NCBI GenBank assembly: GCA_007376195.1
Contig: VMFT01000001.1
Coordinates: 1-54,487, forward strand
DNA from: Parcubacteria group bacterium Gr01-1014_29
GTDB lineage: Bacteria > Patescibacteriota > Minisyncoccia > Ryanbacterales > 2-02-FULL-48-12
Length of the DNA: 54,487 bases
Reading direction: 5' to 3'
In this document: positions 1-54,487 of the stretch, in pieces
Layout of the letters: every line of letters begins with the position of its first letter
How positions within the stretch are numbered: the stretch's first letter is position 1
Notes under the pieces: model-generated
The model's database searches: none
Told to the model about the DNA's origin: nothing
What the model saw: only the letters and a program-made list of their open reading frames with translations
Made by a program: the position numbers and the translations under genes

Positions 1-15
1 ACAGGCAGGAATGCC

Positions 16-2496
16 TTAATGAGCATAACCAAAATGATTAATGCCATCAGCCACTTTTTCATACAATACCTCCGTTGGGGTTTGATTGTTGTGTTTTTCG
101 TACAAACGCGCAAGCTGGGGAAGTGTGAAGTTTACGCTCCACCAGCGGCACGCCGCAAGCGACAGGCAAGCAAGAAACCCCAAATGCCACACGGGGTTGA
201 AACTGCTCAACATGAGCAGTGACAAAATAAGCACGTTTCCCATGCAGTCTATATTAACTGCTTTTCCTCGCGTACGGAGAGCACAAGCCGCTACATCTTT
301 TGCATCCAGCGCACCTATCTCGGCGCGTTGTCTCAACACAGAAAAAAATTCCTGCGCCGGGTACACATTCGCGTCCGCTGCCGCACCTATGACCACCGGA
401 ATGATTGCCGCTGTTGCTATATTTAATGGAATTTCAAAGATCCCCATAATCATAATAACAACACCGCTCACAAAGAGGAATGCCTGTGAGATTACAAACC
501 CGCCTTGAAACGCTGGAATGTGCATGCATTCTTTGCGTGTCATCCACGAGTAGTAAAGAAACACAGCAATGAGTGAGGAAATAAGCACCCACGGCGCGTT
601 TGCCGAGACAATCATCGCAAGCGGGGGATAGTGCAACATTTCACCAAAGAGAGAGATTTTTAGCCACGGGTGCGCGGCTTGAAACTTCTCTATAAGCGCC
701 TGAATCTCTGCTGTTGCGGAATTAATTCCATGCGCATTGTCCATAGGGTGATCCGCAAATATCACCAATGCATTTTTCCATTCGGTCCATTGGGCAAGCC
801 GAGACTGTTTGGCGCCTTCACGCGTAAGAGAAACTGCTTCGGCGTAAGAAACTGCCAAACCGTCATCTCGCGCCATCTCAAACTCAATCTGTTTGATGCT
901 TGATGCCACATTGCCAACATCTTCCACCTGTTGCAGTTCGCTGATAAATGAGCGAGCAACAGAATAAAACTTCTCATTGTTCAACAAGGGATCTTCTTCT
1001 GTTTTTTTGTCCTCAAGCATAACAGGAATCACGTCTAGCCGTCCTAATGCCGCCATTCGCTGTAACATGGTTTTTGCATGTGTGGTACCCAAAAACTCCA
1101 ATTGCCGTGAATTGGTGTCTATGTGGCCGCCAAGCGCAAGCGCACAAGATACCAGCGCAGGAACCAAGAGCATCATATAGATGCTCATTGGATTTCTGTC
1201 TACACGCTTTCTGTTTTGCAGAACTTTGCGCTCTAACATGCGTTCGTGCAGGCGTTCAAACCAGCAGGAAATACCGACAATCCATTTCGGCGTGTTCCAT
1301 CCGCGCTGTACGAAAAAGAAATAGAACGCGGAAAGAAATAATCGCTGAACAACCCACGCCCACAAACTTCCTACCACCAGCACGGCATCCATCACAATGG
1401 CAGTCCAGAGCGACTGATACAAAAATCCGAAAATAAGGAAACAGAAAATAGTAAGCCGGAATATGTAGTTGATGGATTTGCGTACTGAGGTCACAACCAC
1501 GTTCTGCCATTCGTCATATGTATCGACACCCTCCTGGCGCTTTATTTCTTCCATAATTTGCGCGTTGAAGGATATGGAAGCTATAAGAACACCGCCTACC
1601 AATGTTGGCAGAAGAAACACGGAATAGTGCATACCAACGAGCGCGAGCGGCCAGATGGTGGCAATGGTGGCAAGAAACGCAAACAGGGTAGCGGTCCACA
1701 CCACAAGCGCATATTCCGCTTTCCGGAATACGATGAAAAGAAATGGGAGCAGAAGCAACATATACCCGCTTGTAATTTTTATGTCCACATCCACAAAAAA
1801 CGCCCAGGTAATAAGTGACTCAGTAACGGATAAACTGCCCACCAAAATTTCCGGCCATCCTTCTTCACGGTACGGCACAAAATCCGTATCCAGATAGTCG
1901 CCTACTATGTTAAACACCGGGTGTTTAACATAGTAGCGCCGCTGAATCACGCGCCGCAACTCGCGGATGGCGCCCAGGGTATTCATGCCAGCCGGATAGC
2001 CCGCCATAATTACGGCATAGTGGAAGTTTTTACTTACAAACGTTCCATATACTGCCGCGTTTTTCCGCACTTCTTCTTTCCATGTCTCCACAGAAAAATG
2101 TTCATCCACGCTCAACATCGGTGGAATATACGAGCTCCACATTTCCATCTTCTCGCCCCAACTTTCGTCCCACGACCTAACCTGATACTTCTCAAGCGAT
2201 GTGACTTTCCACTGCGGCAAGTGCGCGCTGATATAACCGGCATACGCTTGCACAAAAAGAAGATCGTCTTTTGTAAGTGCGTGATTAAAATTGAGTATAA
2301 TGGGAATGGGAGTTGGGATGGTGTATCCCAGCTCGTTCTTTACGTGTTTAATACCGGGAAGCTCCTCCCATAAAGCATCCTGAAGAGGCCCGATGGCCGT
2401 TACATGCGTTTGTATAATTGCATATACCAGAATGGGCAGAAAGGCAAGAACAAGAATAATCCGCCTCCAGAGAATACCGAACAATCGTGTCAGCAT
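16..2496 (-). CDS. RND-superfamily (MMPL-type) membrane exporter
   Basis: An 826-residue integral membrane protein. A signal-anchor helix (about residues 11-28) is followed by a large extracytoplasmic domain, a block of hydrophobic helices from about 230 to 400, a second soluble domain, and a final helix block. This duplicated 6-TM plus loop layout is that of the predicted RND exporters (COG1033/MMPL). The C-terminal block carries GAAADANVYPAQEFF, at the position of the charged helix used for proton coupling. The substrate cannot be told; the family exports lipids or hydrophobic compounds. The gene is complete and transcribed away from the next gene. Purine-rich GGGGGG lies about 6 bases before the ATG. 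A 35-bp perfect palindrome at 1902-1936 lies within the coding sequence and encodes part of YYVKHPVFNIV. Confidence 0.8.
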   Translation of the reverse strand: MLTRLFGILWRRIILVLAFLPILVYAIIQTHVTAIGPLQDALWEELPGIKHVKNELGYTIPTPIPIILNFNHALTKDDLLFVQAYAGYISAHLPQWKVTSLEKYQVRSWDESWGEKMEMWSSYIPPMLSVDEHFSVETWKEEVRKNAAVYGTFVSKNFHYAVIMAGYPAGMNTLGAIRELRRVIQRRYYVKHPVFNIVGDYLDTDFVPYREEGWPEILVGSLSVTESLITWAFFVDVDIKITSGYMLLLLPFLFIVFRKAEYALVVWTATLFAFLATIATIWPLALVGMHYSVFLLPTLVGGVLIASISFNAQIMEEIKRQEGVDTYDEWQNVVVTSVRKSINYIFRLTIFCFLIFGFLYQSLWTAIVMDAVLVVGSLWAWVVQRLFLSAFYFFFVQRGWNTPKWIVGISCWFERLHERMLERKVLQNRKRVDRNPMSIYMMLLVPALVSCALALGGHIDTNSRQLEFLGTTHAKTMLQRMAALGRLDVIPVMLEDKKTEEDPLLNNEKFYSVARSFISELQQVEDVGNVASSIKQIEFEMARDDGLAVSYAEAVSLTREGAKQSRLAQWTEWKNALVIFADHPMDNAHGINSATAEIQALIEKFQAAHPWLKISLFGEMLHYPPLAMIVSANAPWVLISSLIAVFLYYSWMTRKECMHIPAFQGGFVISQAFLFVSGVVIMIMGIFEIPLNIATAAIIPVVIGAAADANVYPAQEFFSVLRQRAEIGALDAKDVAACALRTRGKAVNIDCMGNVLILSLLMLSSFNPVWHLGFLACLSLAACRWWSVNFTLPQLARLYEKHNNQTPTEVLYEKVADGINHFGYAH
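1902..1936. repeat. 35-bp perfect palindrome inside the RND exporter gene
   Basis: Two 17-base arms (left arm CTACTATGTTAAACACC) flank a single G. The core TATGTTAAACACC recurs with its own inverted partner at 34611-34637 in an intergenic region. It is in frame with the host gene and does not break it. Confidence 0.85.
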
Positions 2497-2626
2497 GGTT
2501 TACCCCCCTTTTTGTGTTGTCAAATAACAGAAAATTTATACCATAAAACATACTTTTTTGCAAGTTTTGTGCAATGTCCGACTTTGCACAGTTTACATAT
2601 ATTTATCCACACAATACTAACTTTGC

Positions 2627-2655
2627 TTTCAAAATTATTAAGAATGTGGTATAAT
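2627..2655 (+). promoter_or_regulatory. Promoter with -10 eight bases before the ATG at 2664
   Basis: TATAAT at 2650-2655 has the extended-10 TG (TGGTATAAT). A weak -35 (TTTCAA, 2627-2632) lies 17 bases upstream. Only 8 bases separate the -10 from the ATG at 2664, so transcription should start at or next to the start codon. Confidence 0.6.
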
Positions 2656-2663
2656 AGAAAAGT

Positions 2664-3395
2664 ATGGAAACAGCTGTAGTAGCCAATTTTAAGGAAAAAT
2701 TTCAAACCCCGCCGCCTCTTTGGTTTAAAGATATAAAACAAGAGGCATATAAACGCATCACAGAGGCACCCTTTGCCCAAGCATGTCGACAGGGAGACAA
2801 AGAAGTAATGAAGAAGCTGATAGTTAGTTTGTGGCCTTTTGTGGATATATTTCCGCGACTTGTAAGACGTGGATACATTCGCCTCATGAGCCCAGCAATG
2901 TACTTTCGATATGGGATTCTTACTATGTTGTCACTTAACTACCGCAGCATTGTCTTTTTGGGGAGCATTGAACAAGATGAAAAAAGCCATCGTGCTCTCT
3001 GGCTTGACTCTGGTTTGGCGCTTGAGTTGCAGTATCCAGCAAGCTACAAACCCACTACACCGCAAACACAAGCGTGGATAGATGAAGTGGCAAAAAAAAC
3101 GAACCCATCCGAGATGTTTCTCGCATTTGTCGCCATTGAATTTATCGCTGAATCAGTGAGTAAAAACTTCATTGTGTCGGAACATTTTAAAAAAGCTTTT
3201 GGAAACTCGAAATCGGGACTCGGATGGTTCACTGTACACACGATAGATCATGAGGATGTATCCCATGAGAACCTTGAACTCCACTTAGCATGCGCTTTTC
3301 ATTCGCAATCGGGCACTGACATGCAGAACATGGCCGAACACACCATCATGGGTGTTATTCACAAGTTCCTTATAGCAGCAAATGCTTGCGGATAG
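2664..3395 (+). CDS. Haem-oxygenase-fold (TenA/PqqC/CADD-like) candidate metalloprotein
   Basis: A 243-residue soluble, mostly helical protein. It has the spaced acidic/His pattern of haem-oxygenase-like dimetal oxidases: E106-x2-H109 (EKSH), E159 (FVAIEFIAE), and a His/Asp cluster at 192-201 (HTIDHEDVSH). Known members of the fold include UndA, SznF and chlamydial CADD, which use two irons to activate oxygen. The last cluster does not match the classic H-x3-D-x2-H spacing exactly, so metal binding is inferred. The gene is probably leaderless (TATAAT 8 bases before ATG) and is followed 47 bases later by a histidine kinase. Alternatives are a TenA-type hydrolase or a non-catalytic helical bundle. 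The product is not identifiable. Confidence 0.5.
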   Translation: METAVVANFKEKFQTPPPLWFKDIKQEAYKRITEAPFAQACRQGDKEVMKKLIVSLWPFVDIFPRLVRRGYIRLMSPAMYFRYGILTMLSLNYRSIVFLGSIEQDEKSHRALWLDSGLALELQYPASYKPTTPQTQAWIDEVAKKTNPSEMFLAFVAIEFIAESVSKNFIVSEHFKKAFGNSKSGLGWFTVHTIDHEDVSHENLELHLACAFHSQSGTDMQNMAEHTIMGVIHKFLIAANACG

Positions 3396-3442
3396 CTCGC
3401 ACACATCTTGTTCGTTCCGAAACATTTATACAAAGATCGCCA

Positions 3443-5062
3443 ATGACGCCCATCAATATCGTTGCGCTTACGACTACGGCTGTCTACCTCATGCTCGGAG
3501 GTATTATTTATATTCACAGCCGGCGTAATATAAGTGAAAACTTTTTCGCGTTGATGTCTCTCAGTCTTACCACATGGGGTATCGCAACATTTTTGATTGT
3601 ATCTCCCTCACTTTCAGGTACTTTTTTTCAGATTGGGGCGTACGCGCACTACATAGCAGGTAATCTGGTATTTCTGTGCCTCTTTTGGTTTGCCCTGTAT
3701 TTTCCGGAACGGAACATAAAATCTCTCGCGATACCCATCCTTATAACACTTGTTGACGGCGCTTTTTTTATTGCCATAATCGCAACTGATTTCTTCTTTT
3801 CATCATTTGCCATCTTTTCTCCACTTGAAAAACAGATATCGTTTCATACAGGCAATTATATCCTCTATACTCTCTACATACTATTTCTCTTCGTGACTGC
3901 GGAAGTAATTCTTCTCAAAAAATATAAAACACGGGTGGATGCCAACAAGACTCCTATTTTATACATGTTTCTTGGTACCACCATCGCAAGTACTCCAGCG
4001 CTTTTTTCGAATTTAATTCTGCCAGGTCTTGGATATTTTTCTTTATTTTCCATTGGACCCATATTTGGCATAGTGTTTATAGTTACTATCGCGTATGCGA
4101 TTTTTAAGCACAACTTACTTAATGTAAAAATAATAGCTACAGAGTTTTTTGTGAGTCTTATTATTCTTATACTTATCATTGAAGTATTGTCGGCAAGTTC
4201 CATTTCTGAATTTTTATTAAAAACCGTTACGCTAGCCGCAGTATCCCTTCTTGGTTATCTCATAATCCGAAGCGTGTTAAAAGAAGTAGAGATCCGTCAA
4301 CAAATTGAACAACTTGCCGGAGAACTTAAAACAGCAAACAAAGAACTTGGGAGGATCAGCCAAGCGAAATCAGATTTTATTTCCATGGCATCCCACCAGT
4401 TGAAAACCCCGCTTTCTATTATAAAAGGATATATTTCCATGACGCTGGAAGGAAGTTTTGGCAATCTTTCAAAAAAAATAACCGACCAATTGCAAAAAGT
4501 ATATATATCAAACGAGCGTTTGATAGCGCTGGTGGACGACTTGTTGAATCTATCCCGCGTGGAAGAAGGACGCATGAAGTACGATTTTTCAGAAGAACAT
4601 ATCGCTGATATTGTGCAGCAAATTGTGGATGAAGTGCAGATGCCAGCCCAAAGAAAAAAACTGCGGCTTATTTGGGAACGTCCCGCGGAAAAATTATACG
4701 CGCGCGTGGATCTTAACAAAATGCGTAATGTTATTTTTAATCTGGTTGACAATGCCATCAAATATACCGACGTGGGTGCGGTTACTATCACCGTACTGCA
4801 GCACGATCAGTCCTTGCATATCGCTGTTTCTGACACAGGAAGAGGCATATCGTCACAACAGATTAAAAAACTCTTTACAAAATTTACGCGCGTTCTTGAG
4901 GGAAGCGGCAGGCTTACCACATCTGGTTTCGGATTAGGCCTGTATGTGGCACGGCTGATTGTAGAGGAACACAAGGGCCGCATTTGGGCAGAGTCAGCGG
5001 GCCTTGGAAAAGGCAGTACATTTGTGTTGGAATTGCCGATCGTGGAACATACCAAAAAATGA
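3443..5062 (+). CDS. Membrane sensor histidine kinase (7TM-HisKA-HATPase)
   Basis: A 539-residue protein from the ATG at 3443; an earlier in-frame ATG at 3386 overlaps the previous gene and adds a non-hydrophobic leader, so it was not chosen. About seven hydrophobic helices (residues 1-240) resemble the HisKA-associated 7TM sensor. A coiled linker follows, then a HisKA dimerisation helix with the phospho-acceptor His at about 318 (SMASHQLKTP). The HATPase_c domain has an N box (NVIFNLVDNAIKYT), a G1 box (VSDTGRGIS) and a G2 box (GFGLGLYVAR), so it should be active. No response regulator lies beside it; the next gene is aspS. The sensed signal is unknown. Confidence 0.9.
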   Translation: MTPINIVALTTTAVYLMLGGIIYIHSRRNISENFFALMSLSLTTWGIATFLIVSPSLSGTFFQIGAYAHYIAGNLVFLCLFWFALYFPERNIKSLAIPILITLVDGAFFIAIIATDFFFSSFAIFSPLEKQISFHTGNYILYTLYILFLFVTAEVILLKKYKTRVDANKTPILYMFLGTTIASTPALFSNLILPGLGYFSLFSIGPIFGIVFIVTIAYAIFKHNLLNVKIIATEFFVSLIILILIIEVLSASSISEFLLKTVTLAAVSLLGYLIIRSVLKEVEIRQQIEQLAGELKTANKELGRISQAKSDFISMASHQLKTPLSIIKGYISMTLEGSFGNLSKKITDQLQKVYISNERLIALVDDLLNLSRVEEGRMKYDFSEEHIADIVQQIVDEVQMPAQRKKLRLIWERPAEKLYARVDLNKMRNVIFNLVDNAIKYTDVGAVTITVLQHDQSLHIAVSDTGRGISSQQIKKLFTKFTRVLEGSGRLTTSGFGLGLYVARLIVEEHKGRIWAESAGLGKGSTFVLELPIVEHTKK

Positions 5063-5144
5063 ATTATGGGACTTGAATTATGAATTATGGAAAGGTATTA
5101 TTTTCCCATGATTCATACTTCATGATTCATCCAATAATCAGCTT
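5063..5144. repeat. Intergenic inverted word repeat before aspS
   Basis: The gap holds near-repeats of TGAATTATG followed by their inverse CATGATTCA (e.g. TGAATTATGG...CCCATGATTCA), able to form an imperfect hairpin. Similar words fill the gap at 10043-10103 before the deacylase gene. Confidence 0.55.
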
Positions 5145-6563
5145 ATGAATCGCACATACACTACAGACATACCAAAACACGAAAACCAACAAGTAACATT
5201 GATGGGCTGGGTTGATGCGCGCCGCGACCACGGCAAGTTGCTTTTTATTGATCTTCGAGACCGTACCGGCTTGGCACAAGTCGTCTTTTTTGCAGGCCAA
5301 AAAGAATTGTACCAACAAGCAGACACACTGCGACCCGAATGGGTAATAAAAATTACCGGCACCGTGCAAAAACGCCCGGAAGCAATGAAAAACCCCAATC
5401 TTGCGACAGGGGAGTGGGAGCTCGGCGCGTCAAGCCTCACCATTTTTAATAAATCAGAAACACCCCCGTTTGATCTTACGGGAGACGGATACGACATTGG
5501 AGAAGAGACGCGCATGAAGTACCGCTACCTTGATTTACGCAGAGGCCGCCTGCAAAAAAATATGCGCTTGCGACACAAGATAGCCATGTTTATACGCGAA
5601 TATCTTACCGTCCGCGATTTCGTAGAAATTACCACACCTATTCTCTCAAAAACCACACCAGAAGGTGCGCGTGATTTTTTGGTGCCATCCCGTCTGCATA
5701 AAGGTAGTGTATATGCGTTGCCGCAAAGCCCCCAACAATATAAACAACTGCTTATGATTGCTGGATTTGAGCGTTATTTTCAATTTCCTCACTGTTTCCG
5801 TGATGAAGACTCGCGGGCTGATCGCGCATTTGGAGAATTTACGCAGCTTGATATAGAAATGAGTTTTGTGGAGCAAGAGGATATACTTGGGCTTACCGAG
5901 GCGCTGTTTACTGAGCTTGTAGAAACGCTGTTTCCTCATAAACGCATCAAGGAAAAGCCATGGCCGCGCCTAAGCCATAAAGAAGCAACGCAAACATATG
6001 GCACTGACAAACCAGACTTACGAGATAATAAAAACAACCCGGATGAACTTGCATTTGCTTGGATTGTTGATTTCCCGCTTTTTACGGAACAATCAGAAAA
6101 AGATTTCTTTCATGGGTCGGGAAACGCAAAATTCGCGCCGTCACATCATATGTTTACTGCCCCGCATCCCGATGACACAGCACTTCTTGATACCAACCCC
6201 CAAAAGGTGCGCGGGCTCCAGCATGATATGGTCCTTAATGGCTTTGAAGTCGGTGGCGGCAGCATACGAATTCACGATCCAGTCGTGCAGGAAAAAGTAT
6301 TTAGCCTCATTGGGTTTTCAGAAGAACAAAAAAAACAGTTCCACCACATGCTTACCGCCTTTACCTACGGCGTGCCGCCCCACGGAGGCATTGCGCCTGG
6401 GTTTGATCGTTTTTTGTATGTGCTCCTAGGCGAGCCGAACCTTCGCGAGGTTATGGCATTTCCTAAAACAGGAGACGGCCGCGACCTCATGATGGAGGCG
6501 CCTAGCTCGGCAACAGAAGAACAATTAAACGAGTTAGGAATACAAATTAAAAAACATGTATGA
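5145..6563 (+). CDS. aspS: Aspartyl-tRNA synthetase lacking the GAD insertion
   Basis: A class II synthetase charging tRNA-Asp (possibly also tRNA-Asn). It has an N-terminal OB-fold anticodon-binding domain (VTLMGWVDARRDHG), motif 2 around CFRDEDSRADRAFGEFTQLD, the bacterial AspRS signature QSPQQYKQLLM, and motif 3 at GIAPGFDRFLYVLLG. It is 472 residues long, against about 590 for typical bacterial enzymes. The difference is the GAD domain normally inserted between motifs 2 and 3: GTDKPDLRD (from about 286) runs almost directly into LAFAWIVDFPLF. Its stop overlaps the scpA start by 4 bases (ATGA). Confidence 0.95.
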   Translation: MNRTYTTDIPKHENQQVTLMGWVDARRDHGKLLFIDLRDRTGLAQVVFFAGQKELYQQADTLRPEWVIKITGTVQKRPEAMKNPNLATGEWELGASSLTIFNKSETPPFDLTGDGYDIGEETRMKYRYLDLRRGRLQKNMRLRHKIAMFIREYLTVRDFVEITTPILSKTTPEGARDFLVPSRLHKGSVYALPQSPQQYKQLLMIAGFERYFQFPHCFRDEDSRADRAFGEFTQLDIEMSFVEQEDILGLTEALFTELVETLFPHKRIKEKPWPRLSHKEATQTYGTDKPDLRDNKNNPDELAFAWIVDFPLFTEQSEKDFFHGSGNAKFAPSHHMFTAPHPDDTALLDTNPQKVRGLQHDMVLNGFEVGGGSIRIHDPVVQEKVFSLIGFSEEQKKQFHHMLTAFTYGVPPHGGIAPGFDRFLYVLLGEPNLREVMAFPKTGDGRDLMMEAPSSATEEQLNELGIQIKKHV

Positions 6564-7294
6564 CTCCTATCACCATTCGAACACCCACTTTTGAAGGCCC
6601 GCTTGAGCTCCTTCTTGATCTCATCGAAAAACAGAAACTCTCCATAAATCATGTATCACTTGCGGCTATTGCGGATACGTATGTGGCAGAAGTAAAATCG
6701 CGCGCAACGTATGCTCCCCGAGAAGTTGCGCAGTTTCTTGTCGTCGCCTCCACCCTCATGCTCATCAAATCGCGCTCACTCCTTCCAAACCTTGCTGTAT
6801 CGGACGAAGAGGAAGCAAATATACATGATCTTGAAGATCGCCTTGAAAAACTCCGCCGTATCCGCGAGCTTTCGCGCCATATCGCCGAGATCGCATCTTC
6901 CAGCAAGCGCATGTACGCGTCGAGCGCGCCCGCTCTGCCCGCTATTTTCTACCCGCCCGAGGGTATAACGTCTAACATTCTTCACAACGCCATGAAAACT
7001 ATAGTGCAGACACTTCTCTCTTTTGTAGAAAAATCTGCCACATTGCCGGAAAAAACAATTCTTCATGTCGTCTCTCTGGAAGAAAGGATTACCGAGCTCA
7101 TGCAGCGAGTGGAACAATCGCTCGCAAACTCCTTTCGGTCATTTGTTGGGTCAAAAAGAGAAAAATTAGAAATTATCATCAGCTTCCTCGCGCTTCTAGA
7201 ACTTGTAAAACAAGGGCATCTTCTGGTAGAACAGCAAGAACGGTTTGGTGATATTGCAATGCGCCGCACTTCTTTCCAAAACTCTGTTCAGTAA
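6560..7294 (+). CDS. scpA: Segregation and condensation protein A
   Basis: A 244-residue kleisin that bridges the heads of SMC in the bacterial condensin complex. The N-terminal signature is clear: TPTFEGPLELLLDLIEKQKL, then a helical segment with FLVVASTLMLIKSRSLLP. The C-terminal winged helix ends in FLALLELVKQGHLLVEQ. It starts within the aspS stop codon (ATGA), so the two are translationally coupled. scpB follows after a 138-base gap containing a large hairpin, whose left arm includes the scpA stop codon. Confidence 0.93.
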   Translation: MTPITIRTPTFEGPLELLLDLIEKQKLSINHVSLAAIADTYVAEVKSRATYAPREVAQFLVVASTLMLIKSRSLLPNLAVSDEEEANIHDLEDRLEKLRRIRELSRHIAEIASSSKRMYASSAPALPAIFYPPEGITSNILHNAMKTIVQTLLSFVEKSATLPEKTILHVVSLEERITELMQRVEQSLANSFRSFVGSKREKLEIIISFLALLELVKQGHLLVEQQERFGDIAMRRTSFQNSVQ

Positions 7295-7380
7295 GGAAAT
7301 ACAAAAGTTTTTTCGAAAAGTCTGGCCGAGCGAAGCGAGGAGAACCGAGGACTTTTTGAAAAGCTCTTTTGTATTTCCTT
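7293..7380. repeat. 88-bp inverted repeat between scpA and scpB
   Basis: The outer arms are perfect: AAGGAAATACAAAAG at 7293-7307 and its reverse complement ending at 7380. Inner arms (TTTTTCGAAAAGTC and GACTTTTTGAAAAG) extend the stem. The loop holds GCCGAGCGAAGCGAGGAG; a related CCGAGTGAAGCGAGGGG occurs at 39061. It may act as a terminator or mRNA-stability hairpin, or be a small mobile repeat. Confidence 0.8.
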
Positions 7381-7398
7381 GTCCGAGGTAAGATGGGG

Positions 7399-7425
7399 TT
7401 GAAGTGGTTACAGTTATGCTATACT
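7399..7425 (+). promoter_or_regulatory. scpB promoter, predicted leaderless
   Basis: Extended -10 TGCTATACT (hexamer 7420-7425) lies 7 bases before the scpB ATG at 7433. TTGAAG at 7399-7404 may act as a -35, at a short 15-base spacing. Confidence 0.55.
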
Positions 7426-7432
7426 GACTTAT

Positions 7433-7987
7433 ATGGATTCTCATGACAATCTAGCGGCAGTCATTGAGGCTCTTTTGTTTGTCGCAGGTGAGCCAATACC
7501 CATCGACAAACTTGCGGAGTTAAGCAGCTCAAGCGCTGCCGAAGTACAAAGAGCTGTGCAAAAGCTGCAAGAGGCGGCCTCCATGCGCGGTGGTATTCGT
7601 GTGTTGGAGCATGACCATACGATTTCGCTGGTTACCGCGCCACATCTTGCGCCGTATGTGGAAAAACTTATTAAAGAAGAAATTTTGGGCGACCTTTCAA
7701 AAGCGTCGCTCGAAACACTGACTGTCATTGCCTACCACCATCCCCTATCACGTCCAGAAATAGACTATATCCGTGGCGTTAATTCATCATTTACGCTTCG
7801 TAATTTAATGGCGCGGGGTCTCGTAGAACGCATGGAAGCCCGCCATGGACGAAGCCACACATACCAGCCGACTGTTGAATTCATGAAATATCTTGGACTT
7901 TCATCATTCAGCGATTTGCCTGAATATAATGTCATACGGCGAGATATCGCAAAAGGAATTGAAAAAGTATTGGAAAACGAAGCATAA
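7433..7987 (+). CDS. scpB: Segregation and condensation protein B
   Basis: A 184-residue partner of ScpA and SMC, made of two winged-helix domains. The family signatures are plain: AAVIEALLFVAGEPIPIDKLAEL at the N terminus (broken here for length: EALLFVAGEPIP), then SLETLTVIAYHHPLSRPEID and IRGVNSSFTLRNLMARGLVE. The ATG at 7433 lies 7 bases after a TATACT -10 box, so it probably has its own leaderless mRNA despite following scpA. Confidence 0.93.
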   Translation: MDSHDNLAAVIEALLFVAGEPIPIDKLAELSSSSAAEVQRAVQKLQEAASMRGGIRVLEHDHTISLVTAPHLAPYVEKLIKEEILGDLSKASLETLTVIAYHHPLSRPEIDYIRGVNSSFTLRNLMARGLVERMEARHGRSHTYQPTVEFMKYLGLSSFSDLPEYNVIRRDIAKGIEKVLENEA

Positions 7988-7994
7988 TAATGCT

Positions 7995-8978
7995 ATGGCA
8001 TTCACCCAGAAAAACATCCTTGTAACCTGTGTGCTGTTGTTGGGAAGCATGATGCTTTTTATTCCCGTCTCGCCGCATCTTTTTCCATCACAACAACCGC
8101 CGCTCTACGCAACACTTCTTGAGTCTCTTAGACCTCTGGCAGAGATATCATCCGGCCAAGAGTCACTGCCATCCCCGCTCGAAGATCCTGAGCTTGTCGA
8201 AGGACTACCCGATCTTGTCGCCTCTGCCGCGCTTGCTTACAATCCGGTCACAAAACATGTCTCATTTCAAAAAAATGCCGATGCTGTGTTCGGCATTGCG
8301 AGCATAACAAAAATTATGACAGCCCTTGTTGCGCTCGAACATGTTGGAAAAGATGATATAGTTCGCGTGAGTACGGATGCAATAGGCACGGAGGGAGCAG
8401 AAGGCGATCTTATGGTAGAGGAACATTTTACGCTTCAAGATCTCATCGCTCTTATGATGACGGGATCCAGCAACGATGCGGCAGCCGCCCTGGCGGAACA
8501 TATCGGCAGTTTGTACGGCGCGGCATCCTTTAAAGAAAGTCAGGATTTTTTTACCGGCATGATGAATGAAAAAGCGCAGGTACTCGGCATGCACCATACT
8601 CGCTATCAAAATCCGACCGGCCTTGATAGAGACGAAGAGGCAGGTATTTTAAGCAACAGCTCAACCGCCCGCGATCTTGCGATTCTTATCGAATATACGC
8701 TGCAATACTATCCCGCAATCTGGGAGGCCAACACACAAGCACTCTCCCTGACTTCACAGGAGGGATTTGTCCACCATGTAGCCACAACACACAACCTTCT
8801 TGAATCAATGCCAGGAATTATAAGCGGAAAGACCGGGTTTACCGATACCGCCGGAGGCGCCCTCATTACGATTGCTGACGTTCCGCTTGGTGAAAAACAC
8901 AGTATTATTATTCTCGGATCCACCTTGCCTGATCGCTTTAGCGATACGGAACGTCTGGTGGAATGGTTGCGCAAATGA
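7995..8978 (+). CDS. D-alanyl-D-alanine carboxypeptidase (S11, PBP5-like)
   Basis: A 327-residue serine peptidase that trims the terminal D-Ala from peptidoglycan stem peptides. It has an N-terminal membrane helix (residues 8-24) and the three penicillin-binding motifs: S103-x2-K106 (SITK), S158-x-N160 (SSN) and K279-T-G (GKTG). The ATG at 7995 was chosen because the longer frame overlaps scpB by almost 100 bases. The linker DPELVEGL (about 64-71) is encoded by CCTGAGCTTGTCGAAGG, a short repeat motif found dispersed in many bacterial genomes. The stop overlaps the mraY start (ATGA), so it is coupled to the cell-wall operon that follows. Confidence 0.9.
   Translation: MAFTQKNILVTCVLLLGSMMLFIPVSPHLFPSQQPPLYATLLESLRPLAEISSGQESLPSPLEDPELVEGLPDLVASAALAYNPVTKHVSFQKNADAVFGIASITKIMTALVALEHVGKDDIVRVSTDAIGTEGAEGDLMVEEHFTLQDLIALMMTGSSNDAAAALAEHIGSLYGAASFKESQDFFTGMMNEKAQVLGMHHTRYQNPTGLDRDEEAGILSNSSTARDLAILIEYTLQYYPAIWEANTQALSLTSQEGFVHHVATTHNLLESMPGIISGKTGFTDTAGGALITIADVPLGEKHSIIILGSTLPDRFSDTERLVEWLRK
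8187..8203 (+). repeat. Short REP-like motif within the carboxypeptidase gene
   Basis: CCTGAGCTTGTCGAAGG matches a short dispersed repeat seen in many bacterial genomes (recalled, not searched). Here it is in frame in the low-complexity linker between the membrane anchor and the catalytic domain. Confidence 0.5.
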
Positions 8979-10042
8979 CTATCGACGAACTTACAATTAG
9001 CGTTTTGAAAGTCCTGGGAGCCGCGATGGCGGCTTTCGTTTGTGTCATGCTCATGACTCCGCTTGCCACGCGGCTCATGCATACCTATAAACTCTGGAAA
9101 GTGCAAAGCGGCAAAACTGCACTTGCCGGCGGGAATGCGCATATTTTTAACGCAATGCATGACGAGACAAGAACACCGCGCGTTGGTGGCATTCTTGTGT
9201 GGGGAAGCGTTCTATGTGTCCTGGCGCTATTCTGGGGACTCGATAAATTTACGGACCATTCGTTACTCGAGAAATTCAATTTCTTAAGCCGGTCCCAGAC
9301 GTGGCTTCTTGCTTTTACCCTGGCCGCAGCGTCACTTTTGGGACTTGCGGATGATATCCTGCAGATAGGGACATCACGCACACAAGCGTTCAAAGGCGGC
9401 ATCGATCTTGTAACACGGCTTGTTGCCGTCTCACTCATCGCGCTTGTCGGCGCACTTTGGTTCTACTACAAACTCGACTGGAGAACAGTGTATCTTCCCG
9501 GTGTGGGTGTTTTATTTCTTGGTGTCTGGTATATACCATTTTTTATTTTGACCATGCTCGCCACATTTAGCGGTAGCGTAATAGATGGTATTGACGGTCT
9601 TGCAGGAGGAGTTCTGGCATCCGCGTTCGCGGCATACGCCGGCATCGCTTTTTTTCAAAACCAGATTGATGTGGCCGCGTTCGCCGCGGCAATTGTCGGG
9701 GCCCTCCTCGCATTTTTATGGTTTAACATACCTCCGGCCCAGTTTTGGATGGGGGAGACAGGCATTATCGGGCTTACCACAACACTTACCGTCATAGCTT
9801 TTTTTACTGATTCGGTTCTTATTTTGCCAATAATCGCGTTTCCGCTGGTGCTCGCATCGGCATCGGATATCATCCAAATTATTGCACGGAGGTTTTTTGG
9901 TACAAAAGTTTTCCGCGTGGCTCCCATTCAGCATCACTTTGAAGCAATCGGCTGGCCATCTTACAAAGTGACCATGCGGTTTTGGGTCATAAGCATTGCC
10001 TGTGCTATTATAGGGATGGCATTGGCGTTAGTGGGACGGTAA
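8975..10042 (+). CDS. mraY: Phospho-N-acetylmuramoyl-pentapeptide transferase
   Basis: A 355-residue polytopic enzyme that moves phospho-MurNAc-pentapeptide from UDP to undecaprenyl phosphate, forming lipid I. The family signatures are LADDILQIG (the DD pair), DGIDGLAGG, FLWFNIPPAQFWMGETG and PIQHHFEAIGWPSYKVTMRF. The usual NxxNxxDGxDGL loop reads SGSVIDGIDGL, so its asparagines are replaced; MGDTG reads MGETG. The start was placed at the ATG overlapping the previous stop (ATGA); an ATG 12 bases upstream is also in frame. It leads a deacylase-ftsW-murG run, the right half of a dcw cluster. Confidence 0.9.
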   Translation: MTIDELTISVLKVLGAAMAAFVCVMLMTPLATRLMHTYKLWKVQSGKTALAGGNAHIFNAMHDETRTPRVGGILVWGSVLCVLALFWGLDKFTDHSLLEKFNFLSRSQTWLLAFTLAAASLLGLADDILQIGTSRTQAFKGGIDLVTRLVAVSLIALVGALWFYYKLDWRTVYLPGVGVLFLGVWYIPFFILTMLATFSGSVIDGIDGLAGGVLASAFAAYAGIAFFQNQIDVAAFAAAIVGALLAFLWFNIPPAQFWMGETGIIGLTTTLTVIAFFTDSVLILPIIAFPLVLASASDIIQIIARRFFGTKVFRVAPIQHHFEAIGWPSYKVTMRFWVISIACAIIGMALALVGR

Positions 10043-10103
10043 CACATAGCATTGAACACAAAGCATGAATCATGGGATATTTTTGTTCCATGTTCTATGT
10101 TCC

Positions 10104-11696
10104 ATGAAATACGATATCATCATAAAAAATGGAACCATAATCGACGGCACCCAACAAGCGCCGTATACCAGCACGATCGCTGTAAAAAATAAGACTATAG
10201 CTCAAATCAACTCCCAAATAGCGGCGGACGCAAAAACGGTTATTGACGCAACAGGGCTTTATGTATGCCCGGGATTTATTGATATCACAAACCATTCCGA
10301 TACGCACTGGACCCTTTTTGACCATCCCTCACAAGAAAGCATGCTCCGGCAGGGAATTACCACCATCATTGGGGGATCGTGCGGCTCGTCCCTCGCACCC
10401 CTGTTGCACGGATCAATCAGCGCGGAGTCCATACAAAAATGGGTAGACACATCGCAAATAAACGTGAACTGGCTTCGTATGAGTGAGTTTCTTGACGAAG
10501 TAGGTCGCCATAAGCTCGGTGTTCATTTTGGCTCGCTGGTAGGCCACGGCACGCTCCGGAGAGACTGTATGAAAGATGCAGTATCACGCCCTGCGAACGC
10601 GATAGAAATCGAACAGATGGCGTTTTTATTGGACGGAGCGCTGAAGGAAGGCGCGTTTGGCCTTTCACTGGGACTTATGTTCAGTCACGGTCGTTCGGCA
10701 ACGGACGAAGAATTGCTGGAGCTTGGAAAAGTAGTAGCGGCTCACGATGGCATCCTTACCATACATCTGCGCGACGAAGGAAAAGATATTCTGCCGGCCG
10801 TAACGGAAACATTGCGCATGGCGCGCGAATCTGGCGCGCGAACGCACATAGTGCATTTCAAGGCAATTGGACGCGAATCCTGGGAACACCTGTCCCGCGC
10901 GCTGCCACTTATCCGCAAAGGTAGGGAAGAGGGCATGGATCTTACTGTCAGCACATTTCCCTACAAACGTACCGGCTCACTGCTGTATACACTCCTACCG
11001 TCCGCAAGTCGCAACGGCGGTAAGGATATGATCTTGAAACGCATCACAGATCAAAAACAGCGGCGACTCGTGGTGGAAAACCTCCGTAGTATGACATTGC
11101 ACTTCGAAAAACTTATCATCGCATCAGCAAAAAATACCCCGCAGGTTGCGGGCAAGTCCATTCAGGAACTCGCGCAAAGCCAGGAAATTGCGCCGGAGGA
11201 GGCGCTTCTCGAAGTGCTTCGTGTCAACGATCTTGCTGTGACAATATTCAGTGAAACCATCCATGAAAAAAATATCGCGGCAATTTATCTTGAACCGTAT
11301 TCTTGTTTTGCCACAGACGGTATCGGATTGGAAAAACCGGATCTGTCCCAAAATAACCACAATCTTGTACATCCACGATCTTTCGGCGCAACCGCGAAAT
11401 TTCTTGAAGAATTTGTGCGCAACCAATCTCTGTTTTCATGGGAACATGCAGTCTCAAAAATGACAAAAATCCCCGCCGACCTTATGCGCCTTTCTGATCG
11501 CGGCGTACTAAAAAAAGGCGCGCGGGCAGACATAACACTTATCAACCCAGAATCTATTCATGATGAGGCAACCTATACGGACCCGTTTCAGTATCCGGTC
11601 GGCATCCCGTGGGTGCTGGTGGAAGGCAGTATTGCAGTAGAAAACGGCTCACTCACGAGCAAGCGCGCTGGCACCATTCTTCGCGCAATGGCATGA
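10104..11696 (+). CDS. N-acyl-D-amino-acid deacylase-like amidohydrolase in the murD position
   Basis: A 530-residue metal-dependent amidohydrolase of the D-aminoacylase family. It has the N-terminal strand barrel (KNGTIIDGT), PGFIDITNHSD where the family has PGFIDxHxHDD, and the Cys motif GGSCGSS (C93). It also has IHLRDEG (H221), IVHFKA (H251), ATDGIGL (D405) and the C-terminal HPRSFG. In characterised D-aminoacylase the tight zinc site uses the equivalents of C93, H221 and H251, all present. The first metal-site His is Thr62 here, so the second, weaker site is altered. The gene lies between mraY and ftsW, where murD usually sits, and overlaps ftsW by ATGA. A role in releasing or recycling D-amino acids from wall peptides is inferred. 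The ATG at 10104 follows a word-like inverted repeat. Confidence 0.82.
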   Translation: MKYDIIIKNGTIIDGTQQAPYTSTIAVKNKTIAQINSQIAADAKTVIDATGLYVCPGFIDITNHSDTHWTLFDHPSQESMLRQGITTIIGGSCGSSLAPLLHGSISAESIQKWVDTSQINVNWLRMSEFLDEVGRHKLGVHFGSLVGHGTLRRDCMKDAVSRPANAIEIEQMAFLLDGALKEGAFGLSLGLMFSHGRSATDEELLELGKVVAAHDGILTIHLRDEGKDILPAVTETLRMARESGARTHIVHFKAIGRESWEHLSRALPLIRKGREEGMDLTVSTFPYKRTGSLLYTLLPSASRNGGKDMILKRITDQKQRRLVVENLRSMTLHFEKLIIASAKNTPQVAGKSIQELAQSQEIAPEEALLEVLRVNDLAVTIFSETIHEKNIAAIYLEPYSCFATDGIGLEKPDLSQNNHNLVHPRSFGATAKFLEEFVRNQSLFSWEHAVSKMTKIPADLMRLSDRGVLKKGARADITLINPESIHDEATYTDPFQYPVGIPWVLVEGSIAVENGSLTSKRAGTILRAMA

Positions 11697-12796
11697 GTAT
11701 TTCCCGCGCGCAGCGTCCCGATTATATCCTTCTTGTCGCCGCAGGTATTCTTGTGATTGTCGGTATTTTTATGATTGCTTCCGTATCACCCAGCATTAGC
11801 AACGATAGATTTGGTGAGCCATATTACTTTCTTAAAAATCAGCTGGTAGGTGTTGTTGTCGGATGCGTTGCCCTTCTTATCTGCTGGCGCATCAAATATA
11901 CATTCTGGAAAAAAACAGCTCCATTCCTGCTTATTCTAAGCCTATTCTTGATGGCGCTCGTGTTTGTGCCAGGCATCGGCCTTGAGCTCAAAGGTGCCGC
12001 GCGCTGGATTCATTTTGATTCTGTTACCGTACAACCCGCGGAAATAACAAAGCTTGTTTTCATTATATATCTTGCCGCGTGGCTTGAGACAAAACGTAAG
12101 GAAGTAGGAAATTTTACCACCGGATTTCTTCCATTTCTCGTCATGCTTGGCATCATATCCATATTTTTTATCCTACAGCCGGATATTGGCACGTTGGGAG
12201 TTCTTGTGCTTGCCTCAACACTGCTCTTTTTTTTAGGAGGTGGTAGAATTGCGCAACTGGGAGTATTGTTGGTAGTGGGAGTTGCTGTTCTCGTACTGCT
12301 TGTGATGACGCAACCCTATCGCCTTGACCGCGTAACCGTTTTCTTGAAGCCGCAAACTGACTTACAAGGAATCGGCTATCAACTGCATCAGAGCTTGCTT
12401 GCAATAGGGTCGGGTGGGTTCTGGGGCAAGGGATTTGGCATGTCGCGCCAAAAATTCAGCTATCTTCCGGAACCGGTCGGAGATTCGATCTTTGCGGTAT
12501 TTGGAGAAGAATTCGGTTTCGTGGGAAGCATCGGTCTTGTCGGACTGTTTTTGGTGTTTATGTGGCGCGGCATGCGCATCGCGCGGCATGCGCCGGATTT
12601 ATTCGGCACCTATCTCGCTACCGGCATTATACTGTTAATAACCCTTCAAGCATTTACCAATATCGCCGCGGTCAGCGGACTTTTGCCGCTCACCGGCCTC
12701 CCATTATCTTTCATTAGTTTCGGCTCATCGGCTCTTGTTATAAATTTTGCCGAGGTTGGAATCCTTATGAATATTTCTAAATATATAACGCAATGA
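11693..12796 (+). CDS. ftsW: Peptidoglycan glycosyltransferase FtsW (SEDS family)
   Basis: A 367-residue polytopic SEDS protein that polymerises glycan strands at the division site with a partner class B PBP, probably the FtsI encoded at 36148-37788. Recognisable segments are KGAARWIHFDSVTVQPAEI with the conserved KxxxxW region, LQPDIGTLGVLVLASTLLFF, and the C-terminal GLLPLTGLPLSFISFGSSAL. Its position before murG argues for FtsW rather than RodA. The start overlaps the deacylase stop (ATGA) and its own stop overlaps the murG start. Confidence 0.92.
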   Translation: MSISRAQRPDYILLVAAGILVIVGIFMIASVSPSISNDRFGEPYYFLKNQLVGVVVGCVALLICWRIKYTFWKKTAPFLLILSLFLMALVFVPGIGLELKGAARWIHFDSVTVQPAEITKLVFIIYLAAWLETKRKEVGNFTTGFLPFLVMLGIISIFFILQPDIGTLGVLVLASTLLFFLGGGRIAQLGVLLVVGVAVLVLLVMTQPYRLDRVTVFLKPQTDLQGIGYQLHQSLLAIGSGGFWGKGFGMSRQKFSYLPEPVGDSIFAVFGEEFGFVGSIGLVGLFLVFMWRGMRIARHAPDLFGTYLATGIILLITLQAFTNIAAVSGLLPLTGLPLSFISFGSSALVINFAEVGILMNISKYITQ

Positions 12797-13923
12797 AAAT
12801 CGTTCTCACCGGAGGCGGGTCCGGCGGGCATTTTACCCCCATCATTGCGATAGCGCAGTCCTTGCGACGTATCGCCGATGAAGAAAAAATCATTACGCTT
12901 GATCTGATATATATCGCCGATCAACCGTTCAATGAAGAACAACTTCGCGATGAAGATATCCGTTTCATTCATCTTACATCCGGCAAATGGCGCGGCTATT
13001 TCTCACTGAAAAACATAACGGATATTTTTAAGACGTTCTGGGCGCTCCTCCAGGCGTTATTGATTCTTTACAAAGAATTTCCTGACGTAGTGTTCGGCAA
13101 AGGAGGATCGATAAGTTTTCCCGTATTGTTTGCCGCCCGTTTCTACGGCATACCGATTATCATCCACGAATCAGACAGCACACCGGGGCGCGTAAATGCA
13201 TGGGCCGCAAAGTTCGCGGAGCGCATCGCGGTGGCATTTCCGGAAACAGTACAATCATTCCCCGCGGAAAAAACGGCTTATACCGGCAATCCCGTGCGAA
13301 GCAGAATTCTCGGTGGAAACGAAGAAGAAGCGCTCGCGTTATTTTCTCTTGAGCCGCATATCCCGACCATTCTTGTATTGGGCGGATCGCAAGGCGCACA
13401 GCCATTAAATGATATCTTCTTGCAAATTGCCCTGCGGATTACCGAAACGCATCAAATCATACATCAAACGGGAAAAGATAATTATAACGATGTGCTGAAA
13501 CAAGCCTCCGTTATTCTTGAAAAGTCGCCTCACCGCGGCCGGTATCGTATTTTCTCATTCCTTAATGAAGATCGACTCCGCAATGCCGCGCGGATTTCAC
13601 GTCTTGTCATATCGCGCGCGGGAGCAAACACTATTTTTGAGATCGCCGCATGGGGCATTCCAAGCATCCTCGTACCACTGCCACACGCCGCGAGCAACCA
13701 CCAACGGCATAATGCCTATATTTACGCGCGCGCCGGAGCATGCGAAGTCATTGAGGAATCTAACCTCACGCCGACGCTTCTTTTGAATGAAATAAACAAA
13801 CTACTGTCTGATGAAACTATTCAACATACCATGAAGGCGGCGGCACAGAAGTTCAGCCGTATTGACGCGGCGGAAAAAATAGCTCGCGAAATCATAAAAA
13901 TCGGATTGCATGAAGGCAGCTGA
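12793..13923 (+). CDS. murG: Lipid II-forming GlcNAc transferase
   Basis: A 376-residue GT28 enzyme adding GlcNAc to lipid I on the cytoplasmic face. The N terminus has the glycine-rich GGGSGGHFTPIIAIAQSL loop. The middle has VFGKGGSISFPVLFAARFYG and HESDSTPGRVN, and the C-terminal domain has LGGSQGAQPLND and ISRAGANTIFEIAAWGIPSI. It is coupled to ftsW by ATGA. A TATACT box just inside the 3' gap (13930) serves the next gene. Confidence 0.95.
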   Translation: MKIVLTGGGSGGHFTPIIAIAQSLRRIADEEKIITLDLIYIADQPFNEEQLRDEDIRFIHLTSGKWRGYFSLKNITDIFKTFWALLQALLILYKEFPDVVFGKGGSISFPVLFAARFYGIPIIIHESDSTPGRVNAWAAKFAERIAVAFPETVQSFPAEKTAYTGNPVRSRILGGNEEEALALFSLEPHIPTILVLGGSQGAQPLNDIFLQIALRITETHQIIHQTGKDNYNDVLKQASVILEKSPHRGRYRIFSFLNEDRLRNAARISRLVISRAGANTIFEIAAWGIPSILVPLPHAASNHQRHNAYIYARAGACEVIEESNLTPTLLLNEINKLLSDETIQHTMKAAAQKFSRIDAAEKIAREIIKIGLHEGS

Positions 13924-13935
13924 TACAGCTATACT
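13906..13935 (+). promoter_or_regulatory. gltX promoter, predicted leaderless
   Basis: TTGCAT at 13906-13911 and TATACT at 13930-13935 are separated by 18 bases. Eight bases separate the -10 from the gltX ATG at 13944. The -35 lies within the end of murG. Confidence 0.6.
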
Positions 13936-13943
13936 AGGGACAT

Positions 13944-15365
13944 ATGATTTCAAAAAAGCTGGCAGGCGTCCGCACGCGCATAGCTCCCAGCCCGACCGGC
14001 TGGCTGCACATCGGTACGGCGCGCGCAGCGCTTTTTAACTATTTGTTTGCCCGGCGTCATGGCGGAAGTTTCGTGGTGCGGATTGAAGATACTGACCTTG
14101 AACGCTCAGACAAAAAATTTGAGGCAGATATTTTAGAAGGACTCTCCTGGCTGGGAATTGAATGGGACGAAGGACCAATCGTTGATACTAGAAATTACAA
14201 AGGCGACTACGGACCGTACCGGCAAACAGAACGTCTTGACTCTTACGAGCACTATCTCAATAAGCTTTTAGAGCAGGGGAGAGTGTTTTATTGCGCGCAT
14301 ACCGCTCAAGAACTCGAAATAGAACATCGAGCTCAAATGGAAACAAAACAAGCGCTGCGACATATCTGCGCGCACCGCGACGCGAGCAATACGGAAGGAA
14401 TAATTCGATTCAAAAACACCGCGTCCGGATGCATTACCTTTACCGACTGCATCCGCGGCGCTATTTCATTCAACACAGAACTCCTGGGTGATTTTTCTCT
14501 TGCAAAAAATATACGCGCGCCCTTGTATAATTTTGCCGTAGTGATTGATGACAAGGAAATGGCTATTACGCATGTCCTTCGCGGCGAGGATCATATTCCC
14601 AATACCCCCAAACAAATACTCATACAGGACGCGCTCGCATTTGAGCGGCCGCTCTACGCCCACCTGCCGCTTATTCTTGGTCCTGACCGATCGAAACTTT
14701 CAAAACGCCATGGCGAGACATCACTCAACGCGTACCGCCACGAAGGGTATCTCGGGCAAGCTCTTGTTAATTTTATAGCGCTTCTTGGGTGGAATCCGGA
14801 TGATGAGCGCGAAATCTTTTCGTTAGATGAGCTTGAGAAAGAATTCTCTCTTGAGAAAGTGCAAAAATCCGGCGCCGTCTTTAATAAAGAGAAGCTCCAA
14901 TGGCTGAATGGGGAATATATCAGACGCATGGATAGAGAGACACTCGCGGCAAACCTGTATCCGTTTTTACAAGAATCATTTGGAAATATACCTCAAGACA
15001 TACTGCATAGGGTAGCAAAAATAGAACAACCACGTCTAAAAACCTTTGCGGATGTGCAGGCATTACCTTTTTTATTTAAAGACCCATCTTATGAGAAAGA
15101 ACTTCTTTTGTGGAAGGGAATTCAAGAACCAGTGGAGGCAGCGACACATTTGAGAGCAATTGAAAAAATATTGTGCGACATAAAGGATTTTGAAAAAACC
15201 CTTATGCCATATGCAGAACAACACGGTAAGGGAAACGTCCTCTGGCCGCTCCGCGTGGCGTTGAGTGGACAGGCGGCGTCTCCCGGACCGTTTGAGATTA
15301 TGTATGTTATCGGAAAAGAAGCAACGTTACGGCGCGTACGCAATGCGATTGCATTACTCAAATAA
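13944..15365 (+). CDS. gltX: Glutamyl-tRNA synthetase
   Basis: A 473-residue class I synthetase of normal bacterial length. The HIGH motif reads HIGT in RIAPSPTGWLHIGTARAAL, and the KMSKS motif reads KLSKR in DRSKLSKRHGETSL. The catalytic domain keeps VVRIEDTDLERS and HVLRGEDHIPNTPKQI. In organisms lacking GlnRS this enzyme also charges tRNA-Gln for GatCAB; the window cannot show which applies. It probably has its own promoter, and its 3' end overlaps the next gene by 23 bases. Confidence 0.95.
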   Translation: MISKKLAGVRTRIAPSPTGWLHIGTARAALFNYLFARRHGGSFVVRIEDTDLERSDKKFEADILEGLSWLGIEWDEGPIVDTRNYKGDYGPYRQTERLDSYEHYLNKLLEQGRVFYCAHTAQELEIEHRAQMETKQALRHICAHRDASNTEGIIRFKNTASGCITFTDCIRGAISFNTELLGDFSLAKNIRAPLYNFAVVIDDKEMAITHVLRGEDHIPNTPKQILIQDALAFERPLYAHLPLILGPDRSKLSKRHGETSLNAYRHEGYLGQALVNFIALLGWNPDDEREIFSLDELEKEFSLEKVQKSGAVFNKEKLQWLNGEYIRRMDRETLAANLYPFLQESFGNIPQDILHRVAKIEQPRLKTFADVQALPFLFKDPSYEKELLLWKGIQEPVEAATHLRAIEKILCDIKDFEKTLMPYAEQHGKGNVLWPLRVALSGQAASPGPFEIMYVIGKEATLRRVRNAIALLK

Positions 15366-16596
15366 ATATACATTGTTGGTACTACTTATGCTGTTTCCAT
15401 TCAGCGTGTTTTCAGCAACAGAATCCGAGCTTAGAACACGCATTGAAGAGCGCAACAAAGAAATACAAAAATTGGAAGAAGAAATAGCGCACTACCAGAC
15501 AACCCTCTCCCGCACTACGGAAAAATCAAATACGCTCCGGCAGGAAGTATCCCGGATCGAGACGCAAATAAAAAAACTTTCCGCTGACATCCGTCTTACC
15601 CAAAACCGCATTACCGCGACAGGGCTTCACATTGAAGAACTTGATGGGAAAATTATCGGCACCGAAACCCGCATGAAAACACAGCATGTCACGCTGGCAG
15701 AAACCATCCGACGAATTTATGAAAAAGACACGGATTCCCTTATAGAACTCCTGCTTCAAAATAAGCAGCTATCCGATTTCTTTGGCAATCTAGAAGATAT
15801 CCAGAGTCTTGAACGCTCTATCCAAGGTAACCTTTCCGAACTGCGAACCTTAAAAACGGCGCTGTTGGAAGAACGCGCGTCTCGTGAAGAGCAAAAAGAA
15901 AAGCTTTCACAGCTTGGGCGGGAACTTGATGATCGGCGCGATATTGAAGAGGGCGCAAAACAAGAAAAGAAAACACTTCTTGCCTCAACTAAAAATGAGG
16001 AAGCGCGCTATCAGCAATTATTGGCAAGCAGGGAAGCGCTGCGTGAAGAAATGCTTGCCGACATTCAACGTATTGAGGATGAACTACGCAAGCTCATTGA
16101 TCCATCTTCACTTCCAAATTCAGCCCGAGGTGTGTTGGCTTGGCCTCTAAAAGGTGCTACGATACTTACTCAAAGTTTCGGTAATACGCCGGACTCAAAA
16201 ATACTCTATAATGGAAAACCCCACAACGGTATTGATCTTGCCGCTCCCGTGGGTACGCCATTATTCACGGCCGAATCTGGCATTGTCCGCGAAACCGGCA
16301 ACACGGATGCGTTTTTAGGATGCCTTTCTTACGGACAGTGGATACTCATTGAACATCCGAATAACCTTGCCACGCTCTATGCGCATCTTTCGCGCATATC
16401 TGTGTCTAAAGGCACTACGGTGGCGCGTGGAGATAACATCGGCTATACTGGCGCTACCGGGTATGCCACGGGGCCCCACCTACACTTTACCGTATATGAC
16501 GCGGCTACCGTCCAATTCCGGGCTTCCACTCTATCTGGCAGCAACTGCAAATATCTGCCGTATGGCGGGTACTTGAATCCACTGGCATACCTATAA
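15343..16596 (+). CDS. EnvC-like murein hydrolase (coiled coil plus M23 peptidase)
   Basis: A 417-residue exported protein. A signal peptide (about residues 8-25, ending SVFSA) is followed by a long coiled coil (about 26-260) and a C-terminal LytM/M23 domain. The zinc ligands are in place: HNGIDLAAP (H-x3-D) and the HLHF motif, with an intermediate YAHLS. The domain is therefore probably catalytic, unlike E. coli EnvC, which only activates amidases. The ATG at 15343 places the signal peptide at the N terminus; the longer frame from 15265 was rejected. It overlaps gltX by 23 bases. It likely cleaves peptidoglycan cross-links during division. Confidence 0.88.
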   Translation: MRLHYSNKYTLLVLLMLFPFSVFSATESELRTRIEERNKEIQKLEEEIAHYQTTLSRTTEKSNTLRQEVSRIETQIKKLSADIRLTQNRITATGLHIEELDGKIIGTETRMKTQHVTLAETIRRIYEKDTDSLIELLLQNKQLSDFFGNLEDIQSLERSIQGNLSELRTLKTALLEERASREEQKEKLSQLGRELDDRRDIEEGAKQEKKTLLASTKNEEARYQQLLASREALREEMLADIQRIEDELRKLIDPSSLPNSARGVLAWPLKGATILTQSFGNTPDSKILYNGKPHNGIDLAAPVGTPLFTAESGIVRETGNTDAFLGCLSYGQWILIEHPNNLATLYAHLSRISVSKGTTVARGDNIGYTGATGYATGPHLHFTVYDAATVQFRASTLSGSNCKYLPYGGYLNPLAYL

Positions 16597-16602
16597 TTAT
16601 AT

Positions 16603-16633
16603 AACTGACTAGACACCGAGTGTCTAGTCAGTT
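16603..16633. repeat. 31-bp palindrome, AACTGA family
   Basis: Perfect 14-base arms (AACTGACTAGACAC and its complement) flank CGA. A relative with the same ends lies at 50363-50393. Its TAGACA segment is 17 bases upstream of TAAAAT (16633-16638), so the palindrome may overlap a promoter for the small gene at 16647. Confidence 0.85.
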
Positions 16634-16646
16634 AAAATGTAAGCAT

Positions 16647-16856
16647 ATGTCCACAAATAAAGGTTTTATACAATTTGTTATTATACTACTATTATCAGTA
16701 TTAGTTTTGAGTCTGCTTGGAGTAAGCCTACAAGGATTATTTAACGACAAAACGATTCGAGAAAACTTTTTGTTTGTTTGGGACTTTCTGAAATACGCGT
16801 GGGGGACATACGTCTGGCCTTATTTACAAACGCTTTGGCAGTTAGTTATGTCGTGA
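16647..16856 (+). CDS. Small single-pass membrane protein of unknown function
   Basis: A 69-residue protein with one strong hydrophobic helix (about residues 7-29, FVIILLLSVLVLSLLGVSL in part). A short soluble segment follows, rich in Trp and aromatic residues (WDFLKYAWGTYVWPYLQTLW), that could lie along the membrane. The ATG at 16647 was preferred because the longer frame reads through a palindrome. TAAAAT lies 8 bases before it. No family was recognised. Confidence 0.6.
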   Translation: MSTNKGFIQFVIILLLSVLVLSLLGVSLQGLFNDKTIRENFLFVWDFLKYAWGTYVWPYLQTLWQLVMS

Positions 16857-16930
16857 AAGATATATTGGGCGACACTATATAATAAAGAACAGCTCTTCCC
16901 CACACTCACACAATAGTCTATTATTAAACT

Positions 16931-17557
16931 GTGCTTAAGGGAGAAATAATTTGGACAGAAGAAAAAATCCGTGAAGGTTTCAAAAAGTTTTTTCAAAAAC
17001 ACGGAAAATATCCTTCTGCTCTTGAAGTGGATATTTTTGAAGATTTACCTTCATCACGTCAAATTCAACGGAAATATGGTGGATTAGTAAGGATGCGAAC
17101 CAAGCTTGGTTTACCTGAGGTAGATTATACAAGGGGGTTAATCCGTTCTCAAAAGGCACAAGAGGTAGGCAAACGAGGTCTATTATATGAACAACAAGTA
17201 TATCAAATGCTTGTTTCCTATTTTGGCGAAATAGCAGTTCATGAACAAAAGCCATTTTTAGATTACTCGGGTAGGTATGACTTCTATGTATATTCAAAAG
17301 ACAACATCTTTGCTATTGATGTATTTTATCCAATTGATCTTTTTAGCTTTGCAGGTTGCGTAAACTCAAAACAGAGATTATATAAAAACTTTAAAGAAGA
17401 GATTATTTTGCTCTGTGTAAATTCAGAAATAAAACAAATGGCAATAGAGAAGGCCTTAAAGACAAAGAAGAACATGCTACCACCGAATATCCAAGTTCTG
17501 GATACAGACCAGTTCAAAAAATTTATCAAAAGTAAGATACCACTTAAGGTTGAATAA
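16931..17557 (+). CDS. HNH-repeat-like domain plus nuclease-like domain; unknown, AT-rich
   Basis: A 208-residue protein. Residues 8-60 resemble the homing-endonuclease-associated HNH_repeat: WTEEKIREGFKKFFQKHGKY followed by LPSSRQIQRKYGGLVRMR, a DNA-binding helical module. The second half has a spacing like a PD-(D/E)XK fold (GRYDFYVYSKDNIFAIDVFY), but the lysine expected after AID-V is Phe. Catalysis is therefore doubtful. The start is a GTG preceded by no clear SD; an ATT seven codons in, after GGGAG, is an alternative. Codons are much more AT-rich than in neighbours, which suggests recent acquisition. Confidence 0.5.
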   Translation: MLKGEIIWTEEKIREGFKKFFQKHGKYPSALEVDIFEDLPSSRQIQRKYGGLVRMRTKLGLPEVDYTRGLIRSQKAQEVGKRGLLYEQQVYQMLVSYFGEIAVHEQKPFLDYSGRYDFYVYSKDNIFAIDVFYPIDLFSFAGCVNSKQRLYKNFKEEIILLCVNSEIKQMAIEKALKTKKNMLPPNIQVLDTDQFKKFIKSKIPLKVE

Positions 17558-17687
17558 ATAAAAGCAAAACCTCCTTATCGAGTATAGATATCTCCTCCCC
17601 CTGTGCCCCATGAAACACCACGAATGTCGTGCAATGAAATCAATCGACAAAAAAACGGCAGGAACTCTCTCCTGCCGCCAAAACTCG
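17558..17687. other. Gap holding a terminator and an unexplained motif
   Basis: Besides the minus-strand terminator at 17649-17677, this gap contains GTGGTGTTTCATGGGG on the minus strand (about 17604-17619). A similar TTGGTGTTTTATGGGG occurs upstream of mraZ (about 39566-39581). No gene is supported. Confidence 0.4.
17649..17677 (-). terminator. Rho-independent terminator
   Basis: On the minus strand, CGGCAGGA and TCCTGCCG form a stem with a short loop followed by seven T. It lies just after the stop of the small gene at 17688-17942. Confidence 0.85.
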
Positions 17688-17942
17688 TCAACAACAAGGT
17701 ATGGGATGCCTATCCGGAAAAAAATTAAACGCTTCAAAGCTGTCTGTTTGTGAACGAGCGTCGTTGAGAAGCGTCAGATGCTGGAGCTGTCGCAAAACAT
17801 CCGGAAAGTTTTTTCTCAATAATTCCTGTAATTCTCCTTTAGATAAATGCAATGGTTTTGCGTGTTTCAATTCGTAAAATAACTGATACACAGTATCTAC
17901 CGATTCAGAAAATTCCCGTTCTAATTGCGATACGTCATCCAT
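17688..17942 (-). CDS. Small acidic helical protein of unknown function
   Basis: An 84-residue protein with no recognised family. It is predicted to be helical for most of its length (QLEREFSESVDTVYQLFYEL and LSKGELQELLRKNFPDVL), with a short Pro/Cys tail. It is supported as a real gene by an SD-like AAAGGGGA about 6 bases before the ATG and a strong terminator immediately after the stop. That makes it a self-contained single-gene unit between two nuclease-like genes. Confidence 0.6.
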   Translation of the reverse strand: MDDVSQLEREFSESVDTVYQLFYELKHAKPLHLSKGELQELLRKNFPDVLRQLQHLTLLNDARSQTDSFEAFNFFPDRHPIPCC

Positions 17943-17955
17943 ATAAGATCCCCTT

Positions 17956-17984
17956 TTGTTGTATTATGCCTTCTTTGATAGAAT
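17956..17984 (+). promoter_or_regulatory. Promoter of the RecB-like nuclease gene
   Basis: TTGTTG (17956-17961), a 17-base spacer and TAGAAT (17979-17984). Ten bases then lead to the ATG at 17995, so the 5' leader is very short or absent. Confidence 0.45.
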
Positions 17985-17994
17985 AGCATAACCT

Positions 17995-19176
17995 ATGCGT
18001 ACATCCTATTCAGCGCTGGAAACATTCCGGCAATGCCCGCAAAAATATAAGTTTCAACAGATAGAAAAAATTAAAACGCCAAAATCAAAGGAGGCGATAT
18101 TTGGCACGCTCGTACATAGCGGGCTGCGCTATCTTTTCTCGCGCGATCCGTTATACCCTTCTCTCGACGAAGTCATAGCGCATTTTGGCGCGTCTTGGTC
18201 ATCGGTGGAAATTGCCGAAATTACCGAAGAAGAAAAAACAGCGTATCTTACGCAAGGCGAATCGCTTCTCCGCCGGTTTTACGCCAAAAACCAACCGTGG
18301 AATTTTAACGTGCTAGACTTGGAATCTCGCTTTGAAATTATCGTGGAGGACCCGAAAACAGGCACCATGCATACCCTTGCGGGTATTATGGATCGTATAG
18401 ACAAACCTGATGACGCGCACTACGAAATAATTGACTATAAGACGAGCCGGAAAATGAAGTCACAAGACGCGCTTGATACCGATTTTCAGCTTTCGCTCTA
18501 TCATCTCGCCCTCATAAAACGCTGGCCCCACATTAACCCAAACGCGCTATCGCTTTCGTTGTATTACGTTAAACACAATGAAAAATTAACCACTACACGT
18601 ACCATCGTCCAGACAGAAGAGACAAAACAGCACGTGCTAGAAACAATTCGTGATATTGAGATACGTACCTTTTCGAATGATTTTCCTCCCCAACCATCTG
18701 CTCTCTGCGACTGGTGCGGGTATAAAGCAATGTGTCCGGCGTGGAAATTTTTATTCCTGAAATCTGAAACACGAAACTTGAAACGTGAGAACATAGAACA
18801 TATCACCAAAGAGTTTTTTGCTTTGAAAAAAAATAACCAAGAAACAACAAAGCGTCTTGCCGAGTTGCAGACAGATATAAAGGCGTATATGGATCAAGAA
18901 GGCATCACGCGTATATTTGGCGAAGGCGGCGTTATTTCAAAAACCGTGCAAGAGCGGTATTCCTATGACTACGAAAAAATACGATCAGCGCTTGAAGCGC
19001 ACAACCGTCTTGATGTCTGGAACGCTCTATTGACCCCGGATGACAAAAAACTAAAAACCATGCTGCCCACACTCCCCTCCCCCTTGAAAGAGCAGGTACT
19101 GGAAGCCCGTTCAATAGCAAAGAAATTTGAAGTGCTGAGCGCAACCATAAAAAAAGCTTCCAACCCCTTCTCTTAG
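17995..19176 (+). CDS. RecB/Cas4-family PD-(D/E)XK nuclease with Fe-S cysteines
   Basis: A 393-residue nuclease of the PDDEXK_1 group. The N terminus SYSALETFRQCPQKYKF carries the first Cys. A nuclease core follows with FGTLVHSGLR, GIMDRID, EIIDYKTS (the D-x-K motif) and QLSLYHLAL. The distal Cys cluster CDWCGYKAMCP supplies three more ligands, as in AddB and Cas4 iron-sulfur nucleases. The C-terminal third is charged and helical. No CRISPR or addA-like helicase gene is nearby, so a solitary DNA-repair role is inferred. The stretch at 18756-18789 (SETRNLKREN) is encoded by a word-like GAAAC repeat that also occurs in rsmH. Confidence 0.85.
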   Translation: MRTSYSALETFRQCPQKYKFQQIEKIKTPKSKEAIFGTLVHSGLRYLFSRDPLYPSLDEVIAHFGASWSSVEIAEITEEEKTAYLTQGESLLRRFYAKNQPWNFNVLDLESRFEIIVEDPKTGTMHTLAGIMDRIDKPDDAHYEIIDYKTSRKMKSQDALDTDFQLSLYHLALIKRWPHINPNALSLSLYYVKHNEKLTTTRTIVQTEETKQHVLETIRDIEIRTFSNDFPPQPSALCDWCGYKAMCPAWKFLFLKSETRNLKRENIEHITKEFFALKKNNQETTKRLAELQTDIKAYMDQEGITRIFGEGGVISKTVQERYSYDYEKIRSALEAHNRLDVWNALLTPDDKKLKTMLPTLPSPLKEQVLEARSIAKKFEVLSATIKKASNPFS

Positions 19177-19181
19177 CACGC

Positions 19182-19568
19182 TCACAACCCATCGCATCCT
19201 GACGCAATAGTATAGCCGGCTGATTGGGCTGCTTTTTCCGAATCAAACCATATTCTATTTGCTTCCTTTATACGACTTAGGCCGCCACACCACGGATAAT
19301 AATATCGTTTGCCGTTGCGGCTTGCGGCAACCAGTCCCGGAAAACCGCTTGCGTTCATGTATTCCTCGTATAAAAACTCATCACCAAAAGACGAAGATGT
19401 ATCCGTAAACTCAACAGGAGTATGATCTTGCAGTATAAATCCAAGTCGCAACACACCAAATCCCAGCACAACTATAAGAAATATACTCATACCCAAAAAG
19501 GCGAAATCAGCATTCCTCCCCCACCATTCCTTGCTATTTTCTTTCAGTTTTGTTATTATTTGAAACAT
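19182..19568 (-). CDS. Membrane-anchored Ada-like metal-binding domain protein
   Basis: A 128-residue protein with one membrane helix (about residues 22-42, FAFLGMSIFLIVVLGFGVL in part). The C-terminal domain resembles the Ada zinc-binding module: RYYYPWCGG, then FDSEKAAQSAGYTIASGC. The full module has four Cys; only two are visible here, so metal binding is uncertain. The domain would sit outside the cytoplasm if the helix is a type II anchor. The ATG at 19568 was preferred over a start 13 codons upstream, because that extension crosses a hairpin. The function is unknown. Confidence 0.6.
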   Translation of the reverse strand: MFQIITKLKENSKEWWGRNADFAFLGMSIFLIVVLGFGVLRLGFILQDHTPVEFTDTSSSFGDEFLYEEYMNASGFPGLVAASRNGKRYYYPWCGGLSRIKEANRIWFDSEKAAQSAGYTIASGCDGL

Positions 19569-19582
19569 ATTAGTAATAAGGT

Positions 19583-19619
19583 ATCCCGCCTCTGGCGGGA
19601 TGCTCATAAAATATAGTCG
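19583..19619 (+). repeat. Hairpin plus TGCTCA box upstream of rpmA
   Basis: ATCCCGCC/GGCGGGAT form a stem with a TCT loop, followed directly by TGCTCATAAAATATAGTCG. The same order of hairpin and TGCTCAAAAAATATATTC box occurs upstream of frr (52918-52978) and, in part, rsmH (39014-39066). All copies point toward the gene they precede. Confidence 0.65.
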
Positions 19620-19635
19620 TTTTACTCCTTATTTT

Positions 19636-19923
19636 ATGGCACATACAAAATCCGCGGGTTCTACAGCGAATGTCCGCGACTCACAACCAAAATACCGCGG
19701 TATCAAAATCCACGACGGCCAGCGCGCAACAACCGGCACTATTATCGTACGCCAAGTTGGCTCGCGGGTTGTAGCCGGGCCAGGCGTACGTCAAGGCAGA
19801 GATTTTACGCTGTATGCCGCTTGGGATGGCATTGTAAAATTTTCCACGAAACGAAAGCAACACTTTGACGGTTCTATTATGCGAAAGAAGGTAGTAAGTG
19901 TTGTTTTGTTATCCCGCACTTGA
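19636..19923 (+). CDS. rpmA: 50S ribosomal protein L27
   Basis: A 95-residue ribosomal protein near the peptidyl-transferase centre. The family pattern is kept: MAHTKSAGSTANVRDSQPKY, then GTIIVRQVGSRVVAGPGV and DFTLYAAWDGIVKF. It has no N-terminal cleavage extension of the Firmicutes type. The ATG at 19636 was chosen over a frame start 12 codons upstream, on family alignment. It is separated from rplU (28026-28346), which is usually its neighbour. Its last 15 bases overlap the convergent pyrG. Confidence 0.95.
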   Translation: MAHTKSAGSTANVRDSQPKYRGIKIHDGQRATTGTIIVRQVGSRVVAGPGVRQGRDFTLYAAWDGIVKFSTKRKQHFDGSIMRKKVVSVVLLSRT

Positions 19924-21558
19924 GCCTTTCTTAATCGCCGCCCGCACGAATGCTAGAAACAGCGGATGTGGTTCCAAGAGGCGCGATTGAAATTCCGGAT
20001 GGAATTGAGTGGCGACAAAAAATGGATGATTAGCAAGCTCAATAATTTCTACCAGGTTTCGTTCTGGGTTTACACCCGAAACAACAAGACCTTTTTTTAT
20101 TAAGCGCTCGCGAAGGGCGTTATTTAGTTCATAGCGGTGGCGGTGGCGTTCTGTGATGCGCGCGGTGCTGTAGGCGTCATATGCTTGTGTTCCCTGCTGA
20201 AGGCGGCACGCGTATGATCCCAACCGCATGGAGCCACCCATGTGTTTTGCTGCGATGTTTTCTTTCTGTTCCGGCAATACGTCAATAACTGGATATTTTG
20301 TTTTAGGATCAACTTCTGTGGTGTGCGCGCCTTCCATATGGGCCACATTGCGCGCAAATTCAACCACCGCGAGGTGCATGCCGTAACAGAGACCGAGATA
20401 CGGAATATTGTTTTTCCGGCAGAATTCTATGACGTGGATTTTGCCTTCCACTCCTCGGCTTCCGAAGCCGCCGGGTACTACAATGCCGTCAAAATCGCGT
20501 AAGCCCCACAACGTTTTCGGATCCTGCTCATACTCTTCAGCATTTAACCAGTGTAATTCTGGTACACGTTTTTCCGCCCACGCTGCATGTTTCAGCGCTT
20601 CAATTACAGAAATATAAGAATCAGAGAGTGTGAAAGCGCCTGTTCCGAAATATTTTCCTACGATTCCTATTTTCAGCGTTTTTTTGGCGGTATGCGTCTG
20701 TCGCACACGCTCCTGCCAAGCACTCATGTCTTTCTTTTTGCGTACCGGCATGTGGAATTTCTGCAGTAAGCGGTCTCCCAGCGCTTCTTTTTCAAAATTC
20801 AGAGGAACTTCATATATGGAAGAAACATCGGGGGCTGAAATAATATCATCTTCTCGCATGTTGCAAAATACCGAAACTTTCTGTTTCCGTGGCTTATCCA
20901 AAGGAACCGATGAACGGGCAAGAATAATATCCGGTTGAATTCCGGCAGTATTCAGTGAGCGTACCGCATGTTGCGTTGGTTTCGTCTTCATCTCTCCTAT
21001 CATGTTAGGGATAGGGAAATAACTGACCATCACAAATAATACGTCCTCTGGATGTTGAAGCTTCATCATCCGGCCTGCCTCTAAGAATAATAGGTTTTCA
21101 TACTCTCCTACTGTGCCGCCTATCTCGATCATCACGAAATCGGCCGCGGTTTTTTTGGCTGCAAACTTGATTCGGTGTATGACCTCCTCTGGAATATGCG
21201 GCACCACAGAAACACATTTACCCTGGTACTCAAGATTGCGCTCTTTGGTAATAACGGATAAATAGACAGCGCCCGTGGTTAGGTAGTTATACGCGTGCAT
21301 GTTCTCTCCCAAGAACCGCTCGTAATTACCGATATCCTGGTCGCATTCCATTCCGTCTGTTGTAACAAAAACCTCCCCATGTTCTGTAGGGTTCATGGTT
21401 CCGGCATCCACATTAATATACGGATCAATCTTGAGAGCTGTTACGCAGTATCCGCGCGATTGCAAAATTTTGCCGATGGAAGACGTTGCAATACCCTTGC
21501 CAATGCCGGACATAACTCCCCCCACCACAAAAATATATCGAATAGATTTAGTCACCAC
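19909..21558 (-). CDS. pyrG: CTP synthase
   Basis: A 549-residue enzyme that aminates UTP to CTP with ATP and glutamine. The N-terminal synthetase domain starts IFVVGGVMSGIGKGI and carries KIDPYINVDAGTMNPTEHGE. The C-terminal class I glutaminase domain has GGFGSRG, the nucleophile Cys in LGLCYGMHLAV, and the distal His-Glu in ATQFHPEFQS. Length and motifs are normal. Its start overlaps the rplI stop by 11 bases, so it is translated from the same message. Confidence 0.97.
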   Translation of the reverse strand: MVTKSIRYIFVVGGVMSGIGKGIATSSIGKILQSRGYCVTALKIDPYINVDAGTMNPTEHGEVFVTTDGMECDQDIGNYERFLGENMHAYNYLTTGAVYLSVITKERNLEYQGKCVSVVPHIPEEVIHRIKFAAKKTAADFVMIEIGGTVGEYENLLFLEAGRMMKLQHPEDVLFVMVSYFPIPNMIGEMKTKPTQHAVRSLNTAGIQPDIILARSSVPLDKPRKQKVSVFCNMREDDIISAPDVSSIYEVPLNFEKEALGDRLLQKFHMPVRKKKDMSAWQERVRQTHTAKKTLKIGIVGKYFGTGAFTLSDSYISVIEALKHAAWAEKRVPELHWLNAEEYEQDPKTLWGLRDFDGIVVPGGFGSRGVEGKIHVIEFCRKNNIPYLGLCYGMHLAVVEFARNVAHMEGAHTTEVDPKTKYPVIDVLPEQKENIAAKHMGGSMRLGSYACRLQQGTQAYDAYSTARITERHRHRYELNNALRERLIKKGLVVSGVNPERNLVEIIELANHPFFVATQFHPEFQSRLLEPHPLFLAFVRAAIKKGSSAG

Positions 21559-21994
21559 GCTCCACAGCTAATAACAGAGAACCATGTGAATCTTGGTCAA
21601 ATTGCAGAACAACGGAATAGGTGCCAAGTGCTTTAATATGATCTTCCAGACGGATGTATTTTTCTAAATCAGCGTATCCTTTTTTGCTAAGCAACTCCGC
21701 AACGTCATGTTCAGTGACAGACCCAAAAAGATGTCCCTCCGGCGTTGCTTTGCGAAAAACCACCAGATGTTCGTTTTTCAAGGCATCAAGTATCTTGAGA
21801 AAATGTTCGCGGTCTTTGGCATCCTGCAGTGCTGCGCGCGCGCGCAGAACTTCAACCTCTTTTATACCAGCAGGCGTGGCAGGTTTTGCAAGCCCCCGCG
21901 GCATGAGAAAATTACGAAAAAACCCTGCGGCAACATCTTTTATGTCACCTACTCCTCCAAGATTATCTACCTGTTTTAGTAAAATGATTTGCAT
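21548..21994 (-). CDS. rplI: 50S ribosomal protein L9
   Basis: A 148-residue protein of normal length. The N-terminal domain MQIILLKQVDNLGGVGDIKD and the long helix with FFRNFLMPRGLAKPAT are diagnostic; the C-terminal domain begins near the GHLFGSVTEHDVAELL segment. The ATG at 21994 fits the family N terminus and has GAGG about 9 bases upstream. L9 is reported missing from some CPR lineages, so its presence helps placement. Confidence 0.95.
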   Translation of the reverse strand: MQIILLKQVDNLGGVGDIKDVAAGFFRNFLMPRGLAKPATPAGIKEVEVLRARAALQDAKDREHFLKILDALKNEHLVVFRKATPEGHLFGSVTEHDVAELLSKKGYADLEKYIRLEDHIKALGTYSVVLQFDQDSHGSLLLAVERGD

Positions 21995-22068
21995 ACAAAT
22001 TACCTCGCCTGCATCTTCTACCACCCCAGCCCCTCCTCTGTGGTTGCCCCCAACTTACCAGTACCACT

Positions 22069-23280
22069 CTACTCCATGCCGCGCAATAGTTCAATAGCTT
22101 TCTCAAGCTGCGGATCTTTTAGGTCCTCAACATCCTCCGAATCAATCTCAACGACAATGTCCGGTTCAAGCCCTTCGTCCGACAGTGAAACCCCCGATGG
22201 CGTAAGCCACCGCGCAATGGTTACTTTCAGAGATGTTGTATCCGTTACCTCTACCAGTTCCTGCACAGAACCTTTGCCGTAGGTTTTCTTTCCAATTATC
22301 TTGATACCTTTTTGATCCCGGAGCGCGCCGGCAAGAATTTCCGAAGCCGAAGCCGAACCGTTATTTACCAGCACAACCGTCGGAATAGTGGCTAGCGCGT
22401 TGTACCCTTTGCTGCGATGCAGGAGCTCGCTCCCGTCGCCAAACTGCTCCCGCGCGACAATTTTGCCAGACTCCAAAAACCAGCTTGCAATATCTACCGC
22501 CGCTTCCAAAAGCCCGCCGGGGTTATTGCGTACATCCAACACCAACTTAGTACTGCCCGAGCGCGCCATTTCTTCAAGGGCACGACGAAATTCAAGCTGG
22601 GCGTTTTCAGAAAAATTATACAAATGAATTACAAAAATGCCGCCTTCCCGTTTTTCCATCTCAAGTATCGGGATGTGGATAGTATCGCGCGTAATTTTTA
22701 TGACGCGCGTTTCATCTTCGCCCTTCCGTACTATCATAAGCGCGACAATGGTATCCTTTTGGCCCCGAATATGGCGCACTGCCTCCTCAAGCGTAAGATC
22801 GGCTGTTGAGATATCATCAATTTGAAGAATTGTATCCCCTGCCAATAAACCAGCCTCAGCAGCGGGAGACCCGGTAAGCGGCGATATTACAACAAGGACC
22901 CCTTTTCGCATGCCAATTTCTGCCCCTATTCCTTCAAACTTCCCTTGAATTTCAGATTCAAAAAGTTCCTGTTCCACTGGCGGAAAAAATACCGTATAGG
23001 GGTCGTCCAGTGCGCGCACCATGCCGCTTACGGCCCCGTATACCATCTTCTGGCGGTCAAGCTCGCCCGATGCGACGTACTTGTCTTCAAGGATGCTCCA
23101 TGCCTTCCAGAACGGAGAAAAATCGACTTCAGTAGGCTTTGCGGTTTCTTTATTATAGAGCGATGTTACAAGGTCAATTGCAGGCCGTTGGTTGTATCCC
23201 ACATATACGCCAACACCAAAACCGGCCCCCACAACCAGGAGTGCGAGCCCATAGACAGCGAACTTTTTTATAAAAAGCAT
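22069..23280 (-). CDS. ctpA: Carboxyl-terminal processing protease (S41)
   Basis: A 403-residue membrane-anchored serine protease. The N-terminal helix (about 7-27) is followed by a helical cap, a PDZ domain (GIGAEIGMRKGVLVVISPL) and the S41 catalytic domain. The Ser-Lys dyad lies in NNGSASASEILAGALRD and GKKTYGKGSVQ. It probably trims or degrades envelope proteins. The start at 23280 removes 43 residues of an upstream extension and fits a signal anchor. It is divergent from corA; GATACT lies 6 bases before its ATG. Confidence 0.93.
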   Translation of the reverse strand: MLFIKKFAVYGLALLVVGAGFGVGVYVGYNQRPAIDLVTSLYNKETAKPTEVDFSPFWKAWSILEDKYVASGELDRQKMVYGAVSGMVRALDDPYTVFFPPVEQELFESEIQGKFEGIGAEIGMRKGVLVVISPLTGSPAAEAGLLAGDTILQIDDISTADLTLEEAVRHIRGQKDTIVALMIVRKGEDETRVIKITRDTIHIPILEMEKREGGIFVIHLYNFSENAQLEFRRALEEMARSGSTKLVLDVRNNPGGLLEAAVDIASWFLESGKIVAREQFGDGSELLHRSKGYNALATIPTVVLVNNGSASASEILAGALRDQKGIKIIGKKTYGKGSVQELVEVTDTTSLKVTIARWLTPSGVSLSDEGLEPDIVVEIDSEDVEDLKDPQLEKAIELLRGME

Positions 23281-23286
23281 AGACGT

Positions 23287-23315
23287 AGTATCGCAAACAA
23301 AAAAGCCCCGGTCAA
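23287..23315 (-). promoter_or_regulatory. ctpA promoter, predicted leaderless
   Basis: On the minus strand TTGACC (23315-23310), a 17-base spacer and GATACT (23292-23287), then 6 bases to the ATG at 23280. It is arranged back to back with the corA promoter. Confidence 0.6.
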
Positions 23316-23329
23316 ATCCGGAGCAGCTA

Positions 23330-23359
23330 TTGAATGTCTTGCATAATATACGGTATACT
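23330..23359 (+). promoter_or_regulatory. corA promoter, predicted leaderless
   Basis: TTGAAT (23330-23335), an 18-base spacer and TATACT (23354-23359), then 6 bases to the ATG at 23366. The 85-base gap holds this and the divergent ctpA promoter. Confidence 0.6.
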
Positions 23360-23365
23360 AGATAT

Positions 23366-24271
23366 ATGCCCACTATCCACGGAAAAAATTTCATCTGGAC
23401 GCATCTCAATAAGCCGTCGGAAGAAGATATATTAGAAATTGCAAAAAATCGCGATCTTCATTTTTTGGTCGCAGATGAACTGTTGCACCCTACCTTCCGC
23501 CCCAAGGTGGAACAGTATGGCAGTCATTTGTATCTCATACTTCACTTCCCTAAATACGACGCGCAGGATTCCAACCGTGGCAACGAAATAGATTTTGTCA
23601 TCGGTAAAGATTTTCTCATTACCACCCAATATGCTCCTCTGCCGGCACTCGAAGAATTTGTAACATCCTGTGAAACTGACAAACGAAAAGCAATGCAGTA
23701 TCTCACCAACACAGGTGAGTTACTCTACCATCTTCTTTCACGCCTTTTTGCCTATTCTCTCACGGAACTTGAGAAAATGGACAAAAAAATTTCTGCTATG
23801 GAAAATAGTATATTTCGAGAACAAAATCGAAAATATGTAGAAGATATCTCGCTGCTGAGAAGAGAAATACTGGATTTTCGGCGTATAATTCATCCGCAAC
23901 AGTCGGTCTTGCGATCCTTAGAAGAAGAAGGCAAAGTATTTTTTGGAAAAGACATGTGCTTATACCTCTCCCGTATTATTGGTGATTATCTTCGTATGTG
24001 GCACATTCTTGAAAACCACAAAGAAACCGTGGAAGCGCTCCACGAAACAAATGAATCACTCTTGTCCATACGCACTGCTGAAATTACAAAAAACCTTACC
24101 ATCATGGCGTTCATCGCCTTGCCGCTTACCTTGCTCGCAAACTTATTTGGCATGAATGTGTCCTCTTTCCCTATTGTGGGCAACCCCTATGATTTTTGGA
24201 TTATAGTCGGAATCATGTTTGTTGGCATTCTGGGAATGTTTGTCTTCTTTAAATGGAAAAAGTGGATATAA
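23366..24271 (+). CDS. corA: CorA-family magnesium/cobalt channel
   Basis: A 301-residue CorA-type channel. A cytoplasmic alpha/beta domain and long helices (about 1-235) precede two C-terminal membrane helices. The signature before the loop reads FGMNV rather than YGMNF, a common variant. The loop between the helices is SSFPIVGNPYDFW. The C terminus is Lys-rich (FKWKKWI). The ATG at 23366 was chosen for its position after a TATACT box. Confidence 0.9.
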   Translation: MPTIHGKNFIWTHLNKPSEEDILEIAKNRDLHFLVADELLHPTFRPKVEQYGSHLYLILHFPKYDAQDSNRGNEIDFVIGKDFLITTQYAPLPALEEFVTSCETDKRKAMQYLTNTGELLYHLLSRLFAYSLTELEKMDKKISAMENSIFREQNRKYVEDISLLRREILDFRRIIHPQQSVLRSLEEEGKVFFGKDMCLYLSRIIGDYLRMWHILENHKETVEALHETNESLLSIRTAEITKNLTIMAFIALPLTLLANLFGMNVSSFPIVGNPYDFWIIVGIMFVGILGMFVFFKWKKWI

Positions 24272-24312
24272 AATCAACGAATAACGAATCCAGTACGAAT
24301 CTACGAATACTA
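24272..24312. repeat. ATCAACGAATA word repeat before cysS
   Basis: AAAATCAACGAATAACGAAT followed by TACGAATCTACGAATA. The same series of words is found in reverse orientation in the frr-rseP gap (52290-52372). Confidence 0.6.
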
Positions 24313-24314
24313 AT

Positions 24315-25694
24315 ATGTCTCTCAAACTCTATAACACATTTTCGAGGAAAAAAGAAGTTTTTAAACCCTTGAAAAAGGGTTTTGTTGGATTATATACCTG
24401 CGGCCCCACCGTCTATAACTATGTGCATATTGGAAATCTCCGCACATATATTTTTGAAGATGTTCTGCGACGCACTCTCGAAGCGCATGGATATACGGTA
24501 CAGCATATTATGAACGTTACGGACGTAGATGACAAAACAATAGCGGCTTCAAAACACGCCAAGAAAGATTTGAGTGTGTTTACCAAAGAATATGAAAAAG
24601 CGTTTGGTGATGATAGTGCAAAACTCAATATCCTCGCTCCCACACGGCCGTTTGTGCGCGCCACTGAACATATTCCGGCAATGATTATGCTTATACAAAA
24701 GCTGCTCCGCAAAAACTACGCATACGAAAAAGGCGGCTCGGTATATTTTGACATATCAAAGTTTGCGCCATACGGAAAACTGGCGCATTTGGATAAAAAA
24801 GGATTGAAAGCCGGCGCGCGCATAGATGTTGATGAATACGCAAAAGATGCCGCACAAGACTTTGTTCTTTGGAAGGCGGCAAAAGCAGGAGAACCCTCCT
24901 GGCCTGCGCCATTTGGCTCGGGGCGGCCCGGCTGGCATATTGAATGCTCGGCTATGGCCACCGCCTATCTGAAACAGCCGTTTGATATTCACGCGGGCGG
25001 GGTAGATCTTATATTCCCCCACCACGAGAACGAAATCGCTCAGTCAGAAGCGGCATATAACAAACCATTCGCGCGCTACTGGCTGCACGGGGAGCATCTC
25101 CTCGTAGACGGAGAAAAAATGTCAAAATCGCTCGGTAATACCTATACGCTCCGTGACATCGAAAAAAAAGAGTTTACCCCTCTCTCCCTCCGGTATTTGG
25201 TACTCATGGCGCATTACCGCACAAAATTAAATTTCACATGGCAGTCGCTCAAAAGCGCGCAACAAGCCTACCGAGAACTTGTTGAATTTACAAAAGAATT
25301 GATAGCAGAAAAAAGCGCGGCTCCGATAAAAACTGCTCATTCGTATGCGTCGTATGAAAAAAAATTCTTTGCGGCGCTAGACGATGATCTCAACACGCCA
25401 AAAGCGCTTGCGGTGCTGTGGCAATTTATCCGCGCTTACCACAAGGCAAAAACAACGTACCCAAACGCAGCCTACGCACTCCTGTTAAAATGTGACGCCG
25501 TGCTGGGACTTGAATTTGCGGAAGTAACATTATTAAAAATTCCCCTTGCTATCCAACAGCTTGCCGAAAAACGCGAGCAGTTTCGGACGGAAAAAAAATG
25601 GCAGGAAGCCGACGCTCTGCGCGCCAAAATTGAGAAAATGGGCTGGCAAATTCTAGATACGGATGCCGGCTCCACATTAAAACCACGGATGTGA
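24315..25694 (+). CDS. cysS: Cysteinyl-tRNA synthetase
   Basis: A 459-residue class I synthetase. It has CGPTVYNYVHIGNLRTYIF (HIGH as HIGN), the zinc-site HxxE region in HHENEIAQSEA, and KMSKS in EKMSKSLGNTYTL. The length is normal. Its TGA stop lies within the left terminal repeat of the 156-bp element that follows. Confidence 0.96.
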   Translation: MSLKLYNTFSRKKEVFKPLKKGFVGLYTCGPTVYNYVHIGNLRTYIFEDVLRRTLEAHGYTVQHIMNVTDVDDKTIAASKHAKKDLSVFTKEYEKAFGDDSAKLNILAPTRPFVRATEHIPAMIMLIQKLLRKNYAYEKGGSVYFDISKFAPYGKLAHLDKKGLKAGARIDVDEYAKDAAQDFVLWKAAKAGEPSWPAPFGSGRPGWHIECSAMATAYLKQPFDIHAGGVDLIFPHHENEIAQSEAAYNKPFARYWLHGEHLLVDGEKMSKSLGNTYTLRDIEKKEFTPLSLRYLVLMAHYRTKLNFTWQSLKSAQQAYRELVEFTKELIAEKSAAPIKTAHSYASYEKKFFAALDDDLNTPKALAVLWQFIRAYHKAKTTYPNAAYALLLKCDAVLGLEFAEVTLLKIPLAIQQLAEKREQFRTEKKWQEADALRAKIEKMGWQILDTDAGSTLKPRM

Positions 25695-25845
25695 CTAGCC
25701 GAACTTCGCACACGAGCATAAGCGAGTTGTGAGTAGTTCGGCTCGGCACATCAGTAGCAGTTTCTGTAGACTCCCTGTAATAAAAGCGCCTGTGCCAAGC
25801 CAAGCTATCTTCCGGTGTAACCGGAATAGAGCTCGGCTAGTCACA
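25690..25845. repeat. 156-bp element with 13-bp terminal inverted repeats
   Basis: TGTGACTAGCCGA at 25690-25702 and TCGGCTAGTCACA at 25833-25845 are perfect inverted repeats. Inside are further stems: AGCCGAACT with AGTTCGGCT, TCGGCACA with TGTGCCAA, and TTCCGGT-GTA-ACCGGAA. The right 55 bases recur at 40109-40170. No ORF is inside. It could be a MITE-like element or a branched structured RNA. The rest of the 255-base gap (to 25949) holds the dnaB promoter. Confidence 0.7.
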
Positions 25846-25914
25846 AAGTGCTGACATAATAAGCGTGAGGGGGTACTCCACATGTTATAGACATCTTCTA
25901 AACAGGTATTTGTG

Positions 25915-25943
25915 TTGAATGCGCCACGCAGGGCCTTTATACT
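25915..25943 (+). promoter_or_regulatory. dnaB promoter, predicted leaderless
   Basis: TTGAAT (25915-25920), a 17-base spacer and TATACT (25938-25943), then 6 bases to the ATG at 25950. Confidence 0.65.
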
Positions 25944-25949
25944 ACTCCT

Positions 25950-27356
25950 ATGGCAGAATCTCTCCAAAAAACAACTTTTTCAATGCAGCCGGTAGCTACC
26001 TTCTCGGGCATGCGCATGCCCCCGCAAGACACGGATGCTGAAATGGCCGTATTGGGTTCATTAATGCTTGATAAGGAGGCGTTTAGTAAAATCGCGGATA
26101 GTTTGCAGTCTTCCTGTTTTTACCGCGACCAGCACCGCATTATTTACGAAGTCATGCAGGATTTGTTTGAAAAGCGGATACCAGTAGATGTGTTGTCCGT
26201 ATCAAGCCGCCTGCGTGAAAAGAAACAACTGGAAGATGTCGGCGGCATGAGTTACTTGACGTCTCTGGTGAATATTGTGCCAACAGCAAGCAATGTGGCG
26301 CATTATGCCGAAATTGTTCGCCACAAGTACATATTGCGGAGCATTATTAGCACCTCGCAAGAAATAAGCCAGCTTGGATACCAGGAATCTGATGAGGTGG
26401 AAAAACTACTGGACGAGGCTGAAAAGAAAATTTTTAGTATATCGCACGGCTCGCTCCGCCAGCGATTTGCGCCCATCTCGGAAGCGCTTGAAGCTGCATG
26501 GGAACGCATTGATAATCTCCAAAAAGGCGAGCACCTACGTGGTGTCGCAACCGGTTTTACCAAACTTGATAATCTGCTTTCCGGCCTTCAAAAATCAGAT
26601 CTCATCATTCTCGCGGCTCGGCCGTCATTCGGCAAAACAAGCCTTGCGTTGGATATTGCGCGCCACGCCGCCATTAAAGAAAATATACCAGTCGGTATCT
26701 TCAGCCTTGAAATGTCCATCGAACAGCTTGTTGATCGACTGCTGGCCGCGGAAGCCGATGTAGACTCCTGGAAGCTCCGCACCGGCAGGCTATCTCATGA
26801 CTCGGATGAATTCCTGCGCATCCGCGACGCACTGGAACGCCTGTCAAAAGCTCCTCTTTTTATTGACGATGAACCATCCAATAATATTCTTCAGATGCGC
26901 GCTATGGCCCGGCGGCTTCAGGCAGAACATGGCCTCGGCCTTATTATTGTTGACTACATTCAGCTCATTACATACCACAAGGCAAATTCAGAAAGTCTTG
27001 TGCGAGAAGTAACAGAAATTTCGCGGGCGTTGAAAGGTCTTGCGCGCGAGCTTGAAGTGCCTGTTCTCGCCATCTCCCAGCTTTCGCGCGCCGTTGAACA
27101 GCGCCACCCCCCTATTCCGCGGCTTTCAGACTTACGGGAAAGCGGTAGTTTGGAGCAAGATGCGGATATGGTTCTTTTCATATATCGCGAAGACCGCTAT
27201 AAAGATACCGACGACAAAAAGAATATTGTCGAGGTGCAAATCGCAAAGCACCGCAACGGCCCATTGGGTAAAGTGAGTCTTCATTTCAACCCTGAAAGAA
27301 TTTCCTTTGTCGGTCTTGAAAAAAATATCCCTCCCGATTCCTATGGCGTATCCTAA
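25950..27356 (+). CDS. dnaB: Replicative DNA helicase
   Basis: A 468-residue hexameric helicase of normal length with no intein. The N-terminal domain begins MPPQDTDAEMAVLGSLMLD. The RecA-like motor has Walker A (ARPSFGKTSLAL), Walker B (GLIIVDYIQLI), LAISQLSRAVEQR and LRESGSLEQDADMV. It unwinds DNA at the fork. Its 3' end overlaps recR by 14 bases. Confidence 0.97.
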   Translation: MAESLQKTTFSMQPVATFSGMRMPPQDTDAEMAVLGSLMLDKEAFSKIADSLQSSCFYRDQHRIIYEVMQDLFEKRIPVDVLSVSSRLREKKQLEDVGGMSYLTSLVNIVPTASNVAHYAEIVRHKYILRSIISTSQEISQLGYQESDEVEKLLDEAEKKIFSISHGSLRQRFAPISEALEAAWERIDNLQKGEHLRGVATGFTKLDNLLSGLQKSDLIILAARPSFGKTSLALDIARHAAIKENIPVGIFSLEMSIEQLVDRLLAAEADVDSWKLRTGRLSHDSDEFLRIRDALERLSKAPLFIDDEPSNNILQMRAMARRLQAEHGLGLIIVDYIQLITYHKANSESLVREVTEISRALKGLARELEVPVLAISQLSRAVEQRHPPIPRLSDLRESGSLEQDADMVLFIYREDRYKDTDDKKNIVEVQIAKHRNGPLGKVSLHFNPERISFVGLEKNIPPDSYGVS

Positions 27357-27951
27357 GCATGTACAGCGTATTGCCGAGCTCTTGGGCCAACTTGCCGGCA
27401 TCGGCCCGCGTCAAGCGGTTCGCTTGGCATTTTCTCTGCTGGAAAAAGAAGATGCCTACTGCACAGAATTTGCCAACCTTCTTCAGACTATGCGGACGCA
27501 AACTGCGTGCTGTAGTATCTGTTTTCGCAGTATGGAAACCCGCGGTATTCCTCACTGTGATATATGCAACGCCTCCGGCCGCGCCTCTGATAAAATCATG
27601 ATTGTTGAAAAAGAACCGGATGTAGAGACAATGGAACGCTCCGGCGTATTCAATGGCCTTTACCATATTACGGGGGGTGTTATCTCCCCGCTTGAAAAAC
27701 AACCGGGTGACAAAATCCGCATGCGCGAGTTGTTCGCACGCGTAAAAACACACCCCGCGCGTTCCTCTCTTGAAATAATTATTGCCACATCCAATACGAT
27801 GGAAGGCAATCAAACAGCAAATTATATTGAGCGGATCCTCCAGCCTCTGCAGATAAAAATAACCCGCCTCGGACGCGGGTTGTCTACCGGGGCAGAAATT
27901 GAGTATGCCGATCCGCTTACATTGGAGGCGGCATTGAAAAATAGGCGCTAG
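27343..27951 (+). CDS. recR: Recombination mediator protein RecR
   Basis: A 202-residue protein of the RecFOR gap-repair pathway. The HhH region is QLAGIGPRQAVRLAFSLL. The zinc finger has CSICFRSMETRGIPHCDIC, and the Toprim domain has IMIVEKEPDVETMERSG and GLYHITGGVISPLE. The ATG at 27343 fits the family N terminus (YPKHVQRIAELLGQL). It shares a message with dnaB. Its last codons lie in one arm of an intergenic inverted repeat. Confidence 0.95.
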   Translation: MAYPKHVQRIAELLGQLAGIGPRQAVRLAFSLLEKEDAYCTEFANLLQTMRTQTACCSICFRSMETRGIPHCDICNASGRASDKIMIVEKEPDVETMERSGVFNGLYHITGGVISPLEKQPGDKIRMRELFARVKTHPARSSLEIIIATSNTMEGNQTANYIERILQPLQIKITRLGRGLSTGAEIEYADPLTLEAALKNRR

Positions 27952-28031
27952 AGAATTAGGCTTCAGGCTCTAGAAAACCTGCAAATCCTTATATGGGGTT
28001 TTGCCTAAAGCCTAGCGCCTAGAGCCTAATT
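27942..28031. repeat. TAGGC-word inverted repeat between recR and rplU
   Basis: TAGGCGCTAG at 27942-27951 and AATTAGGC at 27954-27961 are matched by CTAGCGCCTA at 28012-28021 and GCCTAATT at 28024-28031. The arms include the recR stop. It may act as a two-way terminator for the convergent genes. Related words occur at 42383-42474. Confidence 0.65.
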
Positions 28032-28346
28032 ATCTATCTTCGTTATCTCAACTTCCGTAAAATGCTGCCGATGCCCTTTCTTGCGGCGATGGCGCGTTTT
28101 TGAATGATACCGTAAATTGGTTATTTTTTTCGCGCGCGCGTGCCGGAGCACTTTTGCAGACACTACTGCGCCCGGTACCAGCGGCTGGCCGATTTTTGTC
28201 TCATTCTCCCCTTCCCCTGCAACCAACAATACTTCCTCAAATGAAAAATCCTTGCCTTCTTCAATAGGTAGCTTTTCCACTTTCAGTTTTTTCCCGGGTT
28301 CAACAACGTATTGTTTCCCCCCGGTTTTAATAACTGCAAATTGCAT
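28026..28346 (-). CDS. rplU: 50S ribosomal protein L21
   Basis: A 106-residue protein with the family N terminus MQFAVIKTGGKQYVVEPG. The centre is VLLVAGEGENETKIGQPLV, and the basic C-terminal RNA-binding segment is NLRYHSKTRHRRKKGHRQ. The usual partner rpmA is 8 kb away. Single-gene unit, convergent with recR. Confidence 0.96.
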   Translation of the reverse strand: MQFAVIKTGGKQYVVEPGKKLKVEKLPIEEGKDFSFEEVLLVAGEGENETKIGQPLVPGAVVSAKVLRHARAKKITNLRYHSKTRHRRKKGHRQHFTEVEITKIDN

Positions 28347-28367
28347 ATTATTACTTACAATTTATAA

Positions 28368-28446
28368 AAATCCCCCTTCACCCCCTTTTCCAAAAGGGGA
28401 CATACGCTCCTCTCCCGCCCGGTGCAACCGGGATTGGGAGGGATTT
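28368..28446. repeat. Nested inverted repeat upstream of rplU
   Basis: Outer AAATCCC/GGGATTT enclose two hairpins: CCCCTTTT-CC-AAAAGGGG and CTCCC..CCGGT-GCA-ACCGG..GGGAG. It resembles dispersed C-rich repeats known in other bacteria (recalled, not searched). The rest of the 28347-28554 gap is AT-rich with possible -10 boxes for the next gene. Confidence 0.65.
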
Positions 28447-28554
28447 AATAATTCAAGACTTCTTCTGTAAAAATACACTACCAAACCCATAGCAATTTGT
28501 ATATATTGACAATATAATAACTATATGCTAAAAAGTAAAAAAGAGGAGGATCGC

Positions 28555-28869
28555 ATGACTCACACCATTACGGTTGATGCGGGGAAAAATACTCTCGTGG
28601 TTATCATAAAAACGACATTTCGGCTGTACCGGAACGACCCGCAAAGTTTCAAGACACTCGCTGAACTTTCCGGAAAGATTTTTCGGGAAACAAAACTTGA
28701 GGTAAACCTATTGCTTCGAGGAGACAAAATACTTCACCTTACCGTGTCTCGTCGCCGAAAATTGACAAAGGAAACTCTGTTACAGAAAACCGAAGTGGCA
28801 GTTGGAATTATCAAAGAGGTGTATGGTGTCCCGCAGGCGCGTGTGCAGATTCAACAAGGACTTTTTTGA
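28555..28869 (+). CDS. Small soluble alpha/beta protein of unknown function
   Basis: A 104-residue protein with no recognised family. A strand-rich first half (TITVDAGKNTLVVIIKTTF) is followed by helices and a basic middle (VSRRRKLTKETLLQ). The ATG at 28555 was chosen for its strong SD (AGAGGAGG about 6 bases upstream); an ATG at 28525 is in frame but has no SD. It appears to form a two-gene unit with the 49-residue membrane protein that follows after 27 bases. Confidence 0.6.
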   Translation: MTHTITVDAGKNTLVVIIKTTFRLYRNDPQSFKTLAELSGKIFRETKLEVNLLLRGDKILHLTVSRRRKLTKETLLQKTEVAVGIIKEVYGVPQARVQIQQGLF

Positions 28870-28896
28870 ACATATAGCAAACAAGGGAGAAATTTC

Positions 28897-29046
28897 ATGA
28901 GTCAGTTGTGGGAGAATCGAATTTCTACCGTGGTTATCTGGTTATTTATCGGGTTGGTATTGATAGCAATCTTTATGTTCATATATGCCTCTCTCACTAC
29001 CAATCCTGTTTACACTCCTCAACCGCTTTCTCCACTCGTATTATAA
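28897..29046 (+). CDS. 49-residue single-pass membrane protein
   Basis: A short ORF, MSQLWENRISTVV... to ...PLSPLVL. It has one hydrophobic helix (about residues 11-31, VVIWLFIGLVLIAIFMFIYA) and a short Pro-rich tail. It is supported by AAGGGAG about 7 bases before the ATG and by its placement just after the 28555 gene. Its stop abuts the convergent rmuC stop; the two share six bases. Function unknown. Confidence 0.55.
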   Translation: MSQLWENRISTVVIWLFIGLVLIAIFMFIYASLTTNPVYTPQPLSPLVL

Positions 29047-30081
29047 ATCTTCCTCCCCCGCCGACGGCTTCTCAAGCGCCATTGGCTCAATAGACTGCTC
29101 CCCGCCGGCTATATGGAATATATCCTTGTCGATTTTCTTGAGCTCCTTATAGCCGGTATTATAAGTTCCGACCAGGGTACCTAATTGGGTACCCATTTTT
29201 ATTACATAACTATCGTAGTTTATAAGATGCTTTTTCAACGCTTCCACATTTTTCTGTATATCTTTCGCGGACTCTTCAATTTGAAGCGCTCGCAATCCTT
29301 GAAGAACCGTTTGCAAATACGCGAGAAATGATGTGGGCGAAACGATAATAACATGCTTTTCCTTAAACGCGTATTCAATTAAATCTTGCGTGGATACCTG
29401 CACGGCACCCACTTTATTTATCAACAAATCATAATAAATCGCTTCCGAGGGAATAAACATAAACGCGAAATCCATGGTGTTCTCCCCTGGCTTTATGTAT
29501 TTTGAAGTTTCATCAATCCGCGTTTTTAAATCTTGCTTAAACACTTTTTCCAGCCGCTCCCGTTCGGCGGGATCGTTGGTGGCAAGAATGCGTTCATAGT
29601 TTTCAAGCGAAAATTTGGAGTCCACCGGAACAATTTTATCTTTGATGAAGACCACCGCGTCCACCAAAGAACCATCCTCAAACCCATATTGCATTTGATA
29701 ACTGCCGGGCGGAAGAACGTTTTTCAGCACGGTTTCCAAATAGTATTCACCCAGCACGCCACGCTGTTTGGGATTTCGCAAAATATCCTGTAGACCTTTC
29801 AATTGATCGGCAAACCCCACAACTTGCCGGTTGGTTTCATCAAGCTTTGTTAAACGTTCGGTTACATCCTGAATAATTTTCGTACTCTGCTGAAATTGTA
29901 CTTGCATTGACTTATGCGACTCGCCCATGTTGCGGTCAAGCGTGCGCGCGATTTCCTGCACCTGGTTTTGGAGCAACACCAGTGATTGATTATCTTCGGG
30001 TTTCTGTCTGCGTAGAGCAAAAAACAGCGCGGTAAACCCCGCCACCAGAAGCACAATGAGAATAATTGCCGATACATCCAT
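29041..30081 (-). CDS. rmuC: DNA recombination protein RmuC
   Basis: A 346-residue protein. An N-terminal membrane helix (about residues 4-24) is followed by a coiled coil (about 30-95) and the conserved RmuC nuclease-like domain. Family segments include KQRGVLGEYYLETVLKNVLP, VPVDSKFSLENYERI and VIIVSPTSFLAYLQTV. E. coli RmuC limits inversion between short inverted repeats. That is notable in a genome so rich in such repeats, though any link is inference. It is convergent with the 49-residue gene. Confidence 0.92.
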   Translation of the reverse strand: MDVSAIILIVLLVAGFTALFFALRRQKPEDNQSLVLLQNQVQEIARTLDRNMGESHKSMQVQFQQSTKIIQDVTERLTKLDETNRQVVGFADQLKGLQDILRNPKQRGVLGEYYLETVLKNVLPPGSYQMQYGFEDGSLVDAVVFIKDKIVPVDSKFSLENYERILATNDPAERERLEKVFKQDLKTRIDETSKYIKPGENTMDFAFMFIPSEAIYYDLLINKVGAVQVSTQDLIEYAFKEKHVIIVSPTSFLAYLQTVLQGLRALQIEESAKDIQKNVEALKKHLINYDSYVIKMGTQLGTLVGTYNTGYKELKKIDKDIFHIAGGEQSIEPMALEKPSAGEEDL

Positions 30082-30115
30082 GCGTTGAACTTACTACTTA
30101 CAACTTACTACTGTT

Positions 30116-32782
30116 TTACTCCGCTTCTCCTCTCCGTATAAACCACCACTTCCCCGCCTCAATCAACAGTAAATCAATTACGCCCAGAGCAAAGATAATC
30201 CAATAATCAACCGCCCAAAGAGATGTTACCGACAATAAATTTCCCAGCGGCTCAAACACAAACGCCAGCACAAGAAGCCCGATGCTGATTGCAAACGAGA
30301 AGAAAAAGAATGGGTTACCCAACACTCGTATGCGCCAGATCGGCTGCCGAAGACTCCGCAGAGAATAGGCAAAGAAAATAGAGTCAAGCGCGAGCCCCAT
30401 AAACATAACCGTGCGGATATGTTCAATAGTATACTCCATGCTCTCCAGATATAAAAACGTTCCGAAAAGAATGACATCCGTGGCAATACCGATAATAAAA
30501 ATAAGAAACCACATCTCGCGTGTAAATAGCGCGCGCTCCCGCATCTGACGCGGTCGCATGACGTCGTGTTCTCGCGGCTCAAACGCAAACGCAAAATTAA
30601 GCAGTCCTTCGCCGACAAGATTTGTCCAAAGAATCTGCGTCGCCAAAACCGGCAATGGAAACCCAGCCAGAAGCGACCCTCCCACAAGAACAATCTCTGT
30701 AAAACCGGTCGCGAATACAAATGTTATAACCTTTCGAAGATTATCTAAAATAACACGGCCCTGTTCAATAGCGCTCACTAACACGCTGAAACTATCTTTA
30801 AGGAGCACAATATCCGAGGCTTCTTTCGCCACCTCCGTGCCCGAACCAAGCGCCACGCCAACATTTGCGCGTTTGAGGGCTGGCGCGTCATTTACGCCAT
30901 CGCCCGTCATGGCAACAACCGCGCCTTTTTTCTGCCATGCTTCCACAATGCGCAGTTTCTGGTGCGGCAATACGCGCGCGTATACTGAAATGGAATCCAC
31001 GCGCCTAAGTAATTCTTCGGGCGTCATACCTTCAAGATCTTCTCCTTCCAGCACAACTTGGTTTACCACATCTATACCTACCTCCTCGGCAATGCGCTCT
31101 GCTGTCAGCTTATGATCTCCGGTAACCATAATAACCCGCAAACCGGCTTGACGCGCCAGTTGCATTGATTGGGCAACATCCGGGCGCAACGGATCATGAA
31201 ACGCTATCATACCGACAAAAACCAGTTTGCCGAAAAAATCCTGCCCGTTGCTTACAGGAATACGTTCAACTATTTCTTTCCGATAGGCAGTAGCAAGTAC
31301 ACGGTTTCCTCCTTTAGTCAACTCTTCGTATTTTTTGCGCAGCACATTGCGTTTTTGTTTTGTTAATACCATAGTATGTCCGCCTACATACACGCGTGTA
31401 GCAAGATCCAACAATACTTCCGGCGCGCCTGAAATTCGAAGCAATGTGCCTTTTTTTGTTTTATGCAGCGATGCGGCAAATCGTCGTTCAGCTTCAAACG
31501 GCAAAAAATCTATACGAGGGTTTTCTGCTAATACTTTGGGCGGCGCTACACCGGCTTGTATTCCTGCAAGCAGCAACGCTTTATCAGTTGGCGTGCCGCG
31601 CACCACCCAATTACCCAAATCGGCATCGGGGTTTTCTATAAACGCGTCCGATGTGGAGACACCTATTGTCAAAGCTGCGCTCGCATGAGCTTCTTGAGTA
31701 AGGACATCACTCGGACTACCAAAGATCTGTCCGCCGGTAACGACATGCGATACCTGCATATTTGCTTGCGTCAGTGTACCGGTTTTATCGGTGAGAATAA
31801 TAGTTGTCGAGCCCAGGGTTTCGGCGGCGGTGAGTTTTTTTACAAGCCCACCGTTTCGCAAAATGCGCTCCATGCCAAGCGCGAGAATAACTGTTACCGC
31901 TATCGGCAACCCCTCCGGCACGGCGGCAACCGCTATTGCAACAGATGTAACGAACATGTGAGCTACCGACTCGCCGCGAAAAACTCCTAATGCAAATATG
32001 ACAACTACAACCAAGAGTACACACACGCTTATTACTTTTGCGAGCGATGCCATGCTCTTTTGAAGCGGTGTTTTTACTTTGTGTGTTTTGTTGACAAGAA
32101 CACTAATCTTGCCAAACTCCGTGTAATTCGCGGTGTTTACCACTAACGCTTTTGCCCAACCATCTTCCACCAATGTGCCCGCCCACACCATATTGGTGCG
32201 ATCAACGAGGCGCGTTTTTTCGGCAAGCGTTCCCGGTTTTTTTTCAATATCTATCCATTCACCCGTAAGCGCTGACTCATTCGTTCGAAGATTATGAACT
32301 TCAAGTATTCGCGCATCTGCCGGCACCCAATCCCCCGCGCGTAAAATTATGCTGTCCCCCGGCACAACTTCATAAGAGAACACTTCGTGCTCAATGCCCT
32401 CGCGCAGTACAACAGCCCGTTTCGTGACATGTTCTTGTAATTTTAGAAACGCGCGCGATGCCTTACCCTCCTGCACAACACCAACTATGGTGTTAATAAG
32501 CACCGTAAGAAAAATAACGAGGGCATCCGTACGCTCATCAAGAAAAAATGAGATAATTCCCGCTCCCAATAAAATTATGATAAGCGGATTTGCAAGCTGG
32601 TGCAGTATGATGGAAAAAAGGTGAAATTCCTCGCCGCCCGTTATGCGGTTTTCTCCCAAACGCTCCCTACGGTGTTGCGCTTCCTCTACCGAAAGGCCCG
32701 CATGTCCACTAGTCTCAAACCGCTTGGCGAGCTCGCGTTCAGAAATCGCATGCCATATGTCTTTCTTTTGGAAAGATGTCAT
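30116..32782 (-). CDS. P-type cation-transporting ATPase (P2A/Ca2+-like)
   Basis: An 888-residue ATPase with ten or so membrane helices. The actuator loop reads ALTGEW where most enzymes have TGES. The membrane signature is AAVPEGLPIAVTVILALGM, the phosphorylation site is DKTGTLT, and the hinge is TGDGVNDAPALKRANVG. PEGL places it in the type II group, which pumps Ca2+, Mn2+ or Na+/K+; the ion is not certain. The start at 32782 was chosen because the longer frame runs through a tRNA gene. An extended -10 (TGGTATCAT) lies 6 bases upstream. Confidence 0.92.
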   Translation of the reverse strand: MTSFQKKDIWHAISERELAKRFETSGHAGLSVEEAQHRRERLGENRITGGEEFHLFSIILHQLANPLIIILLGAGIISFFLDERTDALVIFLTVLINTIVGVVQEGKASRAFLKLQEHVTKRAVVLREGIEHEVFSYEVVPGDSIILRAGDWVPADARILEVHNLRTNESALTGEWIDIEKKPGTLAEKTRLVDRTNMVWAGTLVEDGWAKALVVNTANYTEFGKISVLVNKTHKVKTPLQKSMASLAKVISVCVLLVVVVIFALGVFRGESVAHMFVTSVAIAVAAVPEGLPIAVTVILALGMERILRNGGLVKKLTAAETLGSTTIILTDKTGTLTQANMQVSHVVTGGQIFGSPSDVLTQEAHASAALTIGVSTSDAFIENPDADLGNWVVRGTPTDKALLLAGIQAGVAPPKVLAENPRIDFLPFEAERRFAASLHKTKKGTLLRISGAPEVLLDLATRVYVGGHTMVLTKQKRNVLRKKYEELTKGGNRVLATAYRKEIVERIPVSNGQDFFGKLVFVGMIAFHDPLRPDVAQSMQLARQAGLRVIMVTGDHKLTAERIAEEVGIDVVNQVVLEGEDLEGMTPEELLRRVDSISVYARVLPHQKLRIVEAWQKKGAVVAMTGDGVNDAPALKRANVGVALGSGTEVAKEASDIVLLKDSFSVLVSAIEQGRVILDNLRKVITFVFATGFTEIVLVGGSLLAGFPLPVLATQILWTNLVGEGLLNFAFAFEPREHDVMRPRQMRERALFTREMWFLIFIIGIATDVILFGTFLYLESMEYTIEHIRTVMFMGLALDSIFFAYSLRSLRQPIWRIRVLGNPFFFFSFAISIGLLVLAFVFEPLGNLLSVTSLWAVDYWIIFALGVIDLLLIEAGKWWFIRRGEAE

Positions 32783-32809
32783 AGTGCTATGATACCATTT
32801 TATTATCGG

Positions 32810-32882
32810 CGGCCCCACGGGGAATCGAACCCCGGTTTGATGGATGAGAACCATCTGTCCTAGGCCACTAGACGATGGGGCC
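32810..32882 (-). tRNA. tRNA-Glu, anticodon CTC
   Basis: A 73-base cloverleaf: acceptor GGCCCCA/TGGGGCC, D stem GTC/GAC, anticodon stem GATGG/CCATC with loop TTCTCAT (anticodon CTC), T stem CGGGG/CCCCG with loop TTCGATT, and discriminator G. The 3' CCA is not encoded (the following bases read CCG). It is transcribed toward the P-type ATPase. A degenerate 5' half of another tRNA-Glu lies just upstream. Confidence 0.93.
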
Positions 32883-32887
32883 ATAAA

Positions 32888-32937
32888 GGTGGGAGGGTGA
32901 AAAAACCACGTGTCCGAGACCTCTAGACGATACGGGC
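32888..32937 (-). pseudogene. Truncated tRNA-Glu-like sequence (5' half)
   Basis: The minus strand reads GCCCGTATCGTCTAGAGG then TCTCGGACACGTGGTTTTTTC. It has a tRNA-Glu acceptor 5' strand, the D stem and loop, and an anticodon region resembling TTC. No matching T arm or acceptor 3' strand (TACGGGC) follows before the intact tRNA-Glu begins. It looks like a decayed tandem copy. Confidence 0.65.
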
Positions 32938-32990
32938 TTATATATCTATACTAAAATAAATTCTTCATCTTTTACAAAAAGGAGGGCTGT

Positions 32991-34592
32991 ATGCGCCCAT
33001 TTGTTGATGTTGCTTATTTTACACCCGAAATCGCTGTTTCGCAAGAACTTCATACATACGCCGGGGGTCTCGGCACTGTAGCTGATACCATGGCAAAAGC
33101 AGCTCACACGCTCAACTATCCCCTTGCCATTGTAACCATTCTCTGGCAACAGGGATATTATGATCAAGTCATGGGAACGTATGGCATGGAAGTATACCAT
33201 GCTGATTATCGTTATAATTTTTTGGAAGACACCGGTGTCCGCGTTTCGGTTGGTGTTCATACCAATCCCGCGGTTGAGATAAAAGTCTGGAAGCTGCCGG
33301 AAGAACGCTATGGCACCTGTCCGGTGTACTTCTTGGATACAAATCTGCCGGAAAACGATGAACTCGCCAAACTCATCACACGAAACTTATACGGCGGCGA
33401 TGAAAAACGTCGGCTTGCCACGGAAATCGTGCTTGGCATCGGCGGAGTTCGCGCTCTTGACGCGCTTGGCATACACCCGCGCCTGTATCATTTAAACGAA
33501 GGACACTCCGTACTTGCTAGTGTGGAGCTCTTGCGACAAGAACGGGCATCGGGAAAAAATTTTGATGAGGCACTAGCGTGTGTACGGGAAAAAGTCGTAT
33601 TTACCACGCACACACCTGAACGCGCAGGCAACGAGGAACATCACATAAAACTCATGGAGGAGATGCATTGCTTTCCCGGAATCTCGCGAAGCGATGCGGA
33701 GCGGCTTGGCGGATCAGGCGGTGATGTGTGCAACATGACGGTTTTTGGCCTTCGCACAGCGTATAGAGCAAATGGCGTTTCCAAAAAACACACCGAGCGT
33801 GCACAAAAAATGTGGCACTGGGCAGAGGGGTGCCCAATCGTTGAGATCTTAAACGGTGTTGCGCGCGATTGGCAAAACCCGGCATGTGCGAGCGCAGCAA
33901 GTGCTTTAGAACTAGACGCTGCAAAATATGAACCAAAGCAAAAACTCTTCACATATATAGAAGCAAAAACGGGCAGGCTTTTCCATCCGGATATTTTGAC
34001 AGCTGGCTGGGCGCGGCGTTTCGCAGAATACAAACGGCCAACACTCCTCTTTCAGGACATGCATTTTTTAGAGCCGCTCTTCCGAACCGGACGTTTGCAG
34101 CTCATTGTGGCCGGTAAACCCCATTATCACGACAAGGCGATGATAGACCGTTGGAATGAAATCCGCGGACGCAGTATATATATGCCTTCGCTCGTCATTC
34201 TTGAAAACTATGAACGGGAACAAAGTGCGCTTCTCAAAGAAGGATCTGATCTTTGGATCCAAACGTCCCGCTATCCCCGAGAAGCATGCGGCACATCTGG
34301 TATGGCAGCGAACCTCAATGGCACTCTTGTTCTTTCTACAAAAGACGGATGGCTTGGACAAGTGCCACAGGAACATCACTTCTTATACGGCGCGGACCAC
34401 GCGGGCCCTACAGACGCAGAACAAGACTATCGAGATCTCCAGTCGCTCAAAGAAATGCTTCCGCAAGCACTTGATCTCTACTATCTTGATCCGGATGCGT
34501 GGTATAAAAAAGCGTTTGCGGCAAAGCGTTATGCCGAGGAACACCTCACCGGCGAACGAATGCTGCGCGACTATGACGAGAAGTTATACTAA
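32991..34592 (+). CDS. Alpha-glucan phosphorylase-like GT35 protein lacking the PLP lysine
   Basis: A 533-residue protein of the short glycogen-phosphorylase group. Family landmarks are present: the N-terminal glycine loop (HTYAGGLGTVADTMAKAA), LNEGHSVLASVEL, TTHTPERAGNEEH, GWARRFAEYKRPTLLF and AGKPHYHDKAMIDRW. The PLP-lysine motif EASGTSGMKAALNG reads EACGTSGMAANLNG, so the Schiff-base Lys is Ala439. All known phosphorylases need that lysine. Either this is a relative with another activity or it is inactive. A strong SD (AAGGAGGG) precedes the ATG. A terminator follows at 34663. No other glycogen gene is in the window. Confidence 0.8.
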   Translation: MRPFVDVAYFTPEIAVSQELHTYAGGLGTVADTMAKAAHTLNYPLAIVTILWQQGYYDQVMGTYGMEVYHADYRYNFLEDTGVRVSVGVHTNPAVEIKVWKLPEERYGTCPVYFLDTNLPENDELAKLITRNLYGGDEKRRLATEIVLGIGGVRALDALGIHPRLYHLNEGHSVLASVELLRQERASGKNFDEALACVREKVVFTTHTPERAGNEEHHIKLMEEMHCFPGISRSDAERLGGSGGDVCNMTVFGLRTAYRANGVSKKHTERAQKMWHWAEGCPIVEILNGVARDWQNPACASAASALELDAAKYEPKQKLFTYIEAKTGRLFHPDILTAGWARRFAEYKRPTLLFQDMHFLEPLFRTGRLQLIVAGKPHYHDKAMIDRWNEIRGRSIYMPSLVILENYEREQSALLKEGSDLWIQTSRYPREACGTSGMAANLNGTLVLSTKDGWLGQVPQEHHFLYGADHAGPTDAEQDYRDLQSLKEMLPQALDLYYLDPDAWYKKAFAAKRYAEEHLTGERMLRDYDEKLY

Positions 34593-34610
34593 TGCAAAGG
34601 CTGCGCAGGT

Positions 34611-34637
34611 TATGTTAAACACCGGGTGTTTAACATA
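34611..34637. repeat. 27-bp palindrome, second copy of the 1902 core
   Basis: TATGTTAAACACC, one G, then its complement. It shares its whole 27-base core with the palindrome inside the RND exporter gene, but here it is intergenic, after the GT35 gene. Confidence 0.85.
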
Positions 34638-34662
34638 TAACAAGAGAATAAAAAGTGCACAG

Positions 34663-34690
34663 ATCCGCCCGCAACTAAGGCGGATTTTTT
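34663..34690 (+). terminator. Rho-independent terminator after the GT35 gene
   Basis: ATCCGCC and GGCGGAT form a stem with a 9-base loop, followed by a run of T. Confidence 0.8.
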
Positions 34691-34769
34691 CTAACATAGA
34701 AGATTCGTGATGATAAACCAAAATGATACGATCGTGAACTTTTTATGTCATAGTATTTTTTAAATCATA

Positions 34770-36128
34770 TTATGAATTTCCAAGCCAAAATGGCTCTTGG
34801 CGCACTAACAATTCTTTTTTATGTTCCGGCCTCAACATAATCTCCTCCACCGTCCGTTCCATACGCATAGATTGAGATCCTTTCACCAACACCACATCTC
34901 CCGGGATAATAATATCATCAAGAAATTTTCCAGCTTCCAACGCATTACCAAACTCATGAACCTGCTCGGATGCCAAACCGTGTTCCCGCGCCGCGCGCGC
35001 AATAAATTTAGCTCGCGGGCCTACGGTACAAAGCATGTTTACTATAGGAGCCGCGAGCTCTCCCATAGCCTCATGCGCCTGAATGGTAAACTTGCCGATC
35101 TCAAGCATGTCTCCCAACACCGCAATACGTCTCTTTGCGGGTATATCATGTAACGTATCGAGTGCGGCATGCATAGCGGTGGGAGAAGCATTATACGTAT
35201 CATCCAAAATCAGCGAGCCCTTAATGCCTTCCAAAAGACGCAATCGTCCCGGCAATGGGCGATACAAGGCCGAGAGAGTTGCCGCCGCGTCCAATATATT
35301 GATGCCAAACCAAACACCAACGCCAAGCGCGGCGGCAGCCACATATAGTTGCTGTTTTCCCAGCATCCCCTCCAACCGCAACGGTACTGTAGAACCATTG
35401 TAATCAACCTTGCAACGGATACCGAGCGGCACCTCTCTATCCATCTCGTTACGTACGTTCACTTCGTTCAGTATCTTTGAGCCGGCCACTATCGCATAGT
35501 TTGAAACCTGTACGTCCGATCCCTTTCCAAATCCAAATGTCAATACTTTTCCCCGCGCCTCATTGCGCATATCATATACTACATCATCATCGGCGTTTAA
35601 TAAAACACACCCGTTCTGCGCGGTGCTGCGCGCAAGTTTTCCTTTTTCAAACGCAAGCTCTTTGGGTCCGGAAAAAAATTCCACGTGTACGGGAATCTCG
35701 CCGATTGCTGTTATCACGCTTACTTCCGGCTTTATCAACGAAAGAAATACATCCATATTTCCCGGCCGGTCAACACCTGCTTCCAAAACTAATATATTCG
35801 GATATTTCTTGCGTTCACTGCGTTCAGTATCTTTGACCTGGAACATCACAAAAAAACCCCGCACAATAACGGAGAGCCAGCCGAAAACGGAATTCCATTG
35901 CGTCTCCAAACCCAATACGGTAAGAGGTATGCCAAATTCGCTATTATAGCTTTTTGGGCTTTTTCGAATATCATATTTTGACGCAAGAACGATGGCAACT
36001 GCTTCTTTGGTTGATGTTTTTCCAACACTGCCCGTTATGGCGACGATGCGCGGCTTAAACTTCGCCAGCACTGCCCGCGCCTCCCACGTTAATATGTATA
36101 AAACAATATGCTTTAAAAATAGCTTCAT
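34770..36128 (-). CDS. murF: MurF-like ligase without the N-terminal substrate domain
   Basis: A 452-residue Mur ligase. MurF adds D-Ala-D-Ala to the UDP-MurNAc-tripeptide. The ATP loop GSVGKTSTK is at residues 33-40, whereas normal MurF has it near 110 after a UDP-MurNAc-binding domain; that domain is missing here. The rest fits MurF: LNADDDVVYDM, LDDTYNASPTAMHAALDTL and VLGDMLEIG. A short N-terminal helix replaces the lost domain. The ATG at 36128 follows the ftsI stop by 19 bases. It ends the mraZ-rsmH-ftsL-ftsI-murF unit. Confidence 0.85.
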   Translation of the reverse strand: MKLFLKHIVLYILTWEARAVLAKFKPRIVAITGSVGKTSTKEAVAIVLASKYDIRKSPKSYNSEFGIPLTVLGLETQWNSVFGWLSVIVRGFFVMFQVKDTERSERKKYPNILVLEAGVDRPGNMDVFLSLIKPEVSVITAIGEIPVHVEFFSGPKELAFEKGKLARSTAQNGCVLLNADDDVVYDMRNEARGKVLTFGFGKGSDVQVSNYAIVAGSKILNEVNVRNEMDREVPLGIRCKVDYNGSTVPLRLEGMLGKQQLYVAAAALGVGVWFGINILDAAATLSALYRPLPGRLRLLEGIKGSLILDDTYNASPTAMHAALDTLHDIPAKRRIAVLGDMLEIGKFTIQAHEAMGELAAPIVNMLCTVGPRAKFIARAAREHGLASEQVHEFGNALEAGKFLDDIIIPGDVVLVKGSQSMRMERTVEEIMLRPEHKKELLVRQEPFWLGNS

Positions 36129-36147
36129 TCGTTTAAGTTTTAAGTTA

Positions 36148-37788
36148 CTATCTATCCGGCGGTATTTTATAGTAGGTAATGATAAATTCTGCCAGTTTCC
36201 GGAACGGCTCCGAAAGCGTCTGTGAAGCATATCGCACACCACGCGGCTCTTCAAGGTAGAGCAGTATGAGAAACCGCGGATCAAACGCGGGCGCATACCC
36301 AAAAAATGTATGCAGATACATATCTGAATATCCGCCTGCTGTTTTGTTGGAAATCTGCGCTGTGCCTGTTTTTGCGGCAATGCGATACCGCGGCATGGAA
36401 ACAATTCCTCCGGCTAGGGTTTTATCAACCACATCCGCAAGCATACGCGAGACAATTTCAGTGGTTTCCGTTCGTAAGACTCTTCGGCGTACGGCCGGTA
36501 AAGTTTCCGTACTGACTCCCTTAGTATCTTCAATGCGCTTCACTATATACGGCCTCATGAGTTCCCCGCCGTTCGCGACGGCAGAAAGCGCGGATGCAAG
36601 CCCCAAGGGTGTTACCGCAATGCCCTGCCCGAAAGAAGCTGTCGCGTATTCAACATTGTTGCCTATCTCAAGGTTGCTAAGGTTGCCGGCAACTTCCTGC
36701 CCAAGATCAACACCAGTGCTCTCACCTAAACCAAAGCGTCTCATATAATCATGAAACGCGCGCTTGCCAAGCTGCTGCATAATAAACACGGCGCCCGTAT
36801 TCAGCGACTGATCAAGAATATCATACATGCGCTGCAATCCGCGCCCTTTCCCGTCATAATTGCTTAGAGTTGCGTCCCCTATCTGCACCTGGCCCGCATC
36901 ATAATAGGTTGTTGCCTCTGTGATGGATCGCGCGTCAAGACCGGCAGCCATCGTAAGGGGTTTGACAATAGAACCCATCTCAAAAACTTTTTGCGTAAAC
37001 GGATTGAGAAAAATGTCATAATCCTTCACTTCCTGATACGCGTTCGGATTAAACCCGGGCATACTGTCCATGGCAAGAATAGCGCCTGTTTTCGGCTCAA
37101 GCACTAGTATACCTGCTGATACCGCGTTCCACGTTTCCACTAATTTTGTGCCGAGTTCATGGGCAATGGATTGAATATGAGGATCTATCGTTAAGATAAG
37201 ATCTGACCCATTTTGGGCAAAGCCGGAACGCGCATCGCTTCCGTTTAAGATATCTTCATACTGTTGTTCCAAACCATAACGCCCGCTCCGCCCGATATCG
37301 GAAAACCCAACAAACCCCAACAGGTGGCTTGCCATCGTACCCTGGGGGTAGACACGCTTCTCATCTTTTGAAAGCCAAATTTCAGGCGTAGTGAAATTCG
37401 CTATGTTGGCAGCGGTATCCCGAGAGATGTTTTGCATGAATACTGTATACGTGGTGTCGCGCGCCGAGGCACGCTCCAAAAATGTGTCCTTATCCAGCGG
37501 GAGCAAAGCTACAAATTTTTCGTAAAGAGCGGTAGGATTTTCTATCTGACGCGGATTCCCCTCCAATGTATAAGTACGATGTGTTGTTGCCGCGGGAACC
37601 AAAACACCGTCTTTGTCTTCAAAAAAAATATCCCCGCGGCGCGACTGATCGAGCAATAACGCATTGTGCTGGCGCTCTGCCGTGGCCTGATATTCATCCG
37701 CGTAGGAAACCTGAAGAAAAAAAAGGCGCACTATGACAGTCCCCCCTATCGCAATGAGTACACCTGTCACTACCAGAAGTCGCCTCAT
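36148..37788 (-). CDS. ftsI: Division transpeptidase FtsI (class B PBP)
   Basis: A 546-residue penicillin-binding protein. It has one N-terminal membrane helix (about 5-26), a dimerisation domain with the RRGDIFFEDKDG start typical of class B PBPs, and a transpeptidase domain. The active motifs are S273-IV-K276, S328-L-N330 and K473-T-G. Its place after ftsL and before murF supports FtsI rather than PBP2; a separate PBP2 is encoded at 43097-45019. It should pair with the FtsW encoded at 11693. Confidence 0.93.
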   Translation of the reverse strand: MRRLLVVTGVLIAIGGTVIVRLFFLQVSYADEYQATAERQHNALLLDQSRRGDIFFEDKDGVLVPAATTHRTYTLEGNPRQIENPTALYEKFVALLPLDKDTFLERASARDTTYTVFMQNISRDTAANIANFTTPEIWLSKDEKRVYPQGTMASHLLGFVGFSDIGRSGRYGLEQQYEDILNGSDARSGFAQNGSDLILTIDPHIQSIAHELGTKLVETWNAVSAGILVLEPKTGAILAMDSMPGFNPNAYQEVKDYDIFLNPFTQKVFEMGSIVKPLTMAAGLDARSITEATTYYDAGQVQIGDATLSNYDGKGRGLQRMYDILDQSLNTGAVFIMQQLGKRAFHDYMRRFGLGESTGVDLGQEVAGNLSNLEIGNNVEYATASFGQGIAVTPLGLASALSAVANGGELMRPYIVKRIEDTKGVSTETLPAVRRRVLRTETTEIVSRMLADVVDKTLAGGIVSMPRYRIAAKTGTAQISNKTAGGYSDMYLHTFFGYAPAFDPRFLILLYLEEPRGVRYASQTLSEPFRKLAEFIITYYKIPPDR

Positions 37789-37841
37789 ATACTGTTTTTC
37801 TATCGGGTAATACTAATTTTGTTGTCTTATGGAGTCCGATT

Positions 37842-38159
37842 TCATAGTGTGATGTCTATAGCAACTGAGGAATCCCGCGCCACAAAATAAACGGGACCCG
37901 CAGTTGATAAATTAAGTTCTCGCGCTTTTTGTTCAAGCCAAGAGCCCACCACTAAATGTGCGCGCTCAACTTCCAATGAACGCACCTCTTCTTTTAGCTG
38001 CAAAATGCGCTGTTCGTCCGATTGTATACCGAACGTACGCATTGCAACCCCATTAATGCTATAAATATAGAGTGCGGCAAACACAAGAAAACACAAACTC
38101 AACAATCCTGCAAAAACGGGGATGAGAATTTTAGAAAACTTGTATGAAATTATTGTCAT
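37842..38159 (-). CDS. ftsL: FtsL-like septum protein
   Basis: A 105-residue bitopic protein with one membrane helix (about residues 12-34) and a coiled coil (about 45-70, EQRILQLKEEVRSLEVERAH). The C-terminal segment has ARELNLSTAGPVYFV. Sequence conservation in this family is low; the call rests on size, topology and position between rsmH and ftsI. Its start overlaps the rsmH stop (ATGA). Confidence 0.8.
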   Translation of the reverse strand: MTIISYKFSKILIPVFAGLLSLCFLVFAALYIYSINGVAMRTFGIQSDEQRILQLKEEVRSLEVERAHLVVGSWLEQKARELNLSTAGPVYFVARDSSVAIDITL

Positions 38160-39022
38160 AAACGTTCTGCAACGCGTAATTTTGCGGACCGCGCGCGAAG
38201 ATTGTTTCTCATTTCTTCCGTCGCCGCGCGTACTGGTTTTTTTATAACACGTTTTACAATATCTTCTTGCTCTAAACTGCGAAATATATCTTTTACAATA
38301 CGATCCTCACCCGAATGAAACGATAGCACTGCGATACGGCCTCCCGGCTTGAGCAACCAGACAGCGCGCTCCACTCCCTGGGCAACATGTTTCAATTCAT
38401 CATTAACGCACATGCGTAATGCTTGAAATGTCCGTGTTGCAAAGTGAATTCTGCCCTGGCGATAGCGCCCAGGAACCGCTCTTCGGATAATCTCCACGAG
38501 TTGAAACGTGCGTTCAATGGGAACGCGGTCGCGTTCCCGAACAATTTGACGCGCTATGCTTCGCCCAAACCGCTCTTCTCCTGTGGTTCGCAATAACTCG
38601 CGCAATTCATGTTCCGGCCACTTGTTGATAATGTCGCGGGCCGGAATATCTTTTCGGCTATCAAACCGCATATCCAACGGTTCATCCCGCAAGAATGAAA
38701 ATCCGCGTCCTGATTGCTCTATGTGAAAAGAACTAAAGCCAAGATCAAATATAATACCATCTACATCTGTAAAACCGTGATCCTCTGCAATATGTTGGAT
38801 ATTTGCAAACGTGTCGCAGATAAGTTGAAAGTCTGAAACCTGAAATTTTTCTACAAGTTCACAGTCTCTATCGATGCCAAGGAGTTTTCCTTTTTTCCCG
38901 ATACGTTCCGCAATGGCTTTTGCGTGTCCGCCGCCATTTATGGTGGCATCTATAAACACGTCGCCCGGCCGGGGATTCAGATATTCCAGAACTTCGTTCA
39001 GTAAAACAGGTGTATGTGCCAA
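38156..39022 (-). CDS. rsmH: 16S rRNA m4C1402 methyltransferase
   Basis: A 288-residue SAM-dependent enzyme. The N terminus AHTPVLLNEVLEYL and the SAM loop DATINGGGHAKAI are clear, with FDLGFSSFHIEQSGRGFSFL and CVNDELKHVAQGVERA further on. The start is a TTG at 39022; no ATG fits the family N terminus. The first three codons lie in a dispersed repeat (39014-39066). FQVSDFQL (near 38821-38850) is an insertion encoded by a word-like GAAAC/CTGAAA repeat. It is the second gene of the mraZ unit. Confidence 0.93.
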   Translation of the reverse strand: MAHTPVLLNEVLEYLNPRPGDVFIDATINGGGHAKAIAERIGKKGKLLGIDRDCELVEKFQVSDFQLICDTFANIQHIAEDHGFTDVDGIIFDLGFSSFHIEQSGRGFSFLRDEPLDMRFDSRKDIPARDIINKWPEHELRELLRTTGEERFGRSIARQIVRERDRVPIERTFQLVEIIRRAVPGRYRQGRIHFATRTFQALRMCVNDELKHVAQGVERAVWLLKPGGRIAVLSFHSGEDRIVKDIFRSLEQEDIVKRVIKKPVRAATEEMRNNLRARSAKLRVAERL

Positions 39023-39066
39023 AAAATAATGAACGTTAGTGAATATATTTTTTGAGCATCCCGAGT
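39014..39066 (-). repeat. TGCTCA box repeat at the rsmH start
   Basis: On the minus strand it reads CGGGATGCTCAAAAAATATA, then TTCACTAACGTTCATTATTT and TTTGGCACAT. The same sequence with two substitutions precedes frr at 52918-52968. Upstream is CCTCGCTTCACTCGG in place of the CCCGCC hairpin seen at the other copies. Confidence 0.8.
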
Positions 39067-39086
39067 GAAGCGAGGGGCTACTCTAT

Positions 39087-39521
39087 TTAAAATGCCCCAA
39101 TCTCTCCCAACTTTTCCGCTAAAGCATCGGCATCTTTTTCCATCCGTTTCTTATAAGAACTCCACATCGCCTCATCCCAAATTTCAAGCCGGTTGTATAC
39201 TCCCGTTATGATTACGTGCTGGCGAATGCGCGCGTATGCTTTTAAGTGTTCTGGAATAAGCACTCTTCCCAACGCGTCAAGCGCAACCTCTTCCGCTCCC
39301 GCAAGCATCAACCGCACAAAACCGCGCGTATCCGCCTGCCCTGCCGGCAACGCACTTAACTTCTCCGCGATCTTCTGCCATTCTTCGCGCGGGTACAAAA
39401 ACAACGAATGATCAAGTCCGCGCGTAAGCACTATGCTTCCGCCTAGATCGCGCCGAAACTTCGACGGTACCGACAACCGTTTCTTTGCGTCTATAGAATG
39501 ACGATACTCACCTAAAAACAT
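39087..39521 (-). CDS. mraZ: Transcriptional regulator MraZ
   Basis: A 144-residue AbrB-fold protein with two SpoVT-like repeats. The N terminus FLGEYRHSIDAKKRLSVPSK and the second-repeat DALGRVLIPEHLKAYA are typical. It represses the dcw operon from direct TGGG repeats, which are present just upstream (39526-39540). The ATG at 39521 fits the family; the longer frame crosses the operator. It leads the rsmH-ftsL-ftsI-murF unit. Confidence 0.95.
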   Translation of the reverse strand: MFLGEYRHSIDAKKRLSVPSKFRRDLGGSIVLTRGLDHSLFLYPREEWQKIAEKLSALPAGQADTRGFVRLMLAGAEEVALDALGRVLIPEHLKAYARIRQHVIITGVYNRLEIWDEAMWSSYKKRMEKDADALAEKLGEIGAF

Positions 39522-39525
39522 AATT

Positions 39526-39540
39526 TCCCACTTTTTCCCA
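39526..39540 (-). promoter_or_regulatory. MraZ boxes upstream of mraZ
   Basis: On the minus strand two TGGGA direct repeats are spaced by 5 bases (GTGGGAAAAAGTGGGAAA). This matches the TGGGN-N5-TGGGN operator known for MraZ. They end only 4 bases before the ATG, suggesting autoregulation. Confidence 0.75.
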
Positions 39541-39615
39541 CTTCTAATATTGATACTACCACCATACCCCATAAAACACCAACTATGCAATACAATACAG
39601 TACCCGAATAAGTAA

Positions 39616-39644
39616 CAAAAAATGGCTTTATATAAAGCCATTTT
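39616..39644 (-). terminator. Hairpin with T tail upstream of the mraZ promoter
   Basis: AATGGCTTTA-TATAAAGCCATT is a perfect palindrome. On the minus strand it runs into six T. It would shield mraZ from upstream transcription. Confidence 0.65.
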
Positions 39645-39694
39645 CACTCCTGTGAAACTTATCCTCACATAATCCACAGTATCTCCACAGGTTT

Positions 39695-39723
39695 ATCCTC
39701 CCACCAAGATTTGGTGGGAGGAT
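39695..39723. repeat. Strong 13-bp hairpin, role unclear
   Basis: ATCCTCCCACCAA, loop GAT, then the exact complement. It lies in a 294-base gap (39522-39815) that otherwise holds two terminator-like hairpins and mraZ regulatory sites. No gene was seen there. Confidence 0.7.
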
Positions 39724-39772
39724 TTATCTCTCTCTTTTATCGCGGCCGCATTAAAAAGAAAATTTTGCAAAC

Positions 39773-39808
39773 AAAAAAACGGAAGTCAGATTTTCCATCC
39801 AACTTCCG
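39773..39808 (-). terminator. Rho-independent terminator of the small gene at 39816
   Basis: On the minus strand CGGAAGT and ACTTCCG form a stem, followed by seven T. It starts 8 bases after the stop codon at 39816. Confidence 0.75.
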
Positions 39809-39815
39809 CAGATGA

Positions 39816-40035
39816 TTAGTCTCTCTCAAACCAGGGCGGCCTTTTCATGGTTCCGCGTTTTCCACTGGGCATGTCTTTCTCTAAAACGCGTATTCCAGGG
39901 GGAGGCCGGTATGGTTTCGTTTCGGGGAACAACTCCGGATGTTCCCCAAGAATTTTTTGAGCTGTATCCACAATCAACCCCACCACTTCATCAGGTTCCG
40001 AGGAAACGATGGGAATAGTAAATGGGGAAAATCAT
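39816..40035 (-). pseudogene. Small unknown gene, probably frameshifted near its start
   Basis: An open frame of 66 codons from 40016 down to the TAA at 39816 has a coding look (PDEVVGLIVDTAQKILGEHP, then KPYRPPPGIRVLEKDMPSGK). It is followed by a proper terminator. It has no ATG or GTG at a suitable place. An ATG at 40035 lies one base out of frame, just before TTTTCCCC. Removing one C would give MIFPFTIPIVSSEPDE and join the frames. Either the gene is frameshifted, or the assembly has an indel, or a non-standard start is used. No family was recognised. Confidence 0.5.
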
Positions 40036-40108
40036 TGTTTTACAATGTTTTTTATCACATGGAGAAATTTTTTCTTTGAGTAATAAATAGAGCAATATTT
40101 ATAGAACA

Positions 40109-40170
40109 TGCCGAGCCAAGCTATCCACAATTCCGGTTGCACCGGAATGTGTAGAGCTCGACTAGTCACA
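40109..40170. repeat. Partial copy of the 156-bp element
   Basis: GCCGAGCCAAGCTAT, the hairpin ATTCCGGT-TGC-ACCGGAAT, then AGCTCGACTAGTCACA. This matches the right third of the element at 25690-25845; no left terminal repeat is seen. It lies downstream of the PIN toxin gene. Confidence 0.65.
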
Positions 40171-40199
40171 TTCTCACATGAGCGGAAAAATCTGCGTCT

Positions 40200-40580
40200 C
40201 TATGACTTAACCTTTTTCGCTATCCGTTCTAACTGCTTATCAAAGGTAATAAGCGGCACATCAAGTTTATTGGAGAGAAAAATGAGCGCTGTGTCTACAA
40301 ATGATATCTTCTCCGGAATTGTTATATAAAAGTCCATCTCATCAAGCGCGTTATTGTTAATAATATTGAGATCACGATTATCCTGCGCATACGCAATGAA
40401 GTTATCTGCAAGTCGCTTGGAATGTTTGTAGGCCAGTACTGTCAAAACTTCAGCAATGACACAATACGGCAGGTAAATCGTGCCAGAGAGTTTCTGAAGT
40501 GTTTGTTCGGCTTTCCGGTGTTGGGTGTCGAAATCAAGAAAAAGAGCAACCCAGACCGAGCTATCAACGAGGTGCGCCAT
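40200..40580 (-). CDS. PIN-domain toxin (VapC-like ribonuclease)
   Basis: A 126-residue PIN protein. The four acidic active-site residues are D6 (LVDSSVW), E44 (VIAEVLTVL), D96 (SFVDTALIF) and D114 (LITFDKQ). Such toxins cleave tRNA or rRNA. Its start overlaps the antitoxin gene by 17 bases, the usual layout of a toxin-antitoxin pair. Confidence 0.85.
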   Translation of the reverse strand: MAHLVDSSVWVALFLDFDTQHRKAEQTLQKLSGTIYLPYCVIAEVLTVLAYKHSKRLADNFIAYAQDNRDLNIINNNALDEMDFYITIPEKISFVDTALIFLSNKLDVPLITFDKQLERIAKKVKS

Positions 40581-40821
40581 ACAAGATGTGATCTATAGCA
40601 CCGCTTATGTTTTCTTTTTTATGGCTGATAGGGATGAGATACTGCCTCCAGTCGTTTTTGTGTATGGGACGATCCTGCGGCTTTTGCCGGCGAATAATGA
40701 TCGCGGCTTTATCCTCGTGTACCACAATATCACTTCCTTCTTTCAAGGCAAGACGCTGTATCATCTCTTTGGGGATTCTGACCGCAAGGCTGTTTCCCCA
40801 TTTTTGAACTTTGGTGGTCAT
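40564..40821 (-). CDS. MazE/AbrB-type antitoxin
   Basis: An 85-residue protein. The N-terminal swapped-hairpin DNA-binding domain is TTKVQKWGNSLAVRIPKEMI, followed by VVHEDKAAIIIRR. The C-terminal tail, which should bind and block the PIN toxin, is HKNDWRQYLIPISHKKENIS. The ATG at 40821 fits the family; a longer frame crosses the operator. A MazE-type antitoxin with a PIN toxin is a known mixed pairing. Confidence 0.85.
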   Translation of the reverse strand: MTTKVQKWGNSLAVRIPKEMIQRLALKEGSDIVVHEDKAAIIIRRQKPQDRPIHKNDWRQYLIPISHKKENISGAIDHILYGAPR

Positions 40822-40842
40822 GGAAATAGATTGATATGCAGA

Positions 40843-40864
40843 TACAATAAGTATATACATTGTA
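40843..40864 (-). promoter_or_regulatory. Toxin-antitoxin operator over the -10 box
   Basis: TACAAT and ATTGTA are inverted repeats separated by 10 bases that include TATACT on the minus strand and the palindrome GTATATAC. It lies 22 bases before the antitoxin ATG and is a likely autoregulation site. Confidence 0.55.
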
Positions 40865-40868
40865 CGGG

Positions 40869-40917
40869 GGGTGTCAAATGCTCGCTACGCGCGAGCTTGC
40901 CATCGCGTATTTGACCC
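40869..40917. repeat. Inverted repeat between antitoxin promoter and lysS
   Basis: GGGTGTCAAATGC pairs with GCGTATTTGACCC, and GCTCGC with GCGAGC inside. It may terminate lysS transcription, although no clear T run follows. Confidence 0.5.
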
Positions 40918-42375
40918 TTACCTCGGCCGCATCAGAGGAAAAATCTGCGTCTCGCGGACGGGCGTTCCCCACAGAACGCTAAACAACCGCTCGCTCACGC
41001 CAAACCCGCACGTGGGCGGCATGCCGTATTCCAGCGCTTCAATAAAATCATAATCGGTCATCTGCGCTTCTTGGTCCCCCGCCTCACGCATCCGTTGCTG
41101 CTCTTCAAATCGCTCCCGTTGGTCAATAGGATCATTCAACTCGCTGTATCCCTTGCCCATTTCGGATCCTGCAAGAATAACCTGAAACCGCTCAACAACA
41201 TGGGGATTATCATGTTTGCGTTTCGCCAATGGTTCCAGATACACCGGCGCATGAACCAAAAAGCCGGGACCCGCAATATCTTTGCGGCAGTACTTCCACA
41301 ACGCATCTACCGCGCGGGCCACATTGCTCTGCCGCTTGTCATATTCCACCCGCAACTCTAAAAGTTTTTTTTCAATTTCCGGAACATCAGCCTGGAATAC
41401 GTCAATGCCTGTTTTTTCTTTGATAAGCTCTTGAAAATCATACTGTTCCCATTGCTTGCCCAAATTAAACGAATGCGCGCTGGACGTAAACTGCAGTGTA
41501 CCGAATGTTTCTACAGCTACCTGTTTGTATAATTCTTCAACAAGCTTCATACCATTCGTGTAGTTCGCAAACGCCCAGTAAAATTCCATCTGGGTATAAT
41601 CCTGCAGGTGTTCCGCTGACATTCCTTCATTGCGAAAAATCCGCCCGATCTCAAAAACTTTTGGAAAACCGGCAATCATGAGACGCTTCTGCCATAATTC
41701 ACCGCACGAAATCCGCAGATACACGTCAATATCAAGAGCGTTGTGGTGAGTTATAAACGGGCGGGCATCAGCTCCCCCCGTGGTGGTTTCCAAAACCGGC
41801 GTCTCCACTTCTAAAAATCCGCGTGTCCGCAGAAAACCGCGCATGCTCTCCCAAAACCGAGCGCGGTGTTCTATCATGCTTCGCACGCGCGGGTTAAATA
41901 AAATATCAAGATAGCGCTTTCGATAGCGCTCGTCGGCATCGGTAAGCCCGTGCCATTTTTCCGGAAGCGGCAGAAGTGTTTTTGCGAGCATTCGCCATGT
42001 TGCCGCCTCCAGCGTCTTTTCATCTTTTTTGGTTACAAACAAGCGCCCCGATGCCTCAATAATATCTCCCACATCTGCTGTTTCTGAAAAAAGATCAAAC
42101 GCATGCTCCCCGACAACATCTTTTTTGAGATACGCTTGTATTGCGCCCGTGCCATCCTCCACATCAATAAATAAAGATGCGCCGTGAACGCGCAGAGCCC
42201 GGATGCGCCCGGCGAGCGCGACGGGTACATTCGACTCTGCCAGCGAAGCAAATGAAGAAAGCGCATCCGCAATAGTATGCGTGCGTTTTGTATCGGCCGG
42301 ATAGGGATCCATACCGTGTTCTCGCAATACTGCAAGCTTACGGAGCCGAGTTGTACGGATTTCTTCTAGAGACAT
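40918..42375 (-). CDS. lysS: Lysyl-tRNA synthetase (class II)
   Basis: A 485-residue class II enzyme. An OB-fold N-terminal domain (VALAGRIRALRVHGASLFID) precedes motif 1 (RGFLEVETPVLETTTGGADA), motif 2 (VFEIGRIFRNEGMSAEHL) and motif 3 (CGFGVSERLFSVLWG). Length is close to the family norm. It ends at a GGTCAAAT/ATTTGAC-type inverted repeat (40869-40917) and starts next to a tandem repeat. Confidence 0.95.
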   Translation of the reverse strand: MSLEEIRTTRLRKLAVLREHGMDPYPADTKRTHTIADALSSFASLAESNVPVALAGRIRALRVHGASLFIDVEDGTGAIQAYLKKDVVGEHAFDLFSETADVGDIIEASGRLFVTKKDEKTLEAATWRMLAKTLLPLPEKWHGLTDADERYRKRYLDILFNPRVRSMIEHRARFWESMRGFLRTRGFLEVETPVLETTTGGADARPFITHHNALDIDVYLRISCGELWQKRLMIAGFPKVFEIGRIFRNEGMSAEHLQDYTQMEFYWAFANYTNGMKLVEELYKQVAVETFGTLQFTSSAHSFNLGKQWEQYDFQELIKEKTGIDVFQADVPEIEKKLLELRVEYDKRQSNVARAVDALWKYCRKDIAGPGFLVHAPVYLEPLAKRKHDNPHVVERFQVILAGSEMGKGYSELNDPIDQRERFEEQQRMREAGDQEAQMTDYDFIEALEYGMPPTCGFGVSERLFSVLWGTPVRETQIFPLMRPR

Positions 42376-42382
42376 TTTGATT

Positions 42383-42474
42383 AGGCCTTAGGCACTAGGC
42401 CTTAGGCACTAGGCCTTAGGCACTAGGTACGAAAACCCTCCTAAAGCCTAACGCCTAACACCCTAGAGCCTAGT
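42383..42474. repeat. 14-bp tandem repeat with inverted counterpart
   Basis: AGGCCTTAGGCACT occurs three times without change (42383-42424). After a short spacer come inverse words (CCTAAAGCCTAACGCCTAAC, then CCCTAGAGCCTAG). The array can fold into alternative hairpins. It separates greA from lysS; related words occur at 27942-28031. Confidence 0.8.
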
Positions 42475-43048
42475 TAATTTCCAGTATAACATATTCCATC
42501 TCGCCGCGCGGTGTATTAACAACTACTTTTTCCCCTTTCCTCCGGCCAAAAAAAGCGCGGCCGAGAGGCGACTCGTGTGATATGAATCCTTGCAACGGAG
42601 CGGCTTCTTCAGACGACCCCACAATAGTATACGATTCTACGATATGGGCAGTAGCGCCTCTTCCTACCGATATGATAGATCCGATACCCACCGCTGTTAC
42701 CGAGTCATTTTTTTCCATAATAAAGGCCCGGTTTAATAGCCGCTCAAGCTCGCCGATTCTCATTTCGTTGAGCATCTGCTCTTCTTTGGCGGCATCAAAC
42801 TCCGCGTTCTCGGAAAGATCTCCTAAACTCTTCGCGTACTCCAAACGTTCCGCGATACGTATGCGTTCGCGCGTTTTTAAAATTTCGAGCTCCGCGTTAA
42901 GTTTCGCGAAACCTCCCTTGCTAATATACTCAATATCTCCGAGAGTATCTTGCAGAGGGGCATGTTCTTCTTCTCCAGAGACTTCTTCTAGTATAGGCGG
43001 CATCTCATCACCTGCCGGAGTCGCCTCCTCTGTGTCCTGATATTCCAT
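42470..43048 (-). CDS. greA: Transcription elongation factor GreA with acidic N-terminal extension
   Basis: A 192-residue protein. The GreA coiled coil begins near residue 45 (YISKGGFAKLNAELEILKTR), with the acidic tip region GDLSENAEFDAAKEEQ. The C-terminal FKBP-like domain ends in SPLGRAFFGRRKGEKVVV. It rescues backtracked RNA polymerase. The first 40 or so residues (rich in E, D and P) are not part of the usual factor. The ATG at 43048 lies 7 bases after TAGCAT, fitting the leaderless pattern; a later start would remove the extension. Confidence 0.92.
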   Translation of the reverse strand: MEYQDTEEATPAGDEMPPILEEVSGEEEHAPLQDTLGDIEYISKGGFAKLNAELEILKTRERIRIAERLEYAKSLGDLSENAEFDAAKEEQMLNEMRIGELERLLNRAFIMEKNDSVTAVGIGSIISVGRGATAHIVESYTIVGSSEEAAPLQGFISHESPLGRAFFGRRKGEKVVVNTPRGEMEYVILEIN

Positions 43049-43055
43049 AATTACT

Positions 43056-43061
43056 ATGCTA
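43056..43061 (-). promoter_or_regulatory. -10 box of greA
   Basis: TAGCAT on the minus strand, 7 bases before the ATG at 43048. No good -35 was found. Confidence 0.4.
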
Positions 43062-43096
43062 CTGGGTAACAACTTAACATCCTATATAGTCCTCTA

Positions 43097-45019
43097 TTAT
43101 TTGTCAATAATAACAGATCTCCCCTTATCCGCATACCATCGTAAAATATCATGCGCAACGGCGGTTGCGCCGACAAGATTCTTCGCCGACCCATTCTCAA
43201 GATTGACAACCAGTACAAGCTCTGGATTTTCATTCCAAGGCAAAAACCCCATAAACCATGAATGCACGCGGCCTGTTTTGCCTATTTCGGCTGTCCCGGT
43301 TTTTCCCGCAACAGGAATCGATATATCCGCAACGCCCATAGCGGTACCTTCGCGCACCGCTTGACGCATGCCTTCGCGCGCAATCGCGAGCGATGTATCG
43401 CTTAGCGGTACGCGCGTAACCGCATCACTTCCATCGGCTGATATCGTTCCGGCCAAACGCGGCTGCAATACTTTGCCGCCGTTTGCAAGCGCAAGCACTG
43501 CCCGCGCCATCTGCAATGGTGTTGCAAGCATACCCCCTTGTCCAATACTCATATTATATGTATCCCCCACGCGCCACAGCGGATCTTCCGGGTAGCGTTC
43601 AGCTTTCCACTGCTTGGTAGGTATATTGCCATCCTTTTCGCCCACAAAATCTATGCCGGTACGCGATCCGATTCCAAAACTTGTAAGAGCCGACCGTATA
43701 CGTTCCGGACCAAGCCCTTCTTGATTCTTGTATCCACCGCCAATGATATAAAAATACACATCAGAGGAAACTGCTATTGCGCGAACCATATCCACCGCGC
43801 CGTGATTTTTCCAGTCGTTAAAAATACTTGGTTTATCAGGATTGTAAGGATTCGGCACCACTAACCGTCCTTCTGTATATATGATGGTATTGGCTTCGAT
43901 AATTCCCTCTTCCATGGCTGCTGCCGCAAGAAACGGCTTTATAATTGAACCGGGAGAATACACTCCCGCCAAGGGCCGAAAAAATAACGGATGACGGGTA
44001 TCAGCAAGAGTTTGAGAAACAATATCCGCGGGAGTTCCTCGGCTAAGCGCGTTCGCGTCAAACCCCGGGTAACTTACCAGGCTCAATACCTCGCCGGTTC
44101 TCGCATCAAGAGCTACCACAGACCCTCCGGTAAAACCACGTTCTTCCACTATTTTTTGCAGCGCCTCATAGGCAACTTTCTGCAACGCTGCCCAAATGCT
44201 GAGTGTTATGTTCTCCCCCTGTTCTTCCGGTTCATAAATTCCTTCAGAAATTACAATGCCCTGGGAATCCGTCTCGACTATTTTTACGCCGAGCACACCG
44301 CGCAGCGCTTTATCGTATGTGCGTTCGATGCCTGATCGCCCAAGCTCGCCCCATAAAAGAGCGCCTGTATCATTTTCTACGTCTTCCTTCGTAACACGGC
44401 TCACATACCCCACAACATGCGACAGCGCCGGGTGCTCCACATATGCCCGCAGCGGCGTCGGTTCAACACGTATGGCAGATATATCTTTGAACTGCGTAAT
44501 AATGCGATTGGCAACATCCCATTCACGGACAAGATCCACCACGATTTCTCTACCCTTCCCTTGTTGATCAATTAGAAATTGTAGTTCTGAAGGCTCCCGA
44601 TGTAAAATATCGGCCAATTCAGCTATAAACGGTCGCAGATACGCTGGGTCTGTCTCACGGGAATCCACAACGACACGGAATCCAGGAATATTAAATGCGA
44701 GGAGTTCACCAAATCGGTCATATATTACGGCGCGTTCGGGAACTATGGTACTGCGCAGCAAGCTGTTTTCTTCAGCACGCGCGCCATATATACCGCCTTT
44801 CACAAGCGTAAGATATGCCGCGCGCCCCGAGAGAAATAAACCCGTAAGCAGAAAGAAACCGCCGAGCAACAAAAAAACAATAATTCCCAACGGCTGTTCC
44901 AACACGCCTTCAAAGCGGCCCCTGTCGAATCCGGGAAGGTTCTGTGTATCCATAAACGTCTCCTCCGGATTTACAGTTCGTCTTACACGGTTCGTTTTTT
45001 TTAACAACGCGTTTTTCAT
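43097..45019 (-). CDS. mrdA: Elongation transpeptidase PBP2
   Basis: A 640-residue class B penicillin-binding protein. It has a membrane helix at about 30-55, a dimerisation domain with PERAVIYDRFGELLAFN, and a transpeptidase domain. The motifs are S-x2-K in YSPGSIIKPF, S-x-D in VSSDVYFYI in place of S-x-N, and KTG in AGKTGTAEIG. With MreBCD upstream it should build lateral wall. Its start overlaps the mreD stop (ATGA). No rodA lies beside it; the SEDS partner is outside the window or is the FtsW at 11693. Confidence 0.93.
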   Translation of the reverse strand: MKNALLKKTNRVRRTVNPEETFMDTQNLPGFDRGRFEGVLEQPLGIIVFLLLGGFFLLTGLFLSGRAAYLTLVKGGIYGARAEENSLLRSTIVPERAVIYDRFGELLAFNIPGFRVVVDSRETDPAYLRPFIAELADILHREPSELQFLIDQQGKGREIVVDLVREWDVANRIITQFKDISAIRVEPTPLRAYVEHPALSHVVGYVSRVTKEDVENDTGALLWGELGRSGIERTYDKALRGVLGVKIVETDSQGIVISEGIYEPEEQGENITLSIWAALQKVAYEALQKIVEERGFTGGSVVALDARTGEVLSLVSYPGFDANALSRGTPADIVSQTLADTRHPLFFRPLAGVYSPGSIIKPFLAAAAMEEGIIEANTIIYTEGRLVVPNPYNPDKPSIFNDWKNHGAVDMVRAIAVSSDVYFYIIGGGYKNQEGLGPERIRSALTSFGIGSRTGIDFVGEKDGNIPTKQWKAERYPEDPLWRVGDTYNMSIGQGGMLATPLQMARAVLALANGGKVLQPRLAGTISADGSDAVTRVPLSDTSLAIAREGMRQAVREGTAMGVADISIPVAGKTGTAEIGKTGRVHSWFMGFLPWNENPELVLVVNLENGSAKNLVGATAVAHDILRWYADKGRSVIIDK

Positions 45020-45495
45020 ATATGCTTTTTAAAAATTTGCAGACACAACGCGTGCGCAAAAATCATCAAAACTAAAACGATACCAGAAACCATACTATCG
45101 CGTATAAACAGATACATGAGCTCGTCACGGTATCCCATCGCAAAGAAAAAACCACCTTCAACTACCAAAAAAACGCCAAGAAATACTCCTCCCACAATGC
45201 CATGCGCGATCAATTTCTTTTCATCAACGAAACGCATTCCAACACGTGCGCCCACCATGCTAATACCAAAACTTGCCATATATACGCCAAACATCAATGG
45301 TGAAAGGGCGTCTAACATGCCTCCCAGAACAATACCGAGAACGGCCGCGTGCGCCACCGGCAGAAACGTTGAGACATACAACGCGACAGCTGGCAAAAAA
45401 AAGATGCCTGATGAATAAGCAGAGACTACAAATTGCAGAAAGAACGCACCTCCCAACACTCCAAACGCGCCAATTGTTCTAAAAAATAAATTCAT
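45016..45495 (-). CDS. mreD: Rod-shape protein MreD
   Basis: A 159-residue membrane protein with about five hydrophobic helices. The family is poorly conserved; the call rests on size, topology and place between mreC and mrdA. AAVLGIVLGGMLDALSPLMF resembles the typical MreD segment GFxxGLLxDxxs. It overlaps mrdA by 4 bases and follows mreC by 6 bases. Confidence 0.85.
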   Translation of the reverse strand: MNLFFRTIGAFGVLGGAFFLQFVVSAYSSGIFFLPAVALYVSTFLPVAHAAVLGIVLGGMLDALSPLMFGVYMASFGISMVGARVGMRFVDEKKLIAHGIVGGVFLGVFLVVEGGFFFAMGYRDELMYLFIRDSMVSGIVLVLMIFAHALCLQIFKKHI

Positions 45496-45501
45496 GTACC
45501 A

Positions 45502-46275
45502 TCAATTGTTTCGTACAACATATACCAGACGCACGTCACCAAGCAATAATGGGTGACTTGTACGCAACATTTGAAACGGTCCGGCATCCAATTTTTCCAC
45601 TTTCTCGATATAACCGATCAAAAACTCCGGCGGCCCCACGCTGAGCACGGGTTCTCCTTCGCGAACCGGTATGCTTGCCGGTACCTGTATTTTTAAAACA
45701 CCGAGTCCCTCCCCTTCAGCCACAGATGATACCCCTGATTCCGGCATAAACACGCGAATTTTTTCTTTGGGATGAGAAAGCAATCGAACCAACGCACTGT
45801 CCACCCCAACCTGCACAACCGTACCTAGGTGGATTGCTTCACCCGCAACAACTGACATTCCCATCGCTACCGCGGCTTTGGATCCGCCGTCAATCAGCAG
45901 ATAATCATCCAGTGCGGATGGCGAATATGCAATGATGCGCGCGAAAATAAATTGAATATCTTTTGATTCCCGACCAAGTACGCGTTGAAGCTCGTCGTTT
46001 TCCCGCCGCACCTCTTCCAAAAGCGCTACACGCGCTTCTAGAACACTTTTCTCGATCCGCAACTCACGAATCTCTTGGGCTTGATACGGCGCGTTGGTAA
46101 GCGTGCCAAAAACCCAACCAACCTGACGACGTATCGCATCAGCGCTGCGGACTACGGGCTCGACAACATACAGAAACGCGGTATCAACCGGCCGCACCAC
46201 AAACCTTCCGCCCCATACAGCCGCGCCAAACAACACAGCGCCGCCAATCCACTTATGCCACAACTTCAGTTTCAT
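45502..46275 (-). CDS. mreC: Rod-shape protein MreC
   Basis: A 257-residue periplasmic scaffold protein. One membrane helix (about residues 8-26) is followed by a coiled coil (about 60-95, IRELRIEKSVLEARVALLEE) and the beta-rich core (FIFARIIAYSPSALDDYLLI, then VVAGEAIHLGTVVQVG). The ATG at 46275 puts the helix at the N terminus and overlaps the mreB end by 23 bases; the longer frame lies inside mreB. Confidence 0.92.
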   Translation of the reverse strand: MKLKLWHKWIGGAVLFGAAVWGGRFVVRPVDTAFLYVVEPVVRSADAIRRQVGWVFGTLTNAPYQAQEIRELRIEKSVLEARVALLEEVRRENDELQRVLGRESKDIQFIFARIIAYSPSALDDYLLIDGGSKAAVAMGMSVVAGEAIHLGTVVQVGVDSALVRLLSHPKEKIRVFMPESGVSSVAEGEGLGVLKIQVPASIPVREGEPVLSVGPPEFLIGYIEKVEKLDAGPFQMLRTSHPLLLGDVRLVYVVRNN

Positions 46276-47302
46276 GTTCCAACAATACGTTACGCAACAT
46301 ATCGAGATCCTCCAGAATAACGCCGGTACCGCGCACAACCGCAACCAGTGGATCATCCGCGATGCGTACAGGCATACGGGTCTCGCGCTCAATTATATTC
46401 GCGAGGCCGCGCAACAGCGCACCGCCGCCAACCAAAACGATACCGCGATGCATGATATCAGCCACAAGCTCGGGAGGTGTATCTTCAATGGTCGCCTTGA
46501 TAGACGTGACAATATGTTTTACCGAACGCATAATTGCTTCGCGTATATCAGCACTTGTTACAATAATCTCGCGCGGTAGACCGGTTATAAGATCGCGCCC
46601 GCGCATAGGAGATTCCAAATCTTCATCTCCCTCCCATACCGATCCTATGGCAATTTTAATGTCTTCGGCAGTACGTTCCCCAATAAGCATTTTTAACTCA
46701 TCGCGCGCAAAGTGAATGATATCATGGTTGAGCTTGTCTCCCGCTGTTTTAATGTTACGCGATGCCACAATACCACCCAACGATATGACGGCAATATCAG
46801 TTGTTCCGCCGCCGATATCAACTATCATATTTCCAATCGGCTCCTGTACCGGCATGCGTATGCCAATCGCCCCCGCCATAGGCTCTTCAACTAAATACAC
46901 TTCCCGCGCTCCGGCGCTCACTGCCGCGTCCCGTACGGCCCGGCGCTCTACTTCAGTCGTTGCGGAGGGAATGCCGATCACAACACGAGGACGCGCAAGA
47001 AAACTATACCGTGTGTCATGCACCTTGCGGATAAAATATTTCATCATCTCCTCGGTAACCTCAAAGTCAGAAATCACACCCTCTACCAGCGGGCGTATCG
47101 CCACAATATGCGCTGGCGTGCGGCCCACCATGCGCCGCGCTTCGTTGCCAACTGCGACAACTTGGTTTGTTTTCTGGTTGATGGCAACAACAGATGGTTC
47201 GTTTATCACAACGCCAGCGCCACGCACATACACCAGAGTATTTGCGGTTCCCAGGTCAATGCCAATGTCTTTGGAAAACAATCTGAAAAGTCTGTCGAAC
47301 AT
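46253..47302 (-). CDS. mreB: Bacterial actin MreB
   Basis: A 349-residue actin homologue. Its nucleotide-binding loops are DIGIDLGTANTLVYVRG (phosphate 1), MIVDIGGGTTDIAVISLGG (phosphate 2) and GIVLVGGGALLRGL (adenosine). It starts with the membrane-binding segment FDRLFRLFSK. It organises lateral wall synthesis, implying a rod or a cell with elongasome-driven growth. It leads the mreB-mreC-mreD-mrdA unit. The 88-base gap upstream is filled by an AT-rich repeat. Confidence 0.96.
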   Translation of the reverse strand: MFDRLFRLFSKDIGIDLGTANTLVYVRGAGVVINEPSVVAINQKTNQVVAVGNEARRMVGRTPAHIVAIRPLVEGVISDFEVTEEMMKYFIRKVHDTRYSFLARPRVVIGIPSATTEVERRAVRDAAVSAGAREVYLVEEPMAGAIGIRMPVQEPIGNMIVDIGGGTTDIAVISLGGIVASRNIKTAGDKLNHDIIHFARDELKMLIGERTAEDIKIAIGSVWEGDEDLESPMRGRDLITGLPREIIVTSADIREAIMRSVKHIVTSIKATIEDTPPELVADIMHRGIVLVGGGALLRGLANIIERETRMPVRIADDPLVAVVRGTGVILEDLDMLRNVLLEHETEVVA

Positions 47303-47322
47303 ATCGTGTGAAATTTTCAATT

Positions 47323-47415
47323 ACCAATTTTCAATTTTCAATCAATATCTCAATGACTCAATTTTCATTGAAAATTATAGAATTGAAAATTTATTGAAAA
47401 TTGAGACTTGAAAAT
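47323..47415. repeat. AT-rich word hairpin overlapping the proS 3' end
   Basis: CCAATTTTCAATTTTCAAT in the left arm is matched by ATTGAAAATTGAGACTTG and AAAATTGG on the right. The right arm encodes the last residues of ProRS (NFQFSSLNFQ), so the enzyme's C terminus has been formed by the repeat. Confidence 0.75.
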
Positions 47416-48647
47416 TGGAAATTATCTAATGGTAATAACTGCATTTTCCCCCCACTGCGCTCTTTAACTTCGACTTGATTCTGTTCCACCGTGCGTTTAC
47501 TAACAACTATCCGCCATGGTATGCCTATCAAATCTGCATCGGCAAATTTTTCTCCGGCGCTCTTATCCTCGCGATCATCATATAACACCTCGATACCCGC
47601 TCTTTCTAACTCTTGAATGATATGTGCGGTCTCTTCTTCCTTACCGTCGAGCACTACCACATGCGCGTCGTAGGGTGCAATAGAAGCAGGCCATATAATA
47701 CCCCTATTGTCAGCAAACACCTCTACAACAGCGCCCATGAGCCGCCCAAGGCCAATGCCATAACTGCCCATTATAACGGGTTTTTCGTTTCCTTCCTCGT
47801 CCCGGAACCGTAACCCCATCGCTTCGGCATACTTTGTGCCAAGCGGAAAAATATTACCAACTTCTATTGATTTTTTTTCCGTCATGGTATCCTTATCCAA
47901 ACCAAGTTGCGCAATGGTCTCATCAGTATATATCTCTTTGTTTATCGCAATCTTTTTTTCTGTATCAATATAAATAGTATCTTCCCCCGACGCGCTCAAT
48001 GTCTGAAATTCATCTGTAAAACCGGTAGTGAACGAGCCTCCTGCCGCGAAGGTGCGGTATGTTAGGGCGCCCAAACCCATGCGTTCAAAAATTTTCATAT
48101 ACGCCTCGGCGCATTGTTCATAAAATTGCTTGAATTCCTCTTCAGAACGGCTAAATGAATAAAGGTCTTTCATCATAAACTCGCGCGTTCGCATAATACC
48201 GCTCTTGGCACGAAGCTCATTACGAAACTTTGTCTGAAACTGATAGATATAAAGAGGCAAATCCTTATAGGAACTCACAAAATGCGTAAGAAGAGCGGTC
48301 AGCGGTTCTTCATGTGTATTTGCAATACCAACTTCCCCGCCACTTGTTAGTTTACTTTTAAACCAATTGTCAACCACCGCGTCATCCCACCGGCCGCTTT
48401 TCTGCCATAGTGCCGGATCCTGAAGTGTGGTAAGAAGCACCTCTTCGGCGCCAAGGGCATTCATTTCTTCCCGAATAATCTCTTCTATGTTTTTAAACAC
48501 GCGAAAGCCAAGGGGTAAATAGGTATATACCCCGGCCATTTCTTTATGAATAAAGCCCGCTTGAATCAGCAGTTGTGCATTACGGCTTTGCTCGTCTTTG
48601 GGCGCCTCCCGCCGAGTTTTTGTGAATAACTGCGACATACGTTGCAT
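47391..48647 (-). CDS. proS: Prolyl-tRNA synthetase lacking the INS editing domain
   Basis: A 418-residue class II enzyme. Motif 1 lies near GVYTYLPLGFRVFKNIEEII, motif 2 around KFRNELRAKSGIMRTREFMM, and motif 3 near GSYGIGLGRLMGAVVEV. The C-terminal anticodon domain has VLYDDREDKSAGEKFADADL. Bacterial ProRS is normally about 570 residues, with an editing insertion (INS) between motifs 2 and 3; here that stretch is only about 50 residues. The ATG at 48647 lies 8 bases after TATACT; a second ATG is three codons in. The last ten residues come from an intergenic repeat. Confidence 0.94.
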   Translation of the reverse strand: MQRMSQLFTKTRREAPKDEQSRNAQLLIQAGFIHKEMAGVYTYLPLGFRVFKNIEEIIREEMNALGAEEVLLTTLQDPALWQKSGRWDDAVVDNWFKSKLTSGGEVGIANTHEEPLTALLTHFVSSYKDLPLYIYQFQTKFRNELRAKSGIMRTREFMMKDLYSFSRSEEEFKQFYEQCAEAYMKIFERMGLGALTYRTFAAGGSFTTGFTDEFQTLSASGEDTIYIDTEKKIAINKEIYTDETIAQLGLDKDTMTEKKSIEVGNIFPLGTKYAEAMGLRFRDEEGNEKPVIMGSYGIGLGRLMGAVVEVFADNRGIIWPASIAPYDAHVVVLDGKEEETAHIIQELERAGIEVLYDDREDKSAGEKFADADLIGIPWRIVVSKRTVEQNQVEVKERSGGKMQLLPLDNFQFSSLNFQ

Positions 48648-48655
48648 ACGACCCT

Positions 48656-48684
48656 AGTATAGAGAAGAATGAGAATTTAAGCAA
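48656..48684 (-). promoter_or_regulatory. proS promoter, predicted leaderless
   Basis: TTGCTT (48684-48679), a 17-base spacer and TATACT (48661-48656), then 8 bases to the ATG at 48647. The -35 touches the T tail of the preceding terminator. Confidence 0.6.
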
Positions 48685-48713
48685 AAAAGCGGCCCCGTGC
48701 TGGATAACCGCTT
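48683..48713 (-). terminator. Rho-independent terminator
   Basis: On the minus strand AAGCGG and CCGCTT form a stem with a 15-base loop, followed by T residues. It follows the stop of the gene at 48720. Confidence 0.65.
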
Positions 48714-48719
48714 AACCTC

Positions 48720-49154
48720 TCACCAATGATGATGCATCCACTTAAGTGCGGCCATAACCGCAACCATCCTGCCTTCTAGCAAATATGCGCGGAGATTCCT
48801 TGGCACCCAAGGCGGAATGGATCTTCCGGATATTTCAGGTAATGAATACCATGGCGGCTCATTTCGGCAGCCGCGAAATTTAGTTGTCTCTTCAAATGTG
48901 TCGTCAGGTTGATACTGGGCCATTTCAAAACACTTATCGACAAGCATGTAGATCCAGTACAATTTGTCATGTACAATATACAGTTCTGGTTCTTTCTGAA
49001 GTTCGGGGTAATTCTTTCGTCGAAATACTTTTCGTATAACGCCGTGTTCTTCAGAAATAATCATACCAAGCTCGGCTATTGAAAAAACCTGCAAAAGAAG
49101 ATATCCAACCCTATAACCTCCCTTCAACGACAAGAACTTTTTTATTTCAAACAT
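48720..49154 (-). CDS. Unknown 144-residue protein
   Basis: No family recognised. The middle has KLYWIYMLVDKCFEMAQYQP and the end is rich in Trp, Pro and aromatic residues (RSIPPWVPRNLRAYLLEGRM). The ATG at 49154 was chosen over a start 48 codons upstream because it has a strong SD (GGAGG, 4 bases before). The upstream 48 codons are a copied fragment of DUF1653. A terminator follows. It is the last gene of an accessory block bounded by hairpin repeats. Confidence 0.6.
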   Translation of the reverse strand: MFEIKKFLSLKGGYRVGYLLLQVFSIAELGMIISEEHGVIRKVFRRKNYPELQKEPELYIVHDKLYWIYMLVDKCFEMAQYQPDDTFEETTKFRGCRNEPPWYSLPEISGRSIPPWVPRNLRAYLLEGRMVAVMAALKWMHHHW

Positions 49155-49195
49155 AGTGCCTCCGATCTTTCTCTGAATGCTATAAAAACGTCTCT

Positions 49196-49298
49196 GCCAT
49201 GTCAATAGCAGGAACCGCGGGCCTTTGTAGTTGTATGCCGGCATGTCTACTTCTTCAAGAAAAATCCCACCAAAATATATGCGCAAGAAACAAAACAT
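49196..49298 (-). pseudogene. Duplicated C-terminal fragment of DUF1653
   Basis: The translation includes FLEEVDMPAYNYKGPRF, nearly identical to FLEEVDMPEYNYKGPRF in the intact DUF1653 gene at 50102-50350. The DNA is also closely similar over about 50 bases. The N-terminal part of the domain is absent. The fragment is fused in frame to the upstream region of the next gene. Confidence 0.75.
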
Positions 49299-49299
49299 T

Positions 49300-49339
49300 A
49301 TTCCTAAGTATTCAGACGACCGTCTAAACTTTTAGGAAT
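49300..49339. repeat. TTCCTAA/AGACG hairpin, copy 1
   Basis: ATTCCTAA and TTAGGAAT form the outer stem; AGACG-AC-CGTCT forms the inner one. A second copy lies at 50069-50110. Together they flank the PaaX/Cas2-like gene. Confidence 0.8.
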
Positions 49340-49391
49340 TTTATTTTCTCCCAATTTACTATTTCAATACCATTTCAATATCATCATTATT

Positions 49392-50039
49392 TTACTTATC
49401 GTGCAAAGAAAATAATTTTCGCAAATATTCATCCCCCTCCATTCTTTCCGTAACAAAATAGAGCACATCATGTCCCAGCTTGAGATTTATTTTAAGTAAT
49501 GCAAGCGCTTCCTCACATTCATATGGATATATCCAAACACTGTTCTGTAACTTCCGAAATCCCATGTTTGTAAGTTCTATTCGGAGATGATCTCTAACTT
49601 TCCGCCGCTTTTCCAACACATCAAATACCACGACACGCCACTTACCATCCCACACCATCGAACTATTTTCTGTTTTGAATCGAAGTTGGTGAAATCGTTT
49701 TTCTCCTTTTTCTGTCAATTTTACACTCGGTATGTTTCCATTGGTTTGATCTAATATAATCACTCCTTCATTTTTCAACCGCCGCAATGTTTCACTGACA
49801 CGATATCGAGGGTTATTTTTCTTCCAACGACCCGGTTCAATAAACCGGAGTATTTGTACCGCATTCGGGGCAAGGATAGCAATACTCACAATACTTGCGA
49901 TACCTATAATTCCCAGAATTACATCGCTTATCGGCACTTTACCTTCGTATTCCTGCAAATATGGGATGAGGTCATTGCTCCATCCACTCTTTATAGGATT
50001 CCTGTCTGTGTTTTTCCTTTCCCTATTCTTCAATAACAT
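49392..50039 (-). CDS. PaaX/Cas2-like protein with membrane segment
   Basis: A 215-residue protein in three parts: a hydrophobic segment (about residues 38-60, DVILGIIGIASIVSIAILAP), a winged-helix-like domain (about 70-125, with GVIILDQTNGNIPSVKLTEK), and a ferredoxin-like domain (about 130-215). The last resembles the PaaX C terminus and Cas2 (WRVVVFDVLEKRRKVRDHLR, then GFRKLQNSVWIYPYECEEAL). Cas2-type proteins are nucleases or structural parts of CRISPR adaptation; no CRISPR array or cas1 is present, so a regulatory role is more likely. It is flanked by two copies of a hairpin repeat. Confidence 0.7.
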   Translation of the reverse strand: MLLKNRERKNTDRNPIKSGWSNDLIPYLQEYEGKVPISDVILGIIGIASIVSIAILAPNAVQILRFIEPGRWKKNNPRYRVSETLRRLKNEGVIILDQTNGNIPSVKLTEKGEKRFHQLRFKTENSSMVWDGKWRVVVFDVLEKRRKVRDHLRIELTNMGFRKLQNSVWIYPYECEEALALLKINLKLGHDVLYFVTERMEGDEYLRKLFSLHDK

Positions 50040-50068
50040 AAATTGTTTTTACTAAATATTGATATATT

Positions 50069-50110
50069 GATTCCTAAATTATCAGACGGTCGTTCTACAT
50101 TTTAGGAATC
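50069..50110. repeat. TTCCTAA/AGACG hairpin, copy 2
   Basis: GATTCCTAAA and TTTAGGAATC form the outer stem, around AGACGGTCGTTCT. The DUF1653 stop codon lies inside the right arm. Confidence 0.8.
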
Positions 50111-50350
50111 CTTCTCCGTTTTATCTTCATTATCCACTATAAACCGAAATCGAGGGCCTTTGTAGTTGTATTCTGGCATGTCCACTTCCTCCAAAAACAT
50201 GTCTTTTGGGCGTATCTCAATACGAAACTCACCATATAAAGGCACATACAACACCATTGACTCACGCGTCTCGTGATGGCATCCTTCGCCGATTACCAGA
50301 TAATCTTTGCCTTTGTAATGCCGATAAATTCCTTTTTTGATTTCTGACAT
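50102..50350 (-). CDS. DUF1653 domain protein
   Basis: An 82-residue protein matching DUF1653: GIYRHYKGKDYLVIGEGCHH, then MVLYVPLYGEFRIEIRPKDM and FLEEVDMPEYNYKGPRF. The family's function is unknown. The ATG at 50350 was chosen; a GTG four codons upstream is also possible. A palindrome of the AACTGA family lies directly upstream. Its C-terminal part has been copied to 49196-49298. Confidence 0.85.
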   Translation of the reverse strand: MSEIKKGIYRHYKGKDYLVIGEGCHHETRESMVLYVPLYGEFRIEIRPKDMFLEEVDMPEYNYKGPRFRFIVDNEDKTEKDS

Positions 50351-50362
50351 ATACTTATACAC

Positions 50363-50393
50363 AACTGATTGGACACTCGGTGTCTGATCAGTT
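50363..50393. repeat. 31-bp near-palindrome, AACTGA family, second copy
   Basis: AACTGATTGGACAC and GTGTCTGATCAGTT flank TCG, with two mismatched pairs. It is a relative of the perfect copy at 16603-16633 and lies between the DUF1653 start and the next gene upstream. Confidence 0.8.
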
Positions 50394-50410
50394 TAGGTAA
50401 CCGCGAGGGA

Positions 50411-51049
50411 TTAATTATTTTCAGCAACACTTCGAGGCTTTTGTTCAACTTTTCCAAATCTCCCTTCTTCCATATATTGAATGAATCTATTCACTATTGC
50501 CTGTTGTGAATCAGCTTTCCCTTCCAGTAGTGACGAACCTTTTCCTCCTTGAAGAAACGATTGTAAGCTTTTTTTATTCGTATATCTTGCTTGCGCAAGC
50601 CCCTTCTCCTGCTTTATTACTATACGAAAAAGAATTTCTTCTTCCTTGCCTTGCAAGAATTTGGGAACACCCTCGTTATGAATGAGTTTGCGCGCCGCTT
50701 CTAATTGGGGTTGCAATTTCAGCACAGTAATGTCTTTTTCTTCAATTTTTTTAGTGCGATAACGGAGAATTGCCAGTTCAGGATCACTCCGATCATTATA
50801 GATCCGAAGCGCCATAAGGTTTCCAATCCTGGGTCTCAAGATGTTTTGCTTTCCTACTGCGTGCTCAGGATCCACAAAAAACAATTGGATACCATCGGTA
50901 TCCCGTTCAGCTACAAAGAGGTGGGGATGGCGTGTCCCTTTCTCTTTCTCACCTACAAGGATGATAGTTTGATACGATTCGTCAGTTTCAAATTCCTGTG
51001 TCAAGTCAAGTAAACGCTCCCGTATTTCTTGAGGAATAACTCGTTCCAA
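50411..51049 (-). CDS. Unknown 212-residue soluble protein
   Basis: No family recognised. The first half looks alpha/beta (YQTIILVGEKEKGTRHPHLF, then GIQLFFVDPEHAVGKQNILR); the second half is helical and charged, ending in VEQKPRSVAENN. The start appears to be a TTG at 51049, three bases after the stop of a 37-codon upstream ORF, suggesting translational coupling. Genes in this block are AT-rich compared with the cell-wall genes. Confidence 0.55.
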   Translation of the reverse strand: MERVIPQEIRERLLDLTQEFETDESYQTIILVGEKEKGTRHPHLFVAERDTDGIQLFFVDPEHAVGKQNILRPRIGNLMALRIYNDRSDPELAILRYRTKKIEEKDITVLKLQPQLEAARKLIHNEGVPKFLQGKEEEILFRIVIKQEKGLAQARYTNKKSLQSFLQGGKGSSLLEGKADSQQAIVNRFIQYMEEGRFGKVEQKPRSVAENN

Positions 51050-51052
51050 GAG

Positions 51053-51166
51053 TTATTCGCTAGTATATTCAGTATTTTCAATAGCAAGTGGCTGGTTTTT
51101 AGACGAGATATTATCCAGGAGATCAGGAATAATATTTTTTTGTATCCTTTCGAAATTATATTTCAT
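51053..51166 (-). CDS. Possible 37-residue small protein or leader peptide
   Basis: ATG at 51166 with AGGG about 6 bases upstream. It reads MKYNFERIQKNIIPDLLDNI and on to ENTEYTSE, then TAA 3 bases before the TTG of the 212-residue gene. Composition is plausible for a small acidic helical protein. It could be a leader whose translation couples to the next gene. Confidence 0.4.
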   Translation of the reverse strand: MKYNFERIQKNIIPDLLDNISSKNQPLAIENTEYTSE

Positions 51167-51197
51167 TTCGCCCTAATTACCTAAATTTATTTGACAA

Positions 51198-52286
51198 TTA
51201 GAAAATTCTTGCAAGGTCAAAATAGGTAACAACCAGCATCAAAAAAATAAGAGCAACAAAACCTGCTGTATGCGCGAATTGGCTTATGTGAAGAGGAACA
51301 GGAGCGCCGCGCAATTTTTCGATTATGAGAAAAAATATGCGCCCGCCGTCAAGCGCCGGTATTGGCAGGAGATTTAATACGGCAAGATTAATTGAAAGCA
51401 CCGCCACAAGCTGAAGAAGATACACAAATCCGAGCCGAGTCGCCTCGCCCGCGATCTGGGCAATGCCAACCGGTCCTGCAACAGAACCGGTAATATCGGC
51501 ACTGAAGATATTCGTAAAAAATGATGCGAGACCCACCGAAACAGCTTTTGTGGTGTAGATAGTTGTTTTTAGTCCCTCCCACGGGGCACGATACCAAGGG
51601 GTGCGCACAATACCAATTTTCGCCATCGCAATGCCTAAAAGTCCCTCTCCTGCAGGCGCCTCTTCCCTCAAAGCAACGGCAAGATGCTGCTCGCCATCTG
51701 ATCTTGCTATTACAATGGTAAGTTCCTCACCGGCGTGCCTTTTTACAAATTCTTGCACATTCACAACGTCCACAATGCGCATCGTTTCGGACAACGATTC
51801 TAATTCCACTATTGCATCCCCCGGCACCATACCGACTTGGTGAGCTGGAGAATCGGGAACAACTTCCACAACACGCACTACCGCATCGCGCGCACCTTCG
51901 CCACTCCCGACCACGCTGGGAATACCAATCCCATGCCCCAAGGTAAAAAGCACATACGCCAACACCATATTCATCGCGACACCCGCAACCAACACCAAAA
52001 ACCTGTCCCATGCGCTGCGCATTGCGAAATTTCTCGCTGAATCATCCTCCTTCGCTAAAGCTTCGGAGGACGAGTCTTCTCCCCATACGCGCACAAACCC
52101 ACCAAGCGGAAGCAGGTTTATAGAATAAAATGTCTCGCCGTACTGCTTGCCAAAAAGCCGCGGCGGAAACCCGAAACCGAATTCATCCACCCGCATGCCT
52201 TTCCATTTGGCAACTATAAAATGGCCAAATTCATGGCTTAAAACCAACACGGCTATGACTGCTAAAAAAATAAGGAGAGTAAACAT
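51198..52286 (-). CDS. rseP: Site-2 membrane metalloprotease (RseP/M50)
   Basis: A 362-residue intramembrane zinc protease. HEFGH lies in the first helix (VLSHEFGHFIVAKW) and the third zinc ligand is in LLPIPALDGGRIFFLIIEK. A single PDZ domain sits between (VVEVVPDSPAHQVGMVPGDA). It cleaves membrane-bound regulators after a first-site protease, or remnant signal peptides. Only one PDZ is seen, against two in E. coli. It follows frr in the same direction, separated by a word repeat. Confidence 0.93.
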   Translation of the reverse strand: MFTLLIFLAVIAVLVLSHEFGHFIVAKWKGMRVDEFGFGFPPRLFGKQYGETFYSINLLPLGGFVRVWGEDSSSEALAKEDDSARNFAMRSAWDRFLVLVAGVAMNMVLAYVLFTLGHGIGIPSVVGSGEGARDAVVRVVEVVPDSPAHQVGMVPGDAIVELESLSETMRIVDVVNVQEFVKRHAGEELTIVIARSDGEQHLAVALREEAPAGEGLLGIAMAKIGIVRTPWYRAPWEGLKTTIYTTKAVSVGLASFFTNIFSADITGSVAGPVGIAQIAGEATRLGFVYLLQLVAVLSINLAVLNLLPIPALDGGRIFFLIIEKLRGAPVPLHISQFAHTAGFVALIFLMLVVTYFDLARIF

Positions 52287-52289
52287 ATA

Positions 52290-52372
52290 AGTTAATCAGC
52301 AAATAACGAATCAGTCGCGAATGAACGAATTCGTATATTCGTAATCAATTCGCTATTCGTTGATTTTAAACT
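52290..52372. repeat. ATCAACGAATA word repeat between frr and rseP
   Basis: On the minus strand AAAATCAACGAATAGCGAAT and TACGAATATACGAAT repeat the words found before cysS at 24272-24312. They are followed by an inverse set (ATTCGTTCATTCGCG), so it can fold back. It begins in the last codons of frr. Confidence 0.65.
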
Positions 52373-52920
52373 TCCATTATTTCCTTCTCTTTCTTCTCCC
52401 GCACATTCTCTAATTCTGTGTTAAACCCATCCATCTTTTTCTGCAATTCATCTTTCGCGCGAAATTTCTCATCTTCGGAAATTGTTTTCTCTTTCTCGGC
52501 GGCCTGAACATCCTTCCATGCCTCATCGCGGACTCTGCGCGAACGCACCCGCGCCTCTTCTGCTTTTGCGCTAAGAATCTTCAGAAGATCCTTACGGCGT
52601 TCTTCGGTAAGCTGGGGAAGCGTCAGTCGGATATGATCACCATCTGCAATAGGCACTATATAAAGCGGTGAATTCTCAATTGCTTTGGCAATTGCTTCCA
52701 ACGCCGCCTTATCCCACGGTTGTATCACCAGAGACCGGGCATCAGGCGTAGAAATTGACGCAATATGCTTCAAGGGCGTTTTCGCGCCATAATACTCCAC
52801 TTCCAAATCTTCCAGAAGCGCTGGCGAGGCACGCCCCGTCCGTAAAGAAGCAATCTCACTACGAAACCATTCGCGGATTGAGGCAAACTCGTTTTCCATT
52901 TTTTTTAAAACCTGTTGCAT
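52366..52920 (-). CDS. frr: Ribosome recycling factor
   Basis: A 184-residue protein of normal length that splits the terminated ribosome with EF-G. It has RTGRASPALLEDLEVEYYGA, then DARSLVIQPWDKAALEAIAK and LTEERRKDLLKILSAKAEEA. The ATG at 52920 lies directly after a dispersed TGCTCA box repeat shared with rsmH and rpmA. Confidence 0.96.
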   Translation of the reverse strand: MQQVLKKMENEFASIREWFRSEIASLRTGRASPALLEDLEVEYYGAKTPLKHIASISTPDARSLVIQPWDKAALEAIAKAIENSPLYIVPIADGDHIRLTLPQLTEERRKDLLKILSAKAEEARVRSRRVRDEAWKDVQAAEKEKTISEDEKFRAKDELQKKMDGFNTELENVREKKEKEIMEV

Positions 52921-52978
52921 GTGCCAAAAAATAATGAGCGTTAGCGAATATATTTTTTGAGCATCCCGTCGTTAGGCG
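52918..52978 (-). repeat. Hairpin plus TGCTCA box at the frr start
   Basis: On the minus strand GCATCCCG/CGGGATGC form a hairpin, then TGCTCAAAAAATATATTCGC, TAACGCTCATTATTTTTT and GGCAC lead straight into the ATG. The box also has short arms AAAAAATA/TATTTTTT. It matches the rsmH copy with two substitutions. Confidence 0.8.
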
Positions 52979-52987
52979 GGATGCCTA

Positions 52988-54094
52988 TTATTTTGTAAAA
53001 CCGATCACAACAGTTTCAGGATCAGCTGGGTCAATAGCGATAGCGGTAATAACGCCCTTGCCCATAAACTGCGTCCCCTTCCATGTCTGACCGCCGTCTT
53101 CGCTTTTATACAGCTGGGAAGAAGCGGAAATATACAGCGTGTTGTGCTGTGTGGGATGAATCGCAAACCCCAGCGCCGGCAAGGAACCAGGCGGCACAAT
53201 AAGCGGAATAGCGCGCCACACCGCGCCGTCATCCCAAGATGCCAATAACCCATGATCAGATGTAAGATATACTATGCCGGAGGAAGAATCAATAAAAAGA
53301 TGCTGATTGTTGCGCGCGCCTTTGAATTTTGAAAGGCTGCGCGTAAATTCTTTCCACGTTTTGCCGTAATCTGACGTGCGGAACAATTGTCCGCGCTGCA
53401 AGGTTACGAAAAACTGTCCCGGCACATGCGGATGCGCAAGGATATCCGTAATAGCGCTGCGGAACCGATACGTGGCTTCCCACGTTTCTCCCGCATCACT
53501 GCTTTGGTAAAACCCTGAACCTGCGCCGATTATAATCCTGTCGGCAGCAAACGGGTCTATTGCAATCTTTCGCACGGGGGTATCCTCCAGTGGCGCGAAA
53601 AAAAGTTCTTTAAATGATGAACCAGTAAGCATCACCAAATATCCCTGCTCATTATAACGCAAAGCCGCGTATATACGCGCCGGAGAAACATCGGAAAGCG
53701 CCATATCAAATACGGTAGCTTCAGGAGGCACTGTTCCATTCTCGTCTTTATACTGCGATACATCGGCGTAGGTATCGGTGAGGGCTCGCCATACGCCCGT
53801 TTCTTGCGTACCGATCAACAATTGTTTTCCCAGAGTGTCAAACAATACATGAAATGGAGAAAACCGGGCGCCTGGTATGCCGCGCCACGTTGTACCGCCG
53901 TCTTCTGAAACATACAGACTGGAATCGGTATCATGAGTAACAGCGGCATGTTCTGGAGTCTTGGACACGCTACCGTCTTCGTCGGGAGCAAAAAACCGAA
54001 ATGCCGCGAGAAACAACATGCCAAGCGCGATAACGCCGAGAATGACAAGTCCTGTTATCTTTACGTGTTCACGCGTTATGCTGTGAGGAATCAT
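52988..54094 (-). CDS. Membrane-anchored Asp-box (BNR/Ycf48-like) repeat protein
   Basis: A 368-residue protein with one N-terminal membrane helix (about residues 13-33) and an extracytoplasmic beta-propeller. At least five Asp-box repeats are visible: SEDGGTTWRG, SSDAGETWEA, TSDYGKTWKE, SWDDGAVWRA and SEDGGQTWKG. Propellers of this kind occur in sialidases, sortilin and the photosystem assembly factor Ycf48. No sialidase catalytic residues were recognised, so a binding or assembly role is more likely. The ATG at 54094 puts the anchor at the N terminus. Confidence 0.85.
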   Translation of the reverse strand: MIPHSITREHVKITGLVILGVIALGMLFLAAFRFFAPDEDGSVSKTPEHAAVTHDTDSSLYVSEDGGTTWRGIPGARFSPFHVLFDTLGKQLLIGTQETGVWRALTDTYADVSQYKDENGTVPPEATVFDMALSDVSPARIYAALRYNEQGYLVMLTGSSFKELFFAPLEDTPVRKIAIDPFAADRIIIGAGSGFYQSSDAGETWEATYRFRSAITDILAHPHVPGQFFVTLQRGQLFRTSDYGKTWKEFTRSLSKFKGARNNQHLFIDSSSGIVYLTSDHGLLASWDDGAVWRAIPLIVPPGSLPALGFAIHPTQHNTLYISASSQLYKSEDGGQTWKGTQFMGKGVITAIAIDPADPETVVIGFTK

Positions 54095-54101
54095 AAGTAA
54101 T

Positions 54102-54487
54102 TTAATAGGGATGCAATACGTCAGATTCAAATATAACACGCTTGGCGGCATAGGGTTTTTGGAACCTTTGCCGTCCTTCCACCAAACGCCGGCAAAGCGC
54201 GGCCGTATGTATAACACCACACGACTCCTCCCCAAGCATCGTATGCACCGCGCTGCCGAGTGCCACAATGTGCTCATCATACCACAATTCCATTTTCTCG
54301 GGGTCATCACACAACGCATCAACCGACTCTAACCGTTCGGCCGCCGAACAAGAAAGGAAAGTTCTTTGGGCGGTATGTTCTGCCGCTTTCTTTTTTAGAA
54401 TTTCAGGCGGTAGAGAACAAAACTCCAGCGCCGCACCGGGACATCCGTAAGCAAGACGAGCAGCACATGCCGCGCTCGCCGGCAGTA
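54102..54487 (-). CDS. holB: DNA polymerase III delta' subunit, C-terminal part
   Basis: The frame is open from the window edge to the stop at 54102, about 128 residues. ARLAYGCPGAALEF resembles the start of the C-terminal collar domain of clamp-loader subunits (ARLAxGSPGxAL), and the helical end with ARVxE-like RFQKPYAAKRVIFESDVL fits. The ATPase part lies beyond the window. It could instead be the gamma/tau subunit, but the length after the SPG motif favours delta'. It is 7 bases upstream of the Asp-box gene. Confidence 0.6.
   Translation of the reverse strand, partial: LPASAACAARLAYGCPGAALEFCSLPPEILKKKAAEHTAQRTFLSCSAAERLESVDALCDDPEKMELWYDEHIVALGSAVHTMLGEESCGVIHTAALCRRLVEGRQRFQKPYAAKRVIFESDVLHPY

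Follow-up and report, generated by a model that had tools for sequence, protein, structure and literature searches.

The window, that is the whole 54,487-nucleotide stretch of DNA analyzed here, carries on its plus strand a run of genes comprising aspS, scpA, and scpB (5145..7987), a homologue of the S11 D-Ala-D-Ala carboxypeptidases (7995..8978; start codon inferred), mraY (8963..10042), a gene of 530 codons for a D-aminoacylase-like amidohydrolase (10104..11696; hereafter DAA), ftsW (11693..12796), murG (12793..13923), and gltX with an M23 peptidase gene (13944..16596). The S11 carboxypeptidase gene is a member of the conserved cluster, and the upstream (aspS, scpA, and scpB) and downstream (gltX and M23) parts of the run are likewise conserved in relatives; the names of aspS, scpA, scpB, and the M23 peptidase come from sequence reading. 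The product of mraY, directly upstream of DAA, belongs to Glycos_transf_4 and reaches 126 bits with TIGR00445, under its cut-off of 192, while ftsW and murG pass the cut-offs of TIGR02614 and TIGR01133, respectively. The ORF coordinates agree with the order mraY-DAA-ftsW-murG and with the ATGA overlap of DAA into ftsW that were given in a preliminary description of this DNA; ftsW and murG overlap in turn by 4 bases. Between mraY and DAA, just upstream of the DAA start, lies a weak hairpin of 40 bases (10062..10101, plus strand; z = -2.25) which carries repeated TGTTCYATGTTC, and a third copy of the TGTTCYATGTTC motif is located at 18789-18800 on the minus strand. Two further wall clusters, named by sequence reading, are found on the minus strand of the window; one holds murF, a PBP, and rsmH (mraW) (34770-39022), and the other a PBP2-like gene, an mreC-like gene, and mreB (43097-47320).

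DAA is a member of the amidohydrolase superfamily with a D-aminoacylase-like fold. The protein matches Pfam Amidohydro_3 with 66 bits (cut-off 29.7), and its best relatives in a phmmer search of the PDB (e.g., 9G5M, 1M7J, 3GIP, and PpOngB) are without exception D-aminoacylases, N-acyl-D-Glu deacylase, or OngB, with E-values of about 1e-51 to 1e-59. The best NCBIfam match, NF006560 (PRK09061 amidohydrolase family protein), scores 187 bits, below the curated cut-off of 340. With the AlphaFold2 model of DAA (pLDDT 89.7, pTM 0.89) as the query, the top nine PDB matches in Foldseek were all D-aminoacylase, BbDam, or OngB (TM 0.81-0.84 by query length). The D-aminoacylase-type identity that had been read from the letters alone is thus borne out by sequence, model, and fold search. 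Since no signal peptide is evident at the N-terminus (MKYDIIIKNG), DAA should be cytosolic.

Distribution and gene order in relatives

DAA is present in all four genomes of the window's family and in nine of the ten genomes of the order, the tenth being also without murG. Across the class, a DAA match was obtained in 206 of 384 sampled genomes, a count that may include other amidohydrolases, since some 35 of these hits score weakly, with E higher than about 1e-95, and most of them went uninspected. Matches occur in 202 of the 364 class genomes with murG as against 4 of the 20 without it (Fisher p=0.002; p=0.035 with the count limited to the stronger DAA matches), in tests that ignore relatedness, and DAA is missing in nearly half of the wall-making (murG-bearing) relatives of the class. 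A phylum-wide draw of 240 genomes gave 30 DAA matches, of which 25 lie outside the class and a few are weak or partial. The genomes surveyed are mostly draft assemblies, and their assignment to the CPR rests on the preliminary description and on genome size.

We read the surroundings of DAA in 101 loci, namely the window and 100 loci from other genomes that were chosen for the most part among matches with better scores, with the genes mapped by tblastn and clustering of all ORFs. The gene directly downstream is murD in 52 loci and ftsW in 31 (83/101), the gene directly upstream is mraY in 53 and murI in 7 (60/101), and DAA and the adjacent wall genes often overlap or nearly do so. At least one of mraY, murD, and ftsW lies close by on the same strand in 96 of the 101 loci; four loci have no wall neighbor of this set (L066, L067, L089, and L142), and in a fifth that was counted with them (L083), tblastn does locate murD. 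Most often the order is mraY-DAA-murD-ftsW-murG, and outside the class almost every locus likewise has mraY-DAA-murD-ftsW. The same neighborhood in nearly all of the loci is indicative of a linkage far beyond chance, and by its conserved linkage with mraY, murD, ftsW, and murG, DAA is a component of the dcw cluster. The preliminary description had drawn a tie to wall synthesis from the operon position and had allowed for a one-off insertion; the conservation of this position across the class and beyond supports the tie and does away with the insertion. Beside the DAA homologue of relatives outside the phylum (L009-L011 and L013), we found no wall genes of the reference set.

Relatives that lack DAA show mraY-(murI)-murD-ftsW-murG or the same order minus murD (20 loci, several showing only part of the cluster). 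DAA and murD stand together away from mraY and ftsW in 17 loci, 4 of which have murI. A murI-DAA-murD module, in which murI adjoins DAA/murD, was seen in 12 loci, with murI before DAA (L075, L082, L090, L097, L132, L137-L140, and L145) or after murD (L077 and L146). Over the 35 loci carrying all genes, the distances of DAA track those of ftsW (r=0.83), S11 (0.77), and mraY (0.75) (Mantel p=0.001), about as closely as these three track one another, which indicates that DAA travelled with the cluster. The notion that DAA tracks murD best (r=0.70) was dropped, as ftsW, mraY, and S11 do better on this common set. In the simplest account, DAA entered the cluster at the junction of mraY and murD; afterwards, the window's family and several others lost murD from the cluster, which left DAA in the apparent murD slot. 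Distribution and gene order together indicate that this addition to the division/cell-wall cluster was early in these lineages and that DAA was inherited with the cluster from then on.

Active-site residues and proposed chemistry

Alignments place the tight Zn site of the window's DAA at C93, H221, and H251, the carboxylate site at K253 and R425, and the general base at D405, with T62 replacing the first metal His. The earlier assignments of C93, H221, H251, D405, and T62 therefore hold for this copy, while D405 and T62 are not fixed across the family. In the alignments, C93, H221, and H251 pair with Cys96, His220, and His250 of the Alcaligenes faecalis D-aminoacylase (AfDam), D405 and H64 with its Asp366 and His69, and T62 takes the place of its His67. 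Conservation was counted over 98 aligned DAA-family sequences, in which H423-P424-R425 (R425 98/98), Y287, and D66 are invariant, and H251 (97/98), K253 (95/98), H221 (93/98), and C93 (88/98) are mostly kept. Position 62 is His in only 6 of the 98, and the AfDam-type HxH motif of the alpha metal site is not found in the window (T62). The alpha metal site of AfDam is weak and inhibitory; with the first metal His gone, no more than this site should be lost, so that T62 alone does not predict inactivity. At position 285, that of the carboxylate-site Tyr, the window has Phe and the family has Tyr in 55 and Phe in 35 sequences, a correspondence (Tyr283/Phe285) that hinges on alignment near an indel-rich region.

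Position 405 is more variable, being Asp in 63 sequences (the window's included), Asn in 25, and another residue in 10, so that Asp is missing in 35 of the 98. On a tree built without these active-site columns, the state at this position (Asp or non-Asp) changes 13 times by parsimony, and at least 8 changes are forced by well-supported branches; the changes may include regains and need not all be losses. One clade of 17 holds most of the Asn405 cases (17/25). A Zn ligand is lost in 11 of the 98 sequences, and C93, H221, H251, K253, and D405 are jointly intact in 58, the window's copy among them. A few loci (L047, L157, and others, in relatives G004, G146, G078, G171, and G126) have a single in-frame stop within the DAA match, which may reflect pseudogenes, sequencing errors, or code differences. 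In PpOngB, Lys254 and Arg379 anchor the alpha-carboxylate, as described for D-aminoacylases too, and Asp368, the counterpart of D405, is the general base/acid, D368A having been used as an inactive mutant; the metal, carboxylate, and Asp residues are strictly conserved in the characterized groups (PMC12017989). Set against this strictness, the DAA clade is D-aminoacylase-derived but, as its variation shows, under different constraints.

We propose, with a probability of roughly 0.4, that DAA is a peptidoglycan-dedicated offshoot of the zinc D-aminoacylase/N-acyl-D-glutamate deacylase family which would hydrolyze an acyl-D-amino-acid bond in its intact members. Conservation shows that DAA keeps a pocket that anchors the alpha-carboxylate of a D-amino acid via K253 and R425, and in the intact members, the window's included, one Zn (C93/H221/H251) and Asp405 would carry out the hydrolysis. 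DAA has as neighbors the genes for D-Glu (murD, and murI in the loci of the module) and for lipid I/II. A putative substrate is a small wall-derived or precursor peptide (e.g., L-Ala-D-Glu or peptidyl-D-Ala), and the D-amino acid released would return to the Mur pathway; in short, DAA would bind, and its intact members would probably hydrolyze, a D-amino-acid-containing precursor or muropeptide. The roles offered in the preliminary description, namely release of D-amino acids, recycling, and stem-peptide editing, would all be possible. In part of the family, however, the catalytic Asp has gone several times and some members have lost a Zn ligand, which makes these roles less likely there and means that hydrolysis cannot be the function retained by all.

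Because Asp405 has been lost repeatedly while the ligand anchor and the gene position were kept, the leading rival is a binding protein or pseudoenzyme, whose task would be to bind a ligand, either a D-amino acid or a peptide, or to scaffold or regulate MraY, MurD, or FtsW, with catalysis being dispensable. HPR, Y287, and W123 are invariant also in the members without Asp405 or a Zn ligand, the gene keeps its place, and there is a precedent on the amidohydrolase fold in the inactive pseudo-dihydroorotase that is needed for aspartate transcarbamoylase activity in P. aeruginosa (PMC7053772). Nevertheless, the joint retention of five active-site residues in 58 sequences would be unexpected if catalysis were useless everywhere, and the concentration of D405 loss in one clade also speaks against it. 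The raw counts of D405 loss against murD adjacency (25/59 vs 4/31) reduce to only 3 well-supported independent pairs, and a link between the two is not established. On balance, we consider this reading less likely than the hydrolytic one, although a pseudoenzyme role in some lineages is to be taken seriously.

The Mur pathway and the remaining alternatives

DAA could also be an ordinary scavenging or detoxification D-aminoacylase that acts on free environmental N-acyl-D-amino acids and owes its operon place to historical accident. The known chemistry of the family and the dispensability of DAA among wall-making relatives would accord with this, but it is made unlikely by a position that has outlasted deep divergence (about 40% identity) as well as rearrangements involving murD, and by the co-absence of DAA with murG.

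The genome to which the window belongs comprises 1.08 Mb in 52 contigs and is listed as 100% complete. Its contig C6 carries a full murD (306 bits in a profile search, cut-off 212) within a second wall cluster (L181, C6 5962-11694), which consists of a laccase-domain (YlmD-like) gene, murD, serS, alr, and a gene resembling ftsQ; the names YlmD, serS, and FtsQ were read by eye. Moreover, murI is on C32, murE on C17, and murC on C14, and murF lies within the window at 34770-36404 (TIGR01143 score below cut-off). With murC, murD, murE, and murF all found, the four Mur ligase steps are covered and DAA is not needed as MurD. The claim that DAA occupies the murD slot consequently stands as to position and not as to function, a normal murD lying elsewhere in the genome. 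Among 104 genomes, murD is lacking in 16 of 76 with DAA vs 5 of 28 without it (p=0.79), and among the murG-bearing class genomes murI is found in 42 of 202 with DAA vs 30 of 162 without it (p=0.6). This independence speaks against DAA simply standing in for one or the other gene.

A supply of D-glutamate to MurD by DAA in place of glutamate racemase is suggested by the tight linkage to murD, and in the 12 module loci to murI, by the lack of a clear MurI in most class genomes, and by BbDam, a family member that is an N-acyl-D-Glu deacylase. It is nonetheless quite unlikely, for 132 murG-bearing genomes have neither DAA nor murI, the window's genome has a murI of its own, and DAA persists in genomes without murD over cut-off; replacement of the racemase was rejected on the independence of DAA and murI. 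Some near-complete genomes with DAA show neither murC nor murD, so that D-Glu supply to MurD is not the sole role of DAA. As for another source of D-Glu, a D-amino-acid transaminase gave no match over cut-off in 112 genomes, with weak matches in 28. Glutamate racemase itself is over cut-off in only 64 of the 384 genomes of the class, and any match at all is seen in 87, against 364 with murG.

We give almost no credence to DAA as a replacement of MurD through a new way of adding D-Glu to UDP-MurNAc-L-Ala: the 16 genomes (of 112 sampled) that have DAA and no murD passing cut-off, and whose loci as read show DAA followed by ftsW without murD, would fit it, but the murD on C6, the independence of DAA and murD absence, and the usual order mraY-DAA-murD-ftsW speak against it. 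DAA moreover has no ATP-binding domain, and in several of the murD-less genomes murC is missing as well, whether DAA is present or not.

Only two Mur ligases were found in a set of near-complete relatives with murG and DAA (G012, G026, G052, G057, G063, G077, G084, G089, G099, and G106; loci L185, L189-L192, L195, L196, L198-L200, L207, L208, L210-L212, L215, L218, L221, L223, and L225), and likewise in the DAA-less G014 (L188 and L217). The profiled ligases of these relatives are MurE and MurF, the remainder being assigned by P-loop motif, and neither MurC nor MurD came through the searches. These relatives either build their stem peptide in another way or have a first pair of ligases that goes unrecognized.

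Taking cluster and active site together, we tentatively regard DAA as an undescribed core component of the wall cluster that would bind or control a D-amino-acid-bearing wall precursor as its shared function, some lineages having kept catalysis and others having repeatedly lost it; this reading is possible and should be held with caution. We found no paper describing DAA in the wall cluster in the literature searched, which leaves out most subscription journals. If this reading is true, DAA would either add a new editing or recycling step at the stage of MraY and MurD or take part in precursor synthesis as a pseudoenzyme partner. In these bacteria, which have tiny genomes and are mostly uncultured, wall synthesis is currently inferred from the textbook gene list, and a conserved extra gene with an altered D-amino-acid enzyme site points to a step or a regulator that is missing from that list.

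Comparison with known systems

AfDam (PDB 1M7J) resembles DAA in fold (TM 0.81/0.90), in the Cys-His-His tight Zn site, in the catalytic Asp of the window's copy, and in the Lys and Arg for the alpha-carboxylate. However, the two are 28% identical in the structural alignment, the window has Thr in place of the first metal His of AfDam, a position where His is rare across the DAA clade, the counterpart of the carboxylate-site Tyr283 is Phe in the window, with most of the clade having Tyr or Phe there, the insertion region of DAA is longer and different, and DAA sits in a wall-gene cluster. The N-acyl-D-glutamate deacylase of Bordetella bronchiseptica (BbDam, PDB 3GIP) is similar in fold (TM 0.83/0.92) and in the chemistry residues; its Arg295, which specifies D-Glu through its grip on the gamma-carboxylate, falls in the insertion region where the alignments break off, and any correspondence with a DAA residue hinges, here too, on the indel-rich stretch. 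The GlcNAc1A deacetylase PpOngB (PDB 9KB1/9KB3) shares the fold (TM 0.83/0.92) and the residues of a mononuclear Zn mechanism, but is an enzyme of chitin catabolism whose group, unlike the DAA clade, keeps its metal and carboxylate residues strictly.

The pseudo-dihydroorotase of the P. aeruginosa ATCase is an amidohydrolase-fold chain that is inactive yet required by its biosynthetic partner (PMC7053772); it belongs to another subfamily and offers an analogy only, the window's DAA not being predicted to be inactive. In essence, the cluster matches the classical dcw cluster (mraY-murD-ftsW-murG) in the order of the remaining genes and differs from it by one extra gene between mraY and murD/ftsW and, in the window's family, by a murD that has moved out.
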